NCBI RefSeq assembly: GCF_036227225.1
Contig: NZ_CP109444.1
Span: 310,001 to 374,000, forward strand
DNA: 64,000 nt
Direction of reading: 5' to 3'
Origin: Streptomyces sp. NBC_01478
GTDB taxonomy: Bacteria > Actinomycetota > Actinomycetes > Streptomycetales > Streptomycetaceae
The notes under the pieces are model-generated. The model worked only from the letters and a program-made list of their open reading frames with translations, made no database searches and was not told where the DNA came from. Shown here piece by piece: positions 1-64,000 of the stretch (positions within the stretch are counted from its first letter, which is position 1; every line of letters begins with the position of its first letter). The position numbers and the translations under genes were made by a program.

Positions 1-2316
1 GTGCGGCATGCGGTGGAGTCGGCACTCGCCGGCTCGACGGGGCTGGTGGTCGTCGAGGGAGAACCCGGAGTCGGCAAGACGCGCCTGCTGGAGGAAGCCG
101 CAGCCGAGGCTGACCGGCGGGGCGCGCTCGTCGTCCGGGGCCATTGCCTGCCGGGGGACGGCACGCCGTCGATGTGGCCGTGGGTGCAGGTCGTCGGCGC
201 GCTCCTGGACGACATGCCGGCCGCGGCGCGGGAGGACTGGCACGCCGGCGAACTCGGTCGTCTCGTGACACCGAACGGCAGCGGCCGCCTGACATCGGTG
301 CTGCCGGACAGCGGCGTCCAGTTCCGCTTCTTCGAGCAGGCCGTCGCGCTCGTCCGGCAGGTGGCGGCCCAGCGCCCCGTGGTTCTCGTGGTGGATGACC
401 TGCAGTGGGCCGACGCCGCCTCGCTGGACCTGCTCAGTCATCTGATGGCCCGGCTGCCGGACGGCACCGCCGTGATCGGGGCGCTCCGCGACCGCGCGCC
501 CGCGCCGAGCTCGGATGTGGGGCGGATGCTCGCCGCGGCGAGCCGGCTGCCCAGTCACCGAAGAATCCCGCTCGGCCCGCTCGTCCCGGCCGAGGTGGCC
601 GAACTCGTCCGCCGTGAGACCGGCCAGGACCCGGGCCCGGGAGCCACCCGCCTCATCCACACCCGCACCGCCGGCAACCCCTTCTTCGTCCGCGAGCTGT
701 CCCGGTTCCTCGCCGCCGGCGATGTCCTGACGGAGGCCGCCGGGGTCCGGACCGCGGTCCCCGTCACCGTCCGGGACGTCGTCCGCGACCGGATGACCGG
801 ACTGGGCGAGGACGCCAGAAGCCTGTTGCAGACCGCCGCGCTGATCGGCCGTACCGTCGACCTCGCTCTCCTGGCCCGCACCGCGGACCTGGACCACGAG
901 ACGTGTCTGGACCGCCTCGCATCGTGCGAAGGGCTCGGCCTGCTCGAACCCTCACCCGGGGACCCCTACTCCTTCGGCTTCCCCCACGACCTGGTCCGCG
1001 AATCGGTGGCCGAGAGCATATCGCCGCCGCGCGCGGCCCGGCTGCATCTGCTGGTCGCAGACTCCCTGGAGCACCGGGCCGCGGACACCGAGCTGGTGGC
1101 CGAGCGCCTCGCCCATCACCTGTGGTCCGCCGGCCCGCTCGCGGATCCGGCCCGGACCGCGACCGCACTCGTCCAGGCCGGCCGCTGCGCGGCGGCCAAA
1201 CTGGCTCTCGAGGCAGCCGCGCGCCAGCTCCACTCGGCCGCGCAACTGGCACGGACAGCGGGCCTGGCGGAGCTGGAGCTGGCCGCCCTGTCGCTGTTCA
1301 CCGCGGTTGACGGCATGCGGGCGGGATACGTGGGGTCGGCGGTCGACCTGCTGGAGCGCGCCGAGCACCTTGCCCGTGGACTCGAGCGGGAACGGGAGGC
1401 AGCCGCCTTCCTGTACTCCCGCTGGGCCGCGTACGCCCAAGGCATACAACTGGACCGCGCCGGCCGACTGGCTCGGCGGCTGCTGGAGCAGGGCGAGGAA
1501 TCCGACGACCCGGTCGTGCGCACCTATGGCTGGTACGCCTGGGGCATCCACCAGTGGAGTGTCGGCAACATCGGCGAGGCGTTCCGGTACCTGAGCCGGA
1601 CCGACCGGACCGTGCTGGAGAACCTGGCACATCAGGAGGAGGACCCGCTCCGGCGCGATCTGCGGCTCATAGCGGTCGGAATGGTCGCGATGATGACCGC
1701 CCTGCACGGAGACACCGACGCAGCGCTGGCCCTCCTCGACACGATGGAGGCCGCCGCGGGCGACGATCCCTACGCGATCACGGTCTCGGCGACCTACTCC
1801 GCAAGGGTCGCCGCGTTGATCGGCGACCCGGCACGGGCGCTGCGGGCGGCCGAACGCGGGATAGCAGTGGACCCCGCGTTCTCGTTCGGCTTCCTGGGCG
1901 GCTACCAACGACTGGCCCGCTGCTGGGCGCGTGCCGTGACCGGCGAGGACCCGGCCGACGCCGCCGCGGAGGCGCAGGACCTGATCGCCCGGTCGCTCTG
2001 CGACCCGCCGCGCTCGGGCCTGGCCACCTGGTACGGATTCCTCGCCGAGATGTGGCTGGCTGCCGGAAAGCTAGACGAGGCCGCCGCCGCGCTCGACCAG
2101 GCGGATTCGGCCATCAAAACGTACGGCCAGCGCTACGCCGAAAGCCTGCTGCTTCTGCTCCGGGCACGGGTGCTTCAGGCGCGCGGCGAGCCGGTCGCCG
2201 CCTGCCGGGCCGTCGCCGAGCAGGCGCACGCGCTGTCCGTCGAGCGCGAGGCCCACCTGTTCGCCCGCCGTGCCGTGGAATTGATGGCCGAGCTTGCGGA
2301 CGGCACAGCCCGCTGA
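1..2316 (+). CDS. Large AAA+ ATPase regulator, 5' end outside window
   Basis: The reading frame is open from the first base, so the true start probably lies upstream. A Walker A motif (GEPGVGKT) is at about residues 20-27 and a Walker B-like stretch (VVLVVDDLQWAD) at about 127-138. The rest is an alpha-helical, TPR-like region typical of ATPase-containing LuxR (LAL), SARP or cyclase-type signalling proteins. No helix-turn-helix is visible at the C-terminus, so it is not a typical LAL regulator unless the DNA-binding domain is N-terminal, as in SARP-type proteins. The family call is good; which subfamily it belongs to cannot be decided without the missing 5' part. Confidence 0.75.
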   Translation: MRHAVESALAGSTGLVVVEGEPGVGKTRLLEEAAAEADRRGALVVRGHCLPGDGTPSMWPWVQVVGALLDDMPAAAREDWHAGELGRLVTPNGSGRLTSVLPDSGVQFRFFEQAVALVRQVAAQRPVVLVVDDLQWADAASLDLLSHLMARLPDGTAVIGALRDRAPAPSSDVGRMLAAASRLPSHRRIPLGPLVPAEVAELVRRETGQDPGPGATRLIHTRTAGNPFFVRELSRFLAAGDVLTEAAGVRTAVPVTVRDVVRDRMTGLGEDARSLLQTAALIGRTVDLALLARTADLDHETCLDRLASCEGLGLLEPSPGDPYSFGFPHDLVRESVAESISPPRAARLHLLVADSLEHRAADTELVAERLAHHLWSAGPLADPARTATALVQAGRCAAAKLALEAAARQLHSAAQLARTAGLAELELAALSLFTAVDGMRAGYVGSAVDLLERAEHLARGLEREREAAAFLYSRWAAYAQGIQLDRAGRLARRLLEQGEESDDPVVRTYGWYAWGIHQWSVGNIGEAFRYLSRTDRTVLENLAHQEEDPLRRDLRLIAVGMVAMMTALHGDTDAALALLDTMEAAAGDDPYAITVSATYSARVAALIGDPARALRAAERGIAVDPAFSFGFLGGYQRLARCWARAVTGEDPADAAAEAQDLIARSLCDPPRSGLATWYGFLAEMWLAAGKLDEAAAALDQADSAIKTYGQRYAESLLLLLRARVLQARGEPVAACRAVAEQAHALSVEREAHLFARRAVELMAELADGTAR

Positions 2317-2320
2317 CACC

Positions 2321-2361
2321 CGCGGTCAGGCCGCCCACCGCCAGCAGGCGACCTGACCGCG
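2321..2361. terminator. Hairpin between convergent genes
   Basis: The arms CGCGGTCAGG (2321-2330) and CCTGACCGCG (2352-2361) form a perfect 10-bp stem around a 21-nt loop. It begins a few bases after the stop of the AAA+ gene and lies between two convergent genes, so it could terminate transcription from either side. There is no U-tract, which is common in Streptomyces. Confidence 0.6.
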
Positions 2362-2443
2362 TGCTCCGGCCGCCGCGGCCGGCCGCCCGAGCACCACGAA
2401 GCGACGATCCGCGACGCCGCAATCGTCGCCAGCCACCTCGTCG

Positions 2444-3028
2444 TCAGAGCTGGGCAGTTGACGGTTCCCGACCCGGGACCGGCACGTCGAAGCAGTTCAA
2501 CACCATCGCGATGAGGCAGTAGCTGCCGATGAGGAACACGAGCTCGCCGACCCCGTCGTGGCCCAGCAACTGCGTGGCCCGGTCGTATGTGGAGTCCGGC
2601 AGTATGCGCCCGGAGGTCAACGCCATCGCGACGTCGTGGGCGACGGCCTGGTCGTCACTCAGCCCGGAGGGCCGCCCGCCCGCCGCCAGGGTCGCGATCT
2701 GTGCCGCCGCAAGGCCGACCTCATCTGCCGTCTGTTCGTGTGCGTACAGCAGGTACCGGGCGCCATAGGCTGCGCCGACGGTGAGGATCGCCACCTCGCG
2801 AACGATGGGATCGAGGCGAGCCTCGGCCGCGACCGACCGCTGCAGAAACAGAGCCGGAACCCCGAACGTGGGGAAATGCAGCATCGCCGCGAACGGCCCG
2901 ACGAGCGCGCCGTCGTCGTCGAGGATGACGACGCGGCCCTGCTCCTCGGTGACAAGGCCGGCGATGCCGTCATGCACCTCGCGGAGTTGAGGGTTGAGCT
3001 CATCGGGTGGGATGGGTCGAATACGCAT
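2444..3028 (-). CDS. Carboxymuconolactone decarboxylase / AhpD-family protein
   Basis: About 194 residues. The middle part (IVREVAILTVGAAYGARYLL, followed by an AHEQTADEVGL helix) matches the helical core of CMD/AhpD-like proteins, many of which have an uncertain reaction. The usual E-x-x-x-C-x-x-H is modified: a Glu and a His (YAHEQ) are present, but not the CxxC of the AhpD peroxidase type, so thiol peroxidase activity is unlikely. The start at 3028 is preceded by AAGGAGGA about seven bases upstream; a longer frame upstream has no such site. It lies 16 bp behind the cupin gene and is probably co-transcribed with it. Confidence 0.75.
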   Translation of the reverse strand: MRIRPIPPDELNPQLREVHDGIAGLVTEEQGRVVILDDDGALVGPFAAMLHFPTFGVPALFLQRSVAAEARLDPIVREVAILTVGAAYGARYLLYAHEQTADEVGLAAAQIATLAAGGRPSGLSDDQAVAHDVAMALTSGRILPDSTYDRATQLLGHDGVGELVFLIGSYCLIAMVLNCFDVPVPGREPSTAQL

Positions 3029-3044
3029 ACGATGCTCCTCCTTC

Positions 3045-3608
3045 TCAGAGTCCCTCGATGTACTGGCCGTCGATGAGCACGAAGGCGACCCGGCAGTTCG
3101 CGGCCGACCGGTTCGCCCAAGCGTGGTTGGTGCCACGCTGAATCACGATGTCTCCGGTGCGGACGATGGTCTCGCCCTCGTCGAGAACCAGCGTGAGCTC
3201 GCCCTCGACGACGATCCCGTAGTCGATCGTCTGCGTGCGGTGCATCAACGGATGCGGGGCGCCGGCAGCGGACCGTGCGCCGCGGGCAGCGCCCATCTCC
3301 CCGAACTTCTCGGCAGCCTCGACCCCCGTCAGGTTCCGGATTCGGTCGTCCTCCGGAGGGAAGTCGATCACCCGGATACGAGTGCCACGCTCGGGAGGCC
3401 CGAGCACCAGACCGTCCTCCGTCGGCTCACCCGACTGCCGGTCGATGACGGCTGGCGTCTGGCGTGTGTTCCACACCTCGTAGAAGGTCGGGCCACCAGG
3501 CCCGCCGATCTCCACCACGCGAGTCGGCGGTGCGTCCTGCGTGATCACCGCACGGTCGGACGCGTCATGGCCGGTCACGATTCTTCGAAACGGTTGCACT
3601 GGGCCCAT
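3045..3608 (-). CDS. Cupin-domain protein
   Basis: About 187 residues. The C-terminal half contains a cupin barrel: HRTQTIDYGIVVEGELTLVL, then DEGETIVRTGDIVIQRGTNH ending in HAW. The metal-binding His of motif 1 is partly replaced (HPLMHRT...D) while motif 2 keeps the final His. It may be a small-molecule-binding protein or a dioxygenase-like enzyme; no substrate can be assigned. It probably forms an operon with the CMD-family gene and is divergent from the alpha/beta hydrolase. An alternative start 36 bp upstream (3644) cannot be excluded. Confidence 0.7.
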   Translation of the reverse strand: MGPVQPFRRIVTGHDASDRAVITQDAPPTRVVEIGGPGGPTFYEVWNTRQTPAVIDRQSGEPTEDGLVLGPPERGTRIRVIDFPPEDDRIRNLTGVEAAEKFGEMGAARGARSAAGAPHPLMHRTQTIDYGIVVEGELTLVLDEGETIVRTGDIVIQRGTNHAWANRSAANCRVAFVLIDGQYIEGL

Positions 3609-4091
3609 AGGGTAAGTCCTGCTCTTTTCGGGCGATTTGAGCATTCAAGGTCATCGCGTCAATGGGGTAAGCGGCCCGGCGGGCATGGACGCCGCCGCGC
3701 ACCGAAAGACTGACGCCCGCCACTTGACGTGGAGTTGACCGTCCGTGGACGGTGTTTCGGTGTCCGTAAAGTCCGTTTCGGCATGCACGCACACACTGCG
3801 CCGCCGCGTTCCGTCGCCCAGAAATGAGCAGTGGGGTAACGCCGCCCGCCACGTACCGGCTGTGAGCCCGCCGGATCCGCTCGTCCGCCCAACGGGGGGT
3901 GTTCAGCCGGCCACGGCAACTCGATTTCGCCGACGGGCATTTCGCCGACGCGTATTCCGGCTTTGCACGAAGGCGTGCTTGACAACAACGGAATCGGTGC
4001 CCGGATTTCTGTTCAGTGCTCGTCAAGTAGGCGGCTTTACGCTGCCCCGCGATCACTACTGAGAGCACCGGATACCGAAGGGTATACATCC
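3609..4091. promoter_or_regulatory. Divergent intergenic region with a 16-bp palindrome
   Basis: This 483-bp region separates the cupin/CMD pair from the hydrolase and must hold both promoters. A near-perfect palindrome ACCGTCCGTGGACGGT lies at 3738-3753, nearer the cupin side, and could be an operator for a dimeric regulator. No regulator gene is adjacent. GC content is lower than in the flanking genes, consistent with non-coding DNA. Confidence 0.4.
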
Positions 4092-4889
4092 ATGACGACA
4101 ACTCGCCGGGGGCTGTTGGCCGGATCCGCCGCGGTCGTGGTGGGCGCCGCACTCGACGCGCCCACCGCGCAGGCACACACCGGAAGCGGCGGCGGCCAAA
4201 AGCCCACCGTGGTACTCGTGCACGGCGCGTTCGCCGACGCCTCCGGCTGGAACGGGGTCGCCTCACGGCTCATCCGCGACGGTTATCCGGTCATCGCACC
4301 GCCCAACCCACTGCGCAGCGTGGCCTCCGACTCCGCCTATCTGGCCGACATCCTCACGACCCTCAAGGGCCCTCTCGTCCTCGTCGCGCACTCCTACGGC
4401 GGGATCGTCGCCACCAACGCCGCGACCGGCAACCCGAACGTGAAGGCGCTGGTCTACGTTGCCGCGTTCGTGCCCGACCAGGGTGAGACGCTGCTGGGCC
4501 TGCAGACGAAGTACCCGGGAAGCAGACTCAGCGAGGAGGCGCTGGACTTCCGTCCCTACGGTGAGGGACTCGTCGACGGCTACATCAAGAAGGAGCTCTT
4601 CCACGACGTGTTCGCCGGGGACCTGCCGAAGGCGACCGCCGAACTGATGTGGGCCGGACAGCGGCCGGCGGACGTGCGCACCCTCGGGGAGCCGTCCGGC
4701 GCCCCGGCCTGGAAGACCATTCCGTCCTGGTACCTCGTGGGTCGCGACGACCGAGTACTGCCTCCGGCGGCGCAGCGGTTCATGGCGCGCCGGGCCGGCG
4801 CACACACCTTCGAGGCCGACACCTCGCATGTCGCGATGATCGCGCAGCCCGCGGCGACGGCCGCCCTCGTCAAGCGCGCCGCGCACTGA
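4092..4889 (+). CDS. Exported alpha/beta hydrolase, Tat signal
   Basis: About 265 residues. The N-terminus (TTTRRGLLAGSAAVVVGAAL) carries a twin-arginine signal, with likely cleavage after AQA. An alpha/beta hydrolase fold follows: oxyanion region VLVHGAFADASGW, nucleophile elbow AHSYGG, an acid at about GRDDRV and a terminal His in DTSHVAM. This matches the esterase/hydrolase group often found as secreted or periplasmic proteins in Streptomyces; the substrate is unknown. The start was chosen because it opens the Tat motif; the frame extends further upstream without a signal sequence. Confidence 0.85.
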   Translation: MTTTRRGLLAGSAAVVVGAALDAPTAQAHTGSGGGQKPTVVLVHGAFADASGWNGVASRLIRDGYPVIAPPNPLRSVASDSAYLADILTTLKGPLVLVAHSYGGIVATNAATGNPNVKALVYVAAFVPDQGETLLGLQTKYPGSRLSEEALDFRPYGEGLVDGYIKKELFHDVFAGDLPKATAELMWAGQRPADVRTLGEPSGAPAWKTIPSWYLVGRDDRVLPPAAQRFMARRAGAHTFEADTSHVAMIAQPAATAALVKRAAH

Positions 4890-5100
4890 CACCGCCGAGC
4901 CGACGAAGCCGGGAGGGGACAGCGACGTTCGAGAGGCTGGGGCGGACGGTGGGTGATCGGCCCGGCCGCGGCCTTCCTGGCGCTCGGCGGCAACCGGGGG
5001 ATGCGGGTCTTCGGCTCGCTCACCGCCGGAGGGTTCGACGAGCCGCCCCCACGCCTGATCCGTACGCCGTCCAACCGACCCTCCTGCCGAGGACGAGACG

Positions 5101-5586
5101 ATGCATCAGCACGCATACGACAGTCAGTGCACCGCTGAGGAGAAGCGGCACACCACCGCGAAGTCGCCCATCAGGAATCCGAAGCTGACGTTGTTCGCAC
5201 TGGCGTTGGGCACCTTCGCGATCGGCGCCGGCGAGTTCGGCAGCAACGGCATCATCCAGCTGTTCGCGTCCGATCTGGACGTGTCCGTTCCGGTCGCCAC
5301 CTACGCGATCACCGCGTATGCCTTCGGGGTGATGATCGGCTCTCCGGCCATCACCCTGCTGGCCGCCCGGGTCAACCGGCGCACCCTGCTGCTCGGCCTG
5401 ATCGGGCTGTTCCTGGTCGGCAACGGCCTCTCCGCCTTGTCGCCGAACATCGTGCTGTTCGTCGCCTTCCGGTTCGTCGCGGGCAGCGTGCAGGGCGCGT
5501 TCTTCGGAGCCGGAGCCGTCGTCGCCGCGTACGTGTACGGGCCGGGCCGGGGTGGCAAGGCGTTCGCCACCGTGATGGGAGGACTA
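5101..5586 (+). pseudogene. MFS transporter truncated by IS630 element
   Basis: The first ~160 residues are an N-terminal half of a drug-efflux-type major facilitator: first helix LTLFALALGTFAIGAGEF, then about four further membrane segments and the loop-region arginines (AARVNRRTLLLG). The frame is broken at 5586, exactly where the IS630-family element begins, and the ORF then runs into insertion-sequence DNA. No remaining MFS sequence is recognisable beyond the right end of the element, so the 3' half has been lost and not merely displaced. The start follows a GAGGACGAG ribosome site. Confidence 0.8.
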
Positions 5587-6711
5587 CTGATCTCTTCGGG
5601 TTGTTGTCGGGTGCTGATCCCTGCGGTAGGCCGGTCGTATGCGGTACACGCAGGGCGGCGGATTGACCGCCGAGCGGCGACAGTTTCGTGAGCGGATCCG
5701 GTACGAGGCGGGCGAACGGTTCACACGCGGCGATATGACCGCGGTGATCGCGAAGGATCTGCGGGTGAGCGAGCGGTCGGTGGAACGCTGGCGGCGTGCC
5801 TGGCGGGAGGGCGGGATGGATGCTCTCGCCACCGCAGGGCCGCCGAAGTTGCCCAGGCTGTCCGACGGCCAGTTCGCCGAGTTGGAGAAGGAGTTGGCCC
5901 TCGGACCCGCCGAGCACGGCTGGGAGGACCAGCGGTGGACTCTGGCACGGATCAGAGCCGTGATCGCCTTCAGGTTCCGGATCGACTGCTCGATGGCGGC
6001 GGTATGGCGGCTGCTGCACCGCCACGGCTGGTCCTGGCAGTCTCCCGCGCGCCGGGCCATGGAACGCGACGAGCATGCGGTCGAATGGCCGCAGGCGGAA
6101 TGACTGCGGCGGCGCTCGGGGCCTTTGTCGTCTTCGAGGACGAGGCAGGGTTCTCGATGACGCCGCCACGAGCCCGCACCTGGGGCCGTCGTGGGTATAC
6201 GCCCGTGGTGCGGGTGCGGGGCCGGTCCTGGCGCCGCTGGTCGATCGCCGCCATGTGCTGTTACCGGCCGGGCGAGGCATCCCGTCTGATCTACCGGCCG
6301 CACCGCCACCGCAAGCACAAGGGCACAGGACGTGACAGCTTCTCCTGGTGTGACTACCGCGACCTGGCCGTCCGCGCCCACATCCAGCTCGGCGCCCCCA
6401 TCGTCTTGATCTGGGACAATCTCAACGTCCACCGGGCCGCCGGGATGCGGGAGTACGCGGCCGCACATGACTGGCTCACCATCGTGCAACTGCCCTCCTA
6501 TGCACCGGACTTGAATCCGGTGGAGGGCATCTGGTCGCTGTTGCGGCGCGGCCCGCTGGCCAACACCGCCTTCACCGACGACGAGCATCTCGAACGCACC
6601 CTGCGCCGGGGCCTGCGCCATATCCAACTCCGACCCGACCTCATCGACGGCTGCCTCGCCGGCACCGGACTCACCCTCACTCAGCGCCCGACAACAATCC
6701 GGCGAGCTCAG
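5587..6711 (+). mobile_element. IS630-family insertion sequence
   Basis: About 1,125 bp bounded by TA dinucleotides (5585-5586 and 6712-6713), the target expected for IS630/Tc1-type transposition. The ends form imperfect inverted repeats: left 5584-5617 and right 6681-6714 match over 34 bp with about five mismatches, best in the inner GTTGTCGGG block. It carries a transposase in two frames and interrupts an MFS gene. Confidence 0.85.
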
Positions 6712-6714
6712 TAG
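5639..6714 (+). CDS. IS630 transposase in two overlapping frames
   Basis: The first frame (5639-6103) holds a helix-turn-helix DNA-binding region (IAKDLRVSERSVERWRRAW) and ends after HAVEWPQAE. The second frame (to 6714) carries the DDE catalytic domain, with FEDEAGF, IWDNLNVH and DLNPVEGIW supplying the acidic triad. The switch between frames falls near 6085-6110, and a short stretch expected between the domains is missing, so either programmed frameshifting or a small deletion is involved. The TAG stop of the second frame is formed by the right-hand target TA plus the next base. Confidence 0.8.
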
Positions 6715-7188
6715 CCCGGCGCTCCAACTTCCGCCGCGGACGCCTCCGTTCGCCTCCCCAACTGGTTGCCCGCCCTCTACCGTGGGTGATTGTCCCCACA
6801 CGGAGCGGGCCCCTCTGGGGTGTAGGGTCTCGCAGCCCGTGTCGGAGACCGTCCTCCCAACCTGCGTCTTCTCCCGCAGTCTCACGACGCGTCGGACGCC
6901 GCAGGCTCAACTCAGTGTCGTGTCCTCAGCGGTACAGGCTGACCGGCGCGACCGTAGAGCCTGTGACGTGTGTGTCCCATTGCATTCGAGTTGGCAGGTG
7001 GCAGGTCTTTTCCGCGAGGCTCCCAGATAGTTTGAGGATGCGATCCGGCGGAGGTGCAGGTGAGTTGGCCATCGCAGGGACGCTCTCGCAGCCGGCGGAG
7101 GGGCGGTGCTGCAGGCAAGGTCGAGGCCGCGGACATCTGACGGCGTATGGGCGGGCTGGCGGTGTCATTCAGAACGGGGGACGAGACC
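6715..7188. other. Non-coding region after IS630
   Basis: About 470 bp between the insertion sequence and the ankyrin/HEAT gene. Reading frames here show no family motif and mixed third-position composition. No continuation of the interrupted MFS gene is visible. It must hold the promoter of the downstream gene. Confidence 0.5.
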
Positions 7189-8535
7189 ATGGGCGAGGAC
7201 GGACTCGACGGTCGGCTCGTGCCGGCGGTTCGGGCGCGCGATGCCGAGGCGGTCCGGGATCTGCTGGTCAGGGGCGCGGATCCGGACGCGGTGGACACGA
7301 ACGGGCTGCCGGTACTGTGCGTGGCGGTGACGGCGTACGACGAGCAGGTCGCCGAGGCGTTGGTGGAGGGCGGGGCAGACCCTGACCGGGTGCTGCCGGA
7401 CGGGACCACACCGCTGGGGCGCGCCGTCGACGGCGGTTCCCCCGCGCTCTTCTCGGCGGTACTGGGCAAGGAGCCCCGGCTGCGGCTTGCGGAAGCTGCC
7501 CGTGAACAGCTGCTCACGTCGGCTCGGAGCTGGTACGAGACGGGCGCGGCCGAGGAGCTGCGACGCAGGACGCGCGCACCGGGTCCGGCCGCGACGGTCC
7601 GGGTTCAGGACGGCGAGTACGACTGGGTCGATCAGGTCACTCTCGGCGGCCTCGTCGTGCGGGCCGGGCACGGCGCCATCCTGACCGCGCTGGAGTGGGC
7701 CTTCCGCGTTCTGACCCCCGTCGACGAACTGATCGCCCGCGCCGTGGAGCAGCCGGACGAGGAGCATGTGGACTGGTCCACGGTCTGCTGGATCCTCACC
7801 CGGCGCCGCAGCTTCGAGACCTGGTCCGCCGTGGTGGCCCATCGTCACGCCCCGGACCGGGCACATCGCCGGTTCGTAGCGGACTACCTGTGGACGCGGG
7901 GGGTTCTCGGCACCGATCCCTACTACGAGAAGAAGGAGAGCGAACTCCTGGCCGCGTGGGCGGCCGAGGAAACGGACGGCGAGATGCTCGCGAAGGTACT
8001 CAAGGCCTTCACCGAGCACGACGGTCCGGACCAAGAGGCCACCGGCCTTCGCCACGCCGACCATCCCGACCCGCGCGTACGCCGCGAAGTGCCCCACGCC
8101 CTCTGCGCGGACTACCTACCCCGCACGCCCGCGGCCAGGGCCGCCCTGCTCACCCTCATACGCGACCCCGACGCCGAAGTGCAGCTCAGGGCATGCACGG
8201 CGAGCATGCGCGACAGCGCCCTCCTCCCGGAGATCACCCAAGCGCTGCTGCTGGCCAAGGCACCGGATGCCGATGTGCGGGGTGCAGCCACAGTGGCGCT
8301 GGCCGGCTCCCCCGACCGTACGCCCGCCGTCGCCGACGCCCTGGCCGCGTCGCTCGGCGAGGACAACCAACTCGTGCGTCTGGAGGCCGCCTACGGTCTC
8401 GCCCTGCGGGACGACCCGCGCACCGCCGAGGCGATCGAACGGGTGGGGCCACTCGGTGACGGCTTCGAACACGACCATCGGGCCGACGAGCTCTCGCGGT
8501 GGAAGTGGCGCAAGGACAACCCGGCCGGCGAGTGA
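7189..8535 (+). CDS. Ankyrin and HEAT repeat protein
   Basis: 448 residues. The N-terminal 100 or so residues hold about three ankyrin-like units (RDAEAVRDLLVRGADPDAVD, then VAEALVEGGADPDRVLPDG). The C-terminal ~180 residues are HEAT-like helical repeats (ADHPDPRVRREV, RDPDAEVQLRA, APDADVRGAATVAL). This combination is common in Streptomyces proteins of unknown role and suggests protein-protein binding. The ATG at 7189 has a GGGGGACGAG site in front; an upstream in-frame ATG at 7147 does not. Confidence 0.75.
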   Translation: MGEDGLDGRLVPAVRARDAEAVRDLLVRGADPDAVDTNGLPVLCVAVTAYDEQVAEALVEGGADPDRVLPDGTTPLGRAVDGGSPALFSAVLGKEPRLRLAEAAREQLLTSARSWYETGAAEELRRRTRAPGPAATVRVQDGEYDWVDQVTLGGLVVRAGHGAILTALEWAFRVLTPVDELIARAVEQPDEEHVDWSTVCWILTRRRSFETWSAVVAHRHAPDRAHRRFVADYLWTRGVLGTDPYYEKKESELLAAWAAEETDGEMLAKVLKAFTEHDGPDQEATGLRHADHPDPRVRREVPHALCADYLPRTPAARAALLTLIRDPDAEVQLRACTASMRDSALLPEITQALLLAKAPDADVRGAATVALAGSPDRTPAVADALAASLGEDNQLVRLEAAYGLALRDDPRTAEAIERVGPLGDGFEHDHRADELSRWKWRKDNPAGE

Positions 8536-9051
8536 CGATCTCCTGCCGAGGTGGAGTTGACAGGCCGCGGTTCGCCGACCTGCAAAGGCGCCAACTGGAT
8601 TGAGAACACCGGCGGCCCCCGTTCTCAAACAACGTGGCCTTCGCGGAAGTCTCGTTCGCGGTAGGGCAGAAGAGCCAGGCCAGGAGCAACGACACGCCCC
8701 CAGAACAAACCTTTCAAGACGTGACGCGATGAGAATCCGACAGCCTGAATGCGACAGGACACTGGACGTCTCAACGCTGCGTCGGATCCGAATCCGATCC
8801 GACATCGGCTGTGAGATTCCGACACGAAAATTTGCGACCCTACAGGGGTTGTAGGTTCGCGCTGCTTGTGGCCAACAGCGGCACTGTGACCTGGTTGCTG
8901 TTGTACGGTCTCACGGCTTGGTCCGCCGCCCGGTCTCACGACCGTGGCCGAATCCTCGGGACAGCCACCGAGGGGCAAGGATCAGACCTGCGGAGTCGGC
9001 CTCGGAGTCCTTAGTGATCGTTAGCAGATTTGTCACAGCGACGACGACCGG
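8536..9051. other. Non-coding stretch before a peroxidase remnant
   Basis: No open frame with a recognisable family or consistent codon bias was found in these 516 bp. The sequence is less GC-rich than its neighbours and probably represents decayed DNA together with the end of the preceding transcript. Confidence 0.4.
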
Positions 9052-9195
9052 GGGTTGATCTTCTCCTGCTTCCAACGCGACATGGAACAGGGCTTCGAGG
9101 CGGTACAGCACCGACTGCAGGGCGAGGCCATGGCCAAGTACAGCCTCACCGTCGGGGGCGGACACTTCTTCGTCCCGCCCCCTGGCAGCGGCTGA
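9052..9195 (+). pseudogene. C-terminal remnant of a DyP-type peroxidase
   Basis: The frame beginning at 9052 reads GLIFSCFQRDMEQGFEAV, then QHRLQGEAMAKYSLTVGGGH and FFVPPPGSG before a stop. This resembles the last ~45 residues of dye-decolorising (EfeB-like) peroxidases: the FxxFQRD...F..xQxRL segment and the terminal G-x-x-x-F-x-x-PPG. No start codon, haem-binding His or GxxDG motif is present upstream, so only the tail survives. Confidence 0.55.
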
Positions 9196-9352
9196 CTCAA
9201 CGCCCTGGGCTGAGGATAGGCAGCCTTCTCTACCACTCGGCCGATATGTCCAGGTCCGTCCATCTGGTGTGCCCGCTGAACTCGTCGTGCCCCTGGCACC
9301 GTGCGAGGAGGTTTCCGGCTGCTACAGCCTCACGTCCTCGCTGCCAGGTCCG

Positions 9353-10090
9353 TCATGGAATCCAACCGGCAACCACCCGCTCCGCCACCGAGAAGTCCGT
9401 CCCGCAGTCCGGGCAGACGGCTCGTCCGAACAGGTATGCAATGCCCTGAGCCACGCTCTCCTGTCCGTCCGCCATCGCTCGCGTGAACAACCTCCGCGGC
9501 AGCCCGTCCAAGAGTTGGGTTCGCATCGGCTGGAGGGGCACCTTCTCCACCTCCCCCAACGCGTAGTCATCACTGCAGCCGAACGACTCCTCCTGTCCGA
9601 TCACGATGAACACGGTGACGCCGCAGTACGGACAGCCGACTTCGTACTCCCCGCTCTGCAGGCCGTCCAGGCAGCGATCCCAGATCTCGACGCCCTCGAA
9701 AGAGAGCAGGGCCTGCAGCAGGTTCACGTACTCCTCAGCCTCGACCTCTCCCAGACTCAGACGGTGATCGGTGAGGCGGTGCAGAACTCCGATCGGAGCC
9801 GAGTAGATCGCCAGGGGGCTGTCGGGCTCCGACAGCCCAGGCGAACAGGACACTATCGCTCCGGCTGCCAGCAGCGCCCAGGCAAGATCGTCCGGGCTGC
9901 AGGCGGTCGCGATCCCGGCCAGCCGCGGAAGAGCTGCGTAGCTGGCGGGGAAAGCTGTGTCCATCTGCGGACACAGATGGTCCATCACCTCAGACCACAC
10001 GCCGCTCGGATCGACCGCAAACCGGTCCAGGAGAACACGCACATGCTCCGCGGAACCACACCCGTCGGTGAGCGTCGACCAATCCGTCAT
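9353..10090 (-). CDS. Hypothetical protein with two CxxC pairs
   Basis: About 245 residues, mostly alpha-helical by composition, with CPYC near residue 160 and CPDC near residue 228, which could bind zinc. The N-terminal half (TDWSTLTDGCGSAEHVRVLL) looks like a repeat-type helical protein. The start at 10090 was preferred because the in-frame extension to 10261 overlaps the divergent SUKH gene. No function is assigned; its place beside a SUKH gene suggests a contact-dependent toxin-immunity neighbourhood. Confidence 0.6.
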   Translation of the reverse strand: MTDWSTLTDGCGSAEHVRVLLDRFAVDPSGVWSEVMDHLCPQMDTAFPASYAALPRLAGIATACSPDDLAWALLAAGAIVSCSPGLSEPDSPLAIYSAPIGVLHRLTDHRLSLGEVEAEEYVNLLQALLSFEGVEIWDRCLDGLQSGEYEVGCPYCGVTVFIVIGQEESFGCSDDYALGEVEKVPLQPMRTQLLDGLPRRLFTRAMADGQESVAQGIAYLFGRAVCPDCGTDFSVAERVVAGWIP

Positions 10091-10231
10091 GCGTTCATCC
10101 AACCAGGGCGGCTCCGGACGGACCGCACTGAGTGAGAGCCGCTCCACTTCACGCCCAAGGGCGCAACGACCGGCACCAACCGGGTGTACACCCCCGACGA
10201 ACCGAAGAACTGACGTCAAAGGACACATCAC

Positions 10232-10771
10232 GTGACCGAGCAGCTCAACCGCCTGACACAACTGCTCCAGGTGGAAAACCTCAGCACCCGGCAGCTTGAC
10301 TGGACGGGCATCGAGTCACATCTGCGGGCCCCGCTGCCCGACGACTACAAGGAGTTCATCGCCCGGGCCGGCGGCGGGAGGATCGACGGCTACCTGTACG
10401 TCCTCGCCCCGTCCTCACCCAACCGGCACTACGACCTCGCCGAGGCATCTGCCGAGCGGGACGAAGCGTACGAGGACATCTTCGAGTTCGAAGACAAGCC
10501 CGCCGAACTGGAAGAGGAAGGAAGCCGCATCATCCCGTGGGGCACCACCGACAACGGCGAATGGCTGTTCTGGCGGCTCCTGCCCGGCCAGGCCCCGGCC
10601 GACTACGCCGTCCTCGTCAACGAAGCCCGCGGCGAGGAGTGGGAGTTCCACGAGATGGGATTCGCCGCCTACCTGGCTGCGGTCCTGGACGGCACCCTCC
10701 AGTCAGACATCCTGTCGACGGCGTTTCCCAGCCGCCCGCACTCCTTCACCCCGTTCACCCACACTCCCTGA
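10232..10771 (+). CDS. SMI1/KNR4 (SUKH) family protein
   Basis: 179 residues. The core LPDDYKEFIARAGGGRIDGYLYV fits the SUKH superfamily pattern (LPxxYxxFLxxxNGG), followed by the acidic loop and the strand GEWLFWRLL. SUKH proteins are frequent immunity proteins against polymorphic toxins and also occur as orphans. The GTG start has an AAAGGA site nine bases upstream. No toxin gene is visible in the window. Confidence 0.8.
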   Translation: MTEQLNRLTQLLQVENLSTRQLDWTGIESHLRAPLPDDYKEFIARAGGGRIDGYLYVLAPSSPNRHYDLAEASAERDEAYEDIFEFEDKPAELEEEGSRIIPWGTTDNGEWLFWRLLPGQAPADYAVLVNEARGEEWEFHEMGFAAYLAAVLDGTLQSDILSTAFPSRPHSFTPFTHTP

Positions 10772-10913
10772 CCTCCACACGGTTCTGCAGCACGCAACAG
10801 CCCCGCCCTCCAAGAGGCAAGGCTAAAAGGATGTCTCACGTGGTGGTGCGGTGAGCTGGTGTGACGGACCGCTTCACTTGGTGAACGAGCGGTCGACCTG
10901 GCGGGCGGGGCGC

Positions 10914-12431
10914 TCACTGCAGGCACACCAGATCGGATAGCACGGCCGGCGGCAGGGACGGGTTGGCTGCTGCTGCTTCCACTACTTGCCAGTCCGCGTC
11001 GGCGAGCAGCTCTACGATGACCGGTGGCGGGAGTGCTGGATGGCCGGCGGCTATGGGCCTCGCCTGTTTGTCCGCGAGGCAGACGAGCAGCGCCGAGGCC
11101 GTTGCCCCGCGATGCCGGGCAACCTCACGGAACACCTTTTGCACCGTTGGTTTGTGCCGGACCAGTTCCTCCAGCAGTGCCGGGGGCGCGTCTGGGTTGG
11201 TCGCCACCTTGGCCAGGACACGGACACCGTGTCGGTCGACCATGGCGCGCAACTGCGCTTCGGTGAGACCGGGGTGCGGAGCGAGGGCCTTGACCACCTT
11301 CGCGTCGGGGTCGTCGGCCAGCCGGTCGCGTATCTCGGGTGGCAAATTGCGTAGTTGGGCCACGAGCATGCGGGCAGCCGGGTCCGGTGACTTGGCCAGT
11401 TCTTCGACCTCGGCGGGAGAAGAGGCGGCAATACGGGGCAGCAGGGTGTTGCCGATCTTGGCAGTTCGGGCCAGGCGGGTGAGCACGTCGAGCGGCACGC
11501 GGGGATGGTGTGCAAGCCTGCGGCGCACGTCGGGGTCACGGTCACCGGCCAGCGCATGGATCAGGGCATCGTCGATCGCGGGATTTTCGGCAAGGCCGCC
11601 TCGGACACCGGGAGCGGGGTCCGAGGCGAGCCGTGCACACGCCTGCCGGGGCAGGTCCTGGCGGGCGGCGAGCGCCCAGCGCAACAGCATCGACGGATGG
11701 TCCACGAAGCCGACGACGGCTTCGACGGGGGTGGCAGGGTTACGCAGTGCCGCCTCCCGCATGTCATGGACGGTGGACTCGTGGGAGCCGTCGCAGGAGG
11801 CGCCCGGCGGTAGATCGCAGTCGAGCCGTGGGCACTGCCGATCGTGAACGAAGGGGGTCTCCTCGCGGTCACAGACCAGGCAGCGTCGCGCCGCAGGCAG
11901 CCCTTCTCCGGTCACCAACGCTGCCAGTACGGCGGGGGGCGTCGCCTCGTTGCCCGCCACCGCGCGGCGTACATCGGCGTGCGGATGCGCGGCGAGCCTC
12001 GCGGCCACGTCCGGGGTGGTCCACAACGCGAGTTCGGCGACGATACGTACGTCCGGGTCGGCCGCGAGCGTGTCCACCACGTCGGACGGGAGGCCGGGGC
12101 AGGCTGCCAGCTTCTCCCGGCGCTCACGCACCGGGTCCGCCACGAGGAGACGCGCCCACTCCGGGCGGCCGACACCGTGGTCGAGCAGGGCGAGGGCGGC
12201 ATCCGGCCAGACAGAGGGATCGACGTCGGCTGCGGTCAGCCGACCCTCGTGCGCGAGCTGCACCGCGCTCTCGTCGACGCGCTCGGCCAACGCGACCGCC
12301 TGTGCGCGGCTGAGGTCCGCGCGACCGGCGAGGTCCGTGGCGATGTCGTCGTCCGCGATGGATATCAGCCGGTCAACCAGCTCGGACGACAGGGCTGGAC
12401 TGGCGGCGAACCCGCACAGGATGTGATGCAC
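10914..12431 (-). CDS. Leucine-rich repeat variant (LRV/HEAT-like) protein
   Basis: 505 residues made almost entirely of helical repeats with the pattern PxxPxxVLxxLAxDpDxxVR (for example AACPGLPSDVVDTLAADPDV and NPDAPPALLEELVRHKP). Near residue 185-215 the array is broken by a cysteine-rich insert (CLVCDREE ... CPRLDCDL), a possible metal site; LRV proteins are known to carry a Cys-rich cluster. Likely a protein-interaction scaffold; role unknown. The start is GTG with a weak ribosome site. Confidence 0.7.
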   Translation of the reverse strand: MHHILCGFAASPALSSELVDRLISIADDDIATDLAGRADLSRAQAVALAERVDESAVQLAHEGRLTAADVDPSVWPDAALALLDHGVGRPEWARLLVADPVRERREKLAACPGLPSDVVDTLAADPDVRIVAELALWTTPDVAARLAAHPHADVRRAVAGNEATPPAVLAALVTGEGLPAARRCLVCDREETPFVHDRQCPRLDCDLPPGASCDGSHESTVHDMREAALRNPATPVEAVVGFVDHPSMLLRWALAARQDLPRQACARLASDPAPGVRGGLAENPAIDDALIHALAGDRDPDVRRRLAHHPRVPLDVLTRLARTAKIGNTLLPRIAASSPAEVEELAKSPDPAARMLVAQLRNLPPEIRDRLADDPDAKVVKALAPHPGLTEAQLRAMVDRHGVRVLAKVATNPDAPPALLEELVRHKPTVQKVFREVARHRGATASALLVCLADKQARPIAAGHPALPPPVIVELLADADWQVVEAAAANPSLPPAVLSDLVCLQ

Positions 12432-12508
12432 GGAGGCATCCTGCCCGGAGTGCGAATGATGAGTTCGGGATTTTCTGATGCCAACGAGCTGGCGGGACGC
12501 CAGGACAG

Positions 12509-13320
12509 GTGCTTAGCGCGATACCTGGCGAAAGAAGCGCTCAGTCACAGCCGGGGCGTCATTGCCGCTTGGGTGTCGATCTGTCGCAGCGGCTGGTTCC
12601 TGATGGTCTGTGGGAACTGGTCGCTCCGTTGTTGCCGTCGTTCAACTCCCGTCCGCAGGGCGGCGGGACCGCTCCGTATGACGAGCGGGCTGTGTTCACG
12701 GCGGTCGTGTATGTGCTGACCAGCGGGTGTGCCTGGCGGCATCTGCCGGAGACGTTCGGTGTCTCGCCGGCGACGGGGCATCGCCGGTTCACCGCGTGGA
12801 CCTGGGCAGGGCTGTGGCGTCGGATCCACCGGGCAGTCCTGGACGAACTCGGTACGCGGGGCGAGCTGGACGGCGCCTCGGCGATCGTCGATGCCGCCTC
12901 GGTCCGGGCCAAAAAAGGGGGGGCACGCTGACCGGGCCGAGCCCGGTCGATCGCGGCAAGAAGGGCAGCAAGCTGCACGTGTTGTCCGAGGCCCAGGGCA
13001 TCCCCTGGCCGTCGCGGTGTCCGGTGCGAACACCCACGACAGCCTGGCCCTCAACCCGCTGATCCGCGGCATACCCGCCGTCCGCTCCCGCCGCGGGCTG
13101 CGGCGGGAGCGGACCCGTCAAACTCCGAGCGGACAAGGCGTACTTCTCCGCCGAGCACCTCACCTGACTGCGCGAACACGGACTCGTCCCACGCATCGCA
13201 CGTTCCGGGATCGAATCGAGCGAGCGGCTCGGCCGGTACCGCTGGAAGATCTGCGACTCAAGCTCCTCCACCCGCACCCGGGCAGCCGCCTCCCGGGTCC
13301 AACTCCTCGAACAATGAGCC
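12509..13320 (+). pseudogene. Broken IS5-family transposase
   Basis: The N-terminal part reads LSQRLVPDGLWELVAPLLPS and CAWRHLPETFGVS, typical of IS5/IS427-group transposases, up to about 12931. The homology then jumps frame (KKGSKLHVLSEAQGIP), jumps again (AVAVSGANTHDSL) and a third time (VKLRADKAYFSAEHLT), with an in-frame stop just after. At least three frameshifts and one nonsense codon make it inactive. I could not define terminal inverted repeats. Confidence 0.8.
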
Positions 13321-13788
13321 CATCAGAGTCGCCCCCTCCACCGCCACGGTAGAGAGGGGAAGACCCGTACACACCCCTATCAGCGTTGCCTCGGCTCACG
13401 TTCCCTTCAAAGGAGCCGCACCATCGGGTTTTGGGTGCTTAGTGGCTGTTGTTGTTCCGAACTTGGGGAGTGCTGGTCGAACGGGAGTCACCTGAACTCC
13501 CGACCCGACCGGTCCTCCCCCGCCGTCGTGACCTCCGCGTCCATCACATCGAGCGGCAGCATGACCGCGCGCACCGGGTGGACGTCACGTCGCCGAGGTG
13601 CCCGGCCGCACGGCGGGGCCAGAGCGCCCACAGGCACGACGCCTGGCGTACCGCCACCACCAGCGTCCTCGCAGCAGTGCGCAGCTTGTCACCCGAGCGG
13701 TGGGAGGCGAGGACGTCCGCAATGGCCAACCGGCGGCGACTGTGGAAATCGCTGTCCGATCACCGGAGCACGGTGATAGACATCCGGC
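13321..13788. other. Non-coding region after IS5 remnant
   Basis: About 470 bp with no frame that shows a family motif. It contains the promoter of the following maleylpyruvate-isomerase-like gene; nothing else is recognised. Confidence 0.4.
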
Positions 13789-14589
13789 GTGGAAAAGAAT
13801 CTTGAGTTCCCTGACCTGTTGCGACTGATCGATGAACGGTCGACCGCCTTCCGCGCCGTGGTCGCCGCCGCGCCCGGTCTCGACGCGCAGGTGCCGACCT
13901 GCCCCGGGTGGACGCTGTTCGATCTGGTGAAGCACCTGGGTGGGGGAGACCGTTTCTGGGCCGCCATCGTCGGCGCGGGGTCTGCCGACGCTCCCCCGGC
14001 CGAGGCCGTCGCCGCGCGCGCCGCGCTGGAAGTGCCGCAGGAGCGTGAGGCCCTGCTGGCCTGGCTGGACGCGTCGACGCAGCTTCTGCTGGGCGCCCTG
14101 CGCGCGGCGGGACCGGAGAGCGGTTGCTGGACGTGGTGGCCCGCGTCGCAGTCACCGCAGACCGCCGGCGGCACCGCCCGGCACCGGGTCCAGGAGACCG
14201 CGGTGCACACCTACGACGCCCAGCTCGCCGGGGGCTCCCCGCAGCCGCTGCCGGTCGAGCTGGCACTCGACGGTGTGGAGGAGTTCCTGTTCACCGTCTG
14301 CGCAACACCGAGTGCCTGGCCGCACAAGCCCACGGCCTTCGACTTCCACGCCGCCGAGGGCCGCTCCTGGCGCCTCACCGTCGACGGCGACGGCGCACAC
14401 ATCACCCGCATCCCCGCGCCCACCGCCGCGACCGGCGAAGACTTGGACGCAGCCGGCGCCTCCGTCCACGGCACGGCCAGTGAGCTGGTCCTCTACCTGT
14501 ACGACCGGATCCAGGCCGACTCCTTGCACGTTGACGGAGACGCAGGGCTGCTCGACCTGCTCCGCGCCTGGGAGCCGGAGGAGAAGTAG
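13789..14589 (+). CDS. Maleylpyruvate isomerase-family (DinB-like, mycothiol-dependent) protein
   Basis: 266 residues. The N-terminal four-helix domain carries VPTCPGWTLFDLVKHLGGGD, the standard first metal-site helix of actinobacterial mycothiol-dependent MDMPI_N proteins, and HRVQETAVHTYDAQ, the second site. The C-terminal ~90 residues form the small partner domain. Family members conjugate or isomerise substrates with mycothiol, but most Streptomyces copies have unknown substrates. The GTG start is set by the frame; no strong ribosome site is present. Confidence 0.8.
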   Translation: MEKNLEFPDLLRLIDERSTAFRAVVAAAPGLDAQVPTCPGWTLFDLVKHLGGGDRFWAAIVGAGSADAPPAEAVAARAALEVPQEREALLAWLDASTQLLLGALRAAGPESGCWTWWPASQSPQTAGGTARHRVQETAVHTYDAQLAGGSPQPLPVELALDGVEEFLFTVCATPSAWPHKPTAFDFHAAEGRSWRLTVDGDGAHITRIPAPTAATGEDLDAAGASVHGTASELVLYLYDRIQADSLHVDGDAGLLDLLRAWEPEEK

Positions 14590-15038
14590 GACGTAGCGGG
14601 GGCGGTTGGCCGCGCCTCGAGCCGGTAGGACACGACTCTTCGCCAGGTTCGTCGGTCGCGGCACCGGGCTCAAGCCCGCGAGGCGGCCTCGGGGCGTCAC
14701 CAAGCCGACCGTCTACCTGGATGGCAGTGGGCACTGCCGGGCCGGGCTTGAGGAAGCGGCCCAGGGTCGGGTCGTGGTTCCGGGCGAACCCGGGGCTTGT
14801 CCAGGCCGGCGATCGACGACGTCTGTTCCAACAGGTCACGCCAGTGCTTCGGCGCGCCCCACCATCTCCCATGGTGGTGACGGAGGCGGAGGGCAGGGCA
14901 CAGGCGGTCCGATGCGGGGCGGGCGAACTGCTGACCAGGCGGTCGCGACCGGGCTCGCGGTACAGCGCGAGACGATGGCCGGGCCGGCGGAGGCCCAGGC
15001 GGAGCAGATGGGGTGCTGGTCCACTCCGACGAGCGCAG
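14590..15038. other. Region without a recognised gene
   Basis: Frames on both strands are open but arginine-rich and lack family motifs, as expected for shadow frames in 70%+ GC DNA. It separates convergent transcription units (isomerase-like gene and response regulator). A short GGGCTCAAGCCC hairpin near 14668-14679 may help termination. Confidence 0.4.
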
Positions 15039-15731
15039 CTAGGAGCCCCCGCCTCCTGGGGAGACAAGTCCCGTCTCGTACGCGAGGACGACGGCCTGGA
15101 CGCGATCGCGCAGGTCCAGCTTGGACAGGATGCGGCCGATGTGGGTCTTGATCGTGGTCGGGCTGAGGAGCAGGCGGTCCGCGAGTTCGGCGTTGCTCAG
15201 GCCCGTCGCGAGCAGGCGGAGCACCTCCAGTTCGCGCGGGGTCAGGCCGGACAGGTCGCGATGGAGACCGGCCGGCCGGTCCTCCTCGCGCTGGGCGAAG
15301 CGTTCGATCAGACGGCGGGTGATCGCGGGGGCGAGCAGGGCGTCGCCGGACTGCACCAGGCGTATGGCGGCGACGAGATGCTCGGGGCTGACGTCCTTGA
15401 GCAGGAAGCCGCTGGCGCCGGCGGTGAGCGCGGCGTAGACGTAGTGGTCGAGGTCGTATGTGGTCAGGATGATGACCCTGGTGCCGTCCGGGCCGTCGGC
15501 GAGGATCCGCCTGGTCGCTTCGATGCCGTCCATCTGTGGCATCCGGATGTCCATGAGCACGACGCCGGGCCGGGTGCGCCGGACCGCAGCGAGCGCCTCG
15601 GCTCCGTTGGCCGCCTCGGCCGTCACCTCGATGCCGTCCGCGGCGAGGATCATGGCGAAGCCGGTGCGTACGAGGGCCTGGTCGTCGGCGATGACGGCGC
15701 GCAGCGCCGGCCGGTTCACGCCGTCCGCCAC
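15039..15731 (-). CDS. NarL/FixJ-type response regulator
   Basis: 230 residues. The receiver domain is complete: acidic pair in VIADDQ, phospho-acceptor Asp in LMDIRMPQMDG, switch Thr in IILTTYD and Lys in FLLKDV. The LuxR-type DNA-binding domain is at about 165-225 (LTPRELEVLRLLATGLSNAE, then TIKTHIGRILSKL). It overlaps the end of the histidine kinase gene by 16 bp, so the two are a coupled pair and probably control the divergent ABC exporter. Confidence 0.9.
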   Translation of the reverse strand: MADGVNRPALRAVIADDQALVRTGFAMILAADGIEVTAEAANGAEALAAVRRTRPGVVLMDIRMPQMDGIEATRRILADGPDGTRVIILTTYDLDHYVYAALTAGASGFLLKDVSPEHLVAAIRLVQSGDALLAPAITRRLIERFAQREEDRPAGLHRDLSGLTPRELEVLRLLATGLSNAELADRLLLSPTTIKTHIGRILSKLDLRDRVQAVVLAYETGLVSPGGGGS

Positions 15732-17029
15732 GGGACTCGGGCCTTGATCCGGTAGCCGCCGGCGAGGGTCGGACCGGCCGTGAGTTCGCCGCCGTAGACC
15801 GCCAGCCGTTCCCGCAGCCCGATCAGCCCGCGGCCGTTGCCGTCCGCCGGAGGGGCGTCGCGGGCGGCTCCGGTGTCGGTGATCTCGATCTCCAGTGCGT
15901 CTCCGGTGTATCCGACGGTGACGGAGGCATCGGCGCCGGGCGCGTGTTTGATGGTGTTGGTCAGGGCTTCCTGTACGACGCGGTAAGCCGCGAGGTCCAC
16001 CCCGGGCGGCAGCGGGTCGGGCGGCAGCGACATCGCGACGCCGACCGGTGTCCCGGCTCCACGTACCCGCTCGATCAGGGCGTCGAGCTGCCCGAGGCCG
16101 GGCTGCGGTTCGAGGCCGTCGGCGGGGCTGTCGGTGTCCGGGGCTGCCAACAGGCCCATCACATGCCGCAGTTCGGCCATCGTGGCCCGGCCTCCGGCCT
16201 CCACCGCCAGCAGGGCCTGCTTCGACCGCTCCGGCGCCGCGTCCATCACCTTGCGTGCCGCACCCGCCTGGATGACCATCACGCTCACATTGTGGGTCAC
16301 GACGTCGTGCAGTTCGGCAGCGATCCGGGCCCGCTCCTCCTCGACGGCCCGGCGCATGCTCTCTTCCTGGACCTGCTGCAACTGTGTGTACCGGTCCCGG
16401 CTGGCCGCCAGCCGCCGCTGCCAGAAGCGGACGGTACTGGCCAGCACCCCGGCGACCAGCAGCACGACCGCTGGGCTCGACCAGCCCGGGAACACCGGAT
16501 CCGTGTCCCGGAACGCAAGGCCGGCCAGCACGGCGGCGACGACAAGGCCGGCCGTCGCCCGCGCCCGGTGACGGCTGTACATCGTGGCGCTGTAGGCGCC
16601 GATGACGCAGGTCAGCACGTTGATCCAGGAGGCGTCGTCCCCGATGACCACCGCCGCGCCCAGCACCACCCCGAACGTGGCCAGCGGATACCTGCGCCGG
16701 GCCGCCAGCGGCAGCGCGGACAGGACGACCAACGGCCAGGCCGGGGCAGAGGGTTCGCCTTCCGTGACCCGCGCACCCGGTACGGGGGGTATGGGCGGGC
16801 GCGGGACCGAGACCCCGTCCCGTGCATACCCGGACTCGACCTTCGAGCTGACCCGAACCGGCCCGTCACCGGGATAGCGCGACGCCACGATCAGCGCGAG
16901 AACGGTCAGCAGGACCGCCAGCACCACATCGGCGCGCACGGCCCGCCGCGACCGCGGGGCATCCTCCGCCTCCGACCGCAGCGCGTCGCGCAGTTGCCGA
17001 CGCCAGCCTTGCCGACCCTCCGTCTCCAC
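15716..17029 (-). CDS. Sensor histidine kinase (HisKA_3 type)
   Basis: 437 residues. A first membrane segment (VVLAVLLTVLALIVASRY) is followed by a ~40-residue exposed loop and about four more segments, then the dimerisation helix with the phospho-acceptor His in AAELHDVVTHNVSV and an HATPase domain with the N-box NTIKHA and GRGLIGLRERL. This is the DesK/NarX-like class that pairs with LuxR-type response regulators. Such systems in Streptomyces often sense envelope stress or antibiotics and control an adjacent ABC exporter. Confidence 0.9.
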   Translation of the reverse strand: METEGRQGWRRQLRDALRSEAEDAPRSRRAVRADVVLAVLLTVLALIVASRYPGDGPVRVSSKVESGYARDGVSVPRPPIPPVPGARVTEGEPSAPAWPLVVLSALPLAARRRYPLATFGVVLGAAVVIGDDASWINVLTCVIGAYSATMYSRHRARATAGLVVAAVLAGLAFRDTDPVFPGWSSPAVVLLVAGVLASTVRFWQRRLAASRDRYTQLQQVQEESMRRAVEEERARIAAELHDVVTHNVSVMVIQAGAARKVMDAAPERSKQALLAVEAGGRATMAELRHVMGLLAAPDTDSPADGLEPQPGLGQLDALIERVRGAGTPVGVAMSLPPDPLPPGVDLAAYRVVQEALTNTIKHAPGADASVTVGYTGDALEIEITDTGAARDAPPADGNGRGLIGLRERLAVYGGELTAGPTLAGGYRIKARVPWRTA

Positions 17030-17263
17030 CGGCTCATTGTGCGGTCTCCGCAGCCCCTTCCGCGTCCTCCTGCGCGGCCAAGTCGCCGTCCCTCAGGCGT
17101 ACTTCGCAGGGATGAGGCCGCAGGCACCTCCTTCGCAGGGAGGCCCGGATGTCGGTGCCGCGGCCGACGCGCCCCACAGGGCCACGGCCCTACCTTCGCT
17201 GGGCCGACACAGACATCTCCCTCCCGACCATCTCCCTCTCGACCGCAAGGACGGACCACACCC

Positions 17264-17956
17264 ATGACTCACGTGATCGAACTGGCGGGCGTGGCGAAGC
17301 GCTACGACAGCGCCGGCGCGCCCGCACTCGGACCGCTGGACGTCAGCGTCGCCCAGGGCGAGGCGCTTGCCGTGACCGGTCCCTCCGGCAGCGGCAAGTC
17401 CACGCTGCTGAACCTGGTCGCCGGCCTCGACAAGCCGACCGAAGGAGCCGTGACCGTGGCCGGGCAGCGGATCGACCAGCTGAGCGAGCACGCGCTGGCC
17501 CGGTTCCGCCGCGAGCGGATCGGCATGGTCTTCCAGTTCTTCAATCTGCTCGACGACCTCACCGTCGCCGACAACATCCAGCTCCCCGCCCAGCTGGCCG
17601 GGACCCCGCGGCGCAAGGCGGCGGCCCGTGCCGACGAGCTCATGGAACTGCTGGGCATGACCAAGCACGCCCGCGCCTACCCGGGCCGGCTGTCCGGCGG
17701 CGAGCGCCAGCGGGTCGCGGTCGCCCGGGCGCTGGTCAACCGGCCGGCGCTGCTGCTCGCCGACGAACCGACCGGCGCGCTCGACACCGCCTCGGGCCAC
17801 GATGTACGGGAGCTGCTGCTGGAGCTGCACCGCGGCGGGCAGACCCTCGTGCTGGTCACCCATGACATGGCGTTGGCGGAGGCGTGTGCGAGCCGCACCA
17901 TTCAGCTGGTGGACGGCCATGTCTCCCTCGACACGCGTGCGGAGGCCGTCCGATGA
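17264..17956 (+). CDS. ABC transporter ATP-binding protein (LolD/MacB type)
   Basis: About 230 residues. Walker A GPSGSGKST, Q-loop FQFFNLLDDLT, signature LSGGERQRVAVARAL, Walker B LLLADEPTGALD and the switch His in VTHD are all intact. The FQFFNLLDxLT stretch is typical of ATPases that work with FtsX/MacB-type permeases. The stop overlaps the start of the permease gene (ATGA). The gene is divergent from the kinase/regulator pair across a 234-bp promoter region. Confidence 0.92.
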   Translation: MTHVIELAGVAKRYDSAGAPALGPLDVSVAQGEALAVTGPSGSGKSTLLNLVAGLDKPTEGAVTVAGQRIDQLSEHALARFRRERIGMVFQFFNLLDDLTVADNIQLPAQLAGTPRRKAAARADELMELLGMTKHARAYPGRLSGGERQRVAVARALVNRPALLLADEPTGALDTASGHDVRELLLELHRGGQTLVLVTHDMALAEACASRTIQLVDGHVSLDTRAEAVR

Positions 17957-20343
17957 ACCTCTTCGGCACCGGCGCGCTCGGCCGGGTCGTCCGCTCCGGG
18001 GTGGGCCGACGCCGGGTGCAGACGGTGGTGATCGCCGTGGCCACCATGATGGCCGTCGCCGCGGCCGTCATCGCCGGGTCGCTCATCGTCGCCTCGAACG
18101 CCCCCTTCGACCACGCCTTCGCGAAGCAGCACGGTCCGCATATCACCGCGCAGTTCGATCCGGCCAAGGCGAGTGCGGCGCAACTGAGGGCGACGACGCG
18201 GCTGGACGGCGTCACCGCGAGCGCGGGGCCGTTTCCGTCGACGACCATCAGCCCGGTCGATCCGGACGGCGGGTACCTGCCGGACCTGAGTCTGGTCGGG
18301 CGGTCCGGTCCGCACGGCGATGTGGACGAACTGGACCTGCAGTCCGGCCGGTGGGCCGCGAAGCCGGGCGAGGTCGTTCTCTCCTCGTCGTTCAAAGGCC
18401 CCTTCCTGGAGCTCGGTTCCACCCTGAAGGCTTCGGACGCCGCCGACAGCCCGACCCTGAAGATCGTCGGCTTCGCGGTGTCGGCCGGCAGGACCGCCGA
18501 TGCCTGGGCGACCCCGGGGCAGGTCAGCGCGCTGGCCTCGAAGGACACCCCGGTCACGAATCAGATGCTCTACCGCTTCGACTCCGCGGGCACCAAGGCA
18601 CAGATCTCCGCAGACCGCGAGAAGCTCACCGCCGCCGTGCCGTCCGGGGCCCTGGTCGGCACCCAGTCCTACCTGGACACCAAGCGTGCCGCCGACACGG
18701 GCGCGGCGGCGACCATCCCGTTCATGGTGGCCTTCGGCGTGCTCGGCATCGTGATGTCCGTGATCATCATCAGCAGCGTGATCAGCGGCGCGGTCGGCGC
18801 CGGCCTGCGCAGGATCGGCATCCTCAAGGCCATCGGCTTCACCCCGCGCGAGGTCGTGCGGGCCTATGTGGCCCAGGCGCTGATCCCGGCAGGCGCCGGT
18901 ATCGCCCTCGGGGTCGTACTGGGCAATGTGCTGGCCGTTCCGCTGCTGGAGGACACCGAGCGGGTGTACGGCAGCGCCTCGCTGACAGTGGCCTGGTGGG
19001 TGGACGTCGTCGTACCGGCCGTCACGCTGCTGGTCGTCGGGATCGCGGCGCTGGTCCCCGCGCTGCGGGCCGGGAGGCTGCGCACGGTCGAGGCCATCGC
19101 GATCGGCCGGGCCCCCCGCACCGGGCGCGGCCAGTGGGCACACCGGGCGGCCGGGCGGCTGCCGCTGCCGCGGGCGGTGACCTACGGCTTCGCCAGTCCC
19201 TTCGCACATCCGGTCCGTACGGCCGCGATGCTGCTCGCGGTGGCCTTCGGCACGGTCGCGGCGACCTTCGCGGTGGGACTGACCTCGTCCCTGAACGCGG
19301 TCGGCACCGCGTCCGATCCCGAGGACCGCGCGGCGGTCACCGCCATCGTCGGCGGGCCGACCGTCCCGGGTGGCGCCGGAGGCGGAGTTCGCCACATGCG
19401 CCCCCAGGCAGGAAGTGCCGGTCTTCCGTCCGCCGACCCGGCGAAGGTCCGCGCCGCCATCGAAGCGCAGGCCGGCACGTCTTCGTACTACGGCATGTCC
19501 AAGGACGATGTCACCGTGGTGGGGATCTCCGGCTCGGTCCAGGCCACCCTCTACCAGGGCGATTCACGTCCCGGCAGCTACGAGATGATCTCCGGGCACT
19601 GGATCACCGGCGCGGGGCAGGTCGTCGTGCCCACAGGTTTCCTGGAACGGACCGACACCAAGATCGGCGACACGGTCCGGGTGACCCTCGGGAAGGACAC
19701 CCAGACCCTGAAGATCGTCGGCGAGGCCTTCGACACCTCGAACGACGGCCTGTCGATCCACGCGGACCTCGCCAGCTTCGCCGGGGCCAAGCCTCAGGTC
19801 TTCCAGATCGAGGTGAAGCCGGGCGTCTCCCCCGCCGCGTACGCCGAGAAGCTCCACACGGTGGTCGAGCCGATGGGCGGCGACGTCATCGCCAACTCCT
19901 CCTCGCCACAGGAGAACATGATCCTCGTCCTGGATGCGATCGCGGTGCTGCTCACCCTCATGCTGGTCTCCGTGGCAGGCCTCGGTGTGCTCAACTCCGT
20001 CGTCCTCGACACCCGCGAACGCGTCCACGACCTGGGCGTCTGCAAGGCACTCGGTATGTCGCCGCGGCAGACCGTGAGCCTCGTACTCGCCTCGGTGGCC
20101 GGGATCGGCGTGCTCGGCGGACTGCTCGGGGTACCTCTCGGGTTCGCGCTGCACGGCTTCGTGCTGCCGGTGATGGGGCACGCGGCGGGCACCGATCTGC
20201 CACCGTCGATCCTCGATGTGTACGACACTCCTCAGCTGGTGCTGCTGGGGCTGGCCGGCGTCGCGATCGCCATGCTGGGGGCGCTCCTCCCGGCCGGCTG
20301 GGCGGCCAAGGCCCGCACGGCGACGGCACTTCGCACGGAGTAG
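17953..20343 (+). CDS. FtsX-like ABC permease
   Basis: 796 residues, two FtsX/MacB-type halves. Each half has a membrane segment, a large external domain and three or more further helices, for example IPFMVAFGVLGIVMSVIIIS near residue 255 and IAVLLTLMLVSVAGLGVLN near 660. The RIGILKAIGFTPREVVRAY and LGVCKALGMSPRQTVSLVL motifs are the conserved cytoplasmic loops. With the ATPase it forms an exporter of a peptide, lipid or antibiotic, probably under the divergent two-component system. Confidence 0.9.
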   Translation: MNLFGTGALGRVVRSGVGRRRVQTVVIAVATMMAVAAAVIAGSLIVASNAPFDHAFAKQHGPHITAQFDPAKASAAQLRATTRLDGVTASAGPFPSTTISPVDPDGGYLPDLSLVGRSGPHGDVDELDLQSGRWAAKPGEVVLSSSFKGPFLELGSTLKASDAADSPTLKIVGFAVSAGRTADAWATPGQVSALASKDTPVTNQMLYRFDSAGTKAQISADREKLTAAVPSGALVGTQSYLDTKRAADTGAAATIPFMVAFGVLGIVMSVIIISSVISGAVGAGLRRIGILKAIGFTPREVVRAYVAQALIPAGAGIALGVVLGNVLAVPLLEDTERVYGSASLTVAWWVDVVVPAVTLLVVGIAALVPALRAGRLRTVEAIAIGRAPRTGRGQWAHRAAGRLPLPRAVTYGFASPFAHPVRTAAMLLAVAFGTVAATFAVGLTSSLNAVGTASDPEDRAAVTAIVGGPTVPGGAGGGVRHMRPQAGSAGLPSADPAKVRAAIEAQAGTSSYYGMSKDDVTVVGISGSVQATLYQGDSRPGSYEMISGHWITGAGQVVVPTGFLERTDTKIGDTVRVTLGKDTQTLKIVGEAFDTSNDGLSIHADLASFAGAKPQVFQIEVKPGVSPAAYAEKLHTVVEPMGGDVIANSSSPQENMILVLDAIAVLLTLMLVSVAGLGVLNSVVLDTRERVHDLGVCKALGMSPRQTVSLVLASVAGIGVLGGLLGVPLGFALHGFVLPVMGHAAGTDLPPSILDVYDTPQLVLLGLAGVAIAMLGALLPAGWAAKARTATALRTE

Positions 20344-20364
20344 GCCGTCAGCGCGCACCCTGGG

Positions 20365-20735
20365 ACTCGCCGGGGTTGCCCTCCTCGTGGGTGGCACAGG
20401 AGTGGCCGACACCATGGTCGTCTCCGTCCTGGAACGCCGCCGGGGAGGGGCTGCGCGGCGCTCCGGGCGCCGACCGAGGCCGGACACGCAGCCAGTTCCT
20501 CACCGAATCCGTCGTCCTGTCGGGGCTCGGCGGCCTGACCGGCACCGTGTTCGGCGCCCTGGCCACCGTCGGCTGTGCCCCCGCATCAGGGCTGGCCGTC
20601 GGTCGTTCCCCTCACTTCGGTGGCCGTCGGGCTCAGCGGCGCGATCCTGATCGGCGTGCTCGCCGGTGTCCGCCTCTTCGTCCACGCCCCCGCCCGACCC
20701 CCACCGCGGCCCTCGCAACGACTTTGCTCGGCGTT
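20365..20735 (+). pseudogene. Remnant of a MacB-like ABC permease C-terminus
   Basis: Fragments in shifting frames match the end of MacB-type permeases: GLAGVALLVGGTGVADTMVV followed by SVLERRR; then, in another frame, RSQFLTESVVLSGLGGLTGT; then HQGWPSVVPLTSVAVGLSGA. The usual stretch between the ERRR and FLTES motifs is scrambled and the last helix is frameshifted. There is no start, so this is the decayed tail of a second permease beside the intact one. Confidence 0.7.
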
Positions 20736-21109
20736 TGACCGGGCGGCTTGGTCGGGCCTCCTCGCCGCAGAGCGCTCGTTCCCCGGGTGCACATCGACAA
20801 CCCGGGGCCCGGCCGGTTCCTCTCGCGCGACCGCGAGCCGTCCACGCCGCCTGCCGCACTACTGTCACGAACCATCGGACACTTCGCAGGCAACCCTCGG
20901 CAAGAAGTCCCCGAAAAGTCCCCGACGCGACTCACGACGAGCCTGCCCATGACGAATCTGCAGGTCAAACGCGTGATCAACGGCCTCCGACATGTCCGTG
21001 GAATACAAGGAGACGGCTCGGGGTGGGCTTGCGGTGAACATCATCGAGTGTTGAAGGGTGATCCTCGTCGCGCGGGCCGGCGTTGCCGGTCGTCGCGATG
21101 CTCCTGGCG
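20736..21109. other. Non-coding left edge of the gene cluster
   Basis: Nothing with family motifs or clean codon bias was found between the permease remnant and the terminator-like hairpin that ends the biosynthetic operon. It is a plausible left boundary of the cluster. Confidence 0.4.
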
Positions 21110-21142
21110 GCCCAGCGACACTTCACCTCGGCATCGCTGGGC
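21110..21142 (-). terminator. Candidate terminator of the minus-strand operon
   Basis: The arms GCCCAGCG (21110-21117) and CGCTGGGC (21135-21142) form a perfect 8-bp stem eight bases past the stop of the thioesterase gene, the last gene of the long minus-strand operon. It has no U-tract. Confidence 0.5.
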
Positions 21143-21149
21143 TCACCAT

Positions 21150-21956
21150 CTAGGGAGTGAGTTCCTGGCATGCGGCCAGGCGCGTGGCAATGAGGTCCAG
21201 CACCGCAGCCTGCTCCGGCAGCAGGAAGAAGTGTCCGCCGGGGAACACCTCCAGGGCGAAGTGCGAGGATGTCAGGTTCCGCCACTGGGCGGCCAGGGCG
21301 GGGGTGGCCATCGGGTCGTCGGCACCGGTGAGCGCCGTGATCGGAGTGGTCAGCGGCGGACCGACTGTCGGACGGTAGGACTGGAGCATCCGGAAGTCGT
21401 TGCGGATGTAGGGCAGGAAGATCTTGCGCATCCCGGGGTCGGCCAGGAGTTCGGCCTCGGTGCCGCCAAGACGCGCCAGATGACGGACCACCTCCTCGTC
21501 GTCTGCGTCCGCGATGCCGACGTCGGGACGGCTGTGGGCCTGGAACGTGTCGCTCCGCGCATCGCCCGGAGTCCACGGCGCGATCTGCCCCGAGGCGAAC
21601 AGGTGCACCGGCGGCGCGCCGCGCTCGTCGAGGCGCCGCGCCACCTCGTAGGCGATGAAAGCGCCCATGCTGTGGCCGAACAGGGCCAGCGGCCGGTCGA
21701 GCAGTGGGGCCAGGTGGTCCACGATGTGTCCGGCCATGGTCAGGACGTCGTCGACCAACGGTGCCATCCGGCGCTCGCCCCGTCCCGGGTACTGCACCGC
21801 GTGCAGTTCGACCAGGGGCGGCAGTCCCTGGTGCCATGGCCGGTAGAAGGCCGCCGATCCCCCGGCATGCGGAAAGCAGACCATGCGGACCTGGGCATCG
21901 AGCCGCTCGTCGTAGCCGCGGAGCCATTCGGACGAGGTGTTGATCGGCGTGCTCAT
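21150..21956 (-). CDS. Type II thioesterase
   Basis: 268 residues, the usual size for the family. It shows VCFPHAGGSAAFYRPWH at the N-terminus, the nucleophile elbow GHSMGA at about residue 94, and the catalytic His in FPGGHFFLL at about 243, with an Asp in GADDP. Type II thioesterases clear wrongly loaded carrier domains in NRPS and PKS lines. No module in the window has a fused TE domain, so this enzyme may also take part in release, but that is inference. The start lies five bases after the monooxygenase stop. Confidence 0.93.
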   Translation of the reverse strand: MSTPINTSSEWLRGYDERLDAQVRMVCFPHAGGSAAFYRPWHQGLPPLVELHAVQYPGRGERRMAPLVDDVLTMAGHIVDHLAPLLDRPLALFGHSMGAFIAYEVARRLDERGAPPVHLFASGQIAPWTPGDARSDTFQAHSRPDVGIADADDEEVVRHLARLGGTEAELLADPGMRKIFLPYIRNDFRMLQSYRPTVGPPLTTPITALTGADDPMATPALAAQWRNLTSSHFALEVFPGGHFFLLPEQAAVLDLIATRLAACQELTP

Positions 21957-21960
21957 CGGA

Positions 21961-22953
21961 TCACCCGGCCTGCGTATAGGCGTGGTTCAGGGCGGTCGTG
22001 GTGTGGTGCAGGTCCTCTTGCTCCACGACGTCGTCCAGGATCAGGGTGCTCACTCCGAGCGCGATGTACCGCTGGAGCATCGCACCGACGTCGGCGTAGG
22101 TCCCGACCAGGTACGGGCAGAACGTCTGGTAGGCCCGGAACGGATAGAGCCAGTAGACCCCCTTCGGCTCGTGCGAGCGCAGCGCGTCGCGCGAAAGCTT
22201 CAGATGCCAGTGCGACTCGACCTTGCCGACGGCCCATTCGTGCAGTTTCTCCCCCGACTCGCTCGAAGGGAACCGCTCGTGGGCGACCCGCCACGCCTCC
22301 TCGGCGTCGTCGCGGGCGATGACGCCGAAGCGCACCCCGCAGCCGGCCAACGGCCGGTCGCCCTGGTAGCTGTCTATCTGGTGCGGGTAGGAGAGCCGGT
22401 CCACGCCGAGCATCTGCGCGGCATCGCGGCAGTCGTCGGAGGCGCCCGAGACATACAGGTCCGGCGCCAGGGCGGGATCGGCCGGCGGGCTGACGGCGGC
22501 GGCGTCCAAGGCGTAGTACTTGCCGGTGTACGTCACCGCCGACGGCGCTGCCGTCAGCTGCCGGATGATGTCGCCGTACTCGGCCAGCCGGTCGTAGCGC
22601 TCCCGGTGGCCCAGTTCGCAGCCCAGTTCCCGCAGGTGCTTGGAGAACCCGCCGGTGACCAGGTTCAGGTCGACGCGCCGCCCGTAGAGGAACGCCAGGG
22701 TGCTGATCGTCTTGGCGACGGCGAACGGGTGGGCGTCCACAGGGTTGACCGCGACCAGGGGGACGAACCGCTCGGTGTTGTCGATGGCGAGCTGCGCCGC
22801 GGCCCAGGCGTCCACGAGTGTGTTGTCGGTGTAGACCAGCGCGCCGCGAAAGCCCGCCTGCTCGGTCCAGCGGGCCACGTCGACGACCCGGCGGCGGTAT
22901 TCCTGCGGTGTCCGATCCTGCCAGGAAGGCATCGTTGTATAGACGGTCAGCAC
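21961..22953 (-). CDS. Luciferase-like (LLM) flavin-dependent monooxygenase
   Basis: 330 residues with the TIM-barrel pattern of the bacterial luciferase/alkanesulfonate monooxygenase family: early strand GALVYTDNTLVDAW, then RVDLNLVTGGFSKHLRELG, a GHRERYDRLAEY helix and DLYVSGASDDC for flavin binding. Family members use reduced FMN and oxygen. SsuD- and MupA-like members hydroxylate or oxidise carbon or hetero-atoms on carrier-bound intermediates. The flavin reductase of the opposite operon could supply reduced FMN. It has no fused carrier or A domain. Confidence 0.85.
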   Translation of the reverse strand: MLTVYTTMPSWQDRTPQEYRRRVVDVARWTEQAGFRGALVYTDNTLVDAWAAAQLAIDNTERFVPLVAVNPVDAHPFAVAKTISTLAFLYGRRVDLNLVTGGFSKHLRELGCELGHRERYDRLAEYGDIIRQLTAAPSAVTYTGKYYALDAAAVSPPADPALAPDLYVSGASDDCRDAAQMLGVDRLSYPHQIDSYQGDRPLAGCGVRFGVIARDDAEEAWRVAHERFPSSESGEKLHEWAVGKVESHWHLKLSRDALRSHEPKGVYWLYPFRAYQTFCPYLVGTYADVGAMLQRYIALGVSTLILDDVVEQEDLHHTTTALNHAYTQAG

Positions 22954-23013
22954 TGTTCGCGATCCCTCTCTTCGACTTTCGGGTGCTGCTCTGGGGCCGG
23001 CGCTCCCGGCCGG

Positions 23014-24543
23014 TCAGGGCCGCGTGAGCTTGGCCTGCTCGGCGACGAGCTTCGCCACGATGGCGCGGTCGATCTTGCCGTTGGGGTTGAGGGGCATGGA
23101 TTCCACGTGCAGGAACACGTGCGGCACCAGGTGGACCGGCATTCCCGCGGCCAGCGTGCGGCGCAGGTCGGCCTCGCGGGCGGGCTCACCGGTGTAGCAG
23201 GCCATCAGCTCGGTGGCGTCGCGGTGCTGCACCGGCACGACGATGGCCTCCCGCACGCCGGGATGACGGCGCAGCAGGGTCTCGAATTCGCCGAGCTCGA
23301 CCCGGTAGCCGCGGATCTTGACTTGGTTGTCGAGGCGGCCGAGGTGGACCAGGCTGCCGTCGTCTTCGCGGCGGACCCGGTCGCCGGTGCGGTAGTAGTG
23401 CGCCTCGCTCGGCGCGCCGCCGTCGTGGCCGAGGAAGCGGTTGGCGTTGTCGCGCGCGTCCAGGTAGCCGTCGAAACGCTGCGGACCGCGGACACACAGC
23501 TCGCCGTCGTCGGTGACGACGTACTCCAGGCCCGGGTAGACGACGCCGATCGGCACCGTGTCGTTCACGGTCTCCGGCCAGTCTCGGCGCTCCTTCGGCA
23601 GGCGGAACTCCGCGCACGCCAGCGTCAATTCGGTCGGGCCGTAAATGTTCTCCACGACCGATTCGGAGGCGAATCCGCTCCATGCCTCGGCCTGCGCGTA
23701 GGTGAACTGCTCACCGCAGAACACGCTGTAGCGCAGCCCGGGCACCCGGCCCGCGGACAGACCGCCGAGCCCAGCGGCGGCCGAGACCGCCGAGGGCACC
23801 GAGAACCAGTGCGTGAGCCGCCGGTTCACCGCGTAGTCGACGGGGCTCAGCAGTTCGGCCGCTTCGGGCACGACCAGCGTCGCACCGCCGCCCCAGGTGA
23901 CGAAGAGGTCGTACACCGACAGGTCAAAGGTCAGGTCGAAGGTGTGCGACATGCGGCAGCCCGGGCCGACCTCATAGCGGGGGACGGTGTGCGCCAGGAA
24001 TGCCAGGACGTTGCGGTGGCGGATCGGCACGCCCTTGGGCCGCCCGGTGGAGCCAGAGGTGAACAACAGGTAGGCGATATCGTCGGGGCCGGCGGACGAC
24101 AGCGGCAGCGAACCGTCCGGGACGGCGGCCAGGAGTTCCTCGTCGGTCAGCGGCAGCACCGGCCGTGCCGGCGCGGTGCCGGAGGGGCAGTGTTCGAGCC
24201 ATTGCTGCCCGGACGCGTCGGCGATGATCACGTCGACGTCGGCCAGCTCGCAGATGGCGGTGTTGCGCCGCGGCGGATACTTGAGGTTCAACGGCACGAC
24301 CTGCGCGCCCAGGCGCAGTGCCGCGAGATACCCGGCGTAGGCGACACCGCTGCGTGCGGCCAGCAGGGCCACCGAGCGGACGCGGCCGTATGCGGCGGTG
24401 ACGCTCTCGGCCAGGGCCTCGGCCGCGCGCTCCAGCTCGGCGTAGCTGATCGACGACGCGGACAGTTCGACGGCCGGCAGCTCGGGGTGGCGCCGTGCTG
24501 TGGCGGCGAAGACGTTGTGGAGGGTGCTGATGTGGTCCTGCAT
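23014..24543 (-). CDS. Stand-alone amino-acid adenylation enzyme
   Basis: 509 residues with a full set of adenylation motifs: [15 protein letters not shown] (A3), NIYGPTE (A5), YRTGDRVRR (A7), [15 protein letters not shown] (A8) and NPNGKIDR with the A10 Lys. No carrier domain follows. By alignment to the PheA pocket I read the code as D-L-Y-F-V-C-I-L-A-K, which matches no code I know. It is a close paralogue of the enzyme at 53544-55097. Stand-alone A proteins of this kind (for example VinM of vicenistatin biosynthesis) load free carriers. It probably serves one of the A-less modules. The start has GGGAAGG upstream. Confidence 0.88.
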   Translation of the reverse strand: MQDHISTLHNVFAATARRHPELPAVELSASSISYAELERAAEALAESVTAAYGRVRSVALLAARSGVAYAGYLAALRLGAQVVPLNLKYPPRRNTAICELADVDVIIADASGQQWLEHCPSGTAPARPVLPLTDEELLAAVPDGSLPLSSAGPDDIAYLLFTSGSTGRPKGVPIRHRNVLAFLAHTVPRYEVGPGCRMSHTFDLTFDLSVYDLFVTWGGGATLVVPEAAELLSPVDYAVNRRLTHWFSVPSAVSAAAGLGGLSAGRVPGLRYSVFCGEQFTYAQAEAWSGFASESVVENIYGPTELTLACAEFRLPKERRDWPETVNDTVPIGVVYPGLEYVVTDDGELCVRGPQRFDGYLDARDNANRFLGHDGGAPSEAHYYRTGDRVRREDDGSLVHLGRLDNQVKIRGYRVELGEFETLLRRHPGVREAIVVPVQHRDATELMACYTGEPAREADLRRTLAAGMPVHLVPHVFLHVESMPLNPNGKIDRAIVAKLVAEQAKLTRP

Positions 24544-24575
24544 GTCGACCTTCCCGGTCAGGAGTGGAGACGGGC

Positions 24576-27275
24576 TCAGGCTTCGGAGGCGAGGAGCAGC
24601 CGCGCGATGTCGGCCAGGCGGCCGTCGCCCGCGGCTTCACGGGCGGCGAACCAGGCGGCCTGCCCGGCGGGGGTCGGCCGATCGAACAGCACACGCACCG
24701 GGACGGTGAGGCGGAAGATCTCCGTCAACTGCGAGGCGACCTCCAGAGCGGTGGCCGATTCGGCACCGAGGGCGAACAGGTCGGCGTGGACGCCGATGGC
24801 GTCGCGGGCCAGAGCATCGGCCCAGATCTCGACCAGGAGCTCCGCGAAGGGCGACGCGGTACCGTCGTCGGCCGCGTCGCCGATGGTCGGGACGGCACCG
24901 GCCTCCTCGACCATGCCGCGCTCGTCGAGCACGGCCTCGTACGCGGCGTCGGGGTCTTCAGGCAACGGCCGCCCGGCGAGCGTGCGCCGATCGACCTTGC
25001 CGCTGGGGGTCAGCGGCAGCGCGGTGACGGCGACGCAGGCGAACGGCACCATGTGCCCGGGCAGAATCCGCACCAGATCGCTGCGCAGCGTCCGCGGCGG
25101 GACATCACAGCCCTCGGCGAGCAGGTAGTAGGCGATGATCTGCTTGTCCGACGCCCCCTCCCGCACGACGACGACGGCCTCGGCCAGCCCGTCCTGAGTC
25201 AGGATCTGCGCCTCGACCTCGCCGAGCTCGACCCGGAAGCCACGGATCTTGACCTGCCCGTCGCGGCGGCCGAGGCACTGGATCCGGCCGTCAGGGAGCC
25301 GTGTTCCGAAGTCGCCCGTGCGGTAGGTCCGGACCCTGGTCCGCCCAGCGGCGTCCCGGGCGTGCCGGGCACCGGCAGAACCGACAGGCCCGACGCCCGG
25401 ATCGCGGACCACGAAACGCTCGGCGGTCAGGTCGGGCCGGCCCAGATACCCGTCGGCCAGCGGCACGCCGGAGACGCAGATCTCGCCGGGTACACCGTCC
25501 GGCAGGGGTTGCAGCCGCTCGTCGAGGATCTCCACCACCGCGCGGTCGATCGGAACCCCGATCGCCGGCAGCTCCGGCCAGTCGGCCGGGTCGGCGGACA
25601 AGCGCTCGGCGGTGACGACGTGGGTTTCCGAAGGGCCGTACTGATTCTCCAGCGACGCGCCTGTGCGGTGGAAGAACTCGCGCACGGCCGGACTGACGTG
25701 TAGCTGCTCCCCCGCCGTGATGACTTCGCGCAGGGCCGAGGGGTAGCGCCCGGAGTGCAGGGACACCTCGGCAAGCTGCTGAAGGGCGACGAAGGGCAGG
25801 AACAATCGGTGCACGCTCTGCTCGGTCAGCCAGTCGGCGAGCCGGTCCGGATCGCGGCGGACCTCGTCAGTGATCAGCACCAGAGTGCCGCCGGTGCCCC
25901 AGGTGGCGAACATCTCCTGGAAGGCGACGTCGAAGCTGAACGCCGCGAACTGGAGGGTGTTCCAGCCGGGGCCGGCCTGCGAGTGGCGGAACTGCCAGTC
26001 CAGCAGGGACGCGAGCGGCCGGTGCGGCATGCCGACGCCCTTGGGCAGACCGGTCGAGCCGGAGGTGTAGATGACGTAGCAGAGGTCTGCGGTGGTGGTC
26101 GGGGTGTGCGGCGCGGACCACACATCCACTGGGAGGCCCGGCGCGTCCACGAGCATTTCGTGCAGATCGATGACGCGGACGCCCTCGGGAACGGTGAGCG
26201 CACCGTCGATTCCGGCCGGGCCGATCAGGACTTCGGCGCGGCTGTCGGTGAGCATGTGGTCCAGGCGCTCGCGGGGATACGCCGAATCGAGCGGCACATA
26301 TCCGGCTCCGCTCTTGAGGATCGCCAGCAGCGCGACGATCAGTTCGGGGCAGCGCGGCCCGGACAGCGCAACGACGCGTGCGGGACCGATCCGGCCGGCG
26401 CACCGGTCGGCGGCAGCCTTCAGCTCCGCGTAAGTCATCTCGCCGCCGTCCCAACGCAGCGCCTGGGCCTCGGGGTACCTTGCGGCGGCGCGGTCGAACA
26501 GCTCATGCGCGGTGACGTCCCACTCGCTCGTCCCGGACATCTCGTCGGCCTCGGCGGCGGGATTCCGTATCGGCGACGACACCAGAGGCAACAGGCCGAT
26601 CGGCGTCTTCACGTCATGGATCGCCGCGCGCAGGAGTTCGAGGTAGCTCGCGACAATGCGTTCGGCCGTGTCCGGCGCATAACGCAGGCCGTCGTATTCC
26701 AACGAGCCACGGCGCCCGTTCTCGCTGTCGAAGGCGAACACGAGATCCAGCGGAAGCTCGCCGCCGCCGATCAGGACGGCGGCCCGGCAGACGTCCTCCC
26801 AGGCGATGACGGCCTGCTCACCGGTCACGAACTCCCCGCCGGCCGCGTCCCGCAGATCGGAGGCGGCCCGCAGGGCGAGGTCTGAGAACGCGGTGTCCAG
26901 ATCGAGGGACTGCCGCAGCGGTGCCCACGAACCGTCCCGCCCGGCACCGACCACGATCTCCTCGACCCCGGCGTTCTCCCAGGGCGAGGCGACCCGGTAC
27001 AGAAGCGCCTGCAGCCCGGCGGCCAACGTCGCGAGCACCGGGACGCCCTGCTCCCGCACGACAGCCGCGAGGCCGTCGGCAAGGTCGTCCGGGATCTCGA
27101 ACACCAGCGTCGAACGCCGCTGTTCGGGCAGGCGGTGCGGTACGCCGCGGTCGGCGGGCCACGTGGTGGCAGGCGGTGCGCCATGAAGCCGGTCGAGCAG
27201 CGTTGCGCGTGCGGCATCACAAACCTGCGACACCGATGCGCCGGGGGCCGGAATCGTCGAGGGGACGACGTTCAT
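24576..27275 (-). CDS. NRPS: partial C, A (proline-like), PCP
   Basis: 899 residues. Residues ~40-245 resemble only the C-terminal half of a condensation domain; the HHxxxDG motif is absent. The A domain spans ~260-770: CYVIYTSGSTGLPKGV, FSFDVAFQEMF, NQYGPSETHVV, YRTGDFGTR and GQVKIRGFRVELGEVE. My reading of the pocket code is D-V-Q-L-I-A-Q-V-V-K, differing from the textbook proline code only at position 322 (Q for H). The PCP (~805-870) carries its Ser in LGAESATALEV. There is no thioesterase. ATGA overlap with the preceding NRPS. Because the C domain is incomplete, this may be a loading unit or a trans-acting module. Confidence 0.9.
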   Translation of the reverse strand: MNVVPSTIPAPGASVSQVCDAARATLLDRLHGAPPATTWPADRGVPHRLPEQRRSTLVFEIPDDLADGLAAVVREQGVPVLATLAAGLQALLYRVASPWENAGVEEIVVGAGRDGSWAPLRQSLDLDTAFSDLALRAASDLRDAAGGEFVTGEQAVIAWEDVCRAAVLIGGGELPLDLVFAFDSENGRRGSLEYDGLRYAPDTAERIVASYLELLRAAIHDVKTPIGLLPLVSSPIRNPAAEADEMSGTSEWDVTAHELFDRAAARYPEAQALRWDGGEMTYAELKAAADRCAGRIGPARVVALSGPRCPELIVALLAILKSGAGYVPLDSAYPRERLDHMLTDSRAEVLIGPAGIDGALTVPEGVRVIDLHEMLVDAPGLPVDVWSAPHTPTTTADLCYVIYTSGSTGLPKGVGMPHRPLASLLDWQFRHSQAGPGWNTLQFAAFSFDVAFQEMFATWGTGGTLVLITDEVRRDPDRLADWLTEQSVHRLFLPFVALQQLAEVSLHSGRYPSALREVITAGEQLHVSPAVREFFHRTGASLENQYGPSETHVVTAERLSADPADWPELPAIGVPIDRAVVEILDERLQPLPDGVPGEICVSGVPLADGYLGRPDLTAERFVVRDPGVGPVGSAGARHARDAAGRTRVRTYRTGDFGTRLPDGRIQCLGRRDGQVKIRGFRVELGEVEAQILTQDGLAEAVVVVREGASDKQIIAYYLLAEGCDVPPRTLRSDLVRILPGHMVPFACVAVTALPLTPSGKVDRRTLAGRPLPEDPDAAYEAVLDERGMVEEAGAVPTIGDAADDGTASPFAELLVEIWADALARDAIGVHADLFALGAESATALEVASQLTEIFRLTVPVRVLFDRPTPAGQAAWFAAREAAGDGRLADIARLLLASEA

Positions 27276-30200
27276 CGGGTCGCCTTCCCCTCGTCGTCGC
27301 GGCCGGAGGCGGCGCGTCGCGATCTCGTCAGCAGGGCGCTTCGCGCTCCGGGCCGGGCCGACGCGGCCGCCGCGACCGGGGCCGCCGTGGCCCGGGGCGC
27401 GTCGTCCGAAAGCGCGGCGGCCAGGTCGTGCACGGTCGGATGGGTGAAGAGCTGGAGCGCGGCGATGTCCCGGTCCAGCACCTGCGTCAGCCGGGTCCTG
27501 ACCCGGGCCAGCAGCAGCGAGTCGCCGCCGATCTCGAAGAAGTTGTCGTGCGTGCCGACCTCGTCAAGTCCGAGAAGGTCGCACCAGACGGCTGCGATCT
27601 CCCGCTCCAGACGCGACACCGGTGCGATGCGGGCCGCTCCGGTGTTCCGGTCGCGCGGCGGCTCGGGCAGCTTCGCGTGGTCGATCTTGCCGTTGCCGTT
27701 GAGCGGGAACGCGGCCAGCGGCACGATCACGGCGGGCACCATGAACTCCGGCAGGTTCTGAGCCAGTTGTCGCCGCAGCGCGGACGGGTCCAGATCGGCG
27801 ACGCCGAGCGGCGCGGCGGGCGAGACATAGGCGATCAGACGCAACGGCCCGGGCCCCGACGGGGCGCGGCGCGCCGTGACGACGCCGCGCCCGACGCCGG
27901 GGATCCGCTCCAGGCGGGCCTCGATCTCGGGCAGCTCGACACGGTGGCCGCGGATCTTCACCTGCCGGTCGATGCGGCCCAGGTAGTCCAGGTTGCCGTC
28001 GGGCAGGCGGCGCACCAGGTCCCCGGTGCGGTAGAGGTGTGCGCCGGGCTGGGCCGCATACGGGTCCAGCGGGAACTGCCGGGCCGTCAGCTCGGGTCGG
28101 CGCAGATAGCCCAGCCCCACGCCGAGGCCGCCGATGCACAGCTCGCCGGGGACGCCGACCGGGACGAGACGCAGGCGCTCGTCCAGGACACGCGCGGTCG
28201 TGCCGGGAACCGAACTGCCGATGGTCGGCCGGCGCTCGGTGCCGTCCAGGAGCGTGTGTGTGCACCAGATGGTGGTCTCGGTGGGGCCGTAGATGTTGAA
28301 GAGCCGACGGTTCGGCGCCCACAAAGGGCCCAGCTCCGGCGGGAACGCCTCGCCGCCGACCAGGATGGTGCGCAGTCCCGGCACGTCGCCCGGCTGCATC
28401 ACCGCGAGCGCGGACGGCGGCAGGAACGCCATCGTCACCTGGTGGCGGCGGACGGTCTCGGCCAGGTCGGGGCCGGGCAGCATGCGGTCGCGGGGCACGA
28501 TGCACAGCCGTCCGCCGTGTGCGAAGGCGAGCGTGAAGTCCAGGACTGAGCCGTCGAAGCTCGGCGAGGAGAACTGGATCACGGTGTCCGGCGACTCCGG
28601 GTCGACGAACTCCAGCTCGGCGTGGGCGGAGTTGACCACGCCTCGGTGGTGGATCGCGACACCCTTGGGCCGGCCGGTGGAGCCGGACGTGAAGACGATG
28701 TAGGCCGGGTCGCCCGGCCCGACGTTCCGGGCCGGCCGGGTGTCCGGATACCGGCCCAGCGGGTCGTCGGGGCCGCCCAGGCAGACCACCGGCAGGCGGT
28801 CGGCGCCGGGCGGCTCGGCGCGGCCGGTCCGGGTGATCAGGGCCTTGACCTCGGTGTCGTCGATCATGAGGGCCAGCCGCTCGGCCGGATAGCCGGTGTC
28901 CAGCGGGACGTAGACCGCCCCGGCCTTGAGCACGCCCAGAAACGCGACCGGCAGGTCCTGGCAGCGGTCCAGCGCGACGCCCACAGCCGTCCCGGGTCCG
29001 ACTCCGATCTCGGCGAGGTGGTGGGCGAGCCGGTTGGCTCGCGCTTCGAGTTCGGCGTAGCTGAGCTCGCCGTCGGCGCCGACGACGGCGGTCCGCTCCG
29101 GTGCCTGGTCCGCCCAGCGCTCGAACAGGGCCGGTACGTCCGTGGCCAACGGCGCGGGCAGGCCGGTGTCGTTCCATCGGTCGAGCTGGGCGAGCTCGTC
29201 ACGGGTCAGCAGGTCCAGGTCGGCGACCGCCGTGTCCGGCGCGGCCAGCGCGGCTTGGAGCAGGGTGTTCAGATGGCCGAGGAGGCGGCTCACGGTGTCC
29301 GCGCCGTAGAGGCTGGTGTTGAATTCGGCGGTGCCGAAGAAGCCGCCTCCGGCCTGCGCCCCGGCGTGCTGGAGGATGACGGACAGGTCCTGGATCGAGC
29401 CTCCGCCGTGCGCGGGCAGCGGGGCGAGGTCCGCGCCGGGCAGGCTGAGGGCGGTGTCGACGTCCTGCAGGACGAACAACAGCTGCACGACGGGATCGTG
29501 GCTGGGGTCCCGGTCCGGGCGCAGCAGCGCGACGAGGTCCTCGAAGGGGAAGTCCTGGTGTTCCTGCGCCTGGCTGATGGTGCGGTGGGCGGCGCGCGCC
29601 AGGTCGAGGAAGGTGGTGTCCCCGGGGACGCGCAGGCGCAGCGGCACCAGGTTGACGAAGCAGCCGACGGTCTTGGTGAACTCCGGGCGGACACGGTTGG
29701 CGACGGGCGTGCCGATGAGCAGGTCGTCGCGGCCGGTGTGCCGGTGGACGACCGAGGCGAACGCGGCCAGCAGCGTCGCATATGCGGTGACGCCGTGCCG
29801 CCTGGAGAACTCGGCGACCCGTTCCTCCAAGTCCGCAGGCCAGGCGAAGTCGACCACCGCCCCGTCCGGCCGGCGTTGCGCGGGCCGGGTCCGGTCGGTG
29901 GGAAGGTCCAGGAGCGTGGGGGCGCCTTCGAGTTGTCCACGCCAGTAGTCGGCGAGACGCTCGCGGTGCGCACCGGTCAGCTGCTCGGACTGCCAGGCGG
30001 CGAAGTCCATGAACTGGATCGCAGGCGCCGGTGTGGTGCTGGGACGGTTTTCGGTGCGGGCTGTGTAGAGCTCTGCCAGTTCGGCGAACAGCAGCTCCAG
30101 GCTCCAGCCGTCGCAGGCGATGTGATGCGCGGTCACGACGAGCGCGGCCGACGGAGTGCCCGGTGCGATGAGGCGCGCGCGGATCAGCGGGCCGGCGGAC

Positions 30201-32440
30201 AGGTCGAAGGGCGCTCGGGCCTCGGCGTCGATCCGGTCGACGACCCAGGCCGCCAGGTCGGCGGGAGCGGCGCCGCCGGGCTCGGCGTCCTCGGGTTCTT
30301 CGATGGCCAGGCTCACCGCGAGGGCGGGCAACACGCGCTGTCGCGCTTGTTCGTCGTGGACATCGATGACGGTGCGCAGGGCTTCGTGGCGGGCGACGAG
30401 ATCGTTGAGCACCGCTTCGAGAGTGGGGGCGTCGATGTCGCCGCTGACGCGGAAGGCGTACGGCAGGTTGTAGACGGCGTTGTCGGGGTGCATCTGCGAC
30501 AGGAGCCACATGCGCCGCTGGGTCGTGGACAGCGGTGCGCCCGCTTCCGTTCGCTCGGTCACTTCGACGGGCGCGGCCGAGGTGGGCGCGGCCGATGCCC
30601 TCGCGTCGGTGCGCCCGGCGAGGGACGCGGCCCAGCCGTCGAGGAACGCGGACACTTCAGCGACGGTCGGATGGTCGAACAGGGCACGGGCCGTGATGGG
30701 CAGGCGGAATTCGGAGGCCAGCAGGGAAGCGACCCGGACCGCGCTGAGCGAATGGCCGCCGACGGCGAAGAAGTCGTCGTCGATGCCTGGCGGCACCTGC
30801 TCCAGAACGGTTCGCCAGACCTCTGCGACGCGCAGTTGCGTCGGGTTGGACGGCTGCCGACGAGGGCTGTCGGCGGGGCGTCGGGTCGCGATCCGGCAGG
30901 GGCCGGCCTCAATGCCCCGGCCGACGGCCGGCTTGGCGGACCCGTTGCCGGTCCTCGCGGGAACACCGAGCTCGGCAGGCCACGGCGTCGCGGCTATCGG
31001 GCTGTCGGGCGAAGAGGTCAGGGTTTCGAGCAGGCGGACGAAGCCGGCCACGACGGCCGCGGCCGTCGGGGAGTCCAGCACGGCCGTCTGGTAGCGGAGG
31101 TAACCCGGCATTCCCGTGGGCAGGTCGGCGAGCTGGAGTTCGACCTCGTACAGGGAGCGGCGTGCGAGGTGTTCGGTAGCCTCGACCGTCAGGGGGCCGA
31201 CGGCAACCGGGGGGTCCAGTGGCTGGCGGCCGCCGAGCAGCACTTGGAACAGCGGGTGCACATCGGGGCGGCGGGCCGGGGCGAGGCGCTCGACCACCCG
31301 GCGGAACGGGATGTCGGCGTCGTCGAAGGCCGACAGCGTCACCTCGCGGGCCACGCGCAGGGCATCGCGCCAGGTCGCGGCGGCCGGTAGGCGGACGCGC
31401 AGCGCGGTCTGGTTGGCGATGAACCCGGCGGTGTCGCGCGAGGCGGCGTCGCGGCGGCCGACGACGGTGCCGAGGACCGCTTCCCCGTGGCCTGACATGC
31501 GCTGGATCAGGACGGACAGCGCGGTGAGCCAGACCATGAACGGAGTGGCGCGCTCCGCCGCCGCGACCGCGCGGACAGCCTCGGCCAGCGCAGCCGGAAC
31601 ATCGACCGGGAGGACCGCGGCGGCGTAGGAATCGCCCGGGGTCAGACGCCCGAAGGACGGCCAGCGTTCGGCGTCGGCCGGCAGGTCGGCCAGCTCGGCG
31701 ACGCGGCGGTCCAGACGCTGCGCCATGTCGGGTCTGTCGGCGGCGGCGCGGGTCCGGGAAGCCGCCGCGACCAGGGTGGGCGGCGGAGCCGGCAGGTCTT
31801 CGCCGCGCAGAGCCGCCACCAAGTCGCCGTGGAGCACCTGGAGCGTCCGGCCGTCGGCGACGATGTGGTGCACGACGGCCAGCAGCCGGTGCCGCCGTCC
31901 GGCCACCCGGGCCAGAGTGAAGCGGGCCGGCGGACCGTTCTCCAGGTCGAAGGGCCGGTGGGTCTCGCGGTCGGCGAGCGCGGTCCAGCGCTGCTCGACC
32001 CCGGGCTCGGTCGCGGAGTCCGACGACGCCGGATCGGCGTCGGCGGCGGCGGCGGCGGGGACGGTCAGATCGACGTATTCGAGCACCCCGGTGAATTCAG
32101 GCTCGATCACCATGACCGGTGTGCCGGAGTCGTCGGCCGGGAACCGTGCGCGCAGCGCCTCGTGGCGGCGGCCGAGCACTCGGACGGCGCTCAGCGCGGT
32201 TTCCCGGTCGAACGGCCCGGTCAGGTCGACGACCAGGGCGATCTGATGCACCAGCGCCTCAGGGGTGGTCAGGTCGAACAGCCACACGTCTTCCTGCGCG
32301 GCGTCCGGCCGGCCGACCCGCTCCGCAGCGGTCGGCACGGCGTCGAGCGGATCGAGCCCGGCCTCCTGGTGGACGCGCCTGAGGTTCTGGGCGGAAAACC
32401 GGCGGGCGCGGGCATCCGGCCGAGTGGGGATCTCGGTCAT
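27272..32440 (-). CDS. NRPS: C, PCP, C, A, PCP
   Basis: 1,722 residues. C1 at ~40-480 has VVHHIVADG; a PCP follows at ~530-600 (FFAVGGHSLSAVRV) with no A domain between. C2 at ~635-1075 has TAHHIACDGWS; the A domain at ~1090-1590 has IVFTSGSTGRPKGVA, FDGSVLDF, NIYGPTETTIW and RQVKIRGHRVELPEIE; the last PCP at ~1615-1680 has FFEIGGDSLLLARV. Pocket code read as D-G-L-F-L-G-I-I-W-K, which I cannot assign. The first PCP must be loaded in trans, by a stand-alone A enzyme or a BtrH-like acyltransferase. Start and stop overlap both neighbours by ATGA. Confidence 0.93.
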   Translation of the reverse strand: MTEIPTRPDARARRFSAQNLRRVHQEAGLDPLDAVPTAAERVGRPDAAQEDVWLFDLTTPEALVHQIALVVDLTGPFDRETALSAVRVLGRRHEALRARFPADDSGTPVMVIEPEFTGVLEYVDLTVPAAAAADADPASSDSATEPGVEQRWTALADRETHRPFDLENGPPARFTLARVAGRRHRLLAVVHHIVADGRTLQVLHGDLVAALRGEDLPAPPPTLVAAASRTRAAADRPDMAQRLDRRVAELADLPADAERWPSFGRLTPGDSYAAAVLPVDVPAALAEAVRAVAAAERATPFMVWLTALSVLIQRMSGHGEAVLGTVVGRRDAASRDTAGFIANQTALRVRLPAAATWRDALRVAREVTLSAFDDADIPFRRVVERLAPARRPDVHPLFQVLLGGRQPLDPPVAVGPLTVEATEHLARRSLYEVELQLADLPTGMPGYLRYQTAVLDSPTAAAVVAGFVRLLETLTSSPDSPIAATPWPAELGVPARTGNGSAKPAVGRGIEAGPCRIATRRPADSPRRQPSNPTQLRVAEVWRTVLEQVPPGIDDDFFAVGGHSLSAVRVASLLASEFRLPITARALFDHPTVAEVSAFLDGWAASLAGRTDARASAAPTSAAPVEVTERTEAGAPLSTTQRRMWLLSQMHPDNAVYNLPYAFRVSGDIDAPTLEAVLNDLVARHEALRTVIDVHDEQARQRVLPALAVSLAIEEPEDAEPGGAAPADLAAWVVDRIDAEARAPFDLSAGPLIRARLIAPGTPSAALVVTAHHIACDGWSLELLFAELAELYTARTENRPSTTPAPAIQFMDFAAWQSEQLTGAHRERLADYWRGQLEGAPTLLDLPTDRTRPAQRRPDGAVVDFAWPADLEERVAEFSRRHGVTAYATLLAAFASVVHRHTGRDDLLIGTPVANRVRPEFTKTVGCFVNLVPLRLRVPGDTTFLDLARAAHRTISQAQEHQDFPFEDLVALLRPDRDPSHDPVVQLLFVLQDVDTALSLPGADLAPLPAHGGGSIQDLSVILQHAGAQAGGGFFGTAEFNTSLYGADTVSRLLGHLNTLLQAALAAPDTAVADLDLLTRDELAQLDRWNDTGLPAPLATDVPALFERWADQAPERTAVVGADGELSYAELEARANRLAHHLAEIGVGPGTAVGVALDRCQDLPVAFLGVLKAGAVYVPLDTGYPAERLALMIDDTEVKALITRTGRAEPPGADRLPVVCLGGPDDPLGRYPDTRPARNVGPGDPAYIVFTSGSTGRPKGVAIHHRGVVNSAHAELEFVDPESPDTVIQFSSPSFDGSVLDFTLAFAHGGRLCIVPRDRMLPGPDLAETVRRHQVTMAFLPPSALAVMQPGDVPGLRTILVGGEAFPPELGPLWAPNRRLFNIYGPTETTIWCTHTLLDGTERRPTIGSSVPGTTARVLDERLRLVPVGVPGELCIGGLGVGLGYLRRPELTARQFPLDPYAAQPGAHLYRTGDLVRRLPDGNLDYLGRIDRQVKIRGHRVELPEIEARLERIPGVGRGVVTARRAPSGPGPLRLIAYVSPAAPLGVADLDPSALRRQLAQNLPEFMVPAVIVPLAAFPLNGNGKIDHAKLPEPPRDRNTGAARIAPVSRLEREIAAVWCDLLGLDEVGTHDNFFEIGGDSLLLARVRTRLTQVLDRDIAALQLFTHPTVHDLAAALSDDAPRATAAPVAAAASARPGARSALLTRSRRAASGRDDEGKATR

Positions 32441-34110
32441 GAGGTGATCACGGCTCCCGTGTCAGTGGTCTCGGCGCGCACGAGGAGATCCAGGGTCGCG
32501 CCGTCGGGCGTCTCGGCTGTGCCGCCCGCCGTGGGCGAACGGAGGAAGTCGATGGCCGCGTGGTTGCGGCCGGTGTCGCGGTAGCCGACGACGATCCGGT
32601 CGGCGCCCATGGCCCGCGCGTGCGCGGCGATCTCGCGCATCGCCTGGGCCTCGACGCCCTTGCCCATGGCCGGGCAGGAGATGACAAAGGCCTCGACGAC
32701 GCAGTCCGAGCCGTGCCTGGTCAGCATCAGGACTACGCTGGGGCCGAGGTCACCGAGGCGGTCCCGGACGCTGCCGAGCAGCAGGACCCGGTCGCCGTCG
32801 GCCGCCACCGCGCCCACCGTCACGGGCGGGATCGGCACCCCGAGGGTGAAGTCCTTGGAGGCCACGAGCATTTCGTTGATCTTGGCGAGGTCGCCGTCCC
32901 GGGCCGCACGGAAGTCGGCCTCGACACCGAGCCCGGCGACGAAGGAGGCCAGCGACAGACCGCCGGCGGGCTCGGGGACTCCGTCGCCGCCGACGGGGCC
33001 GCCCCAGGCGACCGCTCGGGGGGGCGCGCCGGGCACCGGCAGGCGATCGAAGACCCCGGCGGCGGCCAGGCGCGACGGCCAGGCCGCGGCGTCCGCACCG
33101 AGATCCACCGCCTCGGCGGGGCCGCTGCGAGCCGTCCGCACCGTGACGATCAGATGGTCCTCCCGGCGCTGGAGCAGGGCGACGTCCCGAGCGGCCAGAC
33201 CGGCCTCGGCGGCCAGGCCGCGCACCTGGGCGTCGACGTCACGGTCGTCGAAGAACCAGTCGGACAGCCGTGCCGGAACCGTCGCATCGCTCGTGATGAG
33301 GTCACGCCACGCCGTGACCGCGTCTCGGCCGCCGAGCGCGTACGACGGCACTCCGGCGCCGGACAACCAACGCAGGACACCGCCGAGACCGTCGACGTCC
33401 TCGGCATCGGAGAGACCACGCAGGTCCAGCGCCGCGGCGTGGCAGGTATCGCCGGTCCGCAACCGCAGGACGTGAGCGATACGCGCCCCGAGGTGGTGGT
33501 AGACCTCATCGCGATAGGGAACCTTCGCGTACTGGTACAGCGCCGGGTGGTGCGCCTTCGCGGCACCGAGCGAGCGGAGCACCGCTTCGAGATCCACCAG
33601 GTGGACGTTCGGCCGGTCGGCCAGCGCGGTCCGCATCGCCTCGCGCGCGGCCGCGGCCTCGGCGGTGCGGCCATCGGACCAGCAGTCGCCGGCGACGCCC
33701 AGCGGATCGGCCGCCGGCAGGCCGGGAAGCACCGCGACCAGCGTGGCGCCCCACCGCGCCGCTGCCTCGCGCGCCACGTCCGCGACGGCCGGCAGCCCGG
33801 TGATCCAGGTGCCGTCTTCCAGCTCCTCCAGGCGCTGCGCGACCACCACCACGTCCAGATCCGCCCGAGCGGAGCCGCTGTCCGGGTCGAGGCACTCCTG
33901 GATGATCTGGTTGTAGGGCGCGACGTGGAAGTCCGGGCGACCGTACGCCCCGCCGAGCGCCGCTGCGAGATAGGGCACGACCGAGTCGGCCGTGTAGCTG
34001 GCCATGATCCCGATGCGCGGTCCGTCGGGCGGTCCCGTGCGCTCGGTCTCCTGGTGGGCGGCCCGCAGCGCGCGCAGGTCGACCGGGACATCTGTAAGGG
34101 GCAATGGCAT
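32437..34110 (-). CDS. FkbH-like protein with degenerate HAD domain
   Basis: 557 residues. Three FkbH segments are in order: an N-terminal SGNH-like region (MASYTADSVVPYL, then FHVAPYNQIIQECLDPDSGS), a central HAD-like region, and a GNAT-like C-terminus (VEAFVISCPAMGKGVE, then GADRIVVGYRDTGRNHAAI). True FkbH enzymes transfer and dephosphorylate bisphosphoglycerate to make glyceryl-ACP. Here the DxDxT nucleophile motif is replaced by ALDLRGLSD, the CSKN motif by ALGGRD, and the FVDDNPAER motif by LLQRREDHL, so phosphatase chemistry is very unlikely. The start at 34110 follows AAGGACGATC; a longer frame upstream lacks a site. The stop overlaps the next NRPS. Confidence 0.8.
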   Translation of the reverse strand: MPLPLTDVPVDLRALRAAHQETERTGPPDGPRIGIMASYTADSVVPYLAAALGGAYGRPDFHVAPYNQIIQECLDPDSGSARADLDVVVVAQRLEELEDGTWITGLPAVADVAREAAARWGATLVAVLPGLPAADPLGVAGDCWSDGRTAEAAAAREAMRTALADRPNVHLVDLEAVLRSLGAAKAHHPALYQYAKVPYRDEVYHHLGARIAHVLRLRTGDTCHAAALDLRGLSDAEDVDGLGGVLRWLSGAGVPSYALGGRDAVTAWRDLITSDATVPARLSDWFFDDRDVDAQVRGLAAEAGLAARDVALLQRREDHLIVTVRTARSGPAEAVDLGADAAAWPSRLAAAGVFDRLPVPGAPPRAVAWGGPVGGDGVPEPAGGLSLASFVAGLGVEADFRAARDGDLAKINEMLVASKDFTLGVPIPPVTVGAVAADGDRVLLLGSVRDRLGDLGPSVVLMLTRHGSDCVVEAFVISCPAMGKGVEAQAMREIAAHARAMGADRIVVGYRDTGRNHAAIDFLRSPTAGGTAETPDGATLDLLVRAETTDTGAVITS

Positions 34111-34196
34111 GATCGTCCTTCCGTCGGCGCCTGAGCCCGGCGAGGATGTCGACGGTCTCCAGGGCCTGCTTGACCTCGGCGAGAGAACAGACCGCG

Positions 34197-34400
34197 TCAA
34201 GGATTGATGTAACGGTGGCCGCAGGAGGCCGCAGGGGTGTCGTGGTGCCCCAGGCGCGCCGTACCGTCCTCGGACAGGCGCACCTCGGTCCGCTCGAAGT
34301 GCCGGATCGTCAGCAGCGAGGCAGGGCCGTCGACTCCGGTCCCGCCGGGCCTGCGTGCCGGGCTCGGAGCGGACAGCGGCGCGAAGTCGGCGACGGTCAC
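34197..34400 (-). CDS. Small unknown protein, 67 residues
   Basis: The GTG start overlaps the ACP stop (GTGA), and nearly all third codon positions are G or C, so it is very likely translated as part of the operon. The N-terminus is Ala/Pro-rich (ADFAPLSAPSPARRPG); the middle TIRHFERTEVRLSEDGTARL could be a beta hairpin; the C-terminus ASCGHRYINP has a single Cys. No family recognised. It lies between the free ACP and the FkbH-like protein, so a helper role for one of them is possible. A precursor-peptide role cannot be excluded, but no RiPP enzyme is nearby. Confidence 0.65.
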   Translation of the reverse strand: MTVADFAPLSAPSPARRPGGTGVDGPASLLTIRHFERTEVRLSEDGTARLGHHDTPAASCGHRYINP

Positions 34401-34663
34401 GAGGCCACCCCCTTGGCCACCAGGAGCTCGCGCAGACCGGCGATGCTGGTGATGCCCCTGATCTCCCGGCTGCTGAGGGCCACCCCGTAGTGCTCCTCCA
34501 GCACGACCACGACCTCGATGTGCTTCAGGCTCGTCCAGGCCTCATGGACGCCGGGCCCGGCGTCCTCGGCCAGTTCGGCCCCCGACACCCCCAGGACCTC
34601 GGCGATCAGGCCGGACAGATGGTCGGTCGGCGGCACATCGGCCGTGTGCTCGGCGGTGCCCAT
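34397..34663 (-). CDS. Free acyl carrier protein
   Basis: 88 residues from the ATG at 34663. The phosphopantetheine Ser is in HEAWTSLKHIEVVVVLEEHY, close to the WDSLRHVEL form of carrier proteins that accompany FkbH enzymes (FkbJ type), with Thr in place of the usual Asp. The start was chosen because it overlaps the stop of the upstream 31-residue ORF (TGATG) and because codon bias in the same frame upstream drops. The stop overlaps the next small gene. In related systems this ACP receives glycerate from FkbH; here it more likely carries another acyl group. Confidence 0.82.
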   Translation of the reverse strand: MGTAEHTADVPPTDHLSGLIAEVLGVSGAELAEDAGPGVHEAWTSLKHIEVVVVLEEHYGVALSSREIRGITSIAGLRELLVAKGVAS

Positions 34664-34758
34664 CAGCGGACCGCCTGCCGGGTACGCGGCGCCGGGACAG
34701 GAGCCGCAAGGGCCGTGACCGCGATGTCGGTGATGGGACACGTGGACCGGGAGGACAT
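34663..34758 (-). CDS. Putative 31-residue peptide between NRPS and ACP
   Basis: The ATG at 34758 follows an AAAGGTGG ribosome site, the frame is G/C at about 26 of 31 third positions, and the stop overlaps the ACP start as TGATG. It reads MSSRSTCPITDIAVTALAAP then VPAPRTRQAVR. It shares a loose A-x-x-A-L-x-AP-x-PA pattern with the N-terminus of the 67-residue protein on the other side of the ACP. It may be a coupling leader for ACP translation or a short functional peptide. Confidence 0.5.
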   Translation of the reverse strand: MSSRSTCPITDIAVTALAAPVPAPRTRQAVR

Positions 34759-34818
34759 GATGGGATCCACCTTTCACAGGACTCGAATCTGATGAACGGG
34801 ATCGGGGGGCCGGGTTGA

Positions 34819-37800
34819 TTACTGGGCCGTGGGTGCGGCCAGGGCGCGGAATCGGTCGGCGATGCGCTCGGCGAGCGCCGTGACGGTCGCGGCGTCATGG
34901 ATGCTGCGCCGGTAGTAGATCTGAAGGACCAGCGCGCCGTCGACGATGGCCGGCATCAGGTCGAACAGATAGGGCCAGGTGCACGCACCGTCCTGGCAGG
35001 GTCCGTACGAATCGGGGCAGTGCCCGAACAGGGACGTGTGCGCGGAGGTCTGCTCGAACCCGGACTCACCCATGTAGTTGAAGCTGAACAAGGGCTGCTC
35101 GCCCCCCGTCAGGCCGACGCGCAGTGCGGGATCGGCATGCTGGCCGGCCAGCACCGCGTAGCCGAAACCGGAGTCGGGGACGACCGCGAGCCGGCGGTGT
35201 ACCGACTGCACCAGTGACATGCCCTCGGTATCGGCGACGTCGATACCGATCGGGAAGTAGATCTGGAACCAGCCCACCGTCCGGACCAGGTCGAGGTCCG
35301 GGAATCGGTGGGGCCGCCCGTGCCCGGCCACCGCGAACCGGCATGAGTCGCTACTGGTCCATTCGGCCAGGACCGAAGCCGAGGCGGCGAAGACCGCGTC
35401 GGACAGGCTGGCGCCCCGGCCGACGGCGAGCCGCTGCACCGCGGCCGTCTCCGCGGCGCTGACCCGCACCTCGGCGGTCTCCATGTAGGCCATCTCCCGC
35501 GATCCGCCCTCGTGGTCGACCGGCACGACCGGTGCGCGGACACCTTCCGGGGTGGGGGCGACCTGCTCCAGCCAGAACGGCACCTCGGCGAGGAGTTCCT
35601 CGCTCGACGCGTACTCGTCGACCCGGTCGGTCCAGTCGCGGAACGACGTGGTCTTCGGAGGCAGGCGCAGCGGTGCCGCCATGACGGCCTGTTCGGTGAG
35701 GGTGGTCAGATCCTCCAGCAGGATGCCTCGGGACATGCCGTCCACGACCAGGTGATGGCAGATGATCAGCAGCCTGTCCGGCTCGCCGTCGGTGTGCAGG
35801 TGCAGCGCGCGCAGGGTCGGCCCGGCAGCCAGGTCGAGGCCGCTCTGGAGCCCGATGGCCAGAGCCTCGGCCCGTTCGGCGCGCTCCTCGGCCGGTGTCC
35901 CGGTCAGATCGACGCGCTCGAACGGCACATCCACGCCGGTGGGCTCCGACCACTGCCGCCACTCACCGTCCTCGCCGCGGGCGAAGCGCAGCCGGAGTGC
36001 GTCGTGATGGTCCACGAGGACACGCAGAGCGCTTTCCAGGTGTTCCGCGGTGACGTCCGGACGCACCGTGAGGTAGTAGGGGTGGTTGTAGTAGTTGGGG
36101 TCGCCGCCGGCTCCGAGCGGGTTGGCGAAGAACCACCGCTGAGCCGGGGCCAGGGCCACCGGCCCGATGACCGGGCCTTGATCGGCGACGACCACCGGGG
36201 CCGCGTCGGCCTCGGCCAGGTCGGCGACCGACGCCGCCTCCAGGACGGCACGCGGCGACAGGCTGATGCCGCACCGGGCTGCCTGGGAGACGACCTGGAT
36301 CGCGGTCATCGAGTCGCCGCCGAGCGCCAGGAAGCTGTCGGAGAGCCCGACGCGATCGATGCCGAGCAGCCGGGCCAGGATTTCGGTCAACTGCCGTTCA
36401 CGCCCGGTGCGCGGCTCGACGTATTCGCCTCGGTACACGCGCCAGCGGGCCCGGTCCACGGCCGCCTGGATTCCGGCCGCGTCCGACAGTTCGGTCAGGA
36501 TGCGCGAGCCGGCGGCCGCGCTGACGCTCGGCGCGGTCCCGAGGGCGGCGTCGGCGTCGTACTCCCCGGGGAAGATCGGCTGGTCGAGCGCCCACAGGTG
36601 GTCCAATACGTGGCGCGTACTGTCCGCCTCCTCCGGTATCGCGACCGCGAGAACGCCCGGGAAGCGGGCGCCCAGCCGCTCGCAGAGTTCTGCGTCCGGA
36701 TCCAGCACGACGCAGTCGGCCGGGTCGACGGCGCCGACGGCGACCGCCTCCGCGAATCCGGCTTCGAGGTCCCCGACGGAATGCCCGGCGAGCCACAAGG
36801 CGGCATCCACGTCGGGCAGCAGGTCCGGACGGGCGGCGAGCTCCAGTCGAACGGCGGGCTCGGCACCGGCGAACACCAGCGAGCGGTTCTGGGCCGTCGC
36901 TCGCCGTAGCGCGCGGGCGACGAGCGCGGCGCGTTCGCCGTCGTCGGCCCCGGTACCGCCGCAGAGCCCCAGCAGACGGCCGGGGTCCAGGCAGACGGTG
37001 CCGCGCGGTTCGGTGCTCAGGACAGCGCGGGCCACCACCGTGCCCAGAACCGTCGTGAACTCCGGCGTGTAGGGCATGTGCGCGAGACGGTCCGCGTGTT
37101 CGTCGTCGCGTCGCTCCACCGGGTACCGGTCGGCGATGGGGCCGACGTCGAGAACTCGTACGGCGGGCAGGGTCGCGGCCAGCCGCGTCAGCCGTGCGGT
37201 CAGCCCGCGTTCCAGGGTGGCCCACGGTTCCGCGGACCAGCCGGGCGAGGCCGGGCAGATGGCCATCAGCAGCGGTGTCCGGCACCAGGCGCGGTGGCTG
37301 AGCAGGGCGGCGTGCAGATCGCCGAGGGCGGTTTCGAGGTCGCGGACTACGGCGTCGAAGCGGGCCGGGCCGTCAACGGCGCCGACGAGAGCGCGCGGAT
37401 CGTGGCCGAGGTGGCGGACCCCGTCCTCCCAGCGGAGCAGCACGGTGTTGACGCGTGCCCCGGCCGTGCCGAAGGCGGCGTCCGGGTCGAGGAGTTGTTG
37501 TACGACCTGCGCGTAGGGTGCGAAGGCGACCTTGGCCGGCCGGCCGAACAGGTCGAACCAGAAGCCGAGCGCCGGGCCGGCCGCTTCGGCGGTGAAACTG
37601 GCCGCCACGGCGGTGGAGGGGACGGTGGCTGCGCGGTCGAACTCGGTGTCGGGTTCGGTTCCGGGCGCGATCACCGGCATCCGGCAGCCCTGAGGGAAGG
37701 CGACATCACCACTGCGGGCCTCGGAGTCGCCGGCCACCGCCTCCAGCATGGCGGCGAACGCTTCCAACAGCGCCTCCGCCCCGGCGGGTGAGTACAGCCC

Positions 37801-40800
37801 GGTCTGGTAGTCCAGGGTGATCAGGAACTCGTCGCCCTCGGCGTCGAGACTGAACAAGAGCTCGAACTCCGTCCCGGCACGGAGCCAGCTCAGCGGCTCC
37901 AGGGTCAGACCGTCGATGTCGGGCAGGCTGTCGTCGCCGTCGACGAAGTTGAACAGCGTCTGGAACAGCGGTTGGCGGCCGGGGACGCGCCCGGCGCGGA
38001 CCGCCGAGACGATGTTCTCGAACGGCAGCCGCTGGACAGCGCGTGCATCCAGAATCGCTTCGTGGGTGGCCGCGACCCGGCCCGCGACGGTCAGGTCGCC
38101 GACCCCGGTCAGCCGGATCGGCACCAGGTCGGCGAAGTCGCCCACGACATCGGACAGTCCGGCGTGCTCGCGGTTGCCGTTGAGCGTGCCGACGACGAAC
38201 TCGTCTCGTCCGCCGGCACGGGCGGCCAACAGATGGAACGCGCTGAGTACGACGCTGAACAGCGGCACCTCCATCCGGCGTCCGGCGGCGCGCAGCCGTG
38301 CGGCCAGCTCGCTGTCGACGCGCCGGGTGACCGCGGCGCTGTCCGAGCCGATCTCCGCGGTGCGCGGGAAGTCGGTCGGCAGCGAGGAGAGCGCCGGGAC
38401 GTCCCGCATGATCTCCCGCCAGCGCGTCTCGTGTTCGCGCCCGCCCGCGCCGAGGAGCCAGTGGTGTTGCCAGTGGGCGTAGTCGGCGAACTGCACCGGC
38501 AGCTCCGGGAGCTCCGGATCCCGTCCCGAGCAGGCGGCGTGGTAGAGCTCGGCCAGGTCGCGCACGATGATGGCCCAGGACCGGTTGTCGGTGACCGCGT
38601 GATGCATGGCCATCGACAAGTAGTGGGTGCGTGGCCCGGCGGCGAACAGCCGGAACCTGGCCAGCGGACCACGGTCGAGGTCGAAGGTCTCCTCGGCGGC
38701 GGCGCGCATCAGTCGCTCGATCTCGCCGGACCGGCCCGGCCCTTCGGGGACGGTCGCCGTCGCCGGGAAGACCTCGCTCCCCCAGCGCTCCGCATCGGGC
38801 ACGATGCGCAGCACCGGCACACCGTCGCGGTCCTCGGCGATCGTCGTACGCAGCGATTCGTGGCGATCGAGCAGGGCCGCGACAGCCGTGCGGAGTGCGG
38901 CCTCGTCGAGGTCGCCGTCGATGCGCAGCGGGAAGGCGCTGTTGTGCAGGAGGCCGGCGCCGTGCACCTTCGCCAGGGTCCACAGCCGGCGCTGGGTGGA
39001 GGACGGTACGAGCGGCTGGTCGCGTGACACGGGCATCGGGCCGTCCTCGGGCACGCCGGGTGCCGAGGCGTCGACGAGGTGGGCGAGGTGGGCGAGGGTC
39101 GGGCCGCGGAAGAGCTCGAACGGCTCCACCGAGCGGCCGAACTCGGCCTTGATGCGGGTCAGCAGCTCGACGGCGAGGAAGGAGTGGCCGCCGAGGGCGA
39201 AGAAGCTGTCGTCCAGGCCGACCCGGTCGACCTTGAGCGCCTGCTGCCACATCGCGGCCAGGCGGCGCTCGGTGTCGGTGACCGGCTCGCGGAATCCGGC
39301 CGCGCCCGGCGCTCCCCTCTCTGCAGCAGGTCCGCCGTCGGCGAGGTCGGCCGCGTCGGCACCGCCGACAGGTCCGGCGCCCCCGGCGGCCAGCCGCGAC
39401 GGCCAGACCGGGACGAGCTCGGCCGGGCGCCCATCCTCGTCGCGGACGGTCAGCGGCAGCAGGCCGCGCACGACCGAGGCACCGAGCAGGGCGTGGAAGT
39501 CGGCACCGGCGTACGGCACGACGTCCAGCCCGTCCAGGAAGTCCGCGTCGTCCTGGTGCTCGTCGAAGCCGTCGCTCCTGGTGCTCCGGGTGCTCTCGGC
39601 GTTCTTCGGCACTGCGGCCTGCACGGTGCGGATCCGGACGTCGGACCAGCGTCGGCAGGCTTCGCCGAGACGGCGGGCCGGTCCGTCGAAGACCTCGGTG
39701 CCGTGCCAGCGGGACCACGCCGCCGAGGGCGGGCAGAGCACGATCGTCAGGGGGTCCTCGGACCAGGCACGGTAGGCGGACAGGGCGTCGCAGAGCTCGA
39801 CGAGGCCGCGGTCCAGGGCCGCACCGACCGCTTCGGGGTCGCGGCGGTCCAGCACTGCGCCGACCTTGGCCAGATCCTCCCAGCGCAGCAGCACCACGTG
39901 GGCCGCGCCGGGGTTCATGCCGAACACGCCGGTCAGCGCGCGCAGTTGTGCGGCCACCGGGCCGGGTTCGGACGGCACCTCGAAGCCCAGCCCGAGGCCC
40001 GCGTGCCTGGCCCAGGCGCGCAGTACCGGCAGCACCGGTTCGACCGGGAAGGAGGCCGCCAGCGCGACCAGCCCGGCGCGCGCCGGAGCGAGGCGGCTCC
40101 ACGGCGTGTCGGGAGCGACGGCGACGGCGCGCGCCAGGTCGGCGAAGCGTCCGGTGAGGTCGGCGATGGTGTCTGCGGTGAACAGGTCGGTGTTGTAGCG
40201 CAGTTCGCCTTCGAAGCAGCCGTCCTGGCGACGTTCCATGTTCAGGAACAGGTCGAAGTCGGTGACGCCGTTGTCGCGGGTCTCCACGGTGAACTCCGGG
40301 ACCGCGTCGTCGAAGCGGGCCGGGAGGACCTCGTGGAAGCCGAACATGACCTGGAACAGCGGGTTGCGGGACGGGTCGCGCGGCGGCGCCAGGGCTTCGA
40401 CGACCTTGGCGTACGGGACCTCCTGGTCCCCGTAGGCCCGGCCGGCCTCCTCGTGGGCCGCGCGCAGCAGGTCGCGGAAGGTGGCCGAGGCCGCCGGGGC
40501 CATGCGCAGGACGAGGATGTCGGCGAAGCAGCCGATCATCGGCTCCAGTTCGGGACGCGTCCGCCCGGCCACCGGGGATCCGACGACCACTTCGGCGTCC
40601 TCCGAGGTCCGGCCGAGCAGGATCGTGAGGACGCTGAGCAGGGCGACGAACGGCGTGGTGCCCTCGGCGCGGGCCAGGGCGGCCAGGCGCTCGCTGGTCC
40701 CGGAGTCCAGGACGAGGGGGGTCAGGGCGCCGTGGTGGGTCTGGAGCGACGGCCTGGGCTTGTCGGCGGGCAGGTCCAGGACGAACGGGGCGCCGGTCAG

Positions 40801-41520
40801 GCGGTCGCGGACCGCGGCGAGGCGGCGCTCGTAGCGGTCCCCCGCCGCGCGCTCGCGCGCCCACAACGAGAAGTCCGGGTACTGGATCGGCAGTGCCGGG
40901 AGCTTCGGCCGGCGGCCTCCGGCGTCGGCGCGGTAGGCCTCGACGAGTTCTGCCACGAGGACGGAGGTGGACCAGCCGTCGAAGGCGATGTGGTGGACGA
41001 CGATCTGGAGCAGGTGCTCGTCGCTCCCGACGGGGAACAGCGCGGCGTCCAGGAGGCGTCCGGTGACCAGGTCGAGTCTGGTGCGCGCGTGCCGGACCAG
41101 GGCCGCGTCGAGGTCCGGCGAGCCCTGCCGGTCGCCGGGCACGGCGACGGGGACGGCGACCGGTCCGGCGGGGACGACTCGCTGGCGCGGCCCTTCGGGG
41201 CCGGCGACGAACGCGGTGCGCAGCGCTTCATGGCGCTCCACGACCACGGCGAGCGCGCGTTCCACGGCCCCGTGGTCCACGGCGCCGCGGACCCGGATCG
41301 AGACGGTGATGTTGAGGGCCGGGTTGCCCGGATCGAGCAGGTCCTGGAAGTAGAGGCGCTCCTGGGCCGGGCTGAGCGGGATCAGGTCCAGGCCCGCGTC
41401 ACGGGGGCGCAGTCGACCGGCAGCGGCGGCGTCCCGCTTCTCGGCGCGCAGACGGGCGAGGATTTCGGCGCGCTGGTCGGCCGACATCTCGCGGGCGGGT
41501 TCGCGGATGGTCTCGGTCAT
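34819..41520 (-). CDS. A-domain-less NRPS: C, FkbH-like, PCP, C, FkbH-like, PCP, E-like
   Basis: 2,233 residues. C1 (~45-460) has HHIAFDGWS. The next ~290 residues match the SGNH-like part of FkbH (AASFPVEPVLPVLRAW, HVVLLRWEDL) and stop before the HAD part. PCP1 (FFALGGHSFLAVEL) is near 840. C2 (~915-1350) has HHAVTDNRS. A second FkbH-like region (VAASFTAEAAGPALGFW, AFAPYAQVVQQLLDPD, HMPYTPEFTTVLGT) spans ~1380-1740 and includes a HAD-like tail whose catalytic motif is CLDPGRLLGLCGG. PCP2 (LALGGDSMTAIQV) is near 1770. The C-terminal ~400 residues are epimerisation-type (HHLVVDGMS, RTVGWF, FNYMGE), but the EGHGR motif is AGHGR, so the catalytic Glu is missing. No A domain is present. The ATG overlaps the PKS stop. 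Confidence 0.85.
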   Translation of the reverse strand: MTETIREPAREMSADQRAEILARLRAEKRDAAAAGRLRPRDAGLDLIPLSPAQERLYFQDLLDPGNPALNITVSIRVRGAVDHGAVERALAVVVERHEALRTAFVAGPEGPRQRVVPAGPVAVPVAVPGDRQGSPDLDAALVRHARTRLDLVTGRLLDAALFPVGSDEHLLQIVVHHIAFDGWSTSVLVAELVEAYRADAGGRRPKLPALPIQYPDFSLWARERAAGDRYERRLAAVRDRLTGAPFVLDLPADKPRPSLQTHHGALTPLVLDSGTSERLAALARAEGTTPFVALLSVLTILLGRTSEDAEVVVGSPVAGRTRPELEPMIGCFADILVLRMAPAASATFRDLLRAAHEEAGRAYGDQEVPYAKVVEALAPPRDPSRNPLFQVMFGFHEVLPARFDDAVPEFTVETRDNGVTDFDLFLNMERRQDGCFEGELRYNTDLFTADTIADLTGRFADLARAVAVAPDTPWSRLAPARAGLVALAASFPVEPVLPVLRAWARHAGLGLGFEVPSEPGPVAAQLRALTGVFGMNPGAAHVVLLRWEDLAKVGAVLDRRDPEAVGAALDRGLVELCDALSAYRAWSEDPLTIVLCPPSAAWSRWHGTEVFDGPARRLGEACRRWSDVRIRTVQAAVPKNAESTRSTRSDGFDEHQDDADFLDGLDVVPYAGADFHALLGASVVRGLLPLTVRDEDGRPAELVPVWPSRLAAGGAGPVGGADAADLADGGPAAERGAPGAAGFREPVTDTERRLAAMWQQALKVDRVGLDDSFFALGGHSFLAVELLTRIKAEFGRSVEPFELFRGPTLAHLAHLVDASAPGVPEDGPMPVSRDQPLVPSSTQRRLWTLAKVHGAGLLHNSAFPLRIDGDLDEAALRTAVAALLDRHESLRTTIAEDRDGVPVLRIVPDAERWGSEVFPATATVPEGPGRSGEIERLMRAAAEETFDLDRGPLARFRLFAAGPRTHYLSMAMHHAVTDNRSWAIIVRDLAELYHAACSGRDPELPELPVQFADYAHWQHHWLLGAGGREHETRWREIMRDVPALSSLPTDFPRTAEIGSDSAAVTRRVDSELAARLRAAGRRMEVPLFSVVLSAFHLLAARAGGRDEFVVGTLNGNREHAGLSDVVGDFADLVPIRLTGVGDLTVAGRVAATHEAILDARAVQRLPFENIVSAVRAGRVPGRQPLFQTLFNFVDGDDSLPDIDGLTLEPLSWLRAGTEFELLFSLDAEGDEFLITLDYQTGLYSPAGAEALLEAFAAMLEAVAGDSEARSGDVAFPQGCRMPVIAPGTEPDTEFDRAATVPSTAVAASFTAEAAGPALGFWFDLFGRPAKVAFAPYAQVVQQLLDPDAAFGTAGARVNTVLLRWEDGVRHLGHDPRALVGAVDGPARFDAVVRDLETALGDLHAALLSHRAWCRTPLLMAICPASPGWSAEPWATLERGLTARLTRLAATLPAVRVLDVGPIADRYPVERRDDEHADRLAHMPYTPEFTTVLGTVVARAVLSTEPRGTVCLDPGRLLGLCGGTGADDGERAALVARALRRATAQNRSLVFAGAEPAVRLELAARPDLLPDVDAALWLAGHSVGDLEAGFAEAVAVGAVDPADCVVLDPDAELCERLGARFPGVLAVAIPEEADSTRHVLDHLWALDQPIFPGEYDADAALGTAPSVSAAAGSRILTELSDAAGIQAAVDRARWRVYRGEYVEPRTGRERQLTEILARLLGIDRVGLSDSFLALGGDSMTAIQVVSQAARCGISLSPRAVLEAASVADLAEADAAPVVVADQGPVIGPVALAPAQRWFFANPLGAGGDPNYYNHPYYLTVRPDVTAEHLESALRVLVDHHDALRLRFARGEDGEWRQWSEPTGVDVPFERVDLTGTPAEERAERAEALAIGLQSGLDLAAGPTLRALHLHTDGEPDRLLIICHHLVVDGMSRGILLEDLTTLTEQAVMAAPLRLPPKTTSFRDWTDRVDEYASSEELLAEVPFWLEQVAPTPEGVRAPVVPVDHEGGSREMAYMETAEVRVSAAETAAVQRLAVGRGASLSDAVFAASASVLAEWTSSDSCRFAVAGHGRPHRFPDLDLVRTVGWFQIYFPIGIDVADTEGMSLVQSVHRRLAVVPDSGFGYAVLAGQHADPALRVGLTGGEQPLFSFNYMGESGFEQTSAHTSLFGHCPDSYGPCQDGACTWPYLFDLMPAIVDGALVLQIYYRRSIHDAATVTALAERIADRFRALAAPTAQ

Positions 41521-44500
41521 CGGACGCCCTCTTTCCGGGGGTCGGGCAGCGGATCGGTGGCGGCGGGCTGTGACGCGGACTGACTGCCGAGGTAGGCACT
41601 CATGAGCTCTTCGTCGGCGTACTCGCACAGCGCCGCCACGGTCGGCGCCTCCATCAGGGCACTGAGCGGGAGTTCGACGCCGAGGACGTCGAGTAGGCGG
41701 GCCACGACGCGAGTGGCCAGCAGGGAATGGCCGCCGAGCTCGAAGAAGTCGTCGTGGACGCCGATGTCGGCGATGCCGAGCAGGTCCCGCCAGACCTCCG
41801 CGACGGCTTCCTCACGGTCGTCGCGGGGGGCGACGTAGGCGGTGGCCAGGCGACGCGGATGTGCTTCGAGCGTGGCGGCGGGCGCGGCCTCGCCGGCGCG
41901 GTCCCCGTGCGCGGCGGCGGCGCTGGCGGCGTCGGTGGGCGTCGGCGTGCCGACCGGTTCACCGCTCGCGATGGGGAGCAGGCCGATGAGCGCGTCGGAG
42001 GTCGGCGGGTCGATCCAGTAGCGTTCCCGCTCGAACGGGTAGGTGGGCAACTCCGCACGCCCGCGCCGGTCGTGGCGCCAGTAGCCGGTCCAGTCCGGCT
42101 CTGTCCCGGCGAGCCACAGCCGGGCCAGGGCCTCGGTCACGGTCCGGTCGGCGGGGACCGGCCTGCCGGGCGCGGGCAGGCTACCGACCACGAGGTTCCC
42201 GGACATCTCAGGGTTCTGCCGGGCCAGGGTGGCCAGGGCGGTGCCCGGGCCGACCTCGATCAGCGCCAGCGGTCCGGTCTCCACGAGAGTCACGAGGCCC
42301 TCGTGGAAGCGGACCCGCCGGCGCAGGTGTCGTACCCAGTAGTCCGGCGAGGTGGCCTCCTCGTCGGTGATCCACGTCCCGGTCAGGTTGGAGACGAACG
42401 GCACAGCGGGGGCGGCGAGCGGGACGGCGGCCGCGAGGGCGCGGAAGTCCTCAAGGATGGGATCCATCGCCGGGGAGTGGAAGGCGTGCGAGGTGTGCAG
42501 CGGACGCACCGCGACTCCCTTGGCGGCCAGCGTCCGCTCGATGTCGTCGAGCGCCTCGGCCGGCCCGGACAGGACGGTGAGCGACGGGGCGTTGGACGCG
42601 GCGACGGCCACGTCGCCCCGGACGAACCGCTCGGCCTCCTGGATCGGCAGCGCGACCGACAGCATGCGGCCCGGCGGCAGCGCCTGCATCATGCGCCCGC
42701 GCAGGGCGATCAGACGCAGAGCGTCTTGAAGGGGCATCGTGCCGGCCAGGCAGGCGGCCACGTACTCGCCGACGCTGTGGCCGATCATCGCCGCGGGCCG
42801 GATGCCCCAGGACTCCCAGAGCCGTGCGAGGGCGTATTCGACGGCGAACAGAGCAGGCTGCGCGAATTCGGTTCGGCGCAGCAGTTCGGCGACAGCCGGA
42901 TCTTCCACGGCGCCCGAGGATCGATCGGCTGCGGAATCGCCAAGGACGAGGTCGCGCAGGTCCCGGCCAAGGATCGGGATGAGCAGGTCTGCGCAGGTGT
43001 CGAAGGCGTCGCGGTACGCGGGCTCGGTGCGGTACAGCTCGGCTCCCATGCCGACGTACTGAGCGCCTTGGCCGGAGAACATGAACACGATGTCGCGACG
43101 GCCGGTTTCGACGTGACCGGCCATGGCCGCCGGCGATCCGGGGGCGAGTGCGGCCGCAGCGTCCGCTGCGGAGTCCGCGATCAGGGCCATGCGATGCGTG
43201 AAGGCGGTGCGGCCGAGTTGAAGGGTGGACGCGGCGTCGGCGAGTTCGGCAGGACTGGACCCCGGTCCCGTGAGGAGATGCTCACGCAGCCGCTCCCGAG
43301 CCGTTTCCAGCGCGCTCGGAGTACGGGCCGAGAGCACAAGCAGGTGCCGCTTGCGAAACGGCGGACCGGCCGGGGCCGGGTCGGGCGCCTCCTGGAGGAT
43401 CACGTGCGCGTTGGTGCCCCCCATGCCGAAGCTGCTCACCGCCCCCAGGCGCCGCCCGCCGCGAGGCCGCCCCCAGGTCCGCTCGGCGGTGGGCACCTCG
43501 AACGGGCTGCCCGCCAGGTCGATGCCGGGGTTCGGCTCACCGAAGTACGGACTCGGTGGCACGACGGCGTGCTCCAGTGCCAGCACGACCTTGAGGAACC
43601 CGGTGATGCCGGCGGCCGCGTCCAGGTGTCCGATCAGGGCCTTGACCGAGCCCAGGGCGCAACGCCCGTCCAGCTCGGGGTCGCGCCCGGCGAAGGCCTC
43701 GGCGAGCGCCGCGAACTCGATCGGGTCGCCCAGCGGCGTGGCGGTGCCGTGCGCCTCCAGATAGCCGATGTCGGCCGGGTCGACTCCGGCGAGGTCGCGG
43801 GCGGCGCGCAGCACGGCAGACTGGCCCTGGACGCTGGGCGCGGTGAACCCGACCTTGCGGCGGCCGTCGTTGTTGAGAGCGGTGGCCTTGACGACAGCGT
43901 GGACCCGGTCTCCGTCGGCGAGCGCGGCGGTCAGCGGCTTGAGCACCACCGCACCGACACCGTTGCCGCTCACGGTGCCCGCGCTTCGGGCGTCGAAGGG
44001 CAGGCAGCCGCCGTCCGGGGAGAGGATGCCGTTCCCACGGCCGTCGTGGACGGACATCTGCGGCAGGCGCACCGAGGCGCCGCCGGCCACCGCGATCTCG
44101 CAGTCGCCCGCGAGCAGTGCCTGACAGGCGAGGTGGATCGCGACCAGGGAGGTCGAGCAGGCGCTCTGCACCGACATCGCAGGGCCCGAAAGGTCCAGGT
44201 GGTAGGCGGCGCGGGTGGCCAGGGTGTCGGTGATGTTGCCGAGCATCTGCTCCTCACGCAGGTCGGCGAGGCCCGGGTTGGGCAGCAGATGGCGGATCAG
44301 ATAGGTGCTCAGGCTGGCCCCGGCGTAGACACCGGTGACCGGCCGCCCGACCGTCGAGCCGTAGCCGGCCCCCTCCAGGGCGGTCCATGCGCACTCCAGG
44401 AAAACCCGCTGCTGGGGGTCGAGCAGCTCGGCCTCGCGGGGGCTGTAGCCGAAGAACGCCGCGTCGAACAACTCGGCCCCGTCGAGCACTCCCCCGGCGC

Positions 44501-44777
44501 GCACGGCGGTCGGGGCGTCCAAGGCCGCACCACGGGCGCCGGACCCGGGGGCCGGCACCGTCCGTACGGTCCGATGCCCGGCACGGACGATCTCCCAGAA
44601 CCGGTCGAGATCGGGCGCCCCGGGGAAGGAGCCCGCCATGCCGATCACTGCGATGTCGAGGTCGCCGGCTCCGTCGGCATCGGAACCGATGCCGGAGTGG
44701 TCGTTCGCATCAGAGTTGTCAGCTCCGCTGTTCCCGCGAAGGTCAGCATCATGTGAGCTTGATGTCTCGTAGCGCAC
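41517..44777 (-). CDS. PKS module: KS, AT, carrier
   Basis: About 1,086 residues. The KS (~45-470) is intact: ACSTSLVAIH, EAHGTATPLGDP and GHLDAAAG supply Cys-His-His. The AT (~560-870) has GHSVGEYVAA, and HAFH at the substrate-specificity position, which predicts malonyl-CoA. The C-terminal carrier (~995-1070) has FFELGGHSLLATRV and looks more like a PCP. There is no KR, DH, ER or MT, so the beta-keto group would be kept. The start is set at GTG 44777 behind GAGGGAGGGG, because the inverted copy at the divergent operon has ATG at the matching place and most differences between copies upstream change amino acids. First gene of the minus-strand operon. Confidence 0.9.
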   Translation of the reverse strand: MRYETSSSHDADLRGNSGADNSDANDHSGIGSDADGAGDLDIAVIGMAGSFPGAPDLDRFWEIVRAGHRTVRTVPAPGSGARGAALDAPTAVRAGGVLDGAELFDAAFFGYSPREAELLDPQQRVFLECAWTALEGAGYGSTVGRPVTGVYAGASLSTYLIRHLLPNPGLADLREEQMLGNITDTLATRAAYHLDLSGPAMSVQSACSTSLVAIHLACQALLAGDCEIAVAGGASVRLPQMSVHDGRGNGILSPDGGCLPFDARSAGTVSGNGVGAVVLKPLTAALADGDRVHAVVKATALNNDGRRKVGFTAPSVQGQSAVLRAARDLAGVDPADIGYLEAHGTATPLGDPIEFAALAEAFAGRDPELDGRCALGSVKALIGHLDAAAGITGFLKVVLALEHAVVPPSPYFGEPNPGIDLAGSPFEVPTAERTWGRPRGGRRLGAVSSFGMGGTNAHVILQEAPDPAPAGPPFRKRHLLVLSARTPSALETARERLREHLLTGPGSSPAELADAASTLQLGRTAFTHRMALIADSAADAAAALAPGSPAAMAGHVETGRRDIVFMFSGQGAQYVGMGAELYRTEPAYRDAFDTCADLLIPILGRDLRDLVLGDSAADRSSGAVEDPAVAELLRRTEFAQPALFAVEYALARLWESWGIRPAAMIGHSVGEYVAACLAGTMPLQDALRLIALRGRMMQALPPGRMLSVALPIQEAERFVRGDVAVAASNAPSLTVLSGPAEALDDIERTLAAKGVAVRPLHTSHAFHSPAMDPILEDFRALAAAVPLAAPAVPFVSNLTGTWITDEEATSPDYWVRHLRRRVRFHEGLVTLVETGPLALIEVGPGTALATLARQNPEMSGNLVVGSLPAPGRPVPADRTVTEALARLWLAGTEPDWTGYWRHDRRGRAELPTYPFERERYWIDPPTSDALIGLLPIASGEPVGTPTPTDAASAAAAHGDRAGEAAPAATLEAHPRRLATAYVAPRDDREEAVAEVWRDLLGIADIGVHDDFFELGGHSLLATRVVARLLDVLGVELPLSALMEAPTVAALCEYADEELMSAYLGSQSASQPAATDPLPDPRKEGVR

Positions 44778-45137
44778 CGCCGGCCCCTCCCTCATGGAAT
44801 TGATTTCTGGCTCGCCGAGGAACCTATCGGAGCGACTTGATATTGCCGCCATTTATGCACCATGCGTTGACCATGAGCTCCATCCATAAAGAATCCGATG
44901 GTCGCGGCGAAGGTCCACGGCGTCCTGATCCGTCGGCCTTTTGGCAGCAAACTTACGGCCGGGCACGTGGCCGATGCGGCGATAGGGGGACCTGCATGTT
45001 GAATGCATGGCACGCGAATGGCGGCGATATTAACTCGCTCCGATAGCTTCATCGCCGAGCCAGAAATCAATTCCATGAGGGACGGGACGATGGCGCGCTA
45101 CAAGGCATCAAGCTCAAGCGATGCCGGCCTTCGCAGG
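44730..45137. repeat. Large imperfect inverted duplication at the divergent promoter
   Basis: Two arms, about 44730-44881 and 44988-45137, are inverted copies with roughly three quarters identity around a ~105-bp spacer. Blocks such as CGCTCCGATAG, GAGCCAGAAATCAATTCC and ATCAAGCTCA are the same in both. Each arm includes the untranslated leader, the ribosome site (GAGGGA-GGG) and the first dozen codons of its gene, so both operons start with related residues (RYETSSS and RYKASSS). Promoters of both operons must lie here; equal copies would allow one regulator to control both. I cannot place -10/-35 boxes with confidence. Confidence 0.8.
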
Positions 45138-46400
45138 AGGGACCCGGACGACCCCCTGCCGCAGCCGGCCGAAGACCTCGCCGTGCGTCCGCTCGACCGC
45201 GGACACCTCGAAGTCCCCCGGCGCACTCCGCTGCGGACTCCGCCGCCTGCCATTCCGTACGAACTCTTCGACTGCCTCCAGGTAAACCTCGCCGTGCTCG
45301 CCGACAGGTGGCATGGTGCCGGCACCCACCTGCGTCTCGGCGCGACACTGCACTTCGGTCCCGAGATCGGGGCCAACGGGTTGCCGACCGTGGAACGGAC
45401 CGTCGAGCAGCACCTTGCCGACGCGCAGAGCGCTCTCGGAATCGCCGTGCGCGCGCTGCACCGGACACCCGCGACGGCCGACATCCCGTCGACCGAGGGG
45501 TGTTACGTGGTGTCGGACGCCTATCACTTGCCGTGGGTGCCCTACTTCCGGCAGCGCCACATGGCGCACAGTTTCCTCGCCGAGGCCGACGGCACAGGCG
45601 ACGTGAACGTCGTGGACGGGTATCACAACGAAACCCCGTGGGGCAGCGCGCGCCCCGGGCTGTGGACCCTGCCTGCCCAGGACTTCATCGCCGCCGTGCC
45701 CAGCCCTGCTCTGATCGCCGAGCTCGCGCCCGCAGCCGAGGGGCCCGGCCCGGCTGCAGCCGCCCTTGATCTCGCGGGCCCTGAAGCCATTGACGCGTAC
45801 ATCGACGCCTATGCGCAGTACCCCGACCGAAACACGGCCCTCAGTCAACTCACCCTGGAAACCTGGTTCCTCGCCCGCTCCCGCAAGCTGCACGCCGCCT
45901 TCCGCGCAGAGTTCGGACCGTCTCCGGACAGCGCCGTCGACGCCCACCTGCGCGCCTGGGGCTCCCTCACCGAGCAGACCTACCTGGCCGTGCGCCGGGT
46001 CGAACGCGGCCGGACAGAGCCCCCGGCGCTGCTGCCCCGCCTCCGCGAGCAGTTGCACGCGGACAGCGTGGTCTTCGGCAACGCCCCGGCTGCGGGCGAT
46101 ATCGCCGAGTCGCCCTCCGCGGTGGGCGCCGGGCTGCGCGGCACTGTCGCCGGTGTGGCCGCGGCGGTGCTCGGCACCGAGGTCGAACCGCTCCTGAACG
46201 GGCAGTTCCTCAGCGATGTACCGCGGTTCAGCTCCTTCCGGATCGTGGAGATCGTCGAACGTCTGGAGGAGGAGCTGCACTTCGAGTTCGACGCTGAGGA
46301 CCTGGTGCCCGAGAACCTGCACGACATCGACGCCATCTGCGCAATCGTGCGGCGATCTCTGTACGCCGAGCCTGCGCCCGCTCACCTCGAAGAGGCCTGA
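45090..46400 (+). CDS. BtrH-like acyltransferase fused to a carrier domain
   Basis: 436 residues from ATG 45090 (site GAGGGACGGG). Residues ~50-215 resemble the butirosin BtrH N-terminal, papain/C39-like fold: a Cys in PYELFDCLQVNLAVLADRW, a His in HMAHSFLAEADG and an Asp in VNVVDGYHN would form the triad. BtrH moves an amino-acyl chain from an ACP to the antibiotic. The last ~75 residues are carrier-like (DVPRFSSFRIVEIVERLEEE), with Ser in SSF, so enzyme and carrier are one chain. The stop overlaps the ligase start. Likely task: accept an amino-acyl group from the ACP cassette and pass it on. Confidence 0.72.
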   Translation: MARYKASSSSDAGLRRRDPDDPLPQPAEDLAVRPLDRGHLEVPRRTPLRTPPPAIPYELFDCLQVNLAVLADRWHGAGTHLRLGATLHFGPEIGANGLPTVERTVEQHLADAQSALGIAVRALHRTPATADIPSTEGCYVVSDAYHLPWVPYFRQRHMAHSFLAEADGTGDVNVVDGYHNETPWGSARPGLWTLPAQDFIAAVPSPALIAELAPAAEGPGPAAAALDLAGPEAIDAYIDAYAQYPDRNTALSQLTLETWFLARSRKLHAAFRAEFGPSPDSAVDAHLRAWGSLTEQTYLAVRRVERGRTEPPALLPRLREQLHADSVVFGNAPAAGDIAESPSAVGAGLRGTVAGVAAAVLGTEVEPLLNGQFLSDVPRFSSFRIVEIVERLEEELHFEFDAEDLVPENLHDIDAICAIVRRSLYAEPAPAHLEEA

Positions 46401-47923
46401 TGACTACTCAGCCCCCTGCTGTGCTGCTGCCCGAACTGCTGGACGAGGCGGCTGTGCGCTGGCCGGACCGCCCCGCTGTGACTGGCCACGACCGCACCAT
46501 CACCTACCTGGAACTGGCCGCCGCGAGCCGACGCGTCGCGTACTGGCTGGGCGAACTGGGTCTGCGGCGTGGGCACCGGTTGCTGGTCAGCGCACAGGCA
46601 TCCACTACGGTGCCCGTTCTGGTCTACGCCGCCTCGCGCCTGGGCGTGGCATTCTCGCTGTTGCACGAGCAGGTACAGGGCGAGCATCTGGAGCACGTGC
46701 TCAACGACAGCGAACCCATGCTGATCGTCAGCGACTCCGTGCTCAACCAGGCGACGGCGGGGCAGCAGGGTGTGCGGGCCGAGGACCTCGCGACCGTGAC
46801 AGCACGCGCCTTCGACACCGAGGGCAAGGACGGGCCGATACCGACCGCGCCGCTCTCCGTGGACCCGGTCTGCCTGATCTACACCTCTGGCACGACCTCG
46901 CTTCCCAAAGCCGTCGTGAGCACCCACCAGCAGATGCTCTTCGCGGTACGGGCGATCCAACAAGAGCTGGGCTACCGTCCGGACGACGTGGTCTACAGTC
47001 CGCTCCCCCTTTCCTTCGACTACGGCCTCTACCAGCTTTTTCTGGGAACCTGCAGCGGAGCCCACGTGTGGCTGGGCCGGCCCGCGGAGGCAGGGCCACC
47101 GCTGCTGACCAACTTGCTGCGCTCGCGGGCCACCGTGCTCCCCGCGGTCCCCGCGGTCGCCGACACCCTGGCGCGACTGCTGCGACGCGCCGGCGATCGC
47201 AAGCTCTCCTTGCGCATGCTGACCAACACCGGTGCCGCGATGCCGCAGGACACGCTGGCCGTGCTGCGCGCGAGCCTCCCCGGACTCGACGTACACCTGA
47301 TGTTCGGGCTCACCGAGTGCAAGCGGGCCACCATCATGCCGGCGAACGGGGATCTGGCCAGGCCTGGTTCGAGCGGGCTGGCCCTGCCCGGCACCGAGGT
47401 CTTCGTCGTCGACGCCAAGGGTGGGCGTCTGCCGGCCGGCGAGATCGGCGAGATCGTGGTCCGTGGCCCGAACGTCATGTCCGGTTACTGGCGGCATTCC
47501 GAACTCAACGCCCACCGCTTCCCCAAAGCCGAGGGGCTGTTCCCCGAACTGCGTACCGGCGACTACGGCCGGCTCGACGAAGAAGGCTATTTGTACGTCG
47601 AAGGTCGACGCGACGACGTCTACAAAGAGAACGGCTTCCGTGTCAGCGTCATCGAGGTGGAGGCAGCGGCACGCCGTCTGCCCGCCGTCAGCTCGGCGGC
47701 CGTTCTGGCCCCGGACGGATCAACACCCGCCCGCCTGTTCGTGACCGTCACCGACGAGCTGAGCGCGGCAGACGTGCTCCGGGCGATGCGTCGGGTGATC
47801 GAGGAGTACAAGATTCCGCGCACCTGCCTCGTGCTGCCGGAGCTCCCTCTCACCGGGAACGGAAAGACCGACCGCAAGGCGCTGGCCGCCCTGGCGAACC
47901 AGGTGAACCATGTCCAGGGTTGA
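46400..47923 (+). CDS. AMP-forming amino/acyl ligase of the ACP cassette
   Basis: 507 residues, ANL fold: LIYTSGTTSLPKAVV (P-loop), FGLTECKRA, LRTGDYGRL, GRRDDVYKENGFRVS and GNGKTDRKAL with the catalytic Lys. It resembles the ligases that sit beside a PLP decarboxylase and an ACP, both in antibiotic clusters (VinN and BtrJ roles) and in exosortase-linked operons. It should activate an amino acid, most simply Asp, methyl-Asp or Glu through the side-chain carboxylate, and load the ACP at 49217. The substrate is inferred from the neighbours only. Confidence 0.82.
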   Translation: MTTQPPAVLLPELLDEAAVRWPDRPAVTGHDRTITYLELAAASRRVAYWLGELGLRRGHRLLVSAQASTTVPVLVYAASRLGVAFSLLHEQVQGEHLEHVLNDSEPMLIVSDSVLNQATAGQQGVRAEDLATVTARAFDTEGKDGPIPTAPLSVDPVCLIYTSGTTSLPKAVVSTHQQMLFAVRAIQQELGYRPDDVVYSPLPLSFDYGLYQLFLGTCSGAHVWLGRPAEAGPPLLTNLLRSRATVLPAVPAVADTLARLLRRAGDRKLSLRMLTNTGAAMPQDTLAVLRASLPGLDVHLMFGLTECKRATIMPANGDLARPGSSGLALPGTEVFVVDAKGGRLPAGEIGEIVVRGPNVMSGYWRHSELNAHRFPKAEGLFPELRTGDYGRLDEEGYLYVEGRRDDVYKENGFRVSVIEVEAAARRLPAVSSAAVLAPDGSTPARLFVTVTDELSAADVLRAMRRVIEEYKIPRTCLVLPELPLTGNGKTDRKALAALANQVNHVQG

Positions 47924-49217
47924 GGGTCAAGCAGGTGTGCTGCCCGTTCCGCCGGCCGATCTGGAGGGCGTCCCCACACCCGCGTACATCTACGACATCG
48001 CGGAAGTGCGCCGCAACCACCATCGGCTGCGCGCAGCCCTGCCGGACCGGACCGGCCTGTTCTACTCGCTGAAGGCGAACCCGCACCCGGCGCTGCTGAC
48101 CACGCTGCGCGCGTGCGGCACACGGCCGGAAGTCTGCTCGACCGGCGAACTGGACGCGGCGCTCGGCGCGGACTGGGACCCCGCCGACGTGCTGTACACG
48201 GGGCCCGGAAAGAGCGATGCCGAGATCCGGGACGCCCTCACCCGCGGTGTGCGGCTGTTCTCCGTCGACTCGCCTTATGCGATCGAGCAGTTGGACAGGC
48301 TCGCCGCCGAGTTCGATGTCACTGCCCGCTGCCTGCTGCGGATCAACGACGACCAGCCGGTCCCCGGCCAGGGCCTGGTCATGACCGGCGTCGCCTCGCA
48401 GTTCGGCGCGGACACGGGCTGGGTGATGGCCGAGCCGGAACGGTTCACGGACCGGCCCAGGGCCGAAGTCGTGGGACTGCATCTGTACATGGGGACGAAC
48501 CTCACCGATGTCGACTCCCTGTACGGCCAGTTCCAGCGCTCCCTGGCCACCGCTCGGCGGTTGACCGAACTGCTCGCCGAACACGGCGTACGGTTGCGCG
48601 TCCTGGACCTGGGCGGCGGATTCGGCGCACCGTTCGCCAAGGAGGGCGAGGCCGTCGACCTCACCGCGCTCCGCCCCCGCCTGCAGGAGCTCTTCGACGA
48701 GGAGATCCCCGGTTGGCGCGACGGGGCGCCGAAAGTGGTGTTCGAGTCGGGCCGCTACCTCGTCGGCACCGCCGGCACGCTGGTGACCCCCGTCCTGGAT
48801 GTGAAGCGCTCCCAGGGCAGGGACATCGTCGTTCTCGCCTCCGGCATCCACCATCTCGGCGGGATGTCCGGACTGCGCCGACTCCCGGTGCTCGCTCCGC
48901 ACGTGGTGCGCACCGCCGCCGGGTCCGACTCGGGCCCCGGGCTGGACGCCATCGTGGTGGGGCCGCTGTGCACCCCGCTCGACACCTGGGCACGCGGTGC
49001 GAAGCTGCCCGCCCTCAGCCCGGGTGATCTGGTCGCCGTACCCAATGTCGGCGCCTACGGGCTCTACGCCAGCCTCATCGGCTTCCTCGGCCACGCGCTT
49101 CCCGCGGAGGCCGTGGTCGACAGCGACCGGCCCGGCACCGCCCCGGTGACGACCCGTGTGTCACTGACCCGCGCCCCTGTTTCCGCAGCGTCCGATCCCA
49201 CCACTGGAGTGAACTGA
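47910..49217 (+). CDS. PLP-dependent fold-III decarboxylase (BtrK/VinO-like)
   Basis: 435 residues. The PLP Lys is in FYSLKANPHP (~residue 53). The phosphate loop DLGGGFG, the second-domain ESGRYLVG, and GPLCTPLD and NVGAYG near the end match ornithine/diaminopimelate decarboxylase-type enzymes. Its place between an AMP ligase and an ACP is that of BtrK (glutamyl-ACP to GABA-ACP) and VinO (3-methylaspartyl-ACP to 3-aminoisobutyryl-ACP). The likely reaction is therefore alpha-decarboxylation of an ACP-bound acidic amino acid, giving a beta- or gamma-aminoacyl-ACP. Confidence 0.85.
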   Translation: MSRVEGQAGVLPVPPADLEGVPTPAYIYDIAEVRRNHHRLRAALPDRTGLFYSLKANPHPALLTTLRACGTRPEVCSTGELDAALGADWDPADVLYTGPGKSDAEIRDALTRGVRLFSVDSPYAIEQLDRLAAEFDVTARCLLRINDDQPVPGQGLVMTGVASQFGADTGWVMAEPERFTDRPRAEVVGLHLYMGTNLTDVDSLYGQFQRSLATARRLTELLAEHGVRLRVLDLGGGFGAPFAKEGEAVDLTALRPRLQELFDEEIPGWRDGAPKVVFESGRYLVGTAGTLVTPVLDVKRSQGRDIVVLASGIHHLGGMSGLRRLPVLAPHVVRTAAGSDSGPGLDAIVVGPLCTPLDTWARGAKLPALSPGDLVAVPNVGAYGLYASLIGFLGHALPAEAVVDSDRPGTAPVTTRVSLTRAPVSAASDPTTGVN

Positions 49218-49474
49218 TGGACCCCCGCTTCACCGAACTGCTCACCCCCTTCCTCAAGTTCCTCGGCGACCAGGAGATAACCGCCGAGACCCCCTTGCGG
49301 GAGCAGGGTCTGGACTCGATGCAAGCCATCGAACTGCTCTTCGCCATCGAGGACACCTTCACCGTGGTGCTGCCCGATGAAGACATGAACGACGCCACCT
49401 TCGCCACCGCCGGCAGCCTTTGGAACGTGATCAGCGCGGCCTCGGAAGCGGGCCGGGCGGCGAACGTCCGATGA
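49217..49474 (+). CDS. Discrete acyl carrier protein of the decarboxylase cassette
   Basis: 85 residues, with the phosphopantetheine Ser in LREQGLDSMQAIELLFAIED. The start overlaps the decarboxylase stop (TGATG). It is the expected platform for ligase loading, decarboxylation and perhaps flavoprotein oxidation. It differs from the FkbJ-like ACP of the other operon in its Ser motif (LDSMQ against WTSLK). Confidence 0.9.
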   Translation: MDPRFTELLTPFLKFLGDQEITAETPLREQGLDSMQAIELLFAIEDTFTVVLPDEDMNDATFATAGSLWNVISAASEAGRAANVR

Positions 49475-49505
49475 CCGGCCACGCCCGCCGAACCAAGGAG
49501 CGCAC

Positions 49506-50705
49506 ATGAACGCGATCGCAGCTGAACCTGCGGTCGTCTCGGATCCGCTTGCGCCCGGGCAGTTGGCCGGGCTGACCGACCGGGTCACCGCCGTGTCCGC
49601 CGAGCACCTGGACCGGACCGACCGCGACGCCGTCTTCCCCGTCGAAGCGCTGGACGAAATGCGCCGCTCCGGGCTACTGGGTTTGCTTGTGCCGGTCGAG
49701 TACGGCGGGCTCGGCGGCGGCATCCGGGACATGGTCGAAGCGTGCACGTCACTCGGACGTGTCGACATGTCCGTGGCGATGATCTTCGCCATGCACTGCC
49801 AGCAAGTCGCAGCGGTAGTGAGCTACGGCACCGAGCGGCTGCGCACCGAGCTGCTGCCCCGGATCGCCAACGGCAAGATCTACCTCGCCTCGGTCACCAC
49901 CGAGGCCGGCAAGGGCGGCCACCTGCTCACAGCCGAGGCGGCCCTCGACGCCACAGGCGACGAACTGGACGTCGATCGGTTCGCGCCCATCGTCACCGGC
50001 GGCGCGCACGCCGACGGCTTCCTGGTGACCATGCTCGCGCCGGGCGCCACGTCGCCGAGTCAGGTGTCCCTCGTCTACGCGCACCGCGACCAGCTCACCA
50101 TCGAGCAGACCGGCGACTGGCAGCCGCTGGGCATGCGGGCCAGCCACAGCGTCGCGCTGCGCCTGCGCGGCAGGGTGCCGGAGCACCACGTGGTCGGCGT
50201 ACAGGGCGACTTCCGGGCCATCGTCACCTCGGTGTTCGGCCCGATGGCGCACCTGAGCTGGTCGGCGTCCTGGCTGGGCACCGCGGCCGGCGCGCTCTCC
50301 CGAGTACTGCGGATGCTGCGCTCGCCGGAGAACCGCAACCGGGTCGACCTCGGCTCCGAGCTGCTCCTGACCAGGCTGTCCCAGGCACGCAGGCGTCTGG
50401 ACACCGTGCACGCCCTACTCGCGCAGACGGAGCGGACTGTCAGCCGGAGCCCCGATCTGAGCCTGCCGAAGATCCAGCTACAACTGAACGCGCTCAAGAT
50501 CACGGCCGCCGAGGAGTGCTTCGCGGTCGTCGACGGCCTCATCGACGCGGTCGGCATGCGGCACGGCTATCTCAAGGGCTCCCCGACCCGCCTCGAACAC
50601 GCGCTACGGGACCTGCGCTCCGCGTCCTTGAACTACAGCAACGACCGCCTGCACCTGGCGGACGGCAAGCTCGCCCTCCTCGATCCCGAGGTGCGGTTTG
50701 TCTGA
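49506..50705 (+). CDS. Acyl-CoA-dehydrogenase-fold flavoprotein lacking the catalytic Glu
   Basis: 399 residues with the three-part fold: helical N-domain (LGLLVPVEYGGLGG), beta domain (LASVTTEAGKGGHLL) and C-terminal helices (ALRDLRSASLNYSND). At the usual MCAD catalytic-base position (YEG) the sequence is LNYSND, and the IVD-type position (helix G, ERL) is also without Glu (MAHLSWSASW). This points to a class D flavin monooxygenase (for example N-hydroxylases such as VlmH or KijD3) rather than a dehydrogenase. The flavin reductase at 55123 would then be its partner. AAGGAG precedes the start. Confidence 0.78.
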   Translation: MNAIAAEPAVVSDPLAPGQLAGLTDRVTAVSAEHLDRTDRDAVFPVEALDEMRRSGLLGLLVPVEYGGLGGGIRDMVEACTSLGRVDMSVAMIFAMHCQQVAAVVSYGTERLRTELLPRIANGKIYLASVTTEAGKGGHLLTAEAALDATGDELDVDRFAPIVTGGAHADGFLVTMLAPGATSPSQVSLVYAHRDQLTIEQTGDWQPLGMRASHSVALRLRGRVPEHHVVGVQGDFRAIVTSVFGPMAHLSWSASWLGTAAGALSRVLRMLRSPENRNRVDLGSELLLTRLSQARRRLDTVHALLAQTERTVSRSPDLSLPKIQLQLNALKITAAEECFAVVDGLIDAVGMRHGYLKGSPTRLEHALRDLRSASLNYSNDRLHLADGKLALLDPEVRFV

Positions 50706-51861
50706 CCTGGCATCCGCTTCCCAAGAGGCATCGTCGGCCGGCTACCAGAAGCTGGTCTCGCAAGCGCTGGAGAGTCTTCCGGTCAGCGCTCCGGCAACCG
50801 CCGTGTGGCGAACGCTCGGGGCAGCCGGCGCCTTGCGCGCGCTGTACGGGAGCAGCAACACCCTGGGCCCGGTCGCGGACCCGGCACGCCTGGGCGCTCT
50901 GCTCCGGGCCGTCGACGCCCGCGGAGACAACGGAGCGACGCTCAGCGTGCTGGTTCAGGCGGCCAGCGCACTGCCGGTCCTCGGCTCCGGCCGGTCCGGC
51001 CCTGTGCCGTCCGCACCTTCTCCCGTCGCAGCCGCCTACGAACAGACCTTGGCGGGGACCACCCAGGTGGCGCTCGCCGCCACTGACGAGGCGGCCGCGG
51101 GCTCCGATCTCAGCGGACTCGGCACAGAGGTGCGGATCGAAGGCGACGAGCTGGTGGTCCACGGCGGCAAGCGCTGGGTGACCAACGCCGGTAGCGCCGA
51201 ATACCTGCTGGTCCTGGGCCGGCACCGCCCCGGCCGACATTTCACCAACTTCAGCTGGGTCCTGGTACCGGCGAAGACGGCAGGCGTGACGGTAAGAGCC
51301 GCAGCGACCCACCTGCTCGCGAACTCGGCGACCGGGCACATCGGGTTCGACTCGGTGCGCCTGCCGGCTGATCACCTGGTCGGCAGAAACGGTCGCGGCA
51401 TGACCGTATTCGCCCGGCACATGAGCACGGAGCGGCTCGCCGGGGCACAGTGGGCCGTCGCGCTCACCAGCCGGGTGCTCGCGGACACCCGCGAGCGCCT
51501 TCGACAGCGGACCGTCGACGGAGAGCCTCTGTGGCACAACGCGGTCGTTCGCCAGGGCTTCGCCGAGTGCCTGGTACGCGTTGCCCAGCTACGTGCGCTG
51601 TGCGACAGCCTCGCCGAGACGGCAGTGAAAGGGCAGAACCTGTCGGCCGGGGCCCTGTTGAAGTCCGCCGTCGGACTGACGGTCGACACCGTGCTCGCCC
51701 GGTGCACCCAACTTCAGGGAGCGGACGGCTTCGCCGCGGGCGGTGCTCAGGGCATCCGCGCGGAAGCCGGCGTCCTCGGTATCGGCGGGGGCGTGACCGA
51801 GTTGATGCTCGCCGGTGTGGCCGACATGTCCGAACAGCTCCTGGCGGAGCTACGGGCATGA
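50698..51861 (+). CDS. Second acyl-CoA-dehydrogenase-fold flavoprotein
   Basis: 387 residues. Flavin-binding ALAATDEAAAGSDLSG, KRWVTNAGSAEYLLVLGR, helix G RHMSTERLAGAQW and the tail GVLGIGGGVTELM are visible. The Glu in STERL falls where isovaleryl-CoA dehydrogenase keeps its base, so this enzyme may be a true alpha,beta-dehydrogenase acting on the aminoacyl-ACP. The N-terminus is shorter than in the family and lacks a normal start; I chose TTG 50698 behind GAGGTG, which overlaps the previous gene by eight bases. The stop overlaps the PPTase start (ATGA). Confidence 0.82.
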   Translation: MSDLASASQEASSAGYQKLVSQALESLPVSAPATAVWRTLGAAGALRALYGSSNTLGPVADPARLGALLRAVDARGDNGATLSVLVQAASALPVLGSGRSGPVPSAPSPVAAAYEQTLAGTTQVALAATDEAAAGSDLSGLGTEVRIEGDELVVHGGKRWVTNAGSAEYLLVLGRHRPGRHFTNFSWVLVPAKTAGVTVRAAATHLLANSATGHIGFDSVRLPADHLVGRNGRGMTVFARHMSTERLAGAQWAVALTSRVLADTRERLRQRTVDGEPLWHNAVVRQGFAECLVRVAQLRALCDSLAETAVKGQNLSAGALLKSAVGLTVDTVLARCTQLQGADGFAAGGAQGIRAEAGVLGIGGGVTELMLAGVADMSEQLLAELRA

Positions 51862-52583
51862 CAGCGACAGGACCGGCCGAGGAGTCCGCAAGCATGTCGA
51901 TGCGAACCGAGAAGCCCGGTGGCCAGTACGAGATCACAGACGGGGTGTGGGTCCTGTGCCGCTCCGATCGGACGGCGACGGACACGGCGAAACCCCACCG
52001 GGACGATCTCGCCCAAGCGGAGGGCCTTCCGGCGTGGCGAGCCAAGGAGTTCCTGGCGGGGCGAGCCACCCTGCGCCGACTCATCCGCGAGGTGCGCCCC
52101 GACCTGGCGGACACGGCGGTCCGCACCGACGCACAGGGACGCCCCTGCCTGGTCGGACATCCGGACGTCGGCGTGAGCATCTCCCACGACGGCGGCCTCA
52201 GCGCCGCGGCCGTGGCACCGGGCCGCCGTGTCGGCGTCGACGTGCAACTCCCGCCCGACGAACCGTCCGAAGCCATCCTCCGGCGCTGTCTGAAGCAGCA
52301 CGCCGCACAAGTCGAGGAGCTGCCCGCACCGGAGCGGGCCCTCGAACTCGCCTGGGTCTGGACCGTCCAGGAGGCGTGCGTCAAAGCGGCGGGCACTGGT
52401 CTCGCCGGCCGCCCCTGGACCATCGCCGTGACGCCGGGCCACCGTCACGGCCGCTGGGGCCGGTACCGGTGGACCAGTCTGCGCGACAGCTCCCTGATCC
52501 CGCTCAGCTGTGCCTTCACCCCTCGCGACGACCCCGATGCCAGGGGCCGGAGCAACGCCCTGCCCGCCGACCCGGAGTGCTGA
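51858..52583 (+). CDS. Sfp-type 4'-phosphopantetheinyl transferase
   Basis: 241 residues. It has the conserved GVDVQ (Mg2+-binding Asp) at ~residue 125 and WTVQEACVKAAGTGL (WxxKEAxxK form) at ~170, plus VSISHDGG. It converts apo carrier domains to holo form using CoA. A dedicated copy in the operon fits the many carrier domains of the cluster. The start overlaps the preceding stop. Confidence 0.9.
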   Translation: MTATGPAEESASMSMRTEKPGGQYEITDGVWVLCRSDRTATDTAKPHRDDLAQAEGLPAWRAKEFLAGRATLRRLIREVRPDLADTAVRTDAQGRPCLVGHPDVGVSISHDGGLSAAAVAPGRRVGVDVQLPPDEPSEAILRRCLKQHAAQVEELPAPERALELAWVWTVQEACVKAAGTGLAGRPWTIAVTPGHRHGRWGRYRWTSLRDSSLIPLSCAFTPRDDPDARGRSNALPADPEC

Positions 52584-52584
52584 T

Positions 52585-53547
52585 GTGCTTGACGCCCTAG
52601 CGAAACCACCCCAGTTGAGCTGCTACACGACCGGCCTGATCTGCTATCTGGCATCGGAGATCCCCACCGTGACGCGCCGTTTCGCCAAGGCGACACGGTT
52701 GGCGGTGCGCACCGATCTGCCCGCGAGCGAGCTGGCCTTCTCCCACCACACCCGGATCGACATCACCGCGGACGGCGAAGAGCTGGCCTATCGAGGCGCC
52801 CCCGACTGGGGAACGGCCCAGGAAGGGCTGCTCGCGGAACTGAACACTCAAGGCCAGGTGTTGGTTGTCGCCAACACCGAGCACATTGAGTGGGCACCAG
52901 GATTCGGTCGGGCCGCAGCCCCGCACTGGATCTTGATCCGCGGGCGGCGCAACGGCTCCTGGAAGGTGGCCGACCACTTCGCCGCGCTCACCCCGCACGG
53001 CGAACAGGAGCCGTTCCTGGGATGGCTGGACGACGCCGAACTCGCGCGGGCCCTGGCGCCGGTCAAGGAGTTCGGGCCCGAGGTGGCCCGCCGGGACCGC
53101 ATGGCCCTCGGCTGGGCCACGGCCGTTCCGCCCATGAGCCACCACCGCTGGCTTGTCCGCACCCGGGGCGACCGCGGGCCCGCGCAAGAGCCGCATGACG
53201 GCGCACCGGACGACGGACAGTGGCTGCTCGAACCGGTAGCGGTGCTGTCCCACATCCTCGCGACAATGCTCGCGGACCCCGTGGCGGCCGCTCGCTACAC
53301 GGACGACTTGTGGGCCGCCGCACGCCACTACGCGCACCGGAACGCGGTCCTGGTCTCAGAAGGCTCGCTGGATCCCGAAGCGGCCGCTTCCGAGACCACA
53401 GCCTGGCAAGAACTCCCCAAGATACTGCGCATCGCAGCCCTGTCCGCGGCGCGCGGCCGACCGCGGACCGGTCTGGTCGAGGAGGCGTTCACCGATCTGA
53501 TCCGTGCCACCGAGAAATCGAGCGCCGTCGTACCCAGCGAAGGATGA
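52585..53547 (+). CDS. Second BtrH-like papain-fold acyltransferase
   Basis: 320 residues from GTG 52585 (GGAG eight bases upstream). A Cys near the N-terminus ([19 protein letters not shown]), a His in [13 protein letters not shown] and an Asp in KVADHFAAL form a C-H-D set spaced as in BtrH and C39-like enzymes; the C-terminal half is helical. Unlike the protein at 45090 it has no carrier domain. I infer transfer of an aminoacyl group between carriers or to a final acceptor. Peptidase activity (removing a protecting aminoacyl group, the job of the unrelated VinJ) is an alternative. Confidence 0.6.
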
Positions 53548-55097
53548 CCGTGAAACAGACTCTGTACGAGTGGTTCGCCGCCTCCGGCGCGGAGTTTCCC
53601 GACCATGTGGCCCTTGAAATCGGAAGAGACCGCCTGACCTACCAAGAGCTCCAGGACGCGGCCGAGTGCATAGCGGCGCGGCTGCTCACCGCAGCCGACG
53701 GGGTGCCGCAGCGAGTCGGGCTGCTGGCCGAGCGCAGCGTCCTTGCCTACGCCGGCTATCTCGCGGTGCAACTCCTGGGCGCCACGGTCGTCCCGCTCAA
53801 TCCGGCGTTCCCGGCTGCTCGAAACGCCGCGATCGTGACCGCCGGCGGCCTCGACCTCGTCCTTGCGGAGACAACCGGCCGAGAAACCACGGCCCTTACC
53901 TTGCCGGCCCCGGTCGTGGCCCTCACGCATCCGCCGACGACGGCGGAGGGGAACGACATTCCCGCTCCCCGGCCGACCGGGCCCGAGAGCATCGCGTATG
54001 TGCTTTTCACCTCCGGCTCGACGGGCACGCCCAAGGGCGTGCCCATCCGGCACAGCAATGTCTCCGCGTATCTCTCACACGTCATACCGCGGTACGAGTT
54101 GGGGCCCGGGAGCCGGGTGTCCCAGACCTTCGACCTCACTTTCGACCTGTCCGTATTCGACATGTTCGCCGCCTGGGGCAGTGGCGCCACCTTGGTCGTA
54201 CCCACGCGACGTGACCTGATGGCGCCGGTTCGGTGGGCAGCGGAAGCGGAGCTCACACACTGGTTCTCCGTGCCGTCCCTGGTGTCTTTCGCACGCCGGA
54301 TGCGGGCACTGAAGCCGGGGTCCCTGCCTGCCTTGCGTTGGAGTCTGTTCTGCGGTGAACCCCTGACGTTGCAGCAAGCTGAGGCGTGGGCCGCGGCTGC
54401 GCCGGAGAGCACTCTGGAAAATCTCTATGGGCCGACCGAACTGACCATCAGTTGCGCTGAGTTCCGGCTGCCCAGGGACGTCGCAGAGTGGCCCCGCCCG
54501 GCCAACGGCACGGTCCCCATCGGGGCACTGTACCCAGGACTTTCCTACCTGGTGCTCGATACGGAAGGGCTTCCCTCCGACGACGGCGAACTGCTTGTCC
54601 GCGGCCCTCAGCGGTTCCCCGGCTATCTGAACCCACAGAACAACTCGGACCGGTTCCTGCTGCACAACGGCGCCACCGGCACATCGGTCCCCCACTCCGG
54701 GGACTCCCCGATCACCACAGCCCACTGGTACCGCACAGGCGACCGAGTCGCCCGGCGGGACGGACAACTGATTCACCTGGGGCGAATGGACCAGCAGGTG
54801 AAGATTCGCGGCTACCGGGTCGAACTGGGTGAGATCGAGGCCCTGTTGCGCGAGCAGTCGGGCGTACGCGACGCGATCGTGATTGCGATCCCGGACGCTG
54901 TCGGCGACCTGTCCTTGGAAGCGATTTGCACAGGTCCGGATCCTCAGCCGGAACACATCCTGTCAGATCTGCGCTCCCGAATACCCGAGTACATGATCCC
55001 GCGGAGCGTGACCGTGTTTGACGAACTTCCCCTGAACATCAACGGAAAGATCGACCGACAGACCGTGGCCGCCATGATCGCCGGTCGGCGCGGATAG
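53544..55097 (+). CDS. Stand-alone amino-acid adenylation enzyme, paralogue of 23014-24543
   Basis: 517 residues: [65 protein letters not shown] and NINGKIDRQ are all present. Pocket code read as D-L-F-F-L-C-L-I-S-K, close to that of the paralogue (D-L-Y-F-V-C-I-L-A-K), so the two may load related residues onto different carriers. No fused carrier. ATGA overlap with the BtrH-like gene. As in vicenistatin, one of the pair could add a protecting residue to an aminoacyl-ACP. Confidence 0.88.
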
Positions 55098-55122
55098 CCG
55101 CCGCACCGCCGAAAGGAGCGCG

Positions 55123-55617
55123 ATGAAGACCGAGGACTGCATACCAGGCGATCTGAGCGTCTCCGCCGAAGAGTACCGTCATGCAATCTCCCGACTGCCG
55201 ACCGGTGTCACTGTCATCACCACGATCGGACCTGTCGGATGCACTGCCAACGCGGTCATGTCCCTGTCCGTGGATCCGCCCAGTGTGCTTCTGTCCCTGA
55301 CCACCACGAGCCGAACCCTGGCTCACATTCGGTCAGAGGGGCGCTTCGCGGTGAACGTCCTGTCCTGGACAGATCGACGACTGGTAGCGCAGTTCGCCAC
55401 GGGTACCCAGGCGGAGCGGTTCGCGGGTGTGCCTTGGCATTGGGCAGGCGGCGTGCCCGTACTGACACAGGCTTCGGCCATTGTGGTCTGCACCGTGCGG
55501 GAAACAGTGTCGCTCCTGGACCACACACTGATCGCGGGCGCTGCGGAGTGGACCCAGGCCAACGACATACCAGCGACTGTCCTGTACGGGAACAAGCAGT
55601 ACGCCGTGGGCCCCTGA
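55123..55617 (+). CDS. Flavin reductase
   Basis: 164 residues of the FMN-binding split-barrel family: YRHAISRLPTGVTVITTIG, VGCTANAVMSLSVDPPSVLL and a C-terminal strand TVLYGNKQYAVG. It uses NAD(P)H to reduce free FMN or FAD for two-component monooxygenases. Candidate partners in the cluster are the Glu-less flavoprotein at 49506 and the LLM enzyme at 21961. AGGAGCG precedes the start. Confidence 0.9.
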   Translation: MKTEDCIPGDLSVSAEEYRHAISRLPTGVTVITTIGPVGCTANAVMSLSVDPPSVLLSLTTTSRTLAHIRSEGRFAVNVLSWTDRRLVAQFATGTQAERFAGVPWHWAGGVPVLTQASAIVVCTVRETVSLLDHTLIAGAAEWTQANDIPATVLYGNKQYAVGP

Positions 55618-55633
55618 GCCTGCCCCCAGGAGG

Positions 55634-55652
55634 CTGTGGAATTCAGCCACAG
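55634..55652 (+). terminator. Possible hairpin after the flavin reductase
   Basis: The arms CTGTGG (55634-55639) and CCACAG (55647-55652) pair around a seven-base loop, just past the flavin reductase stop. It is weak; read-through into the MFS gene is likely. The rest of the 219-bp gap (55618-55836) shows nothing else. Confidence 0.35.
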
Positions 55653-55836
55653 AGCAGCGCCGCCGGCTCCTCCGACGGCTGGAAGCCCTTGAAAGCATCG
55701 AGATCCAATGCAACGGTTGCGTCCCGTGGCCAGCCGACAGCCCGGGGACGAAAACGCCGAAGGTGGGGAATGGCGTGACGATCGCCAACATCGGTTTGTT
55801 GTTTCTCCGCGGGCCTTTGCAGTTCCGTGAAACCCC

Positions 55837-57192
55837 ATGACTCAGAAAGCAGGGCCACCCATGCCCATTCCCATGCCAAAATCGTTGAGCACGCTGCGGG
55901 ATCGCCCCTACCGACTCCTGTGGACCGCGCGCAGCATCTCAGCCGTGGGCAATGCCCTGATACCAGTGACAGTTGTCTTCGCCATCCTGCGCTCAGGTGG
56001 CAGCGCCATGAATGTCGGCACGGTACTGACCTGCCATGCGGTCGGCCAGGTGGCGATGCTGCCGGTGGGCGGAGTCTGGGCGGACCGGCTGTCACGCAAA
56101 GTGGTACTGATGGTGACCGACGCCATCCAGGCGGTCTGCTACGGCCTACTCGCCGTGATGATATTCCTGGATCAGGCGGCGGTTTGGCAGTTCGCCGTCA
56201 CCTACACGATCGCCGGCATGGCCATGGCCTTCTTCACCCCGGCATCCAGGGCCGTCGTACCCGAGCTCGTCGACGCTGAGCATCTGCAACCGGCGAACGC
56301 CCTGCTCGGCCTGACCGACAGCACCACCAAGGTGCTCGGCCCGGCCCTCGCCGCACTGCTGTTGGCGATCTCCAGTCCAGGCACCGCGCTCCTCGTCAAT
56401 TCCATCAGCTTCCTGCTGAGCTTCGCGCTGATCTCCCGAATGCACCTGCACAGGCAGGCGCAGCGGTCCGAGAAACAGCACTTCTTCGCAGACCTTCGCG
56501 ACGGCTGGTTGGCGGTGGCCCAGCGCCGCTGGTATCTGGCCAACCTGCTCTGCTGGGGCGTGTGGAACTTCGCGATAGCGTTCTTCTTCGTCCTGGGTCC
56601 GGTCGTGATGCAGCGTGGCCACGGCGGAGCCACCGCCTGGAGCGTGATCATGATCACCGGTGCGGTGGGCTCCATCGTCGGCGGGCTGGCCGCGCTGCAC
56701 TACCGGCCACGACGCCCATTGGTCACCGCGAACGCAGCCGCGGTGATCGGCATCCTCCCGCTGGCCCTGCTCGCTCCCCCCGCCCCGCTCCTCGTCATCG
56801 CTCTCGGCGTGGCCGTGGCCTTCACCATGACTTCGCTTGTCGGCGAGGTTTTGGCAACCACTCAGCAACAGCTCTTCCCCGAGGAGATTCAGGCCCGCGT
56901 CAGTTCGCTGGACTGGATGATTTCGTTGATCGCCATGCCCGCCGGCTACGCCGCCGCCGCTCCGGTCGCCCAGTTTCTCGGAATGCGCACGACCCTGCTG
57001 GCCGCCGCGGCCCTCATCGGCACACCTTGCCTGCTGCTGAACCTGCTGCCGGGCGTGCGCTCGGTCCAGCGCTTCCCCGACGGCACCATCGGCATCGTCG
57101 GCGAGCGGGATACCGCTGCGCCCCGCCCCGAAGTCACATCGGTTCCCTCTCTGGCAGTCCCGACCGAGACACCCGGTTCACAGGGCCGGTGA
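55837..57192 (+). CDS. MFS exporter
   Basis: 451 residues, about 12 membrane segments. The conserved loop motif GGVWADRLSRKVVLM (G-x-x-x-D-R-x-x-R-R form) lies between helices 2 and 3, and FFTPASRAVVPELV between helices 4 and 5 is typical of the macrolide/drug-exporter group (MefA-like). It probably exports the cluster product and gives self-resistance. An ATG 24 bp downstream (55861) is an alternative start; neither has a strong ribosome site. Confidence 0.88.
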   Translation: MTQKAGPPMPIPMPKSLSTLRDRPYRLLWTARSISAVGNALIPVTVVFAILRSGGSAMNVGTVLTCHAVGQVAMLPVGGVWADRLSRKVVLMVTDAIQAVCYGLLAVMIFLDQAAVWQFAVTYTIAGMAMAFFTPASRAVVPELVDAEHLQPANALLGLTDSTTKVLGPALAALLLAISSPGTALLVNSISFLLSFALISRMHLHRQAQRSEKQHFFADLRDGWLAVAQRRWYLANLLCWGVWNFAIAFFFVLGPVVMQRGHGGATAWSVIMITGAVGSIVGGLAALHYRPRRPLVTANAAAVIGILPLALLAPPAPLLVIALGVAVAFTMTSLVGEVLATTQQQLFPEEIQARVSSLDWMISLIAMPAGYAAAAPVAQFLGMRTTLLAAAALIGTPCLLLNLLPGVRSVQRFPDGTIGIVGERDTAAPRPEVTSVPSLAVPTETPGSQGR

Positions 57193-57475
57193 ACCGCCCC
57201 GTCGCCACTCGATCCCGATGTCTCGGAACCCACCGTCGTTCCCGGATTCACAGGTATCGCAATTCACCCGAGACGCTGTCGAAGTGTCCTGATGCACCTG
57301 CCATTCGGGCACGCCATGCGTCCGCAATGCGGCACCTATATGGGGCTCGACTGGAAGTCGATCACCATGCAATGGTTGCTGGGCACACGCAGGCGAATCG
57401 GAGCTGATGACGCACGCCGGGCGCGCAGTCGGCGACCCCGGCGGCAGCCCCGGCTTACGGGGGTTGCTGACGGCT
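57193..57475 (+). promoter_or_regulatory. Leader region of the SARP regulator gene
   Basis: 283 bp without a gene. It should hold the promoter of the regulator, but I can identify no clear boxes. Frames here continue from the regulator frame (from 57407) without codon bias or family similarity, so they are treated as non-coding. Confidence 0.4.
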
Positions 57476-60400
57476 ATGCGCTACACACTACTCGGACCGG
57501 TCGGAATGGATTTCGAGGACATGCCGCTGGCGGTGAAGCGTCCGCGGTGCCGGGCAGTCTTGGCCTATCTACTGCTGCACGCCAACCACGTGGTCTCCAC
57601 GCGGCAGTTGATCGACGCGCTGTGGGGCGGCTCGGAGCCGCAGACGGCCCGCTCGCAGATCCAGGCCGACATCTCGGTGCTGCGCCGCGTGTGCCGCGAT
57701 GCCGGAGCCAAGATCCCGGTCGAGAGCCGGGCCCCCGGCTATTCGATCGCCGTCGACGACGGCGAGCTCGACCTGGACGTCTTCCGCAGCAGAATGGCCC
57801 GGGCCCGCCAGGAGGCCGCGCGCGGCGACAGCCGCTCGGCGGTGGGCCTGATCCGCAAAGCGCTCGCGCTGTGGCAGGGCATGCCGCTGGCCGACATCGC
57901 GGTCAGCTACGCCGAGTCCGCGCAGACCCAGCTGACCAGCCTGCGCCTGACCGCCTATGAGGATCTGGCCGACCTGGAGATCAGCGAAGGGCACCACGGC
58001 GCGCTCATCGACGACCTGATGCCGCTGGTCGCGGCACACCCCCTCCACGAGAACCTGCGGGTGAAGCTGATGCTCGCGCTGTACCGCTCAGGCCGTCAGA
58101 CCGCGGCGCTGGAGCAGGCGCGCGAGTTGCGCTCGCTGCTGGCCGAGCAGCAAGGGCTCACCCCGGGCCGCGGGTTCACCGAGATGGAACAGGCGATCCT
58201 GCACGCCGATCCCTCGCTGGACGCCATGGCGCCGAACCCGCCGGCCGAGACGCCGCACACGAAATCCGAGCACGAATCGGCCCCCGAACCCGACGCTTCC
58301 ATGGACAGCGCGCTCCCCGATGCACCGGCCATGCCCTCGGCACTGCCGGTGCCCATGCAACTGCCGTCGACGCCGCATCTGGTAGGTCGGCAGGACCTGC
58401 TCGACCAGCTCGACGACTTCCTGGCCGGGAGCCTGTCCGACGAACGGTTCCTGGGCACGGTCGCAGTGGTCGGCCCCGCCGGCGTCGGCAAGACAACGCT
58501 GGCCGTGCACTGGGGCCGTACGATGGCCGACCGCTTCCCCGACGGCCAGCTCTACATCAACCTGCACGGCCACGACACGCAGCGCGCGATGACCCCGGCG
58601 CGGACGATCGCCCGCGCGCTGCGCTCTCTGGGGCTGCCCCGGGACGCCATACCGGCCGAGACGGACGAGCTCATCGACCTGTACCGTTCGACGGTCGCCG
58701 GCAAACGCCTGCTGGTGCTGCTCGACAACGCCCGGTCGGTCGACCAGGTCCGCCCGCTGCTGACCACCGGGGCGGGCTCGGCGACCCTGATCACCAGCCG
58801 GTTCCGGCTGACCGGCCTGGTCGTGCGCGACGGGGCGCGCCAGGTGTCGGTCGGGCCGATGTCGCCGCAGGAGGCCGAGCATCTGCTGGAGCGCATGCTC
58901 GGCGCCGAGCGCCTGCGCACCGAGCCGGGCGCGACCCACAGCCTGGCCGAGGCGTGCGGACGAATACCGCTGGCGCTGAGCATCGCGGCGGCCAACATCG
59001 CCAACCATCCACTGGCATCGATCACCGACCACATCAGGGACTTACTCGACGGCAACCGTCTGGCCGTGCTCCAGACTCCCGGCGACAGCGACAGCACGAT
59101 GCAGACCGTCCTCGGACAGTCCTACGACGCTCTGGACCCTGACACCCGCCACATGTTCCGCTGCCTCGGACTCTCCCCAGGACCGGACTTCACGGTCGCG
59201 GCGGCCGCGGTACTGGCCGGCCTGAGCCAGGTCGAAGCCGGCCGGCTGGTGGACCGCCTGCTGGACGCCCACCTGATCGGTGAATCGGCGCCGGACCGCT
59301 TCGCCCTCCACGACCTGACCCGCCTGTATGCGCGAGCGCGCGCCGAAGCCGAGGACTCCGGGCCCGACCGCGAGACGGCACGCGACCGTCTGACCAACTG
59401 GTACCTGGAACGCACCCTTGCGGCGCAAGCGCTGGCTTTCCCCGGGTACGCCCGTCTGTCCGGCGCGGAGCACTCCCCCGGCGCGGACTTCGACACCGCG
59501 GGCGAGGCGCTGGCCTGGTTCGACACCGAGATCCCGAATCTGATCGCGGCCCTGCACGACGACCCGCTCGGCACCCACACCTGGCGGATCGCCGACGGAC
59601 TTCGCCCCTACTTCGCCACCCGGATGAACGTCGGCGACTGGATCGACGCCGCCAACGCCGCCATCATCGCCGCCGAGCGCCTGGGCAACGCCGAAGCCCG
59701 GTTCAGCGGGTGGTACAGCCTCGCGCACGCGAACATGAGCGTGAGCGACTACCCGAAGGCGATGGGAAGCTTCAAGACGGCCCTGTCGATTGCGCGCGCC
59801 GTCGACCACCGCCACGGCATCGCCGGCTGCGAGAACTTCATCGCGCAGATCCTGATCTTCACCGGGCACCTCGACGAGGCGGCCCGCCGCCTGGAGTCGG
59901 TGATGCCCGCGGCACCGTCGGCTCCCAGCACGTCCAGCACGGTGGTCACCCTCTCCCGGCTCGGCGAGGTGTACTTCGAACAGGGCCGCCTGGCCGACTC
60001 GCTGCGCGTCCGGTGCCAGGCACTGGAACTGGCCACAAAGGCCGGCGCACGAAATCAGGAACCGTACGCCCTGGTCAATCTGGCCATCGTGAAGCACGCC
60101 CTGGGAGACTTGGAGGAAGCCGACACGCTGTACACCCAAGCCCTGATCATCCTCGGGGAGTTCGGCGACACCGATCTGGAGTCGGCGGCCCAGAGCGAGC
60201 TGGCCACGGTCCATCTGGACGCCGGACGGCTGGAGGCGGCGCGCGAGTGCGCGGAGAACGCGCGGCGCCTGGCGCAGGGTCTCAAGGCGCCTCGTTGGGG
60301 CTGGCTTGCACGCAGCGTCCTGGCGACGATCAACCGGGATCCGGAAGAACACCTGTCGGCGGTCCTCCTGGCGGACGAGTCGGGAAACCCGGGCTGGCAC

Positions 60401-60832
60401 AGCCGGGCCCTGGGGGCGACCGCGGCCACGGCCGAGGCCCTGGGGCGGCCCGACGCCGCGCGCGACTACGCCTACCAGGCACTGCAACTGGCGGTGACCC
60501 ACGGCTACCGCATGTCCGAGGCCGACAGCCTGCTCGTCCTGGCCCGGACGCAGACACCGGGCAGCCCCGAAGCCCACGACTTCGCGCTCCGCGCGCTGGC
60601 CATCCATCGGCAGACCGGACGCCGCCTGGGCGAGCAACAGGCGCGAGCGCTGCTGGAGGAGTGGGGAACAGCCGAGCCGACCGCCCGAGTAACCCGCCTG
60701 ATCCCGAATCCCGCCTGGCAGACACCTCCCCCCAGCTGCATCGGGGTTCCGCAGCGGTGGGCCGCCGACCGGCGGCCGACCAAAGCGATCCCTCCCTCCT
60801 TAGAGATCGGGCCCGCAGCCATGGACCAATGA
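57476..60832 (+). CDS. SARP/AfsR-type transcriptional regulator
   Basis: 1,118 residues. An OmpR-like winged-helix SARP domain (~1-90: YTLLGPVGMDF, RCRAVLAYLLLHANHVVSTR, TARSQIQADISVLRR) is followed by the BTAD domain (~95-245), a P-loop NB-ARC ATPase (~300-600: VGPAGVGKTTLAVHWG, VLLDNARSVDQ) and TPR repeats. The start at 57476 opens the SARP domain. Codon 523 (59042-59044) is TTA, so translation may depend on the bldA tRNA and be tied to development. It is the only pathway-type regulator beside the cluster and is the best candidate activator of both operons through the inverted duplication at 44.7-45.1 kb. Confidence 0.92.
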   Translation: MRYTLLGPVGMDFEDMPLAVKRPRCRAVLAYLLLHANHVVSTRQLIDALWGGSEPQTARSQIQADISVLRRVCRDAGAKIPVESRAPGYSIAVDDGELDLDVFRSRMARARQEAARGDSRSAVGLIRKALALWQGMPLADIAVSYAESAQTQLTSLRLTAYEDLADLEISEGHHGALIDDLMPLVAAHPLHENLRVKLMLALYRSGRQTAALEQARELRSLLAEQQGLTPGRGFTEMEQAILHADPSLDAMAPNPPAETPHTKSEHESAPEPDASMDSALPDAPAMPSALPVPMQLPSTPHLVGRQDLLDQLDDFLAGSLSDERFLGTVAVVGPAGVGKTTLAVHWGRTMADRFPDGQLYINLHGHDTQRAMTPARTIARALRSLGLPRDAIPAETDELIDLYRSTVAGKRLLVLLDNARSVDQVRPLLTTGAGSATLITSRFRLTGLVVRDGARQVSVGPMSPQEAEHLLERMLGAERLRTEPGATHSLAEACGRIPLALSIAAANIANHPLASITDHIRDLLDGNRLAVLQTPGDSDSTMQTVLGQSYDALDPDTRHMFRCLGLSPGPDFTVAAAAVLAGLSQVEAGRLVDRLLDAHLIGESAPDRFALHDLTRLYARARAEAEDSGPDRETARDRLTNWYLERTLAAQALAFPGYARLSGAEHSPGADFDTAGEALAWFDTEIPNLIAALHDDPLGTHTWRIADGLRPYFATRMNVGDWIDAANAAIIAAERLGNAEARFSGWYSLAHANMSVSDYPKAMGSFKTALSIARAVDHRHGIAGCENFIAQILIFTGHLDEAARRLESVMPAAPSAPSTSSTVVTLSRLGEVYFEQGRLADSLRVRCQALELATKAGARNQEPYALVNLAIVKHALGDLEEADTLYTQALIILGEFGDTDLESAAQSELATVHLDAGRLEAARECAENARRLAQGLKAPRWGWLARSVLATINRDPEEHLSAVLLADESGNPGWHSRALGATAATAEALGRPDAARDYAYQALQLAVTHGYRMSEADSLLVLARTQTPGSPEAHDFALRALAIHRQTGRRLGEQQARALLEEWGTAEPTARVTRLIPNPAWQTPPPSCIGVPQRWAADRRPTKAIPPSLEIGPAAMDQ

Positions 60833-61290
60833 TCGCCGCCCCGACCGGCGTGGGCCGCGCCACGTGATCTGGTCACGCCCAGCTCTGAGCCAGACCTGGG
60901 TGAACTCCTTCGACACATAGTGCGCCCAGGGGTTGTGGCGAGAATGCGCCGACATCCGCACGCTGTCGTGCTCTTGGGCGGATCCGCGAACGCGGGGCGC
61001 CAGGCGCGGACGGCCCCTGGTCACCCGGGCCGCCGCCTGGCGTTCCCGGCTTGCGACGTCCCCGGACGAAGACCGCGGCCGTGACGGCGCGGCGCGACCC
61101 GTCGCGCGGACGGCGGGCCCGGGCGGCGCCGCAACCTCCCTGCCCACCCAGGTCACAGCCACCCGGCCGTGTGCCCAGCCCGCCCGGTCAACTCGGCCGG
61201 ATCGAGCCGGTGTCGGGTCACAACCCTGCGCGACCGGCACGTGTCTGACCTGTCAGGAGCAACGAACTCCTAAGACCATAAGGGGGAAAT
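60833..61290. other. Non-coding region before the SapA-like gene
   Basis: About 460 bp with no family match on either strand; long arginine-rich frames are GC artefacts. It marks the likely right edge of the cluster and carries the promoter of the next gene. Confidence 0.4.
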
Positions 61291-61740
61291 ATGAGGCTCA
61301 ATCATTCTATTCTCGCCTGTACCGCGATGGCGGCCCTGGCAGTCGGCGCGACGACCGTTGCGGCCGGCCCCGCCTCCGCAGCACCGAACACCACCGCGCA
61401 GAAGGTCTGCGGAAGCAGCTACAAAACCGTCAACTCCGCGCCCGTCGGCACGCAGGGCACCGTCTACCTGACCTACAACGCCTCCAACGGCAAGAACTGC
61501 GTCGCGACCATCCGCACCAACCCTGGCACCGCGCACGACATGGGCGCGTGGATCTACGTCCCCGACACCGGCGAGTACGCCCAGGACGAGGGCGCGTACA
61601 CGTCGTACGCCGGACCGACCTATGTCCAGGGCAAGGCCCACTGCGTCGACTGGGGCGGCCACATCGACAACGTGTACGTCTACGTGACGGGCTCCAACTG
61701 CGCCGCGCTGAAGGAGCACCGGGTCACCACGGTTCGCTGA
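61291..61740 (+). CDS. Secreted spore-associated protein A-like protein
   Basis: 149 residues. A Sec signal peptide (LNHSILACTAMAALAVGATT) ends near AGPASA, leaving a ~119-residue mature domain with four Cys (KVCGS, KNCVA, AHCVD, SNCAA), enough for two disulfides. The mature part resembles spore-associated protein A of Streptomyces, a secreted protein of unknown activity. A strong ribosome site (AAGGGGGAAAT) precedes the ATG and a terminator follows closely. Confidence 0.8.
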   Translation: MRLNHSILACTAMAALAVGATTVAAGPASAAPNTTAQKVCGSSYKTVNSAPVGTQGTVYLTYNASNGKNCVATIRTNPGTAHDMGAWIYVPDTGEYAQDEGAYTSYAGPTYVQGKAHCVDWGGHIDNVYVYVTGSNCAALKEHRVTTVR

Positions 61741-61758
61741 CCCGCGGAGCACTGCCGC

Positions 61759-61798
61759 GGTCCGGCCCCCTCCCGCCGGCCCGGGGGCGGGCCGGACC
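61759..61798 (+). terminator. Terminator after the SapA-like gene
   Basis: The arms GGTCCGGCCC (61759-61768) and GGGCCGGACC (61789-61798) form a perfect 10-bp GC-rich stem 18 bases after the stop codon, followed by CCTTC rather than a U-tract. Confidence 0.75.
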
Positions 61799-62222
61799 CC
61801 TTCACCGACCCCGATGCCCCTCGTCCCCGCGCCGGCGCGGGCAGCCCCCGGCCGCAAGCGGCGGAACCATGCCCCTGACGCGGGGCTCCCGCACCCCGCC
61901 GCTCCGCCTCCGCGACCTGCGCGACACTCAGCCCGCCCCCGGCGCCCGACCGCCACCCGGGCCACCTTCTCGACACTCCCCATCACGGGCCGTCCTCCCG
62001 TGCCCACTCCAGACCGAGCGCGGCCATCTGCGCGCGGCGCCCAGGGCCCAACCTCCCAGCCCGGTGCCAACCGATGTGCCGGACACGGGGCAACTCTCCC
62101 CGGGGGATGGGTCGGAGGGGGAAGAAGCGGTCCGCCGGGCGGCTGACGGTGCGGGGTGCGCAGGTGATCATGCCGTTGGATGCCGCCTCTGCCCGATGGA
62201 TCCTGCGTCGGTGCCGGATGCG
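61799..62222. other. Region without a recognised gene
   Basis: About 420 bp, Pro/Arg-rich in every frame and without family motifs. It separates the SapA-like unit from the decayed STM4015 remnant; the 5' part of STM4015 should lie here but is not recognisable. Confidence 0.4.
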
Positions 62223-62679
62223 CGGCATCGGCGCCAGTGACCCGCCCGCCCTGGAGCACCTCGACCTGTGGATCGGCACGCCGGACTACGGCGGTGACAG
62301 CGAGGCCGCCGACCTGGAGCCGATCCTGTCCGGTGCCCGGCTGCCGCGCCTTCGCCATCTGGCCCTGCGCAACAGCGAGATGCAGGACGCGGTGGCCGCC
62401 GCGATCGCCGCCGCCCCGGTGGTGGAGCGCCTCGAGGTGCTGGACCTGTCAATGGGCGTGCTGACCGACGAGGGCGCCGCTGCGCTGCTGAGCGGGCAGC
62501 CGCTGACGCATCTCAAGAAGCTGGATCTGCACCACAACCACCTCAGCGAGACCGTCGCGGAGCGGATACGGCAGACACCAGTGCCGGCAGGCGTGGACGT
62601 CGACCTGGACCGTGACGACGCCGAGTAGGACACGGAGGACGACGACACGGTCTGGTGCTACGTCGCCGTTGGAGAGTGA
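62223..62679 (+). pseudogene. STM4015-like leucine-rich-repeat protein, 3' remnant
   Basis: The frame reads GASDPPALEHLDLWIG, SGARLPRLRHLALRNSEMQD, LEVLDLSMGVLTDEGAAALL and LTHLKKLDLHHNHLSE, the C-terminal repeats of STM4015-family proteins. The N-terminal half is missing. An in-frame TAG at 62626-62628 is followed by DTEDDDTVWCYVAVGE and TGA, where the natural C-terminus would lie, so a nonsense mutation adds to the truncation. The TGA overlaps the next gene's GTG. Confidence 0.65.
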
Positions 62680-63625
62680 CCGCGTCCGCGGCGGCCGGGC
62701 CGATCGTCACCGCGTCGCCCGCCCGTGCCGGCCCCCTGTTCGCGGTGGTCCGCAACCCCGAGAACCGCAGGGTGTCCCTCTTCGCGGACGCCGTGCGCGC
62801 GGCCGGGCTGCCCGCACCCCGCGTCATCGCCTGGGCGGACGTCCTGAGCTCGCGGGGAGCGGACTTCGCCGCCGACGAGGTCGTCCGGGTCGACTCCCCC
62901 GGCGAGAACCCGTCGGTCGACCGGCTGCTGCGGGGTGCCTCGGACCCCACCCGGGTGGAGGGCTCGGCCCGCTGGCACACGCGGTTCACCGCCGCGCTGC
63001 GCACGCTGCGCGGCGGCATCCCCCTCGCCGACCCGGACGAGTTGGCGGTGCTGTTCGACAATCGGGCGTGTCACGCCGTACTGGACGCGGCCGGTGTGCC
63101 CGTCCCGGACTCCCCCACGTCGGGTCCGCACGACGCGCGCGTGCACGGCTGGGACGACGTACGGGCGTTGATGCGCGAGCACAGGATGCCCCGGCTGTTC
63201 GTCGAGCCCGCCCACGGGCCGTCGGCGTCGGGTGTCCTCGTCGTCGACACAGCCGGCGGCGGCCGGGGCAGGCTCACCACATCCGTCGAGACCGGTCCGG
63301 ACGACGCCCTCCACAACTCCCTGCGCGTGCGTCACGTCACGACGAGCGGGAGGTCGCACGCATCGTGGACGCGCCGGCGCCGGACCCCCTGCATCTCGAA
63401 CGCTGAGTGCCGAGGGCCTCCCAGGCGGGCCGTGCCGCGGATCTCCCGGTGGTCGTCGTGGCCGGCCGGGCCACCCACGCGGTGGTGCGCACCAGTCGCG
63501 GGCCGCTGACCAACCTGCATCTGGGAGGCAGCCGCGGGGCCTCGACGGCGTCCGACGGGCCGTCACCGCCGCGGGCGCCCGGTGGTCCGACGTCCTGGAT
63601 GTGTGCGAGCGCGCCGCGTCCTGCT
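62676..63625 (+). pseudogene. STM4014-like protein, frameshifted
   Basis: The GTG at 62676 overlaps the previous stop as in intact STM4014 operons. The first ~220 residues (FAVVRNPENRRVSLFADAVR, VLFDNRACHAVLDAAGVPVP, FVEPAHGPSASGVLV) follow the ATP-grasp-like STM4014 family. From about 63340 the homology changes frame (DEREVARIVDAPAPDPLHLE), then again near 63440 (VVVAGRATHAVVRTSRGPLT), and it ends near 63610 in a third frame (VTAAGARWSDVLDVCERAAS). It is not functional as written. Confidence 0.65.
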
Positions 63626-63634
63626 TCCCGCACA

Positions 63635-64000
63635 CGCTTATCTCGACGCCCTGGAGCGGCAGGCGGACGCCGTCCGGGCCACGCTCGGCGACGGAGACCC
63701 GGTGCGTTTCGCCACCGCGGCGTTCGGCGGCGGCACCCCGACCTTCCTCACCGCGCCCGAGCTGGAGCGCCCGTGCGACATCGCCGAGCGGCACATGGGC
63801 GCCGACCTGCGCGCGGTCCCGCTCTCCGTGGAGGCCTCGCCCGCCACGGCCACCGCAGGCCGGCTCGCCGTCCTCGCCGACCAGGGCGCGACCCGCCTCA
63901 ACCTGGGCGTCCAGAGCTTCGTCGACTCCGAGGCCAGGGCCGCCGTACGCCCGCAGCGCCGTGCCGACGTGGAGGCCGCGCTCGGCCGGATCCGGGACAC
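63635..64000 (+). pseudogene. STM4012-like radical SAM protein, internal fragment
   Basis: The frame from 63635 reads YLDALERQADAVRATLGDGD, AFGGGTPTFLTAPELER, SVEASPATATAGRLAVLADQ and GVQSFVDSEARAAVRPQRR, matching the coproporphyrinogen-oxidase-like STM4012 radical SAM family. The N-terminal part with the CxxxCxxC iron-sulfur motif is absent: the sequence runs straight from the broken STM4014 end into this fragment, so a deletion has removed the 3' end of STM4014, all of STM4013 and the 5' end of STM4012. It continues past the window. Confidence 0.7.

What the first reader, a model, noticed from the sequence alone, without database searches (positions are those of the whole stretch)
34819..41520. 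NRPS in which degenerate FkbH-like domains take the place of adenylation domains
Seen: two modules ordered C, FkbH-like, PCP, with no A-domain core motif anywhere in 2,233 residues. The first FkbH-like unit stops before the HAD part; the second keeps a HAD-like tail, but the DxDxT nucleophile motif is LDPGRLL (36963-37020). Known: FkbH domains load glycerate from bisphosphoglycerate. Inference: these domains cannot do that chemistry and may instead act as docking or transfer sites for acyl groups brought in trans. Module logic of this type is not one I recognise.
Basis: partly seen in the sequence, partly recalled or inferred. Interest (0 to 1): 0.82.

Follow-up and report, generated by a model that had tools for sequence, protein, structure and literature searches.

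The report
Split, phosphatase-dead FkbH loading NRPS modules
A Streptomyces peptide-making enzyme carries worn-out relics of a sugar-acid-loading domain where its amino-acid-loading domains should be, and the missing working part seems to survive as a separate neighbouring protein paired with its own small carrier protein.

Summary
Observation confirmed: 34819-41520(-) encodes C-X1-PCP-C-X2-PCP plus an E-type domain the finding does not mention, with no adenylation domain. X1 and X2 descend from FkbH but lack the HAD phosphatase residues and the C-terminal transferase.

C-FkbH-PCP order is already published (vioprolide, corramycin, foxicin). What is unusual is that the FkbH looks taken apart. 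X2's N-terminal domain is under purifying selection while its HAD relic is relaxed. The missing transferase, with an invariant Cys, is a separate protein at 32437-34110 ("FKB", phosphatase also degraded). A discrete carrier protein (34397-34660) lies between them.

X-NRPS, FKB and carrier orthologues occur in the same 3 of 392 Streptomyces genomes and recur together in Streptosporangium, S. diastatochromogenes and a third family, where FKB is fused to PCP-E. Distant carriers without X sit inside E1a-ACP-E1b-E2 operons (6 of 6 checked, of 13). E1/E2 genes flank FKB in three X clusters, not in the window's.

Best reading: FKB moves acyl from the carrier to the X-module PCPs, X being the docking domain. 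This is inferred from anatomy and co-occurrence; no biochemistry. Product and acyl unit are unknown. Fold predictions never finished. New variant of a known kind.

The parts
40093..41385 (-). C1 condensation domain, HHIAFDG
   Evidence: Pfam PF00668 res 46-476; HHxxxD kept in 23/23 rows with letters
39286..40086 (-). X1: FkbH-derived N-terminal domain only, in place of an A domain
   Evidence: N-domain 12/26, HAD 2/53, transferase 1/32 of canonical conserved residues
39061..39285 (-). PCP1 (LGGHS)
   Evidence: Pfam PF00550; Ser kept in 25/25 rows
37696..39015 (-). C2 condensation domain, HHAVTDN
   Evidence: HHxxxD kept in 25/25 rows, the following Gly replaced
37015..37623 (-). X2 N-terminal FkbH domain, under purifying selection (w 0.16-0.23)
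   Evidence: N-domain 22/26 conserved residues, canonical range 21-26; dN/dS against four orthologues
36451..37014 (-). X2 HAD phosphatase remnant; motif I reads LDPGRLL (36970-36990), motif IV LDPDAELC; transferase domain absent
   Evidence: HAD 13/53, transferase 3/32; motifs; w 0.58-0.93 over res 1503-1650
36205..36408 (-). PCP2 (LGGDS)
   Evidence: Ser kept in 24/24 rows with letters
34837..36162 (-). terminal E-type domain with the EGHGR glutamate replaced (AVAGHGR)
   Evidence: TIGR01720 50.8 bits, cut-off 74.2; Glu absent in 23/23 rows with letters; 3 unrelated E domains keep it
34397..34660 (-). discrete acyl carrier protein (WTSLKH), 87 aa
   Evidence: PP-binding 23.4 bits, cut-off 20.8; conserved in seven other loci; co-occurrence
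32437..34110 (-). FKB: standalone FkbH-like protein, 557 aa, HAD degraded, transferase domain with invariant Cys479
   Evidence: TIGR01686 E 4e-13, 49.2 bits, below cut-off; Cys in 45/45 rows of A4; co-occurs with X
41517..44852 (-). KS-AT-PCP polyketide module directly upstream of the X-NRPS, same order in L013 and L014
27272..32440 (-). NRPS C-PCP-C-A-PCP
24576..27275 (-). A-PCP protein with a partial C-like N terminus
   Evidence: N terminus from NCBIfam NRPS models
23014..24543 (-). standalone adenylation protein, about 54% identical to 53571-55097
53571..55097 (+). standalone adenylation protein
21961..22953 (-). luciferase-like monooxygenase; a luciferase-like domain is also inserted in the A domain of the G908 NRPS that ends in X
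21150..21956 (-). standalone thioesterase
46400..49217 (+). AMP-forming ligase and PLP-dependent decarboxylase pair

Best explanation
The X-NRPS is an assembly-line protein whose two modules descend from modules with whole FkbH domains. The FkbH function has been divided. X1 and X2 keep the FkbH N-terminal domain as a docking or presentation site. The transferase domain, with its invariant Cys, is now in the separate protein FKB. Because the acyl donor is no longer a phosphate anhydride, the HAD phosphatase has decayed in both halves. The donor is an acyl thioester on the discrete ACP (34397-34660). In several relatives that ACP is charged by a 2-oxoacid-dehydrogenase-type E1/E2; in the window's clade, which has no such genes in the stretch seen, more likely by one of the two standalone A proteins. 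FKB moves the acyl group from ACP to its Cys and then to PCP1 and PCP2, and C1 and C2 condense it. Shown: domain anatomy, decay pattern, selection, co-occurrence, one FKB-PCP-E fusion, ACP kinship with E1/E2 operons. Inferred: direction of transfer, donor, docking role of X, acyl identity.
For: X2 keeps the N-domain within the canonical range (22/26) but HAD 13/53 and transferase 3/32. dN/dS is 0.16-0.23 for the X2 N-domain against 0.58-0.93 for the HAD remnant, four pairs. FKB keeps the transferase Cys in 45/45 aligned rows, 16 FKB-type and 29 canonical-type (recounted). X-NRPS (E<1e-100), FKB (E<1e-200) and ACP (E<1e-35) orthologues are each in exactly G000, G512 and G475 of 392 Streptomyces genomes. 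FKB is found in all 7 handles searched, 6 distinct genomes. An X domain found in another family (G908) led to FKB about 23 kb away, fused there to PCP and an E-type domain while its NRPS ends at X without a PCP, and to the ACP directly after X. E1a and E2 genes adjoin FKB in L013, L148 and G908. The ACP lies in E1a-ACP-E1b-E2 order in 6 of 6 checked loci without X, of 13 such genomes.
Against: No biochemistry, and no fold model was obtained. The window has no E1/E2, so how its ACP is charged is a guess. The gene sets are neighbours and may simply be inherited together. The ACP at 29-46% identity also occurs in 13 further Streptomyces genomes without the two-X NRPS, so a 42-47% match alone is not specific. 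FKB is a weak FkbH member by curated cut-offs (49.2 against 146.65 bits). Some rows keep an Asp pair at motif I: X1 1/23, X2 3/25, FKB 3/9, G908 X 1/1. Acidobacterial loci have similarly truncated X with no FKB hit at 1e-8 in the stretch held, so truncation does not always come with FKB. In Streptomyces sp. 150FB FKB is in three pieces.
Confidence: 0.48

Rival explanations
1. The two standalone adenylation proteins (23014-24543 and 53571-55097) charge PCP1 and PCP2 directly in trans. X1 and X2 are spacers left from FkbH, and FKB plus ACP make some other building block.
For: Two paralogous standalone A proteins for two X modules. Trans complementation of missing or dead A domains is well known (passages). 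In 4 of 4 Streptomyces genomes with the window-type cluster that were searched, both A genes are on the cluster's contig (84-100% and 53-54% to the query).
Against: S. diastatochromogenes (G781) has no match to this A protein at E<=1e-60, and Streptosporangium (G780) has one only on another contig; both have the X-NRPS and FKB. It does not explain purifying selection on X2's N-domain or the FKB-PCP-E fusion.
Confidence: 0.22
2. FKB and the discrete ACP make a polyketide extender or starter unit for the adjacent KS-AT-PCP, as FkbH and its ACP do for methoxymalonyl-ACP. Their link with X is only shared ancestry within one cluster.
For: Standalone FkbH plus discrete ACP pairs making methoxymalonyl-ACP or glyceryl-ACP are described (passages). 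A KS-AT-PCP gene accompanies the X-NRPS here, in L013, L014 and G908. Two acyl-CoA-dehydrogenase-like genes lie on the other strand (49506-51861) and could be read as an oxidation step of such a pathway.
Against: FKB's phosphatase residues are lost. No O-methyltransferase or 3-hydroxyacyl-CoA-dehydrogenase family came up among the window ORFs scanned with Pfam, though not every ORF was scanned. FKB is fused to the PCP that seems to complete a C-X module in G908, not to a PKS.
Confidence: 0.18
3. X1 and X2 are still catalytic: a cryptic active site in the N-domain loads glycerate or another acyl group.
For: Conserved N-domain residues, several polar.
Against: Transferase Cys domain absent (0-3 of 32 conserved residues in all 23 X1 and 25 X2 rows) and the HAD relic relaxed.
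Confidence: 0.04
4. The X modules are dead and skipped; the line is a decaying pseudocluster.
For: Both X and the E-type domain have lost catalytic residues.
Against: PCP serines and C-domain HHxxxD are kept in every row with letters. dN/dS of C, PCP and E regions is 0.17-0.44 apart from one PCP1 value of 0.70. The architecture persists across several genera.
Confidence: 0.08

Closest known systems
C-FkbH-T modules of vioprolide, corramycin and cystomanamide, and the C-FkbH of foxicin
   Same: FkbH-derived domain after a C domain in place of an A domain (passages seen)
   Different: Those are described as loading glycerate, and canonical FkbH domains in the loci fetched keep HAD and transferase (68/68 DxD); here both are lost in cis, the module is duplicated, and transferase and ACP are separate genes
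Standalone FkbH plus discrete ACP (methoxymalonyl-ACP and tetronate glyceryl-ACP pathways)
   Same: Separate FkbH-like protein with a discrete ACP (passages)
   Different: FKB's HAD is degraded, and it travels with an NRPS carrying FkbH relics
E1/E2-fed glycolyl units of naphthyridinomycin and quinocarcin type lines
   Same: A ketose-derived two-carbon unit brought on an ACP to an NRPS (passage; the primary paper was not held; that E1/E2-type enzymes do this is recalled)
   Different: No FkbH relic or FKB transferase is known to me there; the window cluster has no E1/E2
Trans complementation of inactive A domains (albicidin, cystobactamid, enduracidin, ramoplanin)
   Same: Carrier loaded from a separate protein (passages)
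   Different: The dead domain there is an A domain and the helper is an A-T protein

Membership tests
FkbH domain (TIGR01686, PF21211) | match to the curated models by X2 | tested here: not met
   X2 has no NCBIfam family at E<=0.01; 46 of 53 aligned rows match TIGR01686, while the window X2 does not. No PF21211 hit for the X-NRPS at E<=0.1
FkbH domain (TIGR01686, PF21211) | N-terminal domain homologous and conserved in X | tested here: met
   X2 22/26 of conserved residues, canonical 21-26; X1 only 12/26. X1 and X2 form one supported clade among canonical rows (99/96)
FkbH domain (TIGR01686, PF21211) | HAD catalytic residues in X | tested here: not met
   13/53 for window X2, 2/53 for X1; canonical 44-53
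FkbH domain (TIGR01686, PF21211) | C-terminal transferase with Cys in X | tested here: not met
   0-3 of 32 in every X1 and X2 row
FkbH domain (TIGR01686, PF21211) | transferase Cys in FKB | tested here: met
   45/45 rows; 9/9 FKB rows including G908
FkbH domain (TIGR01686, PF21211) | FKB reaches the curated cut-offs | tested here: not met
   TIGR01686 49.2 against 146.65 bits; PF21211 18.6 against 27
NRPS elongation module | adenylation domain | tested here: not met
   no AMP-binding hit
NRPS elongation module | C domain HHxxxD and PCP serine | tested here: met
Epimerisation domain | HHxxxD and FNYxG-type motifs | tested here: met
   HHxxxD in 23/23 rows and N[YF]MG in 23/23 rows with letters
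Epimerisation domain | catalytic Glu of EGHGRE | tested here: not met
   absent in 23/23 rows; role of the Glu from PMC7551626 passage
C-FkbH-T glycerate-loading module (vioprolide type) | loads glycerate | not testable with these tools
   needs enzymology; catalytic residues absent
2-oxoacid-dehydrogenase-fed acyl-ACP system | E1/E2 genes with the discrete ACP | tested here: inconclusive
   present in L013, L148 and G908 clusters and in 6/6 loci without X that were checked, of 13 genomes; absent from the window

The most novel reading that the evidence does not exclude
A disassembled FkbH works as an acyl relay that needs no adenylation domain in the module. An E1/E2 (or a substitute) charges a discrete ACP, a phosphatase-dead FkbH-like transferase carries the acyl on its Cys, and FkbH N-domain relics built into the NRPS act as docking platforms that direct it to the neighbouring PCPs. 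The pseudo-epimerase domain at the end has a new job in the same hand-over.
Probability: 0.35. Interest if true: 0.78.

Novelty: new variant of a known kind. Interest (0 to 1): 0.63.

Why it matters
Domain-prediction pipelines would read such modules as empty or broken. If the relay is right, it is a way of loading carrier proteins that uses neither an adenylation domain nor glycerate chemistry, with separable parts (docking domain, transferase, ACP) that could be tested and reused. It would also make the role of the FkbH N-terminal domain testable, since evolution has isolated it here.

Tried and rejected
An intact HAD or hidden A domain in X1/X2: rejected by profile searches and motif counts. 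X as chance similarity: rejected. Standalone A proteins as the universal loaders: weakened by their absence from two clusters. Solved structures: the X2 profile gave three hits, none below E 0.1, among them BF1531 at 0.18 over the HAD relic, although a canonical FkbH row hits BF1531 at 9.8e-24; FKB has no hit. Structure prediction of X2 and FKB: sent and still unfinished at the last polls, so no fold evidence is used. Literature searches for FkbH in NRPS, truncated or E1/E2-fed FkbH listed no title or abstract describing a split, phosphatase-dead FkbH in the open-access library held; subscription papers are mostly missing, and I opened passages in only eight papers. HAD motif II could not be counted because my search string was absent from the reference row. 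The last protein search (FKB profile) found no FKB in Micromonospora, Nocardia or Couchioplanes, but it also missed the Streptosporangium FKB that a genome search shows, so it is not evidence of absence.

Full report
What is there. The gene at 34819-41520 on the minus strand encodes 2233 residues that read C1-X1-PCP1-C2-X2-PCP2 followed by a third condensation-type domain. Pfam gives three Condensation and two PP-binding stretches and no AMP-binding. The third domain hits TIGR01720, the epimerisation-associated model, at 50.8 bits against a cut-off of 74.2. The genome is a single 12.1 Mb contig; I take the genus as Streptomyces from its closest named homologues.

X1 and X2 come from FkbH. X1 and X2 match each other (29%, E 5e-11) and X2 matches the neighbouring standalone FkbH-like protein (E 9e-6). 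A genome scan with an X2 alignment kept 80 loci of 146 that encode a relative, most aligning with X2 residues about 13-358. Of these I treated 68 as canonical: those with the TNQF-type transferase motif, numbered L016 and up, leaving out 12 of the 80. All 68 keep the HAD motif I Asp pair, against 1/23 X1 rows and 3/25 X2 rows. Counting positions at least 90% conserved in the 68, canonical rows keep 21-26 of 26 in the N-domain, 44-53 of 53 in HAD and 26-32 of 32 in the transferase part. The window's X2 keeps 22, 13 and 3; its X1 keeps 12, 2 and 1. The N-domain itself is worn in some rows, for example 9/26 in the X2 of P0022 and P0023. TIGR01686 is matched by 46 of the 53 rows of the X2 alignment, and the window X2 has no NCBIfam hit.

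The N-domain is kept, the phosphatase is drifting. Between the window and four close orthologues, dN/dS (Nei-Gojobori) is 0.16-0.23 for the X2 N-domain, 0.28-0.37 for the X1 N-domain, 0.23-0.37 for C1 and C2, 0.21-0.25 for the E-type region, and 0.58-0.93 for the X2 HAD remnant. PCP1 is noisy (0.17-0.70), PCP2 is 0.20-0.44, and the short X2 tail has one value of 1.54 from very few changes. This argues that the N-domain still does something.

Distribution and history. The protein search gave 31 homologues. I aligned the window with 24 of them and left out seven multidomain ones. The 24 include named proteins from Streptomyces, Kitasatospora, Streptosporangium, Couchioplanes, Micromonospora, Nocardia, Pseudonocardiaceae and Actinoallomurus, and one partial Chloroflexi MAG protein. 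In a tree of N-domains (117 rows: 68 canonical, 19 X1, 20 X2, 7 FKB, 3 acidobacterial; near-copies, P0017 and rows of 130 residues or fewer dropped) all X1 and X2 rows form one clade with 99/96 support, 99/95 with the Chloroflexi row. Three truncated acidobacterial domains (L015, L017, L020) form a separate clade (99/95) grouped with acidobacterial FkbH (88/96), so truncation probably happened at least twice. The FKB rows sit on a very long branch and their place is unsure. Several relatives, such as P0013 and P0014, keep a HAD remnant in X1 as well.

The missing piece is encoded next door. FKB (32437-34110, 557 aa) matches TIGR01686 over the transferase part (E 4e-13, below cut-off). Across 16 FKB-type and 29 canonical-type rows, Cys479 and its neighbours Ser478, Gly483 and Glu487 are invariant. 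FKB's own HAD motif is degraded; an Asp pair survives in 3 of 9 FKB rows. That this Cys carries the acyl group in canonical FkbH is recalled and comes from no call.

A discrete ACP lies between them. The gap between the X-NRPS and FKB holds a small ORF, 34397-34660, with a PP-binding hit above cut-off. Orthologues lie in the same gap in L009-L012 (78-88% identity). Relatives lie before E1a in Streptosporangium (42%) and in S. diastatochromogenes (47%), and directly after X in G908 (44%). All eight share a WTS motif.

Co-occurrence. Three requests drew 392 Streptomyces genomes each, with the same handles. The strong X matches (E<1e-100), the FKB orthologues (E<1e-200) and the ACP orthologues (E<1e-35) each fall in exactly G000, G512 and G475. 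Weaker matches: 56 further genomes match the X2 profile (best 4.6e-57) and 117 the FKB profile (best 1.3e-44); the 29 weaker X-profile loci I read all keep an intact HAD motif I. Against specificity at lower identity, 13 further genomes hold ACPs at 29-46% identity without the two-X NRPS. FKB was found in all seven handles with the X-NRPS, six distinct genomes because G512 and G778 look identical; in S. diastatochromogenes it is split over contigs, and in Streptomyces sp. 150FB it appears in three pieces. These genes are neighbours, so co-inheritance is part of the pattern.

A test that could have failed. A search of 394 actinomycete genomes with a different X alignment matched ten genomes: the window's own; eight ORFs of 704-965 aa that I did not examine; G1041, whose domain is a canonical FkbH; and a truncated X at the end of a 2286-residue NRPS in G908, of another family. 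I then looked for FKB in that genome and found it about 23 kb away (E 4e-70) in an ORF that also holds a PCP and an E-type domain whose EGHGR Glu is again missing. The G908 NRPS reads docking-C-A(with an inserted luciferase-like domain)-PCP-C-X and has no PCP after X. My reading is that FKB-PCP-E completes that module.

Supply genes. In Streptosporangium and S. diastatochromogenes the X-NRPS is followed by MFS, E1a, E1b, E2 and FKB, and in G908 E1a and E2 genes precede FKB. The cluster-type E1a (70% or more) was found in those two of six genomes searched (G908 was not among the six). I found no standalone A gene in the 45 kb Streptosporangium contig; what lies beyond its end is unknown. The window has no E1/E2 but two standalone A genes, conserved in 4 of 4 Streptomyces genomes searched. 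I fetched 6 of the 13 genomes with distant ACPs; in 6 of 6 the ACP sits between E1a and E1b with E2 following. The ACP therefore belongs to a family that often partners E1/E2. A published precedent for a ketose-derived two-carbon unit delivered through an ACP to an NRPS exists (passage in PMC9268379).

The E-type domain. The Glu of EGHGRE is replaced in 23 of 23 rows with letters, while three unrelated E domains in fetched loci keep it. PMC7551626 names that Glu and the HHxxxDG His as the active site (passage). So the terminal domain is probably not an ordinary epimerase, and it cannot be used to prove that an amino acid sits on PCP2.

How it most likely works. Acyl-S-ACP donates to FKB Cys479, which passes the acyl group to PCP1 and PCP2 with X as the docking partner; C1 and C2 then condense. 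The phosphatase is unnecessary because the donor carries no phosphate. Anatomy and association are shown; the direction of flow, the donor and the acyl group are inferred. In the window clade I would guess that one of the standalone A proteins charges the ACP, with low confidence.

What is known already. FkbH in place of A is described in PMC8949500, PMC10099666 and PMC5318452, and an FkbH-like domain in place of A is noted in PMC11298585 (passages only). Standalone FkbH plus ACP pairs are described in PMC7489565 (passages). PMC13122637 proposes FkbH glycerate loading in suomilides (passages). I saw no description of a split, phosphatase-dead FkbH in the listings, which cover open-access papers only and were read as listings apart from the passages named.

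Limits. The structure predictions did not finish (last polls). Genomic contexts of the Micromonospora, Nocardia and Couchioplanes homologues were not seen. The product is unknown.

Noticed in passing
window 34837-36162; also L013, L148, L167: E-type terminal domain with the EGHGR Glu replaced in 23 of 23 family rows with letters but HHxxxD kept; its job is unexplained.
   Followed up: partly
L015, L017, L020 (Acidobacteriota): A separate clade of truncated FkbH domains followed directly by a PCP; L017 and L020 have a separate AMP-ligase gene upstream. L017 keeps DCDNTLW but has lost the DDN motif.
   Followed up: partly
L169-L174 (six Streptomyces genomes): E1a-ACP-E1b-E2 operons with a relative of the window's ACP and no X-NRPS match in the stretch, with a SARP-like match a few kb away in 5 of 6: an acyl-ACP supply cassette whose product I do not know.
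   Followed up: no
Streptomyces sp. 150FB, G777:C1:8064415-8067561: FKB gene appears in three separate pieces in open frames of different length; disrupted gene or assembly problem.
   Followed up: no
window 45003-46400 and 52510-53547: Two proteins without curated Pfam hits; the first ends in a weak carrier-like stretch (13.1 bits, below cut-off). By eye they recall BtrH-type acyltransferases (recalled, untested).
   Followed up: no
window 46400-51861 (+): AMP ligase, PLP decarboxylase and two acyl-CoA-dehydrogenase-like genes, suggesting a carrier-bound decarboxylated amino acid made for this cluster.
   Followed up: no
L168 (G908): Luciferase-like domain inserted inside an A domain of the NRPS that ends in X; the window has a separate luciferase-like gene at 21961-22953.
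   Followed up: no
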